Positions 1 through 33,707 of a DNA stretch of 33,707 nt are shown here, one piece after another. Where the stretch lies: positions 1 to 33,707 of the forward strand of contig NZ_FNQY01000034.1 in NCBI RefSeq assembly GCF_900107765.1, read 5' to 3'. The DNA comes from Arachidicoccus rhizosphaerae. GTDB lineage: Bacteria > Bacteroidota > Bacteroidia > Chitinophagales > Chitinophagaceae. Below the pieces are notes generated by a model. It saw nothing but the letters and a program-made list of their open reading frames with translations, was not told where the DNA came from and searched no databases. The translations under genes were made by a program, and so were the position numbers. Numbering within the stretch: position 1 is the stretch's first letter; every line of letters starts with the position of its first letter.

Positions 1-27
1 GTAAGCGTTCGGCTAGAACCGTCATTG
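1..27 (+). repeat. IS66 left terminal inverted repeat
   Basis: Begins GTAAGCGTTCGGC and ends GTCATTG. It matches the reverse complement of 2391-2417 except for one T/G difference at position 14. The terminal TTG (25-27) also serves as the -33 element of the inward promoter. Confidence 0.93.
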
Positions 28-54
28 CCTTTATGAGTAGCTAGATTAGATTTG
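25..54 (+). promoter_or_regulatory. Inward promoter for tnpB/tnpC at the IS66 left end
   Basis: TTG at 25-27, inside the inverted repeat, is followed after exactly 19 bp by TAGATTTG at 47-54, a full match to the Bacteroidota TAnnTTTG -7 element. Transcription would start near 58-62, before the ATG at 73. This argues against the in-frame TTG at 52 as start codon, because it lies inside the -7 box. Confidence 0.6.
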
Positions 55-72
55 CCGGCTAATTATTGGAAT

Positions 73-414
73 ATGATCTCTTATTCAAATACTTGCCGCT
101 ACTACGTTTATCAAGACGCCTGCAATATGCGATACAGCTTCGATCGGCTCGGTGGCATTGTGAATGCCCATATGGAGGGAAATTTATTGTCGGGAGATAT
201 TTTTATATTTATCAACAAACGAAAAAATCAGTGTAAGTTGCTTCGGTGGTCAGAGGATGGCTTTGAGATTTTCCACAAACGCCTCGTAAAAGGTACATTT
301 GCCGTACCGCCTAATGGACAGATAGAAGCATACGAGTTGCAATTAATGATCAGTGGTGTGGTGTTGGAACGCTATAGAAAAAAGAAGCGTTTTTCAATAA
401 AAAATGTGGTATAA
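73..414 (+). CDS. tnpB: IS66 accessory protein TnpB (IS66 Orf2)
   Basis: A 113-residue protein of the IS66 Orf2 family, needed for transposition of IS66 elements although its biochemical role is poorly known. The N-terminal half carries the family pattern RYYVYQDACNMRYSFDRLGG (compare the usual RYYLYRxxTDMRKSFDGL), followed by GDIFIFINKRKNQCKLL, the WSEDGF segment and KRLVKGTF. The frame is open from a TTG at 52, but the ATG at 73 is preferred because known relatives start a few residues before the RYY motif and because the TTG falls in the predicted -7 box. tnpC follows after 39 bp. In most IS66 elements a tnpA gene precedes tnpB on the same strand; here there is none. Confidence 0.9.
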   Translation: MISYSNTCRYYVYQDACNMRYSFDRLGGIVNAHMEGNLLSGDIFIFINKRKNQCKLLRWSEDGFEIFHKRLVKGTFAVPPNGQIEAYELQLMISGVVLERYRKKKRFSIKNVV

Positions 415-417
415 TAT

Positions 418-449
418 TTTGATTAGATAATTTATATTACATATATTTG
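418..449 (+). promoter_or_regulatory. Possible second promoter in front of tnpC
   Basis: TTTG at 418-421 and TATATTTG at 442-449 are spaced by 20 bp, matching the Bacteroidota consensus. The -7 box ends only four bases before the tnpC ATG at 454, so a transcript from it would be nearly leaderless. This may therefore be a chance match in AT-rich sequence. Confidence 0.3.
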
Positions 450-453
450 CAAT

Positions 454-2070
454 ATGAGTAAGGACCTCATAAATATTGTTCATGCGCTGATCAAAAGAGT
501 AGATGAGCTGACCGCAGAAGTAAAGACGCTGCGGGCAGAGAATGCTGCTTTGCTGGACGAGAACAAAGGTCTTAAGCTTAAGGTAGAAGAACAGAAAAGA
601 ATTATTGACGAGCAGAACAGGGTGATCTATGGTTCCAAAACGGAACGGTTCATTCCTTTAGCCAACGCTGCTGGCCAGGTGCCTATTTTGTTTGCCTTAG
701 AGGAGATTGGTAATATTGAAGTAAAAGGGGTGACGACTGTTGGTGAAAAGCAAAAGCCCGCACCTGTAAAGAAAATGTATGTCCGCCCTGGCCGCAACCC
801 ATTCCCGGCTCATTTAGAAAGAAATACCATTACGCAAGAGCCACAGATGGATCTGACCGGTTATGTTCAAATCGGCCAGGACGTAACAGAGCGGCTGGAT
901 TATCAACCCTCCAAACTGACCGTTAACAGGTATGTTTATCCAAAGTATATCCAGATAGACGAACAGACACGTGTACGTCATATTGTACAGGCAGAATCGG
1001 TGCAGGGACCCATTGAGAAAGGTATTCCTGAAGCAGGCCTGCTGGCAGCTATTGCTGTAGACAAGTTTCTGTATCATATGCCCATAGACAGGCAGTTGAA
1101 GCGCTTTGCTTATCTGGGCGTCGAACTGGCTGCCGGAACTGTCAACGGCTGGATGGACAGTATCCATGTAATGCTTGCGCCACTGATGGATGCACTGAAA
1201 ACAGAAGTTTTATCCGGTCCAGTCCTTCAGGCGGATGAGAGCCATATACGGGTACTGGATAGCGACAAAAAAGGTAAAACACACCGCGGCTGGATGTGGG
1301 TCTACCGACACCCTCAGAAGCGTCTGGTACTGTTTGATTACCGGCGAGGCCGGGATAAATCGGGGCCGATAGAGATGCTGGAGGATTATCGGGGATTTTT
1401 GCAGGTAGATGGTTACACCTGTTATGAGGATGCGCGTGTAGGCGGCAGGGAAGATATTACCCTGGTGCATTGTCACGCCCATTCAAGAAGGTACTTCGAA
1501 AAAGCGTTACCATATGACCCGGTGAGGGCTAATCATTATATGACAGAGATCCAGAAGGTCTATCATATTGAGCGGGAGATCAAAGAACAGCAGTTAAATG
1601 ATAAACAAATTGTGGAAGTGCGGGAGACCAGGGCTCTGCCTATCCTTAAAGAACTGAAACAATGGCTGATAGCCAATGCTTCGCAGGTGTTGCCGGACTC
1701 ACCTATCGGTAAAGCTATACATTATGCATTGAGCCGTTGGGATAAGTTATTGACCTATACTCATTATACATTTATCCCCATAGATAATAATGGAATCGAA
1801 TCCCTCATAAGAAGTTTAGCCTTAGGTCGCAAGAACTACCTGTTCGCCGGATCGCATCATGGCGCTGAACGGATCGCTTTGATGTATTCGCTAATGGCAT
1901 GCTGTAAGGAATACAGCGTAGATCCCTATGAATATCTAAAGGATGTCATCAGTCGTATCAGTACACATAAACAGAAAAATATCAAAGAGCTTTTGCCGCA
2001 TCACTGGAGCAGAGCTGATAAATCTGCAATCAGACAGTCTCCGGAGCACACGGCTATAAAATATGCATGA
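454..2070 (+). CDS. tnpC: IS66 transposase TnpC
   Basis: A 538-residue DDE transposase of normal length for the family; it catalyses cut or strand transfer of the element ends. Residues about 15-60 are a heptad-rich leucine-zipper coiled coil. A linker and zinc-finger-like region follow, then the RNase H-fold core. The likely catalytic triad is D261 (LQADESH), D319 (LQVDGY) and E449 (DNNGIESLIRSLALGRKN). The IS66 C-terminal domain is present (GSHHGAERIALMYSL, DPYEYLKDV). No frameshift or stop is seen. Its 3' end overlaps the convergent tnpA by 17 bp, so the two transcripts can form antisense ends. It is expressed from the left-end promoter, perhaps also from one just upstream. Confidence 0.95.
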   Translation: MSKDLINIVHALIKRVDELTAEVKTLRAENAALLDENKGLKLKVEEQKRIIDEQNRVIYGSKTERFIPLANAAGQVPILFALEEIGNIEVKGVTTVGEKQKPAPVKKMYVRPGRNPFPAHLERNTITQEPQMDLTGYVQIGQDVTERLDYQPSKLTVNRYVYPKYIQIDEQTRVRHIVQAESVQGPIEKGIPEAGLLAAIAVDKFLYHMPIDRQLKRFAYLGVELAAGTVNGWMDSIHVMLAPLMDALKTEVLSGPVLQADESHIRVLDSDKKGKTHRGWMWVYRHPQKRLVLFDYRRGRDKSGPIEMLEDYRGFLQVDGYTCYEDARVGGREDITLVHCHAHSRRYFEKALPYDPVRANHYMTEIQKVYHIEREIKEQQLNDKQIVEVRETRALPILKELKQWLIANASQVLPDSPIGKAIHYALSRWDKLLTYTHYTFIPIDNNGIESLIRSLALGRKNYLFAGSHHGAERIALMYSLMACCKEYSVDPYEYLKDVISRISTHKQKNIKELLPHHWSRADKSAIRQSPEHTAIKYA

Positions 2071-2344
2071 GCGCAGCTATAACTGTCGCATCATACACAT
2101 GGATCACGGCTTTTCCCGGTAAATCAATACTCGCCAATAGGTGCCCGTTTTGAGAGATATCCTTAATACGAACGGGAATAAATCCGGCAGATACACTATC
2201 TGATTTACTCTTGTTTAATTTATTGCGCCAGTAGTAATAAAACGTTTCAGTGATTCCCTTTTCTGCGCAGAAATTCTTGACTCGCTGCCCATCAGGCTTG
2301 CTGTTGATTAACGCCATAACTTCTTCCCGATTTACCTTTGTCAT
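2054..2344 (-). CDS. tnpA: IS66 TnpA-type helix-turn-helix protein, on the opposite strand
   Basis: A 96-residue protein of the IS66 TnpA (Orf1) type, a small DNA-binding partner of the transposase. The N-terminal half contains a helix-turn-helix region (GQRVKNFCAEKGITETFYYY, then WRNKL). The second half has the family's short beta region (GFIPVRI, IDLPGKAVIHV, ATVIAALMHIL). The frame opens at a TTG (2353), but the ATG at 2344 lies 20 bp below a good -7 box and gives the normal length. In other IS66 elements this gene is usually first in a co-directional tnpA-tnpB-tnpC operon; here it is inverted and placed last, convergent with tnpC and overlapping it by 17 bp. Confidence 0.85.
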   Translation of the reverse strand: MTKVNREEVMALINSKPDGQRVKNFCAEKGITETFYYYWRNKLNKSKSDSVSAGFIPVRIKDISQNGHLLASIDLPGKAVIHVYDATVIAALMHIL

Positions 2345-2363
2345 AATTATCAATTTTAGATGG

Positions 2364-2393
2364 CAAAAGTAAATCCCGGGTATTTAATGACAA
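2364..2393 (-). promoter_or_regulatory. Inward promoter for tnpA at the IS66 right end
   Basis: On the minus strand TTG (2393-2391, inside the right inverted repeat) is followed after 19 bp by TACTTTTG (2371-2364). Spacing and -33 position are the same as at the left end, so the two inverted repeats carry matched inward promoters. The tnpA ATG lies about 20 bp downstream. Confidence 0.6.
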
Positions 2394-2417
2394 TGACGGT
2401 TCTCGCCGAACGCTTAC
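2391..2417 (-). repeat. IS66 right terminal inverted repeat
   Basis: Reverse complement begins GTAAGCGTTCGGC and ends GTCATTG, pairing with 1-27 at 26 of 27 positions. The sequence beyond 2417 reads in frame into the GH32 remnant. Confidence 0.93.
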
Positions 2418-2675
2418 TTTAGCGCAGCAAATATTAAATATAAGACACCGGAAACAATGGTGCTTACCGCACCATTAAAACCTGTCAACGGTCAAATTAA
2501 AATCCAGGTATTACTGGACAAATCATCCCTGGAAGTTTTTGGTAATGACGGAGAGCGGGTAATTACGACAATGTTATACCCGGACGACAAAGAAACCGGT
2601 CTATCTGTATTTGCTGAGGGAAAGGCCAAATTTGAGAAGTTAAGGATCTGGAATTTAGAAAACAGGAGGAAATAA
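2418..2675 (+). pseudogene. 3' remnant of a GH32 (levanase/invertase-type) gene cut by the IS66 element
   Basis: About 85 in-frame codons run from the IS66 border to a TAA. They encode the end of the C-terminal beta-sandwich of a glycoside hydrolase family 32 enzyme; members hydrolyse fructans, levan or sucrose. The diagnostic stretch is VLLDKSSLEVFGNDGE, the usual GH32 'DrSSvEvFgndG' signature, followed by GLSVFAEG and a closing beta strand (KLRIWNL). The reading frame is already open at the first base after the inverted repeat, so the ATG at 2457 is an internal methionine and not a start. The catalytic five-bladed propeller is missing and should lie to the left of the window. The redoxin gene follows after 19 bp, so the two were probably co-transcribed. 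Confidence 0.85.
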
Positions 2676-2694
2676 ATTATACAATACGTCTACC

Positions 2695-3180
2695 ATGAAG
2701 CACGTCAGCCGCATCACCATATTGACTTTAGGGGTCATGACCCTGTTAACCTCAGTGTATGCACAACATACAAAACTGCCTCCATTTAGAATGGAGCAGG
2801 TGAATGGTAAGGTGTTTAAGGCAGAGGAGCTGCCTTATGGCAAACCGATTGTATTAGTATATTTTCTCCCAGACTGTGATCATTGCCAGAAGCTCACTGA
2901 AGAAATTATCCAGCACATCCATGCATTTGATAAGGCCTCTATGGCAATGATCACTTATTACCCGGTAACTGCTGTGGGAAATTTTGCCAGAAAGTATGGG
3001 CTGAATAAATATAGCAATTTTTATCTCGGCACCGAACTCGAAAGGTTTTTCTTAAAAAACTATTATCAACTTACCAGCCTGCCTTTTATGGCGCTTTATA
3101 ACAAAAACGGCGACCTGCAAAAGGCCTATTACTCTGAAAAAGGGTTTGGCGATTTGGTTCAGAGACTGAAGGGGTTATAG
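2695..3180 (+). CDS. Secreted thioredoxin-fold protein (TlpA/AhpC-like redoxin)
   Basis: A 161-residue protein with a Sec signal peptide (hydrophobic residues about 7-20, cleavage near VYAQ). One thioredoxin fold follows, with a CxxC active site C61-D-H-C64 in the context YFLPDCDHCQK, and a cis-proline-type segment LTSLPFMALYNKNG near residue 130. Such periplasmic redoxins reduce disulfides or serve as partners of secreted enzymes; the exact substrate cannot be told. It follows the GH32 remnant closely and probably belonged to the same sugar-utilisation operon. The CDHC motif differs from the CGPC or CEPC of classical thioredoxin and ResA. No terminator is visible downstream. Confidence 0.8.
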   Translation: MKHVSRITILTLGVMTLLTSVYAQHTKLPPFRMEQVNGKVFKAEELPYGKPIVLVYFLPDCDHCQKLTEEIIQHIHAFDKASMAMITYYPVTAVGNFARKYGLNKYSNFYLGTELERFFLKNYYQLTSLPFMALYNKNGDLQKAYYSEKGFGDLVQRLKGL

Positions 3181-3235
3181 TGAATTTCATTATTATTATT
3201 AAACAAAAGGAGACCTAAATTTAAATACAATAAAT

Positions 3236-3367
3236 ATGAACAGTATGTTGTTTAGGATTTCCATGTTAATAAATTACTCAGTTGTAAAAGTTATATCTCT
3301 ACTCGAATCTCTCTTTTCAACAAACTCATACCGCAGCGTATTTGCTAGCCCTTCGGCAAGAGTATAA
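3236..3367 (+). pseudogene. Short reading frame that looks like a truncated gene start
   Basis: Forty-three codons begin MNSMLFRISML after an AG-rich stretch (AAAAGGAGACC, about 25 bp upstream). This resembles the first residues of a secreted or outer-membrane protein of the preceding sugar locus. From about 3268 onward the frame runs antisense through the 3' end of the SDR gene and soon stops, so the downstream part is not a natural protein. The likely reading is that the gene was cut where the polysaccharide locus now ends. It could also be a chance frame. Confidence 0.3.
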
Positions 3368-4272
3368 GGAGGTACAAAACCCAAAGTCATCAAAGCTGAC
3401 GCATCAAACTGTGTCGTCGCACAAAATTTCTTGACCCGCACGCTACTTATATTAAATTTCTTACCAGACAATTTAGCCAAAAAATCAAAGCCAAATCCAC
3501 CCAACATTCCAATCGCGTAGGGCACTTTGGTAGTAGGAATATTTCTTTCCAAAACGGTACCAATATGGGTTACCAGTTCATTCATTGTAAAATCAGGCTT
3601 GTCAACATAATTAAAAACATTATACCCATGCGACAGCTTCTCAATAAAAAATCGCAAGAACGTCACAATATTCCCAATATAGGCCATAGACTTTTTATTA
3701 TCGCCGTTGCCGACCATCATAAATTTACCGGAACTTATTTGCCGAAGCAAATTGAAAACATTTCCTCTATTACGTTCACCAAAAATAACCGTAGGTCGTA
3801 CAATATTCACATTCCGACTTCCATCCTTTGCATACCATTTTTGCAGGACTTCCTCAGCTTGATATTTTGTTTTACCATATTCATTAAATGGATCAACAGG
3901 ATTCAATTCACTAGGATTTTCCTTATTTAATCCATAAACTGCGACAGAACTTGTAAATATAATTCTTTTTATACCATTTGTATCCATGGAATTAAGTACA
4001 TTTCGCATTCCTTGAACGTTAACATCATAATATAAAGTTTTAGGAGTCACATCATCTCTATGTTCGGCAGCTAAAAGAACAACTAAATCTTGACCAGCTA
4101 ATAACTCATCCAACTTGTTCTGATCCAAAACATTTGCGAGAGTCGTAATCTCAGGATAGAAATGACTCGGTTGCTTATCTATATTTATTACCTCAGAATG
4201 GCCATGTTCCTTGAGCTCATTAATAAGCCGTGTCCCAACAAAACCAGATCCACCAATGATTGCTATTTTCAT
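3274..4272 (-). CDS. Extended SDR NAD-dependent nucleotide-sugar epimerase/dehydratase
   Basis: A 332-residue extended short-chain dehydrogenase/reductase. The NAD site is GGSGFVG at the N-terminus (residues 7-13). The catalytic Ser/Tyr/Lys set is visible as TSSVAVYG and the YGKTK motif about 30 residues later. C-terminal nucleotide-sugar-binding elements follow (RPTVIFGERNRGN). Enzymes of this type epimerise or dehydrate UDP-sugars; the precise substrate cannot be read from the sequence. It is the last gene of the leftward locus and overlaps the upstream GT4 by 4 bp. This SDR/WbuB-like pair is common in O-antigen and capsule loci, where a sugar-phosphate transferase usually comes next; here nothing follows and the coding stops at a broken reading frame on the other strand. 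Confidence 0.8.
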   Translation of the reverse strand: MKIAIIGGSGFVGTRLINELKEHGHSEVINIDKQPSHFYPEITTLANVLDQNKLDELLAGQDLVVLLAAEHRDDVTPKTLYYDVNVQGMRNVLNSMDTNGIKRIIFTSSVAVYGLNKENPSELNPVDPFNEYGKTKYQAEEVLQKWYAKDGSRNVNIVRPTVIFGERNRGNVFNLLRQISSGKFMMVGNGDNKKSMAYIGNIVTFLRFFIEKLSHGYNVFNYVDKPDFTMNELVTHIGTVLERNIPTTKVPYAIGMLGGFGFDFLAKLSGKKFNISSVRVKKFCATTQFDASALMTLGFVPPYTLAEGLANTLRYEFVEKRDSSRDITFTTE

Positions 4273-5465
4273 TTCGATTTTAATATTTTTAATTCACAAT
4301 TAAACTGTTCTATTTGATTCTGAAAATTCAACTGACTATTTGCCATCTTCATACAATTTTCCAGTAATTTCCCATAAGCTTCGTCATTTAGCTCTTTTAA
4401 TTTAATTATATTATTTGATAATTGTTCAAAATTACCCGGATCAGAAGTAAATCCAACCTCATTTTCACTAATAATTTGAGCACCCTCTCCTCCTCCGCAA
4501 AATAGAACCGGCACACTTAAGGCAATTAATTCATAAATTTTCGAAGGGACAGCTCCATAAATTCTACTAGCCAAAGGTACAATCGAAGCGTGAAATCTCG
4601 GCAACACCTTATGCAACTCTGACTTTCTAAGACTCCCATGAAAAAATATATTGCTGTCCTTATTCGTCATCAAATACTCTTTAATGAGTGCCTCTTCATT
4701 GCCTCCTCCATAAATGTGAAACTCTACTCCTAACGTCTTAAAATCTACATTTTTACAAATTTGATAAACTCCTTGTGCAACACCTAGCAACCCGGCATAA
4801 ATAATCTTTTTTACACCTTCGAATTTAAAAGTATTCTTGGAGTCATTTTCCTCATTGGGCCCTATATTACGATATAAAAATACTGATTTATTACATCTCG
4901 AGCTAACATGTGTCAGTATCTCATTAGACTGTCCCATTATCAAATCAGAATGAAGATAATTATAATTTTCTATTTTCTCCAATAAGCTAAACATTTTACC
5001 CTCTTGCATCACACCTAACTCCAATGCTGATAAAGGCCACAAATCTGAAACATTCAACACCTTCTTACATCCTTTGAAAAATCTAGACAAAACCAAAGCC
5101 GAAAAAGATACAAATAATGGTGAATGCTGAATAATAACAACATCTGGTTTCTTTTTCCGAAACCTAAAAAGACCAACCCAAAAAGATGCCGCAAACGAAA
5201 CCATTCCTAAGGCTCTTTGAACAGGCTTCTTGGATATTGTGGCATAAATCCAATAACGATTTACTATAATTCCTTGTATCTTCTCTATTCGACTAAACTT
5301 TCTCTTGTAGTCATCAAAAATCTCACCTTCAGGGTAATTGGGTAGAGGTGCAACAATTTCCACATCATGACCAAGCATTTTTAAACCATTTGCAAGATAA
5401 AATATGCGATTTGATGCAGCACCCATTTCAGGAGGAAAATAATTCGTAAAAATTAGTAATTTCAT
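4269..5465 (-). CDS. GT4-family glycosyltransferase, WbuB-like
   Basis: A 398-residue GT-B glycosyltransferase. The N-terminal acceptor domain starts MKLLIFTNYFPPEMGAASNR and contains PLPNYPEGEIF, a pattern typical of WbuB-type enzymes that add amino-dideoxy sugars in O-antigen assembly. The C-terminal donor domain has KIIYAGLLGVAQGV, FHGSLRKSELH and the E-x7-E-like segment around SKIYELIALSVPVLFCGGGEG. It is predicted to act on the cytoplasmic face on an undecaprenyl-linked acceptor; donor sugar unknown. It overlaps both neighbours by 4 bp, so it is translated within the operon. Confidence 0.85.
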   Translation of the reverse strand: MKLLIFTNYFPPEMGAASNRIFYLANGLKMLGHDVEIVAPLPNYPEGEIFDDYKRKFSRIEKIQGIIVNRYWIYATISKKPVQRALGMVSFAASFWVGLFRFRKKKPDVVIIQHSPLFVSFSALVLSRFFKGCKKVLNVSDLWPLSALELGVMQEGKMFSLLEKIENYNYLHSDLIMGQSNEILTHVSSRCNKSVFLYRNIGPNEENDSKNTFKFEGVKKIIYAGLLGVAQGVYQICKNVDFKTLGVEFHIYGGGNEEALIKEYLMTNKDSNIFFHGSLRKSELHKVLPRFHASIVPLASRIYGAVPSKIYELIALSVPVLFCGGGEGAQIISENEVGFTSDPGNFEQLSNNIIKLKELNDEAYGKLLENCMKMANSQLNFQNQIEQFNCELKILKSK

Positions 5466-7078
5466 CTTTTTAATTCTATCTTCGTGAGTAGTTCTTTTTT
5501 GAATATGACTTCTGCTTTAATAGCTTTCTCAAATAGATTATAGCCAATTGGACAATCAATCTCAATTAAAGCTATTCCTAAATTTTCACTAAATTCAATT
5601 TTAAGATTATCAAAATAAAGAACATCATTTATTTTTAAAATTCGCGTGCCTATTTCATGACTAAAAATGAGATTAACCCTAGCTTCAGATTCTTTACTTG
5701 ACTCCACAATATCGTGAATCAATATTAAGTTTTCAGAAAATTCCCAAGCCCTTTTATGTTTTATTCCTTTAAATAAATATCCGTTATGATAAGCAGATAG
5801 ATGAGCTATTCCCGGTGTCAAATATTCCTCCACATCACAGGCTATAGCCCTTCTTCCTACGCGAAAAGCACCATAAACTTCACTCGAATTAATCCCATCC
5901 ACCACAACGGTATTATGCATATGAGTTGAACGCTCCAATAGCCTTTGCCTACCCTTTATATAAGTAGAAATACCCGGGTCAATTAAAAACGGCCTACCGG
6001 CAACGTTTAATACAAAAGACAATGTGTCTGCATGAGCATGACCAGGCTGATAGGATGCGCCAATTTGCCCAACATCTACCCTACATTCATAATTTACTGT
6101 ATTATAAACTCGATAACCAGATTCTCTTAATTGAAAATCGGCCCTCAGAATAATACCCAGTTTTGCACTATAATCCAACAACCAATCTGTCGAAAAAGAA
6201 ATACCGCTAGTGCTATCATTAAAATATGGGATTTCCCCGTTTACAAATGATATTTGCTTAAGCCAAGATACCATTCTTTCGGCCTTGTCCCTTAAATAAT
6301 ATTCAAAAACCTCATCCCCGTCTGGCCATTCCTTATACCAATCTATTAATTCTAGTAAACGAAACAGAATGATTTGGTGATACATAGGACTTAGTTCGAA
6401 ATGCCCTCCATCTGGTAAGATTTGTTCTTCCAACTGGGCTTTCAATAGGCGAGTCGCTTTATTAATCCACTTTATTTCTCCAAAAAAAGCGCCTCCCATT
6501 AATAGCGCAAAAAGATTCTCTAATAAATGATTTGCCAACAAATGATATTCCAATCTATTGCTCAGAAAATCCAATTCGGCATGCAGATAACGAAGAAGAT
6601 TATCATTGAATATGCTAGGTTCTCTGTTTATCAAACGAATTACATTAATAGAACGTAAAGACGCAGGATACGACTCCAGTTCTAGCTGGCCGTCATCTAA
6701 AAGAAAATATAGATCGGAAAGCCAACTCTCCTTTTTTGATTTCGAAATATCTTCCTGAAAGACAAAATGGCAATACTGCAAATTATAATTCCATAATTTT
6801 CCGAATTCATCAAAACCCCATTCAATCGATTTATCAAACTTCTTTTCAAGATTTAAAAATACAAAATGATTTCTATCTGCATCTAAAACGGTTTTATAAA
6901 CAGGGGGTTGAACACTAAAATCCAAGAGTGTTATCCGGCTTTCGTCATATTTCCCATTGTAAGCAGATAGGTCCTTAGCTTTACTCAACCGATAAATAAT
7001 CTGATATTGTATCTGTTTGAATTTTAAAAATCTAAGCGTCCGTAGCACACGTGCAACTATGTGAACTTTATTAAGCAT
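5462..7078 (-). CDS. Heparinase II/III-like protein (polysaccharide lyase family)
   Basis: A 538-residue protein with an N-terminal alpha/alpha-toroid and a C-terminal heparinase II/III-like beta domain. The signature PGHAHADTLSFVL (about 345-357) with FLIDPGISTY just after is the standard motif of the family. Candidate catalytic residues in the toroid are H184 (LLANHLLEN) and Y233 (SPMYHQ), by analogy with heparinase II. These enzymes beta-eliminate uronic-acid polymers. No signal peptide is visible, so access to the polymer is unclear; cytoplasmic or accessory roles are possible. Family members without signal peptides recur in O-antigen/capsule loci. The TviB-type dehydrogenase in the same locus would supply the uronic acid such a lyase needs. 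Confidence 0.82.
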   Translation of the reverse strand: MLNKVHIVARVLRTLRFLKFKQIQYQIIYRLSKAKDLSAYNGKYDESRITLLDFSVQPPVYKTVLDADRNHFVFLNLEKKFDKSIEWGFDEFGKLWNYNLQYCHFVFQEDISKSKKESWLSDLYFLLDDGQLELESYPASLRSINVIRLINREPSIFNDNLLRYLHAELDFLSNRLEYHLLANHLLENLFALLMGGAFFGEIKWINKATRLLKAQLEEQILPDGGHFELSPMYHQIILFRLLELIDWYKEWPDGDEVFEYYLRDKAERMVSWLKQISFVNGEIPYFNDSTSGISFSTDWLLDYSAKLGIILRADFQLRESGYRVYNTVNYECRVDVGQIGASYQPGHAHADTLSFVLNVAGRPFLIDPGISTYIKGRQRLLERSTHMHNTVVVDGINSSEVYGAFRVGRRAIACDVEEYLTPGIAHLSAYHNGYLFKGIKHKRAWEFSENLILIHDIVESSKESEARVNLIFSHEIGTRILKINDVLYFDNLKIEFSENLGIALIEIDCPIGYNLFEKAIKAEVIFKKELLTKIELKR

Positions 7079-8171
7079 CTATTCCATAAATTTTGAGAAT
7101 GCAATCTTTAATGCGTTCAGCAGCATTCCCATCCCATAAGGGAATACTTTTCGATTGCTTCCAATTGCCCGAAAATAGCTTTTCCATTGTAGGTCTTATA
7201 GAATGAGGATCAGCCCCTATCAACTCATTAGTTCCCAACGATATAGTCTCTGGCCTTTCTGTGTTATCTCGCAACGTCATGCATGGAATATTCATAATAG
7301 AGGTCTCTTCAGTAATTCCGCCGGAATCTGTAATGACAGCTTTGGAATTTTCAACCAAAAAATTAAACTCTAAATATCCGAGAGGCTCAATTAAATGTAG
7401 CCGATTATGTTTAACTCCCAACTTGTTTAGAATTTTTGCAGTTCTTGGATGGACAGGAAAAACTAAAGGCAAAGGGGTACTTGACTCAAGCAACTCATCA
7501 ATATAATATTTTAGCTTAGTCTCTTCGTCTACATTAGATGGACGATGAAGAGTCATAACCAAATATTCTTTTTCTTTCAACTTCAGTTGTTCCCAAACAG
7601 CCGGCCTTCTAAATCTTGACCGATTTTTCAACAATGTATCAATCATCACATTTCCAACATAAAAGATCCTCTCATCTGGAATACCCATTGACCTCAAATT
7701 AATATTCGCCACATCAGACGTTGTAAAAAAATAATCAGTAATAGCGTCGGTAACAATTCGATTTATTTCTTCTGGCATTAACATATCACCAGACCGAATC
7801 CCAGCTTCCACATGTGCAACTTTTATCGCCATTTTCTTGGCAACAATTGAACAAGCCATAGTTGATGTAACATCCCCGACGACAAGGACAAGATCTGCTG
7901 GATTGGCTGCTAACTCATTCTCAAACGCCATCATAATATGAGCCGTTTGTTCCGCTTGGGTTCCGCCACCACAATTTAAATTAACATTCGGCTGGGGTAT
8001 ACCCAATTCATCAAAAAAACTATCACTCATATTCTTATCATAATGTTGACCTGTATGAACTAAGCGATAGTCAATAATTTCTTCATGGATATTATGATTA
8101 TTAATCGCCTCTATAATTGGCGCAATTTTCATAAAATTGGGGCGTGCTGCAGCAACTAATGTTATTTTCAT
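7071..8171 (-). CDS. wecB: UDP-N-acetylglucosamine 2-epimerase, non-hydrolysing
   Basis: A 366-residue WecB/MnaA-type enzyme that interconverts UDP-GlcNAc and UDP-ManNAc. Motifs include AAARPNFMKIAPI at the N-terminus, VVGDVTST, HVEAGIRSGD (catalytic acid region), LHRPSNVD and DSGGITEE near the C-terminus, all in the usual order and at normal length. It provides UDP-ManNAc for the repeat unit. It overlaps the upstream GT by 4 bp and the downstream heparinase-like gene by 8 bp. It is distinct from the hydrolysing epimerase LegG encoded further upstream. Confidence 0.92.
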   Translation of the reverse strand: MKITLVAAARPNFMKIAPIIEAINNHNIHEEIIDYRLVHTGQHYDKNMSDSFFDELGIPQPNVNLNCGGGTQAEQTAHIMMAFENELAANPADLVLVVGDVTSTMACSIVAKKMAIKVAHVEAGIRSGDMLMPEEINRIVTDAITDYFFTTSDVANINLRSMGIPDERIFYVGNVMIDTLLKNRSRFRRPAVWEQLKLKEKEYLVMTLHRPSNVDEETKLKYYIDELLESSTPLPLVFPVHPRTAKILNKLGVKHNRLHLIEPLGYLEFNFLVENSKAVITDSGGITEETSIMNIPCMTLRDNTERPETISLGTNELIGADPHSIRPTMEKLFSGNWKQSKSIPLWDGNAAERIKDCILKIYGIDA

Positions 8172-9151
8172 TCTTTAATTAATTTTAAAATTTTCTTGTA
8201 TAATTCTATTATGGCAACTGCTCCATTCTCCGTTTCATGAGTGCAATAATTTCCCGTCAGTTCTCTATTGTCTAATACATAGGTTAAACTTACAATATCA
8301 TTATCGACAAGAATAGTGCCCGATGGCCTTGAAACAACATTTGTTGCAATAACTGGCCTCCCCCAATACAGGCTCTCTTTAACAGATAACGAATCCCCAT
8401 CTGTAGTTGTAAAACGAATTACACAATCGACAGTTTTGATAACTGAATTAAAATCATGTGGAATAGTGATAAATAGTATATTTTCAGGAACAATAGCTCC
8501 ATTTTTTACACAAAAATTAAAATAATTGCCTGATGGATCAGAAATAATCAATCCTTCTTTAGGCCGTTCCTTAAATAAATTAATCAAAGCTGAAATTTGA
8601 TAAATTTCATTCCCTTCATTATCAAAATTAATATTAGAAGCGTTAGTGGCATATACGCAACCCAAGCTTTTCTTTAATAATTGTATGCTTCGAAGCAGAT
8701 CATCACCCAATTCGACTGTTTCAATAGCCGGAATAAATGCACTAATTAGCACAGTATTTCGATTAAACCTCATCGAAAGCTCATAGCTACTATCATTAAG
8801 GACAATCGGAACTGTCGAAAGACTTATCGCAATTAAATCCAACAAATTTTTGGCTTTCCCAAATCGCCCTATATTTCCATGAATAGTTAAAAGCAACTTC
8901 TTATTTAAGCAAAAAAAGCAAAATAACGCAATCAGAAATCTAAATACAGGACTAGAGGAATGTAAATGTATTATTTTAGAGTTCCATATTTTTTTTAACA
9001 ATATAACCTTGTTTACCTTTCTAAAATCTACAAACTCAAATGGAATAGCAAAGGTGTCCAAATGTTCACACAACCTTTTGACGTGAATAGTAACCCCTCC
9101 AATAGGAGGAGGAACTGTACCCAAAACCAAAATATCTTGTTTAGGCCTCAT
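8168..9151 (-). CDS. Glycosyltransferase, GT4/GT-B type (divergent)
   Basis: A 327-residue protein whose N-terminus has the GT4 pattern LVLGTVPPPIGGVTIHVKRL. The C-terminal half keeps ESLYWGRPVIATNV, which corresponds to the donor-binding E-x7-E region of GT-B enzymes. It is shorter and more divergent than typical GT4 proteins, with a weak middle section, so the donor is unknown. Its ATG overlaps the stop of the upstream GH123-like gene by one base, and its stop overlaps the wecB start by 4 bp, placing it firmly inside the operon. Confidence 0.75.
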   Translation of the reverse strand: MRPKQDILVLGTVPPPIGGVTIHVKRLCEHLDTFAIPFEFVDFRKVNKVILLKKIWNSKIIHLHSSSPVFRFLIALFCFFCLNKKLLLTIHGNIGRFGKAKNLLDLIAISLSTVPIVLNDSSYELSMRFNRNTVLISAFIPAIETVELGDDLLRSIQLLKKSLGCVYATNASNINFDNEGNEIYQISALINLFKERPKEGLIISDPSGNYFNFCVKNGAIVPENILFITIPHDFNSVIKTVDCVIRFTTTDGDSLSVKESLYWGRPVIATNVVSRPSGTILVDNDIVSLTYVLDNRELTGNYCTHETENGAVAIIELYKKILKLIKE

Positions 9152-10620
9152 TATTCTAATAAGCTTACTTTAACTTTCTCCCAATCCGACAGAGATTCCT
9201 TATTGCTCTTCAAATCTGACGCTAATTTCATTGCGCTACTGCTGCCATACTTTTTCTCATATAATTTTAAAAAACCATATTCACATTTCGAATAAGATAG
9301 AGCTTCCCATCTTATACTAGAATAAAGATTATTCCCTTGTCTATAGACTAGAGAATAGTCCTTAACTTTATTCAGTACTGGCAATTGCCAAGTACCAATA
9401 TCATTTTGAGGAGAAAGCATTTTTTCTACATTTTGACTTGTAAAGGCACTGCTTACGTCGCCATAATTCCAAACTCCGATTCCCGTAGCCCCATCAATAT
9501 ATGCCTGCCAACCACATTGCAAATATTTTTGAGGGCGAATATCGCGGCTTTGTGCTTTAATGTCATATAACCATAATTGAGACTGCTTCCCTAAATGCTT
9601 TTTAACAGCAGCGACCGTAGCAGACTTAATATTTGATTGTACAACTTTGGTATAATAGGCAATAAATGCTGAATTGGGATCTACAATGGTCGAGTAAAAA
9701 GACAGCCCAACATTATTTTTATTACAAAATTCCCACAAACGAACAAAATATTCAGCTTGGGCCGGGGTCGGCTCATCGTAAGGATATAATAGAACCTTTG
9801 AGAGGGGTATTCCTTTTTCTTTGAAAACATCTTTAATAGTTGAACACCAATTTAAAAATCTTGTTTGCCACGCTGAACTAAACAAGAATGGTGGCTTAAC
9901 TAAAGTATTATAATTCAAAAAAAGTAAGTAATAATCAAACTTGTTAGCGTCTTTAATATATGTTTTTAGTATAGCCCCATCTGGTTTCAATGAAGAAGGA
10001 GAAGGCATACCTGCTGGAGGTATAACAAGAACATTAGCATTATGATTTTGTAAATCGTAAATCACGGTCTGTCTAATACCTTTCAAAAGTGGATAATTAA
10101 AATAGGACCAAACGTTTAAATTTAACTTATAATTTCCTAGAGAAGCAACTTTTATTTTTTTGGTTAAGGCAATACTTTTAACGCCGCCAATAGTAATGTT
10201 GGTAATGAGATCTGCAGCTCCGCTTTGTAATCCTGTAATTTTAAGTAAAAAATATTTTGATCCATTTTTATTCAGTATAATTGGGTTTCCGGAAAATGGG
10301 ATCATTACATCTAATACAGACTGAAAACCAAAATCTTTCATTACGGGGAGCTCGTAAACTTTAACACTTGCAATTTTAGAAACACACATTACCCCATTGA
10401 TTACCAACGTGCCGGAAGATTTATTTAAGATCTTGATTATCCTATAATTATCGCTGCCCAGTGGCACAGGTATTATTTCATCCGATGGGACTTCCGTTAA
10501 TTGATTAACGCCGTTATTCCAAGCATTATAACAAAAGGTCTTTATACCGCTTCCTTGAGAATAACAGGAAGTAAGACATATTAGAATGCCTATTATAATA
10601 GAAACGCATTTTGACTTCAT
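9151..10620 (-). CDS. Secreted GH123/DUF4091-like glycoside hydrolase, paralogue 2
   Basis: A 489-residue protein with a hydrophobic N-terminus and a lipobox-like LTSC (C19), so probably a lipoprotein or secreted. A beta-rich N-terminal domain (about 30-165) precedes a (beta/alpha)8-like region. YPYDEP places adjacent acidic residues D282-E283 where GH123 enzymes (N-acetyl-beta-galactosaminidases with substrate-assisted catalysis) have their Asp-Glu pair. GVWNYGD and SIRWEALSYSKCEYGFLKLY match the end of the DUF4091 region. It is clearly homologous along its whole length to the protein at 27972-29450. Function is inferred: hydrolysis or trimming of an N-acetylhexosamine-containing polymer made by this locus. 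Catalysis is not proven. Confidence 0.65.
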   Translation of the reverse strand: MKSKCVSIIIGILICLTSCYSQGSGIKTFCYNAWNNGVNQLTEVPSDEIIPVPLGSDNYRIIKILNKSSGTLVINGVMCVSKIASVKVYELPVMKDFGFQSVLDVMIPFSGNPIILNKNGSKYFLLKITGLQSGAADLITNITIGGVKSIALTKKIKVASLGNYKLNLNVWSYFNYPLLKGIRQTVIYDLQNHNANVLVIPPAGMPSPSSLKPDGAILKTYIKDANKFDYYLLFLNYNTLVKPPFLFSSAWQTRFLNWCSTIKDVFKEKGIPLSKVLLYPYDEPTPAQAEYFVRLWEFCNKNNVGLSFYSTIVDPNSAFIAYYTKVVQSNIKSATVAAVKKHLGKQSQLWLYDIKAQSRDIRPQKYLQCGWQAYIDGATGIGVWNYGDVSSAFTSQNVEKMLSPQNDIGTWQLPVLNKVKDYSLVYRQGNNLYSSIRWEALSYSKCEYGFLKLYEKKYGSSSAMKLASDLKSNKESLSDWEKVKVSLLE

Positions 10621-10643
10621 ATAAATACCTTTTAATATATCTT

Positions 10644-10676
10644 CAAAATTAGTTAAAAAATTAACATGTTGATCAA
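10644..10676 (-). promoter_or_regulatory. Possible internal promoter before GH123-like paralogue 2
   Basis: On the minus strand TTG (10676-10674) and TAATTTTG (10651-10644) are separated by 22 bp, within the tolerated range. The -7 box is about 24 bp from the ATG at 10620. The spacing is long and the region AT-rich, so the call is weak. Confidence 0.3.
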
Positions 10677-11815
10677 CTCCTGAAGCTGGCGTTAGTTAGA
10701 AGTTCCTTGTAAAGTTGGAGATAATTATCAGCACAATGTTCAATTGAAAAATATTGACGGAAAACTTGAATAGCCTTTTCCTGTAAATATCTTTTCCTAT
10801 CCGCTGGTATTTGGAACGCGGCCTTTAAAGCTTGATAATAATCCTCTTCATTAACACCTTTTGCCAATAAAGTACCATCCAATAAAGTTATCATCTCCGG
10901 AACACCTCCGACTGGTGTGCAAACTGGTATTAATCCTACACCAAAAGACTCTATCAATGAAATAGGCATCCCCTCATATATTGAAGATAAACAAAAGAAA
11001 TCCGCCAAAAACAAAAAATCAACCGCATTTTTACGCTCCCCTAATAAGTGAATATTTCCACTTACTTCAGAAATTGCCAACAGTTCATTTTCAATCGAAA
11101 GACTTTCTTGTGTCGACCTTTTTCCACCAATAATCAATAATATTGCGTCGGCTTTATCATTTTTAATCAATTTCTCGAATGCCCGCACAAGCATTAGTTG
11201 ATTTTTTTGTTTCACCAGCCTTCCTATATTCACGAAAACCTTCGTAGAATGACCCTTTTTAGCAGCTTCAACTAATGAAATATAGTCTTCCCTAATATCT
11301 TCCCTTTTTAGAATCTCGCTTCCATTAAATATTTGCTTATAAGGCAAATCACCATATGCAGACACAAAACTATTGGAACTCTCCTGAGAAATTGTAACCG
11401 CCATGCGCTTTCTTCCTCGAAAAAATATTTTTCTTGCAAATCTTATTACTCTACTTGGACATTCAATAAATGCATCATTGTGGACAGTATGGATTAGGGC
11501 CATTTTAGGCATTGCAAAGATTATTGGCATCAAATAATTCAATGACCGCAAATGGCAATGAATTATATCAGGTCTAATTGTGTTAATGCACCTATATAAT
11601 TTGCCAAAAATACTCAAATCGAATGATTCTTTTTTATTTAAAGACATCGTCTTCACTTTTGAATCAATCTTCTCTTTAAAAAAGTCATCATCTCCCAAGT
11701 CATAAAGTGTCACTAGATGCACTTCATGATTTCTAACTAATTCATTACATAAATCTACCACAAACCGCTCAGCCCCGCCACCAGCCAAATTTGGTATAAT
11801 TTGTAAAACTTTCAC
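10673..11815 (-). CDS. GT4-family glycosyltransferase
   Basis: A 380-residue GT-B glycosyltransferase. The N-terminus reads VLQIIPNLAGGGAERFVVDL, the classic GT4 acceptor-domain start. The donor domain has NIGRLVKQKNQ, LLGERKNAVDFL and the E-x7-E segment SSIYEGMPISLIESFGVG followed by PVCTPVGGVPEMI. It is predicted to add one sugar to the lipid-linked repeat unit; the donor cannot be assigned. It lies between the polytopic membrane protein and the GH123-like gene, with gaps of 67 and 52 bp. Confidence 0.88.
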   Translation of the reverse strand: MKVLQIIPNLAGGGAERFVVDLCNELVRNHEVHLVTLYDLGDDDFFKEKIDSKVKTMSLNKKESFDLSIFGKLYRCINTIRPDIIHCHLRSLNYLMPIIFAMPKMALIHTVHNDAFIECPSRVIRFARKIFFRGRKRMAVTISQESSNSFVSAYGDLPYKQIFNGSEILKREDIREDYISLVEAAKKGHSTKVFVNIGRLVKQKNQLMLVRAFEKLIKNDKADAILLIIGGKRSTQESLSIENELLAISEVSGNIHLLGERKNAVDFLFLADFFCLSSIYEGMPISLIESFGVGLIPVCTPVGGVPEMITLLDGTLLAKGVNEEDYYQALKAAFQIPADRKRYLQEKAIQVFRQYFSIEHCADNYLQLYKELLTNASFRS

Positions 11816-11882
11816 AAAATTTATATTTAATCTTTATCCAAAGTTTCCCACAAAAAAATTTTGCGAGACACTACAACTAACG

Positions 11883-13277
11883 TTAACCGATTTTAAGAGC
11901 CAAATAAATTAATATTAATAAAAAATAGCTGGCAATTCCGAATACAATTTCTTTATATCTTATAAGCTTTTTATCAATACTAATATAAGCCATAAAAATA
12001 ATTGGATATACCGCCATCAACCGTCTCGGATTTGTTTGACCAGTAGAAACCAAAACTAAATACAATAAAGAAACCAAAATCGCCCATTTATAGCGACTAA
12101 AAAACAATTTATTAACTTTAAGATTCATGCAAATTCGAAGCCAAACTACAAACCAAAACAACCCAGCTATAACACGTGGTAAATAAAGAAGGTTTTCCAA
12201 AACGGATAACTTATCATTGAAATACGCCCAAAATGGAAATGGATCTAATTGCCCGAAAATTGTTTTTGCAATATAATTAAAGGGTATCGGCAACTTATTT
12301 AGTTGCACACCCAGCGAACCTGCGGTGGAAAGTTCGATAGCTCTATTTTGATAAATATCAGCGGTTTCAGACGCAGTCTGTATAATTGAACTTAATCCTC
12401 CTAAAGTATAAATCCCCACAATCGAAAAAATAATGCCTATCAATATAAATAGAGGACGGTATTTCCCTGTAGACTTCATCATCCACGCGCCTATAAAAGA
12501 AAGAAAAAATAAGCCATTCTCGACCCTAATAAAATAAGCCAATACACCTAGTATCACTAAATATAAATAACAACTGATATTATATTTCTCATTTGTAATT
12601 AAATATAGCCCTATACAGAATATTAACGCAATATGAACATCCCGCATGAAACTAATAGAATAAAATACAATGGCAGTAAAAAAAGAATACACCATTGCAG
12701 ACTTAAAAGCAATTTTTCTACTGCCAGTGACATTGCATCCCATTAAATATACAATGCCTGAAATTATACTAGATAGAAATGCTACGACAATTTTTTGAAA
12801 CAGAAGGCTGTAATATATATCCATATCAATGGCCTTCTGAATAGTTCCAATAATGGCATAAAAAAGAGGAGTATCAGAGTATTTAAATGCACCAAAGGAC
12901 TGTTTCCATATGCTAGAATAGGAACGATGAGCTAAACCATCAGCAAGTCGTATGAACTTTGCTTCGTCTGAATCTACATAAAAATCACGAAAGCAATCCT
13001 GCACGAAAACCGCTTGAGTAAAGATAGCATAAACTACATATATAATAAAAACAGTTATAACAAGTCTTGTAAACCTAACCCTCATTTCTTTATTTATAAA
13101 AAAACTTATTAAAAAAATTAGGGAAGGAAACAGGAGCGACGAAAATAAAAATACAAAACTATTGGAAACTAAAGTTAAGAATATACATATTAATCCAAAT
13201 ACACAACATGAAAATATTGTGTATCTCAAATCTAAATTATAACTTTTATGTGAAAATTGATTTTTATATTTTGACAT
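11883..13277 (-). CDS. Polytopic membrane protein, Wzy-like or GT-C-type
   Basis: A 464-residue protein with roughly ten to twelve hydrophobic segments. A larger soluble loop lies near residues 90-130 (FRDFYVDSDEAKFIRLADGL) and another near 285-330. The SFMRDVHIALIFCIGLYL segment, with an arginine-aspartate pair at the start of a helix, resembles EpsG/Wzy-type polymerases, and the acidic first loop recalls GT-C transferases. A role in polymerising or transferring lipid-linked units is inferred. The gene is preceded by a 206-bp AT-rich gap (13278-13483) in which no clear promoter or terminator is seen. With the protein at 29656-30903 the locus has two polymerase candidates. Confidence 0.65.
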   Translation of the reverse strand: MSKYKNQFSHKSYNLDLRYTIFSCCVFGLICIFLTLVSNSFVFLFSSLLFPSLIFLISFFINKEMRVRFTRLVITVFIIYVVYAIFTQAVFVQDCFRDFYVDSDEAKFIRLADGLAHRSYSSIWKQSFGAFKYSDTPLFYAIIGTIQKAIDMDIYYSLLFQKIVVAFLSSIISGIVYLMGCNVTGSRKIAFKSAMVYSFFTAIVFYSISFMRDVHIALIFCIGLYLITNEKYNISCYLYLVILGVLAYFIRVENGLFFLSFIGAWMMKSTGKYRPLFILIGIIFSIVGIYTLGGLSSIIQTASETADIYQNRAIELSTAGSLGVQLNKLPIPFNYIAKTIFGQLDPFPFWAYFNDKLSVLENLLYLPRVIAGLFWFVVWLRICMNLKVNKLFFSRYKWAILVSLLYLVLVSTGQTNPRRLMAVYPIIFMAYISIDKKLIRYKEIVFGIASYFLLILIYLALKIG

Positions 13278-13483
13278 TCAATAAACCTCTGTTACTTCGA
13301 AAGAACAAATTGCCTTAAAACTATTAACCTTAAATTAATGAAATCATTACCAGTCAATACCTAGAACAATACATACAATAATTCTATAAATTTAAAATCA
13401 CTTATGTTTATACACCCACGGGCTGCATTTAAATAAAAAATAACCAATTAGATACTTTTCTCCAACAGCTGAATAGAGCCGAA

Positions 13484-14785
13484 TTACAACCTACCATCAA
13501 CTAACTCCCTCGCCAAAATAGCCTTCGTATCAAAAATGACTGCCCCTTTTTCTTTATATCTTCTAAAATCAAATCTTTGGAAGCTACTATGACCAACGGC
13601 TACAATTATGGAATTATAATTAACACCTTCATCAATTTTTTCTAATATATTAATGCCATATTCACGCTTTACCTCCGAATTATCGGCCCAGGGGTCATAA
13701 ATATCAACATCCGAGCCAAATTCTAACAACTCCTTATACATATCAACAACCTTGGTATTCCGAATATCTGGGCAATTTTCCTTAAAAGTAATACCTAAAA
13801 TTAAAATACGTGATTTTTTTATAGAGAGCCCTTTATGAATCATTAATTTAATTACTTTATTAGCTACAAATGGCGCAACCATGTCATTAACGCGGCGGCC
13901 AGATAAGATAACCTGAGGATGATAACCTAACATAGTTGCTTTATGTGCTAAATAATAGGGATCCACACTAATACAATGCCCACCTACGAAACCAGGTTTG
14001 TACTTTAAAAAATTATACTTCGTACCAGCTGCATCCAAAACATCATTAGTATCAATTCCGATCCTATCAAAAATTAACGCCAACTCATTTACAAACGAGA
14101 TATTAACATCTCGTTGGGCATTTTCAATAGCCTTACCAGCCTCTGCAACTTTCATACTAGGCGCCAAATGTGTTCCAGCCTTTATAATCGTTTTATATAA
14201 TTCATCAATTTGAAGGGCTACTTCCGGAGTCGAACCTGATGTTATTTTCATTGTATTCGTGAGTGTATGTATCTTATCACCAGGATTAATCCTTTCAGGA
14301 GAATAACCGCAATAGAAATCCTTATTAAACGACAATCCCGATATCTTTTCCAAAACAGGTACACATTCTTCTTCAGTACATCCTGGATATACCGTCGACT
14401 CATAAATCACCCAGTCACCCTTTTTTAGCACGCTCCCCAGCATTTCAGAAGCTTTTAGTAAAGGATTCAAGTCTGGTGAATTATATTTATCTATAGGTGT
14501 TGGAACAGTGACAATGAATATATTAGCATTGTTAAGATCATTCAGGTCGTTCGAACAAACCAACCCCCTTTCAAAATTAGTTTTTTTCGCTAATGTCAAG
14601 ACTTCATTTAACCTATCTAAATCTGCTTCTTGAGTTTTATCTACCCCTTCGTTCAATTCCTTCACTCTACACTTATCAATATCGAAGCCAAACACCGGAA
14701 AATATCTAGAAAACTCAATCGCTAAGGGTAACCCTACATACCCGAGTCCAATAATTGCAATTTTTTTATTCTCTAATAACATCAT
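13484..14785 (-). CDS. tviB: UDP-N-acetylhexosamine 6-dehydrogenase (TviB/WbpO type)
   Basis: A 433-residue nucleotide-sugar dehydrogenase that oxidises C6 of a UDP-HexNAc to the uronic acid with two NAD+. Visible features are the NAD site IIGLGYVGLP, VTVPTPID, YESTVYPGCTEEECVPVLE, GYSPERINPGDK, the lysine/asparagine core (KVAEAGKAIENAQRDVNI), catalytic C271 in GFVGGHCISVDPYYL and the C-terminal ILGITFKENCPDIRNTK domain. The motif wording is closest to TviB of the Vi antigen and WbpO, so UDP-GlcNAc or UDP-GalNAc is the likely substrate; UDP-ManNAc cannot be excluded because wecB is in the locus. Starts at 14785 or 14782 (MM). Confidence 0.88.
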   Translation of the reverse strand: MMLLENKKIAIIGLGYVGLPLAIEFSRYFPVFGFDIDKCRVKELNEGVDKTQEADLDRLNEVLTLAKKTNFERGLVCSNDLNDLNNANIFIVTVPTPIDKYNSPDLNPLLKASEMLGSVLKKGDWVIYESTVYPGCTEEECVPVLEKISGLSFNKDFYCGYSPERINPGDKIHTLTNTMKITSGSTPEVALQIDELYKTIIKAGTHLAPSMKVAEAGKAIENAQRDVNISFVNELALIFDRIGIDTNDVLDAAGTKYNFLKYKPGFVGGHCISVDPYYLAHKATMLGYHPQVILSGRRVNDMVAPFVANKVIKLMIHKGLSIKKSRILILGITFKENCPDIRNTKVVDMYKELLEFGSDVDIYDPWADNSEVKREYGINILEKIDEGVNYNSIIVAVGHSSFQRFDFRRYKEKGAVIFDTKAILARELVDGRL

Positions 14786-14856
14786 ATTATTGTATTTAAT
14801 CTGTTTGTGTTTTTATATCCCCCTTTCCTACCCGCCTAAAAATTAAAGATTTAGGG

Positions 14857-14888
14857 CAAAATTACCCAATTATATCAAAGAAAAGCAA
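14857..14888 (-). promoter_or_regulatory. Possible promoter upstream of the tviB-like gene
   Basis: On the minus strand TTG (14888-14886) and TAATTTTG (14864-14857) are spaced by 21 bp, about 70 bp before the ATG at 14785. It lies just at the end of a doubtful small reading frame, which would fit a separate transcription start for the second half of the locus. Confidence 0.3.
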
Positions 14889-15041
14889 GGCGATTAAAGT
14901 GAATTCGTTAAAAATCGCATCTTTTAAAAACTGAAAGAAAATAACGTATAAATATATAATATATAATACTATGTAAATAAATAAAAACCGAGTTCTTTCG
15001 TCTATAAATGCTATCTCCTTAACCAAAACACAAAGCCCCAT
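14862..15041 (-). CDS. Small hydrophobic reading frame, unknown
   Basis: A 59-residue frame from the ATG at 15041 (open from a TTG at 15050 that overlaps the GT52 stop). It starts MGLCVLVKEIAF and is followed by one or two hydrophobic segments (FLFIYIVLYIIYLYVIFF and FTLIALLFFDII). No family is recognised. It could be a small membrane protein, the eroded remnant of a larger polytopic protein, or a chance frame in AT-rich spacer, where hydrophobic codons are frequent. Confidence 0.25.
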   Translation of the reverse strand: MGLCVLVKEIAFIDERTRFLFIYIVLYIIYLYVIFFQFLKDAIFNEFTLIALLFFDIIG

Positions 15042-15046
15042 AATTA

Positions 15047-16024
15047 TCAAATTGATAGTTTGTTGACGCCAATTTGCTCGTATAGACTATAAATAGTATG
15101 TAATTTGTCCGACAAGTTTATATCATATATATAAAATAATGTCACATTGGGAAAGTCTTTTATATTTAAAAGAACGGAACTGCCAAAACTATATATTTCA
15201 AATTTTGTGGTGGGATTTTCATGAATTGTTGCCATTAGATACTCCTCAAAAATTAATCGCGACTCAATCACCGGTATCTTGGTCGGCATTACCCGTTCAA
15301 ATGGATGTGGATAATAAAAGTCTATATTTAATTGAGCAATTTTCTTTTCAACATTTCTTACATCATAATCTTTTCTGACAACAAATAGCGGCTGGCCAAC
15401 AAAAATACGGATAATTGTATCTGCGTCGAACTTCGCCGCACCTCCGTTTTGCCTAACGCGAGAATAATCAAATAAGGATATATAAAATGTATTTTCAATG
15501 ATATTTTTCAATCCATTATAAATCGTAAAATGGCATTTTGACATATCTTTTATCGTGGACATCTTATACCCAATCTTAAAAATTTTCCTTAACAGCTTTC
15601 TAGGTAGAGGATTAAACTCGGGTCTGTAATAAATACTGTTATCCGCAATGTTTGCCATTCCGTCATCGTATGTATATAAAACATTAAATTTTATTTTCCC
15701 TAATATATAATGAATGTAGATATTATCGATACTTGCAACGTAACAACTCTTAAATTTTCCAAGCTTTTCTATCCACAACTTATATTTAATTGTTAACAAA
15801 TTTAGTAACGCCTCTGGCCGATGATTAGTACGTGGAAGAAAAAAAATAGAAGTACCATATTTAGCTAAACGTTCTGAATAATATTTCCCTTTATCAGAAG
15901 ATTGCGAAAACAAAATTACAACTAAAAAATCATCCTTTGACTTTTCAATTATACTACAAGCAATTACCATTTGCATAATTGTATAACATATAATTATGCT
16001 CTTTGCGTTATTGTTGTTCTTCAT
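15047..16024 (-). CDS. GT52-family glycosyltransferase (sialyltransferase-like), predicted legionaminic acid transferase
   Basis: A 325-residue protein with the hallmarks of family GT52/Lst-type sialyltransferases: TYDDGMANI (the family DDGxxNI), a hydrophobic strand ending FVGQPLFV, and YYPHPFERVMP (the PHP motif shared by bacterial sialyltransferases, where His and Pro sit at the CMP-sugar site). A SFGSSVLLNI segment follows near the C-terminus, also in the family place. The enzyme would take a CMP-activated nonulosonic acid; the locus makes CMP-legionaminic acid, so transfer of that sugar to the repeat unit is the inferred role. It overlaps the wzx gene by 17 bp. Assignment is by motif only. 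Confidence 0.7.
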   Translation of the reverse strand: MKNNNNAKSIIICYTIMQMVIACSIIEKSKDDFLVVILFSQSSDKGKYYSERLAKYGTSIFFLPRTNHRPEALLNLLTIKYKLWIEKLGKFKSCYVASIDNIYIHYILGKIKFNVLYTYDDGMANIADNSIYYRPEFNPLPRKLLRKIFKIGYKMSTIKDMSKCHFTIYNGLKNIIENTFYISLFDYSRVRQNGGAAKFDADTIIRIFVGQPLFVVRKDYDVRNVEKKIAQLNIDFYYPHPFERVMPTKIPVIESRLIFEEYLMATIHENPTTKFEIYSFGSSVLLNIKDFPNVTLFYIYDINLSDKLHTIYSLYEQIGVNKLSI

Positions 16025-17315
16025 TGTTTTTTATTACTGTCTTAAATTTAAACCACGCCATAGGGTAGACTTTATTACTATACCAGGCAACACAAACAAA
16101 ATTTAAGCCACTAACAATTACTGTTGAGTAGGCTCCGCCAATCGGCCCCAAATCTTTTATTAAAAAATAGCTCAGCAATACTTGAACCAAAGAACACGAG
16201 AAAGTGATGATAGCCAACGACTTCGTTTTTTTTACGAAGAAGATATAATTCACCGCAAACAAATACAATCCTTGAAAAAATTGTGCAACAATCGCCCACA
16301 ATATAAATGGCTTGGCACCACGATAGGAAACAGAATAAAAGCGATTTAATACAAAAATTGAAATAAGATAAAATATCGCAGAACCAATAACTAAAAGGCC
16401 GACTCCAATATAGGTGACCTTTTTAAGGCCATTTTCATTTTGCTTTAATTGATGCTCATCTGTTACACTCAGCTTTTTATAAAGATATGGGACAAAAGCG
16501 TTATTAAAAGCCATCATAACAAACGAAACAAGAATACCAAATTGAAATCCTGTAGCATAAAGTCCGGTATCAGCAACTGAATAAAAATTGCTAATATAGA
16601 TCCTGTCGATAGCAGAACGAACCCACATACTTAAAGAATGAGGAATCAAAGGCAAACCAAAAGACAGTATTGCAAGTCTTATCTTCTTATCAAATTGCGG
16701 AACAAAATATCCTCGCCTCCAAAGCAAGAAAAGACTTAAGAAACCGAATAGAATCGTCGCAATTAAAGTTCCATCAACACTTCCTTTCCACCCTAAACCA
16801 ACCGCTATAACCAAAAGTAATGAAACAGACGTATTGACAATTGTCAAAGCAATTTTATACCCACCAAATTTAAATGGCTTCTCCTCTAATCTCCAAATTG
16901 TCAAATTCACGGTCGACATCGTATTAGCAAATGTCATAAAAATTGCTAAATAAACATACTCAATAGGCACTTGAAGTCCGTCATAAATTCGATCTCTAAA
17001 CAAAGAACAAAAAACAGCGAGTATGGCGGTGCTTAAAATAACTAAAGATATACCATTAAAAAGAAATTTCGCCAGATCCTCTTTTGAGATCTTATAATAG
17101 TGGACGCTAATAACTCCATCGATACTTAATGCCGCTAAAATATTTAATATCCCAACTAATATATTAAAATTCGTCACAATTCCGTAATCCTTGGGTGTCA
17201 AATAATAACTTAGTATAGGTAATACGAAAAAAGGGACGGCTTTATTTATCGCATCAGAGACCGTATAAATTAAAGTCGATTTAAATAAGGAACTCTTTAA
17301 AAACTTATTTATCAT
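16008..17315 (-). CDS. wzx: Oligosaccharide flippase, Wzx/MATE-like
   Basis: A 435-residue inner-membrane protein with about twelve predicted helices. The N-terminal region has the family wording FVLPILSYYLTPKDYGIVTNF, and the middle has GLPLIPHSLSMWVRSAIDRI, both typical of Wzx-type flippases (polysaccharide biosynthesis transporter family). It would move the undecaprenyl-linked repeat unit to the periplasm. It follows legF after 13 bp and overlaps the GT52 start by 17 bp. Confidence 0.9.
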   Translation of the reverse strand: MINKFLKSSLFKSTLIYTVSDAINKAVPFFVLPILSYYLTPKDYGIVTNFNILVGILNILAALSIDGVISVHYYKISKEDLAKFLFNGISLVILSTAILAVFCSLFRDRIYDGLQVPIEYVYLAIFMTFANTMSTVNLTIWRLEEKPFKFGGYKIALTIVNTSVSLLLVIAVGLGWKGSVDGTLIATILFGFLSLFLLWRRGYFVPQFDKKIRLAILSFGLPLIPHSLSMWVRSAIDRIYISNFYSVADTGLYATGFQFGILVSFVMMAFNNAFVPYLYKKLSVTDEHQLKQNENGLKKVTYIGVGLLVIGSAIFYLISIFVLNRFYSVSYRGAKPFILWAIVAQFFQGLYLFAVNYIFFVKKTKSLAIITFSCSLVQVLLSYFLIKDLGPIGGAYSTVIVSGLNFVCVAWYSNKVYPMAWFKFKTVIKNNEEQQ

Positions 17316-17328
17316 TAAATATTAACAA

Positions 17329-18009
17329 TTAGGACTTATTTGTAATTAAGAATTCCGCAAATTTAAAATCCATTAAAGTGTCAATATCTATTGAGCGATT
17401 ATTATCCATAATATAAGCGTATGAATTCTCTGTATAATACGCGTCTTTATTTATTAACTCTTTACGGATAACATATATAGCACCATTTGGATAATATGTC
17501 ATTTTTTCATCTTGACGATTTCTAATCTTATTTGGCTCAAAAATATCAATCAGTTTTCCGTTATCTGCAATATATCTATGCCAGACTATGGGATGTTGTT
17601 CAGGGCAATAGCTGACCACAGAATCCGCATTTTTATCGACAAACATGGAAATCGCCTGGTCTATATCATCTGAGGTTCGTAGAGGACTCGTAGGTTGAAG
17701 TACCACAAAGGAATCTATCTGCCCCCCTCCTTCTTCCTCTAGCCTTTTCAACGTATATTTAAATACATCAACAGCTTTCGCAGAGTCAGATGCAAGTTCA
17801 ACTGGGCGCATAAAAGGTACTTCCGCCCCATACTCACGTGCAACTGTGGCAATGCCCAAATCGTCGGTGCTCACAATTACTCTGGTCACCATATCGGCGT
17901 TAAGAGCTGCCTCAATAGTGTAAGCTATAAGTGGCTTTCCTTTTAATAATTTAATATTTTTGCCTGGTAGCCCTTTAGAACCTCCACGAGCAGGAATAAT
18001 GGCTAACAT
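17329..18009 (-). CDS. legF: CMP-legionaminic acid synthetase (CMP-nonulosonate cytidylyltransferase)
   Basis: A 226-residue NeuA/LegF-type cytidylyltransferase that joins CMP to a nonulosonic acid. The N-terminus has the nucleotide-binding motif IIPARGGSKGLPGKN, then KPLIAYTIEAAL, VSTDDLGIA, and VVLQPTSPLRT, with the last acidic/metal region at DIDTLMDF. Length fits the single-domain form. The pathway context (legB, C, H, G, I and ptmE immediately upstream) makes legionaminic acid a more likely substrate than Neu5Ac or pseudaminic acid. It follows ptmE after 4 bp. Confidence 0.88.
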   Translation of the reverse strand: MLAIIPARGGSKGLPGKNIKLLKGKPLIAYTIEAALNADMVTRVIVSTDDLGIATVAREYGAEVPFMRPVELASDSAKAVDVFKYTLKRLEEEGGGQIDSFVVLQPTSPLRTSDDIDQAISMFVDKNADSVVSYCPEQHPIVWHRYIADNGKLIDIFEPNKIRNRQDEKMTYYPNGAIYVIRKELINKDAYYTENSYAYIMDNNRSIDIDTLMDFKFAEFLITNKS

Positions 18010-18013
18010 GATC

Positions 18014-19063
18014 TTACAATTTTAAATGTTTAATATCTTCCTGCGCTTTTCTATAATCTTCTGGTTTACCAATATCTAACCAATAGCCATTAATCGGAAA
18101 GGTAATGAGAGTTCTCTTCATTTCGAGAACCTTTTCCATTAAGTCTGTAACATCATAAAGTTGATCATTAGGAATCATTCTTAATAATTCCTTCTTTAAT
18201 AAATAGATTCCCGCATTAGAAAAATATGTGTAACGGGGTTTTTCTTTTAGCGATTTTACTATCTGATTATCATCAGTCTCCAAAACCGCATAAGGAACAT
18301 CAAGAGAATAAGTTGTTGCGGCAACTGCCATGTCTGCCCCAGCGTCTTTGAATGCCCTATAAAACTCTACAAAATCAATATTGGTTAATAAATCACTGTT
18401 CATTATCAGTAATTCATCATATTCATAATCCTGAGTTAATAATAGAGATCCGATAGTGCCTAACGGTTTTTCTTCACGCAAATACCGAATTCTTAAATTC
18501 CGATCTGCCCCGTCCTTAAAGTAAGCTTCAAGTTGCTGACCTAAATAATTTATACTTAGAAATAGGTTTTTTATTCCTACTTTCGATAGCCGATCAACAT
18601 TATATTCAATGATTGGTTTATCTCCAACCTTTAAGAGAGGCTTGGGAGTTTTCTCGGTTAAAGGGCGTAAACGGGCCCCCCTTCCACCTGCCATAATTAC
18701 AGCATCAACTGGTAAAATCGTACTTCGAATATTAAAATTCAATATATCAATAACAACCTTATCCTTATTTAAAATTGGAATTATTTTAAAATTTTCCTTT
18801 CTAAAAGCTTCCAATAAATCTAAGTCATGCTCATTCTCATATATAAATTTGGGATCTGATTGCACAAATTTAAGAAGCTCGTCCTCAAAACCTAGCCCTT
18901 TAATAAACCCTCGACGCAAATCTCCGTCTGTTAAGGAGCCGATCAACCTATTATTTTCGTCAACGACAATCAAAATTGCATCCGCAGCTAAAGTATCTAG
19001 TTGCTGCAAAGCTGCTCTAACTTCCGAATTATATCTAATCAAATGTCTATTTGTCAAACTCAT
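18014..19063 (-). CDS. ptmE: CBS-domain sugar-1-phosphate guanylyltransferase (PtmE-like)
   Basis: A 349-residue protein with two N-terminal CBS repeats (about 1-115; ADAILIVVDENNRLIGSLTD and a second, weaker copy) fused to a nucleotidyltransferase domain starting DAVIMAGGRGARLRPLTEKT. Catalytic lysines lie in TPKPLLKVGDKP, and later motifs are LLIMNSDLLTNIDF and NAGIYLLKKE. In Campylobacter jejuni the homologue PtmE makes GDP-GlcNAc for the legionaminic acid pathway, and the gene order NeuB-NeuC-PtmE-CMP-synthetase is like that locus. The CBS pair suggests control by adenine nucleotides. It overlaps legG by 4 bp. Confidence 0.85.
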   Translation of the reverse strand: MSLTNRHLIRYNSEVRAALQQLDTLAADAILIVVDENNRLIGSLTDGDLRRGFIKGLGFEDELLKFVQSDPKFIYENEHDLDLLEAFRKENFKIIPILNKDKVVIDILNFNIRSTILPVDAVIMAGGRGARLRPLTEKTPKPLLKVGDKPIIEYNVDRLSKVGIKNLFLSINYLGQQLEAYFKDGADRNLRIRYLREEKPLGTIGSLLLTQDYEYDELLIMNSDLLTNIDFVEFYRAFKDAGADMAVAATTYSLDVPYAVLETDDNQIVKSLKEKPRYTYFSNAGIYLLKKELLRMIPNDQLYDVTDLMEKVLEMKRTLITFPINGYWLDIGKPEDYRKAQEDIKHLKL

Positions 19064-20214
19064 ATTATGTCATAAAATTTTTTAGTCAAACATTTATCAA
19101 AAGAAAAATTTCTTAACACTTCCATAATACGATCTGTTGTATTTCCTTCTCCATACGGATTTGTAATATTTTCAAGCCTATTTTTAAACTCGGCTGTTTG
19201 TGTTAACTTAATTGCACTTGATATCTCTGCGGCATTAACTTTAGTATTTAAAACACTCTCGGCCTGAATTCTGCCTTTCTGCCGGTCACCAACATTAATC
19301 GTCGCAGTATGCAAGGAGGGAGCTTCGATGATTCCACTTGAACTATTTCCAACAACCGCATCTACAACTTTTATTAAGGACAAAAACTTCAATGTTCCCA
19401 ATGAGGTAAATGCAATAGACATATTGGCGTATTCTAAAGTGAATTCATCTATCATTTTATTAATTATTCGTCCATTACTATCCGCGTTTGCTTTTGTGAA
19501 GACAAAAAAACTATCTTTTTGCTCCTTAATAGCATTAAGCAAAATTTGAAATTGTTCTCCAGTTGAATCATTATCCATAGTCGCCGGATGAAATGTGACT
19601 TGGTAATTAAATTTTAGAAATTTTACATTCAATGACTTTTCTAACTCATCTCGAGTCAACAAGTTCAATTCTCTAATATTATCGATTCCAATGGCTCCTA
19701 CATTAAATACAGTGTCCGGCTGCTCCCCCATCTGTATTATCCTATTTTTATACGTCTCTGTAGAAACAAAATGCAAATGACTCATCTTTGAAATCGAATG
19801 TCTTATAGCGTCATCATATGCCCCTTCGGTTATTTCCCCACCATGTATATGAGCAATAGGGATCTTCAGAATTAATGCAGAGCTAGCTACAGATAACATT
19901 TCATAGCGATCACCTAATACAACTATCAAATCAGGAGAAAGTTCAGTAAATGCGTCCGAATAACCAATCATCCCAACAGCCATAGATTTAATTATTGCTG
20001 ATGGAGTATCACCAGAAAGCAGCATTTCCACCTTTTTATTTATTTGAAACCCATCCGCTTCAATTGCTTTATAGGTCAAGCCAAATTCAGGAGACAAATG
20101 GGCGCCAGTCACAACAACTTGTAGTAGCCATTGCCTTTCCGCTTGGATAGCTTTCATTAAAGGTCTCAATAACCCATATTCTGCTCTAGTTCCCGTGATA
20201 ACACAAATTTTCAT
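19060..20214 (-). CDS. legG: NDP-sugar 2-epimerase, hydrolysing (LegG/NeuC type)
   Basis: A 384-residue hydrolysing 2-epimerase. It carries ITGTRAEYGLLRPL at the N-terminus, VVLGDRYEMLS, the HIHGGEITEGAYDDAIRHS stretch, FHPATMD and GNSSSGIIEAPS, all standard for the NeuC/LegG/NeuC2 group. In this pathway it removes the nucleotide from the 2,4-diacetamido-2,4,6-trideoxy sugar and inverts C2 to give the mannose-configured precursor of legionaminic acid. It adjoins legI with no gap and overlaps ptmE by 4 bp. It is not a duplicate of the wecB gene: the two belong to different branches. Confidence 0.88.
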   Translation of the reverse strand: MKICVITGTRAEYGLLRPLMKAIQAERQWLLQVVVTGAHLSPEFGLTYKAIEADGFQINKKVEMLLSGDTPSAIIKSMAVGMIGYSDAFTELSPDLIVVLGDRYEMLSVASSALILKIPIAHIHGGEITEGAYDDAIRHSISKMSHLHFVSTETYKNRIIQMGEQPDTVFNVGAIGIDNIRELNLLTRDELEKSLNVKFLKFNYQVTFHPATMDNDSTGEQFQILLNAIKEQKDSFFVFTKANADSNGRIINKMIDEFTLEYANMSIAFTSLGTLKFLSLIKVVDAVVGNSSSGIIEAPSLHTATINVGDRQKGRIQAESVLNTKVNAAEISSAIKLTQTAEFKNRLENITNPYGEGNTTDRIMEVLRNFSFDKCLTKKFYDII

Positions 20215-21225
20215 TTACAATTCAATTAATTCATCCTCTTCAAAATTTCTTTTTGCTTTTTTCCCTAATACGCTGTCCCACTTCATGGGGGACAAACCAG
20301 TTCCTGGTCTTTTTATAGTAACATTATTCTCCGAAAAAATCTCTCCTTCTCTTATTAAATACTTCGCCACAATACTTTTACGGGCTACATCTTTATTTCT
20401 TGCCTCAGAATAGGACGGAACTTTAGCACCATTTCCAGAGATTGCTTTTTCTATATTTCGGATGGAAGCGACCATGGTTTTAAGTTCGTTAGGCTCTAAA
20501 GAAGCCTTGTGATCTGGCCCTGGTAGGTTTCGGTCTAACGTAAAATGTTTTTCAATAACTACAGCTCCTAAAGCAACCGCAGCAATTGGCACCTCAATTC
20601 CCATTGTATGGTCCGAATAACCTATTGGGGTTTGCATCTCTGCTTGAATTGACAACATCGCCTTTAGATTAACGTCGATCATCGGTGTCGGATATTCGGT
20701 GTTGCAATGTAAAATTGTTATGTCGTTTTTCTCAACACCATTTTTTAAGAACACATCGACGGCTTCGCCTATTTCACCCATGTCTGCCATCCCTGTAGAA
20801 AGTATCACCTTTTTAAACAGTTGCGCGGCCAGCCGCAGATAGGGTAAATTTGTAATTTCTCCAGAAGGAATTTTCACCAAGTTTAATCCTATCTCCTTAA
20901 GGTAACACAAAGAATCTAAATCAAAAGCTGTGGCAAAAAATTGAATGTCTTTTTTATCACAATAATTCCGCAACTTGCTAAAATCGGAATGCGAAAGTTC
21001 AAGTCTTTGTAACATCTCCAATTGACTCTCAATATTATTCCCTGTATTCCTATTTTGATAATTTGCCTTTTTAGCAAATTTAGAGACCAGTTTTTTCGAA
21101 TCAAATAATTGAAACTTTACATAATCAACTTGCGCATCGGCAGCAGCATCAACCAGTTGGAACGCCTTGTTTAAATCACCGTTATGGTTAACTCCAGCCT
21201 CTGCTATAATTATCGTTTTTTGCAT
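20215..21225 (-). CDS. legI: N,N'-diacetyllegionaminate synthase (NeuB/LegI type)
   Basis: A 336-residue NeuB-family enzyme that condenses the 6-deoxy-ManNAc-type sugar with phosphoenolpyruvate to give the nine-carbon acid. The TIM-barrel part has EAGVNHNGDLNKA, VDYVKFQLFDSKKL, KIPSGEITNLPYL, ILHCNTEYPTP, GYSDHTMGIEVPIAAVALGA and EKHFTLDR. The C-terminal SAF (antifreeze-like) domain follows (RKSIVAKYLIREGEIF, KRPGTGLSP). Length and motif order are complete. One base is shared with legH. The choice of legionaminic over sialic or pseudaminic acid rests on the surrounding genes. Confidence 0.9.
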   Translation of the reverse strand: MQKTIIIAEAGVNHNGDLNKAFQLVDAAADAQVDYVKFQLFDSKKLVSKFAKKANYQNRNTGNNIESQLEMLQRLELSHSDFSKLRNYCDKKDIQFFATAFDLDSLCYLKEIGLNLVKIPSGEITNLPYLRLAAQLFKKVILSTGMADMGEIGEAVDVFLKNGVEKNDITILHCNTEYPTPMIDVNLKAMLSIQAEMQTPIGYSDHTMGIEVPIAAVALGAVVIEKHFTLDRNLPGPDHKASLEPNELKTMVASIRNIEKAISGNGAKVPSYSEARNKDVARKSIVAKYLIREGEIFSENNVTIKRPGTGLSPMKWDSVLGKKAKRNFEEDELIEL

Positions 21226-21881
21226 TATCTATTATTTTTTTTTGCTGGCACACCAACCCAAGTTTCTCCATTTCCGGTTGAAGTAACCACAGTGCTGCCT
21301 GCACCAATAATAACTTGATTTCCTATAGCAATTTGATTCGAAATTATTCCATTGCTACCAATAAAGGTCTCATTTCCGATTGTACTATCTCCATTTACAA
21401 TCGCTAAAGTGGAGATGTGAGAATGATCACCAATCCTAGCATTATGTTCAATTAAACAACCTGTATTCAAAATACAATTCACCCCTATATTTGCTCCAGC
21501 ATTTATAAGTGCCCTATGCATGACAATAGTTCCTTCACTTAAAGTTGCATAACTTGACAAGTAGGCCAAAGGAGAAACAACGGTCGCCATTTTTGCCTCA
21601 AATTTCTTCAGGTGTAAATAAATCCTTTTCCTAACTGCAGCGGATTGAATTTGCCCCACAGTAATTAAAAATGAACACCCCTTTTTACAAAATCCTAAAA
21701 TATCATTATCATCCCCAATAATCTCATAATCTAAAACTTTTTGACCAATTTTATGCCGCTCGTCTAAAATCCCCCAAATTTTATACTTTCCCTCCTGTTC
21801 GATTACATCAATACAAGATTGACAATGCCCCCCGCCTCCAATGAGAATTAAATTTTTGCTTATATTTGAGAGAATGGTCAT
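21225..21881 (-). CDS. legH: Sugar N-acetyltransferase with left-handed beta-helix (LegH/PglD/NeuD type)
   Basis: A 218-residue acetyltransferase. The N-terminal Rossmann-like nucleotide-sugar domain begins LILIGGGGHCQSCIDVI, and the C-terminal two-thirds is a hexapeptide-repeat beta-helix (GANIGVNCILNTGCLIEHNA, STIGNETFIGSN, VIIGAGSTVV). The His in IEHNARIGDHSHIS matches the catalytic base of PglD. It is predicted to acetylate the 4-amino group made by LegC. It lies 15 bp after legC. Confidence 0.85.
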   Translation of the reverse strand: MTILSNISKNLILIGGGGHCQSCIDVIEQEGKYKIWGILDERHKIGQKVLDYEIIGDDNDILGFCKKGCSFLITVGQIQSAAVRKRIYLHLKKFEAKMATVVSPLAYLSSYATLSEGTIVMHRALINAGANIGVNCILNTGCLIEHNARIGDHSHISTLAIVNGDSTIGNETFIGSNGIISNQIAIGNQVIIGAGSTVVTSTGNGETWVGVPAKKNNR

Positions 21882-21896
21882 CTGCTTAGCTTCTCC

Positions 21897-23042
21897 TTAT
21901 ATTCGCACACTACTTGGAATATTTACAATTCTATCTGATAACCAAATACTATTTTCCAAACCATCAGTCAAACAATCACTAAACATTGGCATTGTGTTCA
22001 TCAAATCCCAAATTGGCCGTGTCATGACACCGCGATCATTCGAAACCTTTAAAAAATCTTCTTGCGCGCTTCTATCATGAAAACAAATAGCATTAAGCCA
22101 ATAATTAGACTTTGCATGTTTTATTTCGCTAACAAATTGAACGTCCGCATTTTTAAAAAAATTACGATAGCTTAGAGCCAACTCTCTTTTATTTTCAATA
22201 AACCCATCTAGTTCCTCCAATTGTGCACATACCAAAGCCGCATTAAGATTGGGCATTCGATAATTATAGCCAACAGCATCATGTCTAAAACGCCAAGGGT
22301 GCGGAACTTTAGCTTGTGTAGTCAAATGCTTTAGTTCTTTGGCCACATACTCATCGTCAGTTATAAGGGCTCCCCCTCCGCCACAAGTTATTGTTTTATT
22401 TCCGTTAAAGCTAAACGTTCCAACTTTGCCGTATGTACCAGTATGTTTTCCCTTAAAAAAACTTCCGATCGACTCCGCGGCATCCTCAATCAAGACTATA
22501 TTCCAGGCATTACATATATTCAAAATTTCGTCAATTCTCAACGGCAGCCCAAATGTATGCATAGGCACACAAGCCTTAATTCGCTTTCCAGAAATCTTAT
22601 TATAAGTAAAGCCATCAGCCCTTTGTTCAGCATAGGCCTCTAGGAATGACTTTAATGATTCAGGAGACATTCCCATTGTATCCTTATCAACATCTATAAA
22701 AACAGGCCTGGCTCCAATATAAGAAATGGCATTCCCCGTTGCAATAAATGTAATTGCCTGTGTTAATACCTCGTCATTTTGCACAACTCCACTCACTAAT
22801 AACGCAATGTGTAAAGCACTCGTACCATTAACACATGCAATTGCATATTTTGCGCCACAATAATTCGCTAAATCCGCCTCAAATTTGTTTACAAAAGCTC
22901 CCACGGAAGAGACATAAGTAGAATCAATAGTTTCTAATAAATATTTCTTCTCCTTTCCATTGAAGGTGGGAGTATGTAACGGGATAAACTCCTGTGTTTT
23001 AAAGATATCTCTTATAAAATCTATAATACATTCTACATCCAT
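21897..23042 (-). CDS. legC: PLP-dependent sugar aminotransferase (LegC type)
   Basis: A 381-residue DegT/DnrJ/EryC1-family aminotransferase. The cofactor lysine is K216 in FSFNGNKTITCGGGGAL, and the PLP ring-binding aspartate is D187 in IEDAAESIG. The substrate-binding pattern GTSALHIALLVSGV and GYNYRMPNLNAALVCAQLEE are also seen. It would transfer an amino group from glutamate to the 4-keto sugar made by LegB. The LegC subgroup is longer at the N-terminus than PglE/PseC, as is this protein. It follows legB with a 2-bp gap. Confidence 0.87.
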   Translation of the reverse strand: MDVECIIDFIRDIFKTQEFIPLHTPTFNGKEKKYLLETIDSTYVSSVGAFVNKFEADLANYCGAKYAIACVNGTSALHIALLVSGVVQNDEVLTQAITFIATGNAISYIGARPVFIDVDKDTMGMSPESLKSFLEAYAEQRADGFTYNKISGKRIKACVPMHTFGLPLRIDEILNICNAWNIVLIEDAAESIGSFFKGKHTGTYGKVGTFSFNGNKTITCGGGGALITDDEYVAKELKHLTTQAKVPHPWRFRHDAVGYNYRMPNLNAALVCAQLEELDGFIENKRELALSYRNFFKNADVQFVSEIKHAKSNYWLNAICFHDRSAQEDFLKVSNDRGVMTRPIWDLMNTMPMFSDCLTDGLENSIWLSDRIVNIPSSVRI

Positions 23043-23044
23043 AA

Positions 23045-24232
23045 TTACATTTTTGAGTCTAAATATTTACCTGTTTCTAAATGATTAAAATTGGGAATCA
23101 TTTCATTAAACAAATCAACAATCTCGCTTTTTTCCCACCGTCCCTGACTTTTCATCCTATGAATCGTGGTTTCAAAACTCAGCAATTTGCCTTCATCAAT
23201 ATTTAATTCATTTTTGATAACGCCTAAATTATTAAAACGATCAAAATCAATTGTTTCATTTTCTGTAAAAAACTCTTCAAAATCTTTCTCTCCAGTGGTA
23301 TCACTTGGGGTGAACAGACAAGGCCATTTATTTTTCTTAGCCAATACCTGAACCAAACCTCTCGCTTCGCTTTCATCTTCACAGATATGAGGCTCATAAC
23401 CTAATTGTGCCAAAAATTTTACGGCAATATCAGAAAAGCTAACGAGATTTAACTTTTGGCTTAGTTTTGGAAAAAAGATATCTCGATTTTCTCCAAATAT
23501 AGCAGACATCAAACAAAGTTCACCAGCCTCTTTAGAGACAACAAAATATCGACGAACATCATTAGGGGCAACAATCGGCTGGCGCTTTTGGATACGTTGA
23601 TTAAATCCATATAACAAAGAACCATCTGAAAACGCAACGTTAGCAAAACGTGCTGTAGAAATGGAAATATCAAGACTTCTACGCATTAAAAACATTTCCA
23701 TGATTCTCTTCGACGCCCCCATCATATTAACGGGATTTGCTGCCTTATCTGTGGATACACAAAAGTATTTTTTACTTTTTTTAATGATAGACTGGCGAAT
23801 TGTTTTATCCGTATTAAATACATTTACGTCTATCATACGCATTAACGTATATGGATCCTTTTCACTCCTTACGTGTTTTAATGCAGACAGGTTTAGCACG
23901 TAATCATAATCTCCATCATTCTCAATGAATCTATTATAAATATCTGAACCGATATCAAGGGCATAAGTTTTAAAATCTCCACTAATATATCCAAAGGAAC
24001 TTCTAATATCCCGAACCAGTTCAACCAAATTATTTTCACTTATATCAACTACATGTAATTTGAGCGGGTTCCTTTTGAAGATTTCCTTTGTCGTTGCCTG
24101 TCCAATTGTACCAGCGCCACCAAGCACCAAAAAACGAGACGACGAAATTATCTCCCTCAATGCCCTTTCGTGCTTTGATATATCATCAACGAACAATTCC
24201 CTGTCACGACCAATTATAGATAAAGTATCCAT
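23045..24232 (-). CDS. legB: NDP-GlcNAc 4,6-dehydratase (LegB type)
   Basis: A 395-residue extended SDR of the CapD/polysaccharide-biosynthesis group. The NAD site is GGAGTIG (residues 38-44). SALKHVRSEKDP and STDKAANPVNMMGASKR give the altered catalytic set in which Asp162-Lys163 and Met171/Lys175 replace the classical YxxxK, as in 4,6-dehydratases. The long C-terminal tail after the SDR core is usual for LegB. It would convert GDP-GlcNAc (from PtmE) to the 4-keto-6-deoxy sugar. It is the first gene of the legionaminic acid block, 194 bp after wzc; no clear promoter is visible in that gap. Confidence 0.87.
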   Translation of the reverse strand: MDTLSIIGRDRELFVDDISKHERALREIISSSRFLVLGGAGTIGQATTKEIFKRNPLKLHVVDISENNLVELVRDIRSSFGYISGDFKTYALDIGSDIYNRFIENDGDYDYVLNLSALKHVRSEKDPYTLMRMIDVNVFNTDKTIRQSIIKKSKKYFCVSTDKAANPVNMMGASKRIMEMFLMRRSLDISISTARFANVAFSDGSLLYGFNQRIQKRQPIVAPNDVRRYFVVSKEAGELCLMSAIFGENRDIFFPKLSQKLNLVSFSDIAVKFLAQLGYEPHICEDESEARGLVQVLAKKNKWPCLFTPSDTTGEKDFEEFFTENETIDFDRFNNLGVIKNELNIDEGKLLSFETTIHRMKSQGRWEKSEIVDLFNEMIPNFNHLETGKYLDSKM

Positions 24233-24426
24233 TTATTAATATTTTCCTATCTTTTAATATCACCAATCCGTCAAGAATATTTGCTTAAAAGCAACTCTTC
24301 AAAAATCAAATCGCCCCTAGTACATTGGAGTATATTATAATATTAAAGAAATTCAGTTTCCTCCTCTGATAAGCTCTTGTTAGAGCTACAAAATTTGCAA
24401 GAAATATTGAAAGTTTATATATCAAC

Positions 24427-26811
24427 TTATTTATTTAATAATTTATTTTTTATTTTTTGCCAAAAGCTTATTCCCCGATCCTCGCTGTATCCATAGCCGT
24501 AGCCGTAGCCATACCCATAACCGTAACTATTTTGCTTGGTAGAATCATTTAATACAATCATTAGGTTTTTCAACTTTTTATTAATATAAATATCATTCAC
24601 AATATGGAGCTGCTCCTTAAACGTATAGTTATAACGTACTACATATAAGCAAGCATCTGCCATTTGATTGAGAGAAAAAACATCGGCAACCTGCCCAACA
24701 GGTGAGGTATCTACAACAATATAATCAAATTTCTCTCTTAGATCCGTAAACAGTTGGCCAATGCGTGGACTTAAAATCAATTCCGCCGGATTAGGAGGAA
24801 TAGGTCCTGCTCCAATCACATACAGTCCATCTACTTCTGGCACAGGCGTTACTAAATCATCTACCGTTAATTCAGGGCTAATTACAAAATTAGAAATTCC
24901 ATTTTTCACTTTTAACTGCAATCCCTTGAGAAGCTTCGGTTTACGGATATCGAATTCTAAAACAACAACTCTTTTACCAGTAAGCGCAATGCTGGCCCCC
25001 AAATTTGTACAAAAAAATGTTTTACCTTCTCCAGACATACTTGATGTCGTAATAATTACCTGATTAGTCTTACCCAGGGACGCAAATTGAAGATTACTCC
25101 TCATAAGTCTAAACATTTCAGCAATAGGCGTTCGTGCTTTATCACGAATAACTAAACTATGACTGTTATTGTTTTCATCAGAATGTGCTATTTCACCCAA
25201 AATGGGAACTTCACTTCGATCAGTAATGTCTTTTTGAAGTCTAATTTTGTCATCTAGAATACTTTTGCCATAAATCGTTACGAAAGGAACAATTAATCCT
25301 AGCAAAACAGCAGCCAGATAAACAAACTTTCTTTTGGGACTAACGGGTTTATCCGACGCCATAGTATCGACGATTGTTCGCGAATTAGCAATTGTCGCTG
25401 CCAAAGAGAGAGAAGCCTCCTCTTTCTTTTGCAACAAATAACTATACAGCCCTTCTTTTATTCCCTGTTGGCGTTTAATTTCTAAAAGCTTTCTTTCGAC
25501 TTCAGGTGTATTTTTTATTCTACCTTGAAATTCTTGATAATTTTTGTCTAACGCAGTTTGAGTTACCCGCATGCTTTGTGCAATATTGTCCAAATTCTCT
25601 TTAATGCTCTTTCGGACGTTATCTATATCTGCATCTACTCCTTTAACAAGTATGTTAGAAGGTTCTACGGTCAACAATAATTGTTTTCTCTTGAGTTGTA
25701 ATTCATTAAAATTCGCCACCAAATTATTTAGGGTCGGATCTTCAATTCCCAGGGAACTTGGCACTAGACTATACGCATTCCCAGGTTGATTCACATAATC
25801 CTGAATAGATCGTATTACATTCATCTTCAATTTAGCATCTTCAACTTGTCTATAAAGATCCGAAGCCTCCTTAAAATAATTATCAACATCAACCGATACA
25901 TCTGTAACCTGATTCTCTTTTTTAAAAGTAGCTACTTTCTGTTCAACTCCTCCTAGCTCCTCAACTAATCCAATCAAGCGATTATCAATAAATTTAATGG
26001 TATTACCTGCCACTTGATTTTTATCTTCAATTGCCTCCCTGTTATAAACATCTACCAACTTATTAATTATATCTACTGCTTTTTCAGGAACCGCGTCTTG
26101 CATAGAAATGGTCAAAGCACTTGCATCTTGATTTACTGCAACGATATTGATTTTATCATTATAATCATCTGCATACTTTCTTAAGTCACGAAATATCAAA
26201 GAAATGTCTTGTCCAACATCAAAATTGGTTTTATTACTATAAATAATAAATGAACCTAAAGGTAACGTTATGACCTGACCAAAAGAATAAACTTTTTGCT
26301 CCTCATCATGAATAAGAGTAAATTGTGTTCTACTTTTAATTGTTAACTTAACAGGTGTAGTTAATTTATATGCCGACGAATCTAGAGACAAAACTTTTAC
26401 CGAAATGGGCGATTGTGCCCCATATACTTCCGAAGTTTTTATATTTCCCTCAACAAAGATTGTCGTTTGTAATTGAGGCATCTCTGAAAATACCCTCTGC
26501 AGCAAACTTTTACTTTTTAGCACTTCTATCTCATTATCAATATTTTGATGAGATTTGAAAATATCCAAATCAGCGAATGCACTTGCGGCATCTCCCATGG
26601 ACCCCATATTGGGCCCCTTCTTATCATCACGAATTAATAATTCTGTACTTATATTATATTGTGGAGTTGCATATCGAAGGTATAAAAACGCTAAAAATAA
26701 ACAGACTATAACTCCTAAAACAAAAAGGTACCATTTATGAGTGTATCTTTGTATTTCAGCCTTAAGATTTATCGCATTTTCACGCTTCTCAAATACATTC
26801 TGTTCCGCCAT
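24427..26811 (-). CDS. wzc: Wzc-type polysaccharide co-polymerase and tyrosine autokinase
   Basis: A 794-residue BY-kinase. A first membrane helix (about 29-50) precedes a large periplasmic Wzz domain with coiled coils (about 60-500), and a second helix (about 518-540) follows PVSPKRKFVYLAA. The cytoplasmic kinase domain has Walker A SGEGKT near residue 595, Walker A' VVVLEFDIRKPKLL, and Walker B YIVVDTSPVG near 697. The C-terminal tail is a tyrosine cluster of alternating Gly-Tyr (SYGYGYGYGYGYGYSED), the autophosphorylation site. It controls chain length and export together with Wza. The Walker A' Glu where Asp is common (LEFD) is a small variation. Confidence 0.93.
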   Translation of the reverse strand: MAEQNVFEKRENAINLKAEIQRYTHKWYLFVLGVIVCLFLAFLYLRYATPQYNISTELLIRDDKKGPNMGSMGDAASAFADLDIFKSHQNIDNEIEVLKSKSLLQRVFSEMPQLQTTIFVEGNIKTSEVYGAQSPISVKVLSLDSSAYKLTTPVKLTIKSRTQFTLIHDEEQKVYSFGQVITLPLGSFIIYSNKTNFDVGQDISLIFRDLRKYADDYNDKINIVAVNQDASALTISMQDAVPEKAVDIINKLVDVYNREAIEDKNQVAGNTIKFIDNRLIGLVEELGGVEQKVATFKKENQVTDVSVDVDNYFKEASDLYRQVEDAKLKMNVIRSIQDYVNQPGNAYSLVPSSLGIEDPTLNNLVANFNELQLKRKQLLLTVEPSNILVKGVDADIDNVRKSIKENLDNIAQSMRVTQTALDKNYQEFQGRIKNTPEVERKLLEIKRQQGIKEGLYSYLLQKKEEASLSLAATIANSRTIVDTMASDKPVSPKRKFVYLAAVLLGLIVPFVTIYGKSILDDKIRLQKDITDRSEVPILGEIAHSDENNNSHSLVIRDKARTPIAEMFRLMRSNLQFASLGKTNQVIITTSSMSGEGKTFFCTNLGASIALTGKRVVVLEFDIRKPKLLKGLQLKVKNGISNFVISPELTVDDLVTPVPEVDGLYVIGAGPIPPNPAELILSPRIGQLFTDLREKFDYIVVDTSPVGQVADVFSLNQMADACLYVVRYNYTFKEQLHIVNDIYINKKLKNLMIVLNDSTKQNSYGYGYGYGYGYGYSEDRGISFWQKIKNKLLNK
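24487..24527 (-). repeat. GY-coding hexanucleotide repeat in the wzc tyrosine tail
   Basis: About seven imperfect six-base units of GGNTAY type encode alternating glycine and tyrosine. The units differ at third codon positions, so expansion or contraction by slippage is possible but the copy is not a perfect tandem. Confidence 0.7.
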
Positions 26812-26869
26812 AAAGACTTTATGTTTTTTACTAATAAAAGTTAATTAAATACTATATTTTTGATCAAGC

Positions 26870-27685
26870 CTACCACAATCTAGATAATAATATTGCGATT
26901 ACTGAAACGGAAGCTGATATTATCGGTAAGGAGCGATTTAGAGCAGGATTTGCAGCTTGCGCAGCCTTTAATTTATTTTCTGGGCGCACATAGACAATAT
27001 CGTTTTGCTGTAAGTTGTAAAAAGGAGAATTCAATAACGCCTTATCATTAAAATTGATATGTTTTACAATACGATGACCATTATGTTCTCGAATGACTAA
27101 AACGTCATCACGAATAGCATACGGTGTCATATCTCCAGCCAAACTTAAAGCCTCTAAAACATTAATCTTGTTATTAGGTATAGTAAAACTACCAGAACGC
27201 TGCACCTCCCCTAACACGCTGATTTTAAAATTTAGTATCCGAATGTTTATTATTGGCTCTTTTGCTGTTTTAGCCACCTCAACAGCTATTTTCTGTTGCG
27301 CTTGTTCTTTCGTAAGTCCCTCCAGTTTTATTTTACCCAGTTGAGGAAAGTCTATAAAACCATCATCATCAACAATATAACCATCCGGCAAGCTAGCCGT
27401 TGCAGAGACACTGCTTGAGACCCCGGTGCTTTGGTTATCCATCGGTAATGAACCACTATTAAATAAAATATTGGCATCGGGATTCAAAGTGGTAACTTTA
27501 ATTGCAAGCGCATCTCCTGGCTGTATTTTAGGCTCAACATTATTTGTTATCAATTCATTGTAAACGACGCTATCTGGTAAATTACTAAAATAAACAAGGT
27601 TGCGCTTGGTAGTAGCGCAAGATTGCAACAAAAACATTGCGCCGCAAATTAGTGTTAAAGAAACTACAAATATTTTCTTATTCAT
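26870..27685 (-). CDS. wza: Polysaccharide export lipoprotein, Wza type
   Basis: A 271-residue outer-membrane export protein. A signal peptide ends with lipobox LQSC (C23), followed by the poly-export domain (IQPGDALAIKVTTLNPDA, GYIVDDDGFIDFPQLGKIKL) and an SLBB domain (VLGEVQRSGSF, NVLEALSLAGDMTPYAIRDD). A C-terminal hydrophobic helix (PIISASVSVIAILLSRLW) replaces the amphipathic Wza helix, as is common in Bacteroidota homologues. It pairs with wzc 58 bp downstream. A good promoter sits just upstream, so wza probably starts a transcript. Confidence 0.92.
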   Translation of the reverse strand: MNKKIFVVSLTLICGAMFLLQSCATTKRNLVYFSNLPDSVVYNELITNNVEPKIQPGDALAIKVTTLNPDANILFNSGSLPMDNQSTGVSSSVSATASLPDGYIVDDDGFIDFPQLGKIKLEGLTKEQAQQKIAVEVAKTAKEPIINIRILNFKISVLGEVQRSGSFTIPNNKINVLEALSLAGDMTPYAIRDDVLVIREHNGHRIVKHINFNDKALLNSPFYNLQQNDIVYVRPENKLKAAQAANPALNRSLPIISASVSVIAILLSRLW

Positions 27686-27699
27686 TATAGGAATTTGAG

Positions 27700-27730
27700 C
27701 AAAAGTAATTTGTTTTTAAATTATAAACAA
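27700..27730 (-). promoter_or_regulatory. Candidate promoter for wza-wzc
   Basis: On the minus strand TTG (27730-27728) and TACTTTTG (27707-27700) are separated by 20 bp, a full match to the Bacteroidota pattern. The -7 box is 14 bp from the wza ATG, giving a very short leader. The rest of the 286-bp gap shows only a weak six-pair hairpin at 27751-27770. Confidence 0.45.
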
Positions 27731-27971
27731 CTGCTGATTATAAAATTCAAGTGATTATTAGCCCAATCACAAAATGCAGTAATTGGTATAGTATCAGCCT
27801 TTATTCGCTAAAACTATGCCATTCTGGCAATAAATATTTTACTCATCTGGCTACAATATCAATGAAGGTGTAGCGCCTTCCTAAACGCAAATCAAATTAA
27901 TACCACAAAAATAATCAATATAAATTTATTTAAAATATAGTTACGTATAAACAATTATTCAGCCAGGCCTA

Positions 27972-29450
27972 CTATCTTAACAATGACAGCTTAATTTTTT
28001 CCCATTTGGAAAGGGACTCTCTTCGTTCAATTAAGGCGTTAATTAATCCCCTCGTATTCTTTATCCCGTAATATCTACAGTACAAAGAAAGAAACGCAAA
28101 ATCTTCCTTTGCATAATAGGCAGCTTCCCATCTTAAACTCGGAAAAATCGAATTCCCACGCCGATAAATCAATGAATAATCTCGATTATTCTGAGTTGGA
28201 GTAAGATTCCAAAACCCCAATTGTGAATTTTCACTTTTAATGGACTCAAGCTGTTTTTTCTCAAATCCATTTGCAACATCTGCATAATTCCATATTCCAT
28301 ATCCATTTAATTCGTAAAACACAGATTTCCAAGCCAAAGACAGATAATTTATCGGTGCCTGATTTCTGCTCCCCGAAAAAACATCGTAGATCCACAACTT
28401 ACTTTTATTTTTACCATTTTTTCTTTCTGACAATGTAGCCAACAACTGTTCGTTATTTTTTATCTGTGCGATATCTGCATAATTAATTAAATCTAATGTT
28501 TCTGTTTTATCGATTGTTGTATAAAATTTAGCTTTAACGCCGTTTAAATCACACCATTCTTTTATTTTTACAAAATTTTGAGCGTCCAAAATTGAAGGTT
28601 CATCATACGGATACAAATAAACATCCTGTAAATCAATTTCCTTCTCTTTAAGGTAATTCATAATATTATTGTACCATTTAATAAAATTTTTCTTCCATGT
28701 ATCGCCAAGTACCTTACTATCCCCTGACAAATTCCTATAGTTTAAAAAAAGTAAATAATAATCAAATTTTTTATCATTATTTGCCTTATCTAAATACAAC
28801 TTTAATTCCGTATCACGCATTCCATCAGGATTTTCAATACCACCAAGTTTTGAAGGTGGAATAACAAGGACATTTACACCATGATTACGAAGATCCACAA
28901 GCACCTTACCAGAAAGGTTTGCGATCAAGGGGTAATCAAAATAAGCCCAGACATTTAATGGGAAAGGATAGACAGAAGTGCTATTGCCCACAAAAATATT
29001 TTGGGTGTATTCGGTAGACCCTAAACGTCCTCCTCTTAAATGAAAAGAATATTTATAATACCCGGGTACAGAACAGGCAAATTTAACCAAAAAATACGAC
29101 GTTGTTTTAGGCTTGATAACAATAGTGCTGTCAGACAATGGATATAAAACATCCAATATGGACTGCCCTTTATAGTTCTTTATTACAGGAACAGAAAATA
29201 ATTCAACTTTCAAATTCTTATCAAAATTTTTATTTTCTTTTAATTGAATGTATAAATCACTCTCATTACTTACTTTAAAAATTCTATAATTCACACCACC
29301 TTTCAATAGAGGAACAGTGTCATTAAGGCCAGCTTTAACCAAATTATTAAGCGAATTCATCCAAGGGTAATACCAGCCATTTACTTTTTGAGCACAACTG
29401 AATTGGACGAACGTTAAGACTGAAAATAAATAAATGAAAAAACCCTTCAT
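27972..29450 (-). CDS. Secreted GH123/DUF4091-like glycoside hydrolase, paralogue 1
   Basis: A 492-residue exported protein (hydrophobic residues 3-17, cleavage or lipidation near FSCAQ). A beta-rich domain covers about 25-165, followed by a (beta/alpha)8-like region beginning LNVWAYFDYPL. YPYDEP puts D283-E284 at the expected GH123 Asp-Glu position. Later elements are YGIWNYADV and SLRWEAAYYAKEDFAFLSLY, as in DUF4091 proteins. It matches the protein at 9151-10620 from end to end (shared NYRI, VIKNY/VMKDF, NVLVIPP, YLLFLNY, LSKWEKIKLSLL). Substrate is inferred to be the exported polymer or a similar N-acetylhexosamine glycan. It sits between the polymerase and wza genes, an unusual place for a hydrolase. 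Confidence 0.65.
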   Translation of the reverse strand: MKGFFIYLFSVLTFVQFSCAQKVNGWYYPWMNSLNNLVKAGLNDTVPLLKGGVNYRIFKVSNESDLYIQLKENKNFDKNLKVELFSVPVIKNYKGQSILDVLYPLSDSTIVIKPKTTSYFLVKFACSVPGYYKYSFHLRGGRLGSTEYTQNIFVGNSTSVYPFPLNVWAYFDYPLIANLSGKVLVDLRNHGVNVLVIPPSKLGGIENPDGMRDTELKLYLDKANNDKKFDYYLLFLNYRNLSGDSKVLGDTWKKNFIKWYNNIMNYLKEKEIDLQDVYLYPYDEPSILDAQNFVKIKEWCDLNGVKAKFYTTIDKTETLDLINYADIAQIKNNEQLLATLSERKNGKNKSKLWIYDVFSGSRNQAPINYLSLAWKSVFYELNGYGIWNYADVANGFEKKQLESIKSENSQLGFWNLTPTQNNRDYSLIYRRGNSIFPSLRWEAAYYAKEDFAFLSLYCRYYGIKNTRGLINALIERRESLSKWEKIKLSLLR

Positions 29451-29655
29451 AGAAATTAATTAAAAATATTTAACAACAAATTGGTTCAGACTCAATTCTA
29501 AAAATAACAATTTTCTTAAACAGAGTTTTGAATTCAACTGATTATTAGGCTAAAAAAATCCTCAGATTATGCTACCTTAATATTAACAAAGAACCTAAGT
29601 AAACAGAAAAAACAATTTGCTTTTTATCGAATGATTAACAAAAGGTCAAAGTGAT

Positions 29656-30903
29656 TTATAAAACTTCAAGCTTATTTTTTTCTTTTGAACTCTCTTGAGT
29701 CTGCCGCAACCGGGAATAAACGTCTAACAGGTTTATATCTTTAAACGCAGTAAAACTAAAATAGAGAACAAAAAGAGGACAAAAAATGGTCACTTTAGTA
29801 CTAGAAACAAATAAAAAGAAAACCAAATTTTTCCTACTCGATTTTAACTGCCATAGACACAAAATAACGAAATAAAAAATACCTAAAAAACCAAACTTAG
29901 CCCACAAAAAAAACAATAATCCACTATCATTTAATGACGCAATTGATTTATTTCCGTTGTCACCTGTGGTAGAAAGGGCCAGTTTGTTTTCAAGTGCAAA
30001 TGCCCCCTTGGCAAATAAAGCTTCATCATTATTCCTATTTAAAACAACTTCAATAAAACGATAACGCAATCCGGAAGCCTGATTATATCTAGAATCTTGA
30101 GCATTATAAAAATCGATTATCTTTCCACCTGCAAAGAAAGCTAAAAGTAGAGTTGAAATTATAATATAAATATATGCTTTTAAAGAATATCGTTCGGAAA
30201 TCAGTATATAGACAACAAACAAACTTGCAATTATCACAGCGGCAGTAGAAAAAGATAAAAATATACTTATAATTGCAAAAACAAGTAATCTTCTATTTTT
30301 TTTAAACCCATTGCAGATCAGTAGAAGTGACACAAGAAATAAAACCACTCCAGAATAAGTTGATGGCTCTACAAACAACCCTGTACACCTTACAACATGA
30401 ATACCCTGTATCACGGCAAAATTTGCATTATACCGGCTTTGCTGGCCTGTAAATGGTTCAAGAAAATCAATGTAGTGCGCAAAAAATAAATAGACAATAA
30501 ACTGAAAATAAAAAATCGCCACATGAATTTTTAAAATAGGAGCATAAACATTTTTTAAGGAATTTCGAAACTTCCCTATTTCAATACTCCTTAAAACAAG
30601 CCAAGCTAATATACAGAGAATATATAAAGATAAATTACCCCAAAAAGCTGAAACAAAATAAGGCAAAATTTTACCGCTTAAAAAAAAACCAAACCGAATT
30701 ATAGAAAAAACCAACAAAATTAGAAAAACAATCGACTCAAAAAGGGCCCTTTTTTTTATAGGCTCTTTTTCAACTTGTACAAATAAAAAAATAAAAAATA
30801 AACCAGATGCCCAAACAAAAATTCCATGACTAATGAGAGTCAATTGAAAGATTCCAACAATTAGAAAGTTGGGGGATAATTTGTTCCTATAGGTAATAAT
30901 CAT
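29656..30903 (-). CDS. wzy: O-antigen/capsule polymerase, Wzy-like
   Basis: A 415-residue polytopic protein with about ten to twelve helices. A large periplasmic loop near residues 255-315 is rich in polar residues (YNAQDSRYNQASGLRYRFIE). The segment RCTGLFVEPSTYSGVVLFLV is typical of Wzy polymerases, where a conserved Arg precedes a glycine and EP pair. It would link repeat units in the periplasm. It is the first gene of the leftward locus, separated from the next gene by 205 bp of AT-rich sequence with no clear signal. A charged C-terminal tail (KEKNKLE) faces the cytoplasm. Confidence 0.75.
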   Translation of the reverse strand: MIITYRNKLSPNFLIVGIFQLTLISHGIFVWASGLFFIFLFVQVEKEPIKKRALFESIVFLILLVFSIIRFGFFLSGKILPYFVSAFWGNLSLYILCILAWLVLRSIEIGKFRNSLKNVYAPILKIHVAIFYFQFIVYLFFAHYIDFLEPFTGQQSRYNANFAVIQGIHVVRCTGLFVEPSTYSGVVLFLVSLLLICNGFKKNRRLLVFAIISIFLSFSTAAVIIASLFVVYILISERYSLKAYIYIIISTLLLAFFAGGKIIDFYNAQDSRYNQASGLRYRFIEVVLNRNNDEALFAKGAFALENKLALSTTGDNGNKSIASLNDSGLLFFLWAKFGFLGIFYFVILCLWQLKSSRKNLVFFLFVSSTKVTIFCPLFVLYFSFTAFKDINLLDVYSRLRQTQESSKEKNKLEVL

Positions 30904-31178
30904 TTTTCATGAGCTCATTCGTTCTGGGAATTCAGATGTGACCCAAGCCGTATTAGATATATCCAACTTTAAATGGCGTATATTAACAAGTCAACCCAAA
31001 TTAATATTGTTTCTGTCCACTCTCAAAAATGGTTTTTATAATTCAACGAAAGAAATCTTAAAAAAATAAACGAATTATATTTTATATCTGTTAAGATTCA
31101 TCCTCGTCAGATCATTATATTTAAGTCATAAAATAATAATATAATATGCTAGATCTATCGAATACTATCGTGGTGTCC

Positions 31179-31212
31179 ATAATTTAAGATGTACCCTATT
31201 TTCTTAAATTAT
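31179..31212. repeat. 11-bp inverted repeat (stem-loop)
   Basis: ATAATTTAAGA (31179-31189) and TCTTAAATTAT (31202-31212) pair perfectly across a 12-base loop. It lies exactly where a transcript from the promoter at 31218-31249 would begin, so it could be a 5'-end stabilising hairpin, an operator, or the edge of an old mobile element (GTGTCCAT directly precedes it). Confidence 0.6.
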
Positions 31213-31217
31213 AGCAA

Positions 31218-31249
31218 CAAAAATAGTTCAAAAACAAAATAAATGCAAA
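31218..31249 (-). promoter_or_regulatory. Candidate main promoter of the polysaccharide locus
   Basis: On the minus strand TTTG (31249-31246) and TATTTTTG (31225-31218) are spaced by 20 bp, matching the Bacteroidota consensus at all defined positions. It points to wzy, about 315 bp away. The insertion-sequence target duplication begins only 7 bp upstream of its -33 box. Confidence 0.45.
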
Positions 31250-31451
31250 TATTTGCTAATTTTTCAGCGATTCAGAGTCAATTTAAGTAAAATTTCAGTT
31301 ACCGCGCTAATTTCCAAGACTAGGCATAGCTCCGCCAGTCCAGCAAGCTGAGTCAATTTAGTAGCGTAGTTAGTAGGTTTAGGTTTGGTTTTAGTTGGAG
31401 TTAAGAAATTGGTTTCGTAAGGTTTATGGGCTTATCCTCCCGCCTCTTTAT

Positions 31452-32744
31452 CTATTCCAGGCGGATTTGGCACCGTTGCCTGTTTTGCATGATCGTTTCT
31501 TTGCATAAGATCCGTTCCAATAAAACAGATTTAAGCCGGACCCACAGCATTTTTATGGTAACCTTTGACTGTTTGACGAGCTCTACTACCGCCTTTGACT
31601 TTACAGTTAATTGATGAATTATATGGGCTATCTGCAGCAGTATATAGTATTTATACAGGTTCATGATACTTTTGCGAACAAATTTGTGCTCCATATTGAA
31701 CCCGTTATTCTTCTGATCATTGAATCCTTTGTTTTCTATTAGCCATCTGCTGCGGCCAGAAGACATAAAACGTCTGACAATTGATTGAAGCTGTGGGCTA
31801 TCTAAATTAATGTTTAGGTTGATAATATAGGCGAACTTGGTCACTGCTTGACTGTTATGCTTTGGGAATCTCCCCTCCATATAGTTTAACTGGTGGTTTT
31901 GGTGTTGGAGGTTAGCAGCCCATAGATATTGAACATCTCCTAGGTTTGCTTCCTTTTGCCCTGGATTCAGCACTTCCGGGTACACAAAACTAACTTTTTC
32001 TAGGGTGTCCTTAATCTGCTCGTCCAGTTTTGGAAGGTTACCGTCTTTACGAGTAATTATATATTTCCAGCCATATTGCTCGCATTTTTTCATAACCGTT
32101 GCATTGGCATAGAGCCCATCTAAATGCAAACAGATAGGCAGCCGGGGAAACAGTTTGTGTAACTGGTCTGCGAGCCTGGAGAAGGCAGCCAGTTCACAGT
32201 CCTGCTTGTCATAAAACCCTTTTCCTTCATTACTAAGTAATTCACTGGCCACAGACAGGCAAAGGCCATTATCCGTTATGATTTTGGCTTCTAATACACT
32301 GGCATAATAAGTAGTTGTATTATTTTTTTTCTTGGAAAGCGCTCCATCCAATGGTGGGCTGTGGTAACTCGCAACTCCAGTAGCATCCATTATAATATGA
32401 TAATAACCTTCTGCCGGATTAATCACTTTGGATCGGATTAAAGCGTTAATCATCTTGCCTAATACCAATATCAGGTCTCCAGCATCTACTGTTTTAATTA
32501 CATTGTTCACCGTGTCAAAGTACGCTAGTTGCATGTCGCCGTGTAATGCTTCAAAATTATCCTTAAAATAGCTCTCATCTTTCCTAAGTTGGTTCATGTT
32601 ATTACGGGTTGAACCCTGAACCTGAAACATGTGAATGACCTGGGTCAATAGGTTGGACATGCTATATTTACAACAGTTATCAATCCGGTGGTCCTTTACC
32701 TCGCCTAGCCAGTCCGGCAACTCTGGAAAGAAATGGTTGCTCAC
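31452..32744 (-). CDS. DDE transposase (IS4-like/ISNCY-type)
   Basis: A 430-residue transposase with a DDE triad readable as D120 (IIMDATG), D209 (LHLDGLYAN) and E337 (WLIENKGFNDQKNNGF). The YREK-like spacing of the last motif and the long insertion between the second D and the E recall the IS4 group, but the sequence is closest in style to the loosely classified DDE transposases of Bacteroidota and the family is not certain. No stop or frameshift is present. The C-terminus is basic. A small stem-loop at 32754-32771 overlaps its upstream region. No perfect TAnnTTTG promoter is seen before the start codon. Confidence 0.88.
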   Translation of the reverse strand: MSNHFFPELPDWLGEVKDHRIDNCCKYSMSNLLTQVIHMFQVQGSTRNNMNQLRKDESYFKDNFEALHGDMQLAYFDTVNNVIKTVDAGDLILVLGKMINALIRSKVINPAEGYYHIIMDATGVASYHSPPLDGALSKKKNNTTTYYASVLEAKIITDNGLCLSVASELLSNEGKGFYDKQDCELAAFSRLADQLHKLFPRLPICLHLDGLYANATVMKKCEQYGWKYIITRKDGNLPKLDEQIKDTLEKVSFVYPEVLNPGQKEANLGDVQYLWAANLQHQNHQLNYMEGRFPKHNSQAVTKFAYIINLNINLDSPQLQSIVRRFMSSGRSRWLIENKGFNDQKNNGFNMEHKFVRKSIMNLYKYYILLQIAHIIHQLTVKSKAVVELVKQSKVTIKMLWVRLKSVLLERILCKETIMQNRQRCQIRLE

Positions 32745-32850
32745 TTTATTTAGCTGATAAATCAGATCAGCGGGGCTTAAATCTTGAAAATTCTCCTATG
32801 CAAAAAAATGCCAAAAACAGTGAAGAAAAATTGCAATTAAATGATTATTA

Positions 32851-32882
32851 TTTGTTTATAATTTATATAAATCGTATATTTG
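32851..32882 (+). promoter_or_regulatory. Strong-looking rightward promoter inside the insertion sequence
   Basis: TTTG (32851-32854) and TATATTTG (32875-32882) with a 20-bp spacer match the Bacteroidota consensus fully. It points away from the transposase, toward the element's right end and the neighbouring DNA. Confidence 0.5.
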
Positions 32883-32898
32883 TAGCAGCTCTTAACGT

Positions 32899-32924
32899 AA
32901 AAAAGCCCGTCTAGGGAACGGGCT
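32899..32924 (-). terminator. Intrinsic terminator (leftward)
   Basis: On the minus strand AGCCCGT and ACGGGCT form a perfect 7-bp GC-rich stem with a 7-base loop, followed directly by six T residues. It would stop leftward transcripts entering the transposase gene from the right, for example from the IS5-type gene. On the plus strand it forms a hairpin at the 5' end of the transcript from the promoter at 32851-32882. Confidence 0.65.
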
Positions 32925-32955
32925 GTCAACTGAATGTTGATAAACAATAAAAATT

Positions 32956-33024
32956 ATGGAGAATATTGAGGCATCGCCTAGGCGATGCTGTGTCTATTAT
33001 ATAATATTTTATTTTAATGCATAA
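32956..33024 (+). CDS. Possible 22-residue leader peptide over an 18-bp palindrome
   Basis: ATG to TAA, reading MENIEASPRRCCVYYIIFYF and two more residues, about 65 bp after the predicted transcription start. Codons 6-11 are a perfect palindrome, GCATCGCCTAGGCGATGC (32971-32988), so translation and hairpin formation exclude each other. Tandem Arg-Arg and Cys-Cys codons follow from the palindrome and its edge. It may be a leader peptide, or only a hairpin that happens to be open. Confidence 0.25.
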   Translation: MENIEASPRRCCVYYIIFYFNA

Positions 33025-33166
33025 TTTAAATGCCTAGCCCTGCCATTGCGATTTGCTGACCATACAAAGAAACAAAATAAAATTAGTGCGAAAAATATTT
33101 TTTACCGACCTCTGAAAGCTACGCTATCAGTAAAAAGAAATTTGACTCTGAATTGCTGTAATTTTT

Positions 33167-33385
33167 AATTGAGCCGGCCTAAAATAATATCCTCATAGTT
33201 TCAGGGTTCCCTCCTACTATTTGCAAAAATAATCCATGCCTGTTAAACATGGCTGGTGTATTAAAATTAATTTGTTGAGTTATTCACAATTGACTTTCCC
33301 GGAAGTAGTCACGGCTTGCGCTAAGTGGCTGTTCGCTAAATTTTCATAATGGACACTATATTAGAGTCTGCTCAATAACTCACCG
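33167..33385. other. Relic spacer between insertion sequences
   Basis: About 200 bp with no frame. It contains GGACAC (33351-33356), which pairs with GTGTCC at 31173-31178 on the other side of the insertion sequence, and TTAGAGTCTGCTCAATAACT (from 33361), which looks like the terminus of the IS5-type element that follows. Confidence 0.4.
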
Positions 33386-33707
33386 CTAGGTGGTCATTAA
33401 CACATTATAATAATTTTTAATTCTGAAATTTCCGGCTAGCCTGACTACATGATAGGCTAGCCAATTTTGTATCCTTAATAGTAGGGATACAGGTGCCTGC
33501 CTGGTCATCCGGACCAGGTTTAGCACCAGGGCTATAGTAGATATCCATGAAGTACTTGTATTGGCCAGCTTGGCTTTTATATTGTCCATGCCATATCTGG
33601 TCTTTGCTTGGCCAAATTTTCCCTCTATTGGATTTCTTTCGCCCGGTCTTATGTGATTTTTCACTGCCGTTGCGGATGGACGACCTAGCGGTTTCGCAAC
33701 AAGTTTT
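33386..33707 (-). CDS. IS5-family transposase, C-terminal part running off the window
   Basis: The leftward frame is open from the window edge (33706) to a stop at 33386, so the GTG at 33664 is not a real start. The visible part contains PLGRPSATA, then RPGERNPIEGKFGQAKTRYG and NIKAKLANTSTSWISTIALV, the C-terminal signature of IS5-type transposases, including the third catalytic acid (E in NPIEGKFG). The N-terminal DD part lies beyond the right edge. Whether the gene is intact cannot be judged. Confidence 0.82.
   Translation of the reverse strand, partial: KLVAKPLGRPSATAVKNHIRPGERNPIEGKFGQAKTRYGMDNIKAKLANTSTSWISTIALVLNLVRMTRQAPVSLLLRIQNWLAYHVVRLAGNFRIKNYYNVLMTT

What the first reader, a model, noticed from the sequence alone, without database searches (positions are those of the whole stretch)
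17329..24232. Complete GDP-type CMP-legionaminic acid pathway in a Bacteroidota polysaccharide locus
Seven contiguous genes in tight operon spacing match legB, legC, legH, legI, legG, ptmE and legF. The CBS-fused nucleotidyltransferase next to the NeuB/NeuC/CMP-synthetase homologues is the mark of the GDP-activated route known from Campylobacter jejuni, with a similar gene order. Legionaminic acid is a bacterial sialic acid analogue; its presence would shape surface recognition. PtmA/PtmF and PgmL homologues are absent, so GlcNAc-1-P must come from general metabolism.
Basis: partly seen in the sequence, partly recalled or inferred. Interest (0 to 1): 0.75.

Follow-up and report, generated by a model that had tools for sequence, protein, structure and literature searches.

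The report
Bacterial sialic-acid-like sugar (legionaminic) operon
This is a complete set of genes for making a bacterial look-alike of sialic acid, of a type already known from E. coli and other bacteria, except that its first enzyme belongs to a different protein family from the textbook one and probably does the same job.

Summary
The seven genes are real, intact and tightly packed on the minus strand (24232 to 17329), followed by a Wzx-type flippase and a GT52 glycosyltransferase. They encode a CMP-legionaminic-acid-type pathway with a CBS-fused nucleotidyltransferase (PtmE type). It is a PF02719 protein (395 aa), full-length kin of PDB 3pvz and, by published size and homologues, of Plesiomonas LegB and Elg1/WvaM; I call it LegB2. 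LegB2 tracks PtmE: 71 of 80 fetched relatives have a full-length PtmE within 10 kb (7 of the 9 misses lack downstream DNA), against 0 of 36 other PF02719 loci. LegB2 and TIGR04180-type LegB never share a locus (0 of 90) and exchange in one slot (at least 5 changes on the LegC tree). LegB2 is therefore most likely a second kind of GDP-GlcNAc 4,6-dehydratase, although its family and RefSeq name say UDP and I found no assay. The cassette is a new member of a known kind; LegB2's nucleotide, and a few LegB2-PtmE loci without NeuB, are the open points.

The parts
23045..24232 (-). LegB2: PF02719 nucleotide-sugar 4,6-dehydratase (395 aa), first pathway enzyme; TDK-x7-M-x3-K active-site motif
   Evidence: PF02719 E 1e-38; no TIGR04180 match; PDB 3pvz 654 bits over residues 3-395; T161-D162-K163/M171/K175 invariant in alignment A1 of 11 sequences
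21897..23042 (-). LegC: PLP aminotransferase
   Evidence: TIGR04181 535 bits, cut-off 420
21225..21881 (-). LegH: PglD/NeuD-type sugar N-acetyltransferase
   Evidence: TIGR03570 191 bits, cut-off 161; PglD_N and Hexapep
20215..21225 (-). LegI: NeuB-type nonulosonic acid synthase with SAF domain
   Evidence: TIGR03569 480 bits, cut-off 400; PseI below cut-off; the only NeuB match of the genome at E<=0.001
19060..20214 (-). LegG: hydrolysing NeuC-type 2-epimerase
   Evidence: TIGR03568 485 bits, cut-off 236
18014..19063 (-). PtmE: CBS region fused to a sugar-1-phosphate nucleotidyltransferase
   Evidence: NTP_transferase 8e-40 and CBS 27.8 bits (cut-off 24; no single stretch passes)
17329..18009 (-). 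LegF: CMP-nonulosonic acid synthetase
   Evidence: CTP_transf_3 2e-29; PseF 182 bits, below its cut-off 206
16008..17315 (-). Wzx-type flippase, 13 nt after legF
   Evidence: Polysacc_synt 1e-11
15047..16024 (-). GT52 glycosyltransferase, candidate legionaminyltransferase
   Evidence: PF07922 4.5e-36; LegF-wzx-GT52 order also in E. coli NT1F31 (L184), 29% identity
24427..26811 (-). Wzc-type chain-length/tyrosine kinase protein (context)
   Evidence: Wzz, GNVR, CbiA
26870..27685 (-). Wza-type export protein (context)
   Evidence: Poly_export, SLBB_2

Best explanation
The operon makes a CMP-activated legionaminic-acid-type sugar for a surface polysaccharide. Inferred steps: PtmE makes GDP-GlcNAc from GlcNAc-1-P and GTP; the PF02719 dehydratase (LegB2) makes the 4-keto-6-deoxy sugar; LegC aminates C4; LegH N-acetylates; LegG releases the nucleotide with 2-epimerisation to 2,4-diacetamido-2,4,6-trideoxymannose; LegI condenses it with phosphoenolpyruvate; LegF adds CMP. 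A GT52 transferase and a Wzx flippase coded just downstream probably transfer and export it. LegB2 is not of the TIGR04180 LegB family but fills the same slot and tracks PtmE in the same way, so it most likely also acts on a GDP-sugar. Shown here: gene content, families, co-occurrence and slot exchange. Inferred: the nucleotide, the stereochemistry and the product.
For: Gene families and spacing. Full-length PtmE within 10 kb of LegB2 in 71 of 80 named loci; of the 9 misses 7 have under 5.2 kb of DNA downstream, 1 (L129) has a match cut by the end of the stretch, 1 (L146) is a true miss. Comparison sets: 0 of 36 other PF02719 loci; TIGR04180 loci 19 of 26 full-length plus 4 with the NTP domain only; none of 90 LegB2 loci also holds a TIGR04180-type LegB. 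The two dehydratase types switch on the LegC tree (7 changes, at least 5 forced by starred branches) and on the PtmE tree (11 changes). Chemical anchors: the LegB2-PtmE cassette beside the O161 flippase gene in E. coli, whose O-antigen contains a legionaminic acid derivative (Li 2010, title only, seen in reference lists); P. shigelloides LegB of 395 aa in a cluster with PtmE, with a Leg-like glycan on flagellin by mass spectrometry (PMC4481668 passages). GDP-GlcNAc use is stated for the T. forsythia Leg route (PMC6388019 passage).
Against: No assay of LegB2 was found in the searches made. LegB2 shares its Pfam family with UDP-GlcNAc dehydratases, and RefSeq names it so in all 15 E. coli hits listed of 23. 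A distant sister group (39-45% identity) mostly lacks PtmE (5 of 6 loci). PtmE scores do not separate GTP from UTP use. Which LegB type T. forsythia has was not determined, so its biochemistry cannot be carried over. The 80 loci are the best matches of the scan, so close kin are over-represented.
Confidence: 0.72

Rival explanations
1. LegB2 uses UDP-GlcNAc like PglF, and LegC, LegH and LegG work on UDP-sugars as argued for B. subtilis Sps (published) and Legionella (recalled); PtmE then feeds another pathway or makes UDP-sugars itself.
For: PF02719 membership; the RefSeq name; a UDP-linked Leg route is argued for B. subtilis from complementation (PMC7439481 passages).
Against: PtmE beside LegB2 in 71 of 80 loci against 0 of 36 comparison loci; LegB2 lies outside the PglF/WbjB part of the tree; exchange in one slot with TIGR04180-type LegB.
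Confidence: 0.2
2. The product is another nonulosonic acid of the same series, such as 8-epilegionaminic acid or a Leg with other N-acyl groups (this can hold together with the GDP route).
For: The families do not fix C8 or the acyl groups. In the E. coli O161-type locus a FemA/B-type gene lies between LegC and NeuB, and the O-antigen holds a derivative of Leg (title).
Against: No extra epimerase or acyl-modifying gene lies inside the seven-gene run; the PF01370 gene at 3274-4272 is not excluded as one.
Confidence: 0.2
3. Pseudaminic acid or Neu5Ac pathway.
For: PseF is the best NCBIfam model for LegF, though below its cut-off; NeuB and NeuC equivalog models pass their cut-offs.
Against: PseB, PseC and PseI models fall below their cut-offs, LegC passes its own; a Neu5Ac pathway needs no dehydratase or aminotransferase (recalled).
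Confidence: 0.04

Closest known systems
E. coli O161-type O-antigen locus and Plesiomonas shigelloides flagellar Leg cluster (Elg1/WvaM-type LegB)
   Same: LegB2-type dehydratase, LegC, NeuB, NeuC, PtmE-type nucleotidyltransferase and CMP-synthetase together (PMC4481668 Table 5 passage)
   Different: Different internal gene order; the O161-type locus has a FemA/B-type gene between LegC and NeuB and no annotated LegH; P. shigelloides also lists PtmA, PtmF and a GlmU-like gene, not seen here. The P. shigelloides sequence itself was not fetched
Tannerella forsythia Leg cluster (strains UB4, FDC 92A2)
   Same: Phylum; gene set given as legBCHIGF plus ptmE next to a wzx-like gene (PMC6120980 passages); GDP-GlcNAc route stated (PMC6388019 passage)
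   Different: Serves protein O-glycosylation; the family of its LegB was not determined here
Campylobacter jejuni CMP-Leg pathway
   Same: Same steps proposed, with PtmE as nucleotidyltransferase (PMC13317340 and PMC4481668 passages)
   Different: C. jejuni LegB is of the TIGR04180 type by the NCBI family name and recall; the C. jejuni genes were not fetched. No PtmA/PtmF type in this window
PglF/WbjB/FlaA1 UDP-GlcNAc dehydratases
   Same: Pfam PF02719 and the [ST]DK-x7-M/Y-x3-K motif
   Different: WbjB 79, PglF 75, CapE 71 and FlaA1 (2gn4; name recalled) 49 bits, against 654 for 3pvz; PglF and WbjB separated by a long, fully supported branch
Bacillus subtilis Sps Leg pathway
   Same: First step by an enzyme with a predicted structure close to CapE, WbjB and PseB (SpsM) in Leg synthesis (PMC7439481 passages)
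   Different: UDP-linked by complementation data; not compared by sequence here

Membership tests
CMP-legionaminic acid pathway, GDP type | Full set of dehydratase, aminotransferase, acetyltransferase, hydrolysing epimerase, synthase and CMP-synthetase | tested here: met
CMP-legionaminic acid pathway, GDP type | Linked CBS-fused nucleotidyltransferase (PtmE) | tested here: met
   CBS 27.8 bits over cut-off 24, no single stretch passing
CMP-legionaminic acid pathway, GDP type | GDP-linked intermediates | not testable with these tools
   Only indirect: co-occurrence with PtmE
CMP-legionaminic acid pathway, GDP type | Legionaminic acid found in the organism | not testable with these tools
   needs DMB-HPLC/MS or NMR
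TIGR04180 LegB (NCBI 'NAD-dependent 4,6-dehydratase LegB') | Match over curated cut-off 475 bits | tested here: not met
   No match for this protein at E<=0.001; best in own genome 121.5 bits, on another contig
LegB2 (3pvz) clade of PF02719 | Falls in one supported clade with 3pvz | tested here: met
   16 rows, SH-aLRT 99; 654 bits to 3pvz. Elg1 and WvaM themselves were not fetched; they are placed by the published table
PglF/PseB/FnlA UDP-GlcNAc dehydratases | NCBIfam equivalog cut-offs for FnlA and PseB | tested here: not met
   FnlA 71.5 of 730 and PseB 56.9 of 407.75 bits; the wider Pfam family PF02719 is met
Pseudaminic acid pathway | PseC and PseI over cut-off | tested here: not met
   PseC 227.5 of 423.5, PseI 258 of 340.25

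The most novel reading that the evidence does not exclude
GDP-GlcNAc 4,6-dehydratases arose at least twice in the SDR superfamily: the TIGR04180 LegB with a Tyr-x3-Lys motif, and LegB2 (PF02719) with a Met-x3-Lys motif. The two have replaced one another repeatedly beside PtmE, so the proteins named 'UDP-GlcNAc 4,6-dehydratase' in this clade, including the one in PDB 3pvz, are misnamed. Some LegB2-PtmE loci without NeuB, NeuC or LegF make GDP-linked diamino sugars as final glycosyl donors.
Probability: 0.55. Interest if true: 0.55.

Novelty: new member of a known kind. Interest (0 to 1): 0.4.

Why it matters
The cassette itself is a known kind. What matters is the first enzyme: its automatic annotation points to a UDP route while its gene neighbourhood points to a GDP route. 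Settling its nucleotide would correct the naming of a clade found in several phyla, give a solved structure (3pvz) a probable substrate, and allow a direct test of what sets GDP against UDP choice in 4,6-dehydratases.

Tried and rejected
Considered and rejected: pseudaminic acid (PseC and PseI below cut-off); Neu5Ac (dehydratase and aminotransferase present); the Met motif as proof of a retaining enzyme (Met also in WbjB and in 31 of 36 comparison PF02719 proteins); PtmE family scores as proof of GTP use (near tie); GT52 as a constant partner (my HMM from two sequences found it only in L184 among the 97 loci searched).

Led nowhere: the T. forsythia biochemistry paper (cww129) and three other papers, PMC5420450, PMC6295735 and PMC6211297, are not held, so the LegB type of T. 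forsythia stayed open. The C. jejuni leg locus was not fetched. No structure was predicted, because a full-length PDB relative exists.

Rows dropped or unequal: the LegC tree holds 14 and the PtmE tree 19 of the 26 TIGR04180 loci, the others having no qualifying gene in the stretch held. Of those 26 loci, 24 pass the TIGR04180 cut-off and 2 lie just or clearly under it (474 and 419 of 475 bits); one of the 27 genomes (G342) was not read. L068 and L069 are the same organisms as L092 and L114 (identical LegC rows), so the 80 and the ten phylum loci overlap by at least two. Of 41 PF02719 places outside LegB2 and its distant sister, I fetched stretches centred on 36; the five left out are G002:C1:3649989, G014:C74, G028:C19, G013:C12 and G057:C1:3320437. 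The set was taken from the list, not drawn at random; six genomes give two stretches each; 28 of the 36 stretches are 19 kb, the other eight 7.8-17 kb.
Full report
What is there. The window is contig C46 of a 4.87-Mb genome. It belongs to Bacteroidota: genome G379, told as of the same class, gave stretch L069, which is the same organism as L114, Mucilaginibacter rigui. Seven intact ORFs at 24232-17329, minus strand, stand at the stated coordinates with gaps of 15 nt or less or short overlaps. The run continues into a Wzx-type flippase (16008-17315) and a GT52 glycosyltransferase (15047-16024), and lies after Wza- and Wzc-type genes. It is one part of a polysaccharide export locus. The NeuB homologue is the only match in the genome at E<=0.001.

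What the proteins are. LegC passes the TIGR04181 cut-off (535 of 420 bits), LegG the NeuC model, LegI the NeuB/NnaB model and LegH the NeuD model; PseC and PseI stay well below theirs. PtmE has a CBS region and an NTP_transferase domain, but its family scores do not tell GTP from UTP (mannose-1-P guanylyltransferase 142 bits, archaeal GlmU-like 139, MurU 123). The first gene is the surprise. It is a PF02719 protein, 654 bits full-length to PDB 3pvz, 71-79 bits to WbjB, PglF and CapE. PMC4514872 (passages) lists Vibrio fischeri YP_203523 as a UDP-GlcNAc 4,6-dehydratase and cites 3PVZ, unpublished, for it. PMC4481668 (passages) reports a 395-aa LegB in P. shigelloides, 75% identical to WvaM and Elg1, in a cluster with PtmE. 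I call this type LegB2 and the TIGR04180 type LegB1.

Does LegB2 go with the GDP enzyme? A full-length PtmE (at least 33% identity, 85% coverage, within 10 kb) is present in 71 of 80; of the 9 misses 7 have less than 5.2 kb of DNA downstream, L129 has a PtmE match cut by the end of the stretch (82% coverage), and L146 lacks it. In a separate sample of 395 genomes of the phylum, 17 had a match at 1e-60: the window, ten close ones (66-75% identity), nine of them with full-length PtmE and one (L072) with a CBS-less PtmE-like enzyme, and six distant ones (39-45%), five without full-length PtmE in the stretch read. At least two of the ten are the same organisms as two of the 80. For comparison, 0 of 36 stretches around other PF02719 proteins hold a full-length PtmE (28 of the 36 are 19 kb long, the rest shorter), while LegB1 loci do in 19 of 26, with 4 more holding only the NTP domain.

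The slot is exchanged. None of 90 loci with LegB2 also holds a LegB1. On the LegC tree (103 rows, 14 LegB1) the label changes 7 times, at least 5 forced by starred branches; on the PtmE tree (109 rows) 11 times. Both are quick trees with SH-aLRT support only. In one example, L043 carries LegB1 within a set of Pedobacter LegB2 cassettes, with PtmE, LegG and LegI 62-68% identical to those of the window. The simplest reading is that both dehydratases do the same step. GDP-GlcNAc dehydration by C. jejuni LegB is stated in PMC7439481 (passages); that C. jejuni LegB is of the TIGR04180 type rests on the NCBI name and recall.

Against this reading. RefSeq calls it UDP-GlcNAc 4,6-dehydratase in the 15 E. 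coli hits listed of 23 (23 of 5,426 genomes; query, a Vibrio LegB2 gene). In the dehydratase tree (60 rows) LegB2 and 3pvz form a clade (99) with the six distant sisters outside it, and a branch of 3.1 changes per column separates both from PglF, WbjB and all 36 comparison proteins; the program warns that long branches meet there. LegB2 keeps TDK-x7-M-x3-K ([ST] allowed at the first place) in 94 of 94 loci, but Met at that place also occurs in 31 of 36 comparison proteins, so it does not decide stereochemistry. Of the 24 LegB1 proteins whose pattern was printed, 23 show TSTS...Y-x3-K (26 examined).

Chemistry anchors. The E. coli locus beside the O161 flippase gene holds LegB2, LegC, NeuB, NeuC, a PtmE-type nucleotidyltransferase and the CMP-synthetase, with a FemA/B-type gene between LegC and NeuB; Li 2010 reports a legionaminic acid derivative in O161 (title only, in the reference lists of PMC10191223 and PMC4875605). 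P. shigelloides flagellins carry a Leg-like glycan by mass spectrometry (passages). T. forsythia Leg synthesis is said to involve GDP-GlcNAc (PMC6388019 passage), but its LegB family was not determined here. These anchors support a Leg-type product for the LegB2 cassette; none fixes LegB2's nucleotide.

A side line. Six of the 80 LegB2 loci (L095, L096, L102, L109, L115, L137) have PtmE and a LegH-type gene, three of them a close LegC and three other DegT-type matches, with no NeuB or NeuC match in the stretch held; L137 is only 8 kb long. The gene after PtmE is a glycosyltransferase-type protein in L095, L096, L137 and L115 (under the Pfam cut-off in L115) and a flippase in L102; that of L109 was not scanned. 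Genome-wide, 4 of the 6 have a strong NeuB elsewhere, 1 a weak match, 1 none. Such loci may make GDP-linked diamino sugars as end products. Of the papers listed by my searches on GDP-GlcNAc dehydratases (six) and on GDP-linked bacillosamine (ten), none shows in its title or the start of its abstract an assay of this family or a GDP-linked diamino-sugar donor; I saw passages of five of the six and of four of the ten, the others as listings only.

Verdict. The cassette is a new member of a known kind, with a well-posed open question about its first enzyme.

Noticed in passing
window 15047-16024: GT52 glycosyltransferase (a family that by recall includes sialyltransferases) overlapping the Wzx-type gene right after legF; candidate legionaminyltransferase. 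E. coli NT1F31 (L184) has the same LegF-wzx-GT52 order, 29% identity.
   Followed up: partly
window 7071-8171 and 13484-14785: WecB-type UDP-GlcNAc 2-epimerase (TIGR00236 311 of 210 bits) and a TviB-like nucleotide-sugar dehydrogenase (TviB model 537 of 592 bits), suggesting a HexNAc uronic acid next to the nonulosonic acid.
   Followed up: no
window 52-2070 and 31452-32744: IS66 genes at the left end and a weakly transposase-like ORF (under the Pfam cut-offs) at the right end flank the polysaccharide locus.
   Followed up: no
window 5462-7078: Heparinase II/III-like protein inside the polysaccharide locus.
   Followed up: no
L072 8915-10867; L198 904-3516; L204 9413-11973: LegB2 (L072) or LegB1 (L198, L204) next to a PtmE-like nucleotidyltransferase of NTP-domain length, without a close LegC or NeuB match in the stretch: perhaps other GDP-6-deoxy-amino-sugar routes.
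   Followed up: partly
L095, L096, L102, L109, L115, L137: LegB2-PtmE loci without NeuB/NeuC in the stretch held; possible GDP-linked diamino-sugar donors.
   Followed up: partly
L183-L186 (E. coli): RefSeq names LegB2 'UDP-N-acetylglucosamine 4,6-dehydratase' next to LegC and a 'nucleotidyltransferase family protein' in 4 of 4 loci opened; probably a wrong substrate name. Two of the four also carry a Gfo/Idh/MocA gene and an oxidoreductase (PtmF/PtmA type), two do not.
   Followed up: partly
own genome G000: No GlmU match passes its cut-off (best 61.6 of 366.85 bits); a 334-aa protein on C22 matches both GlmU halves weakly.
   Followed up: no
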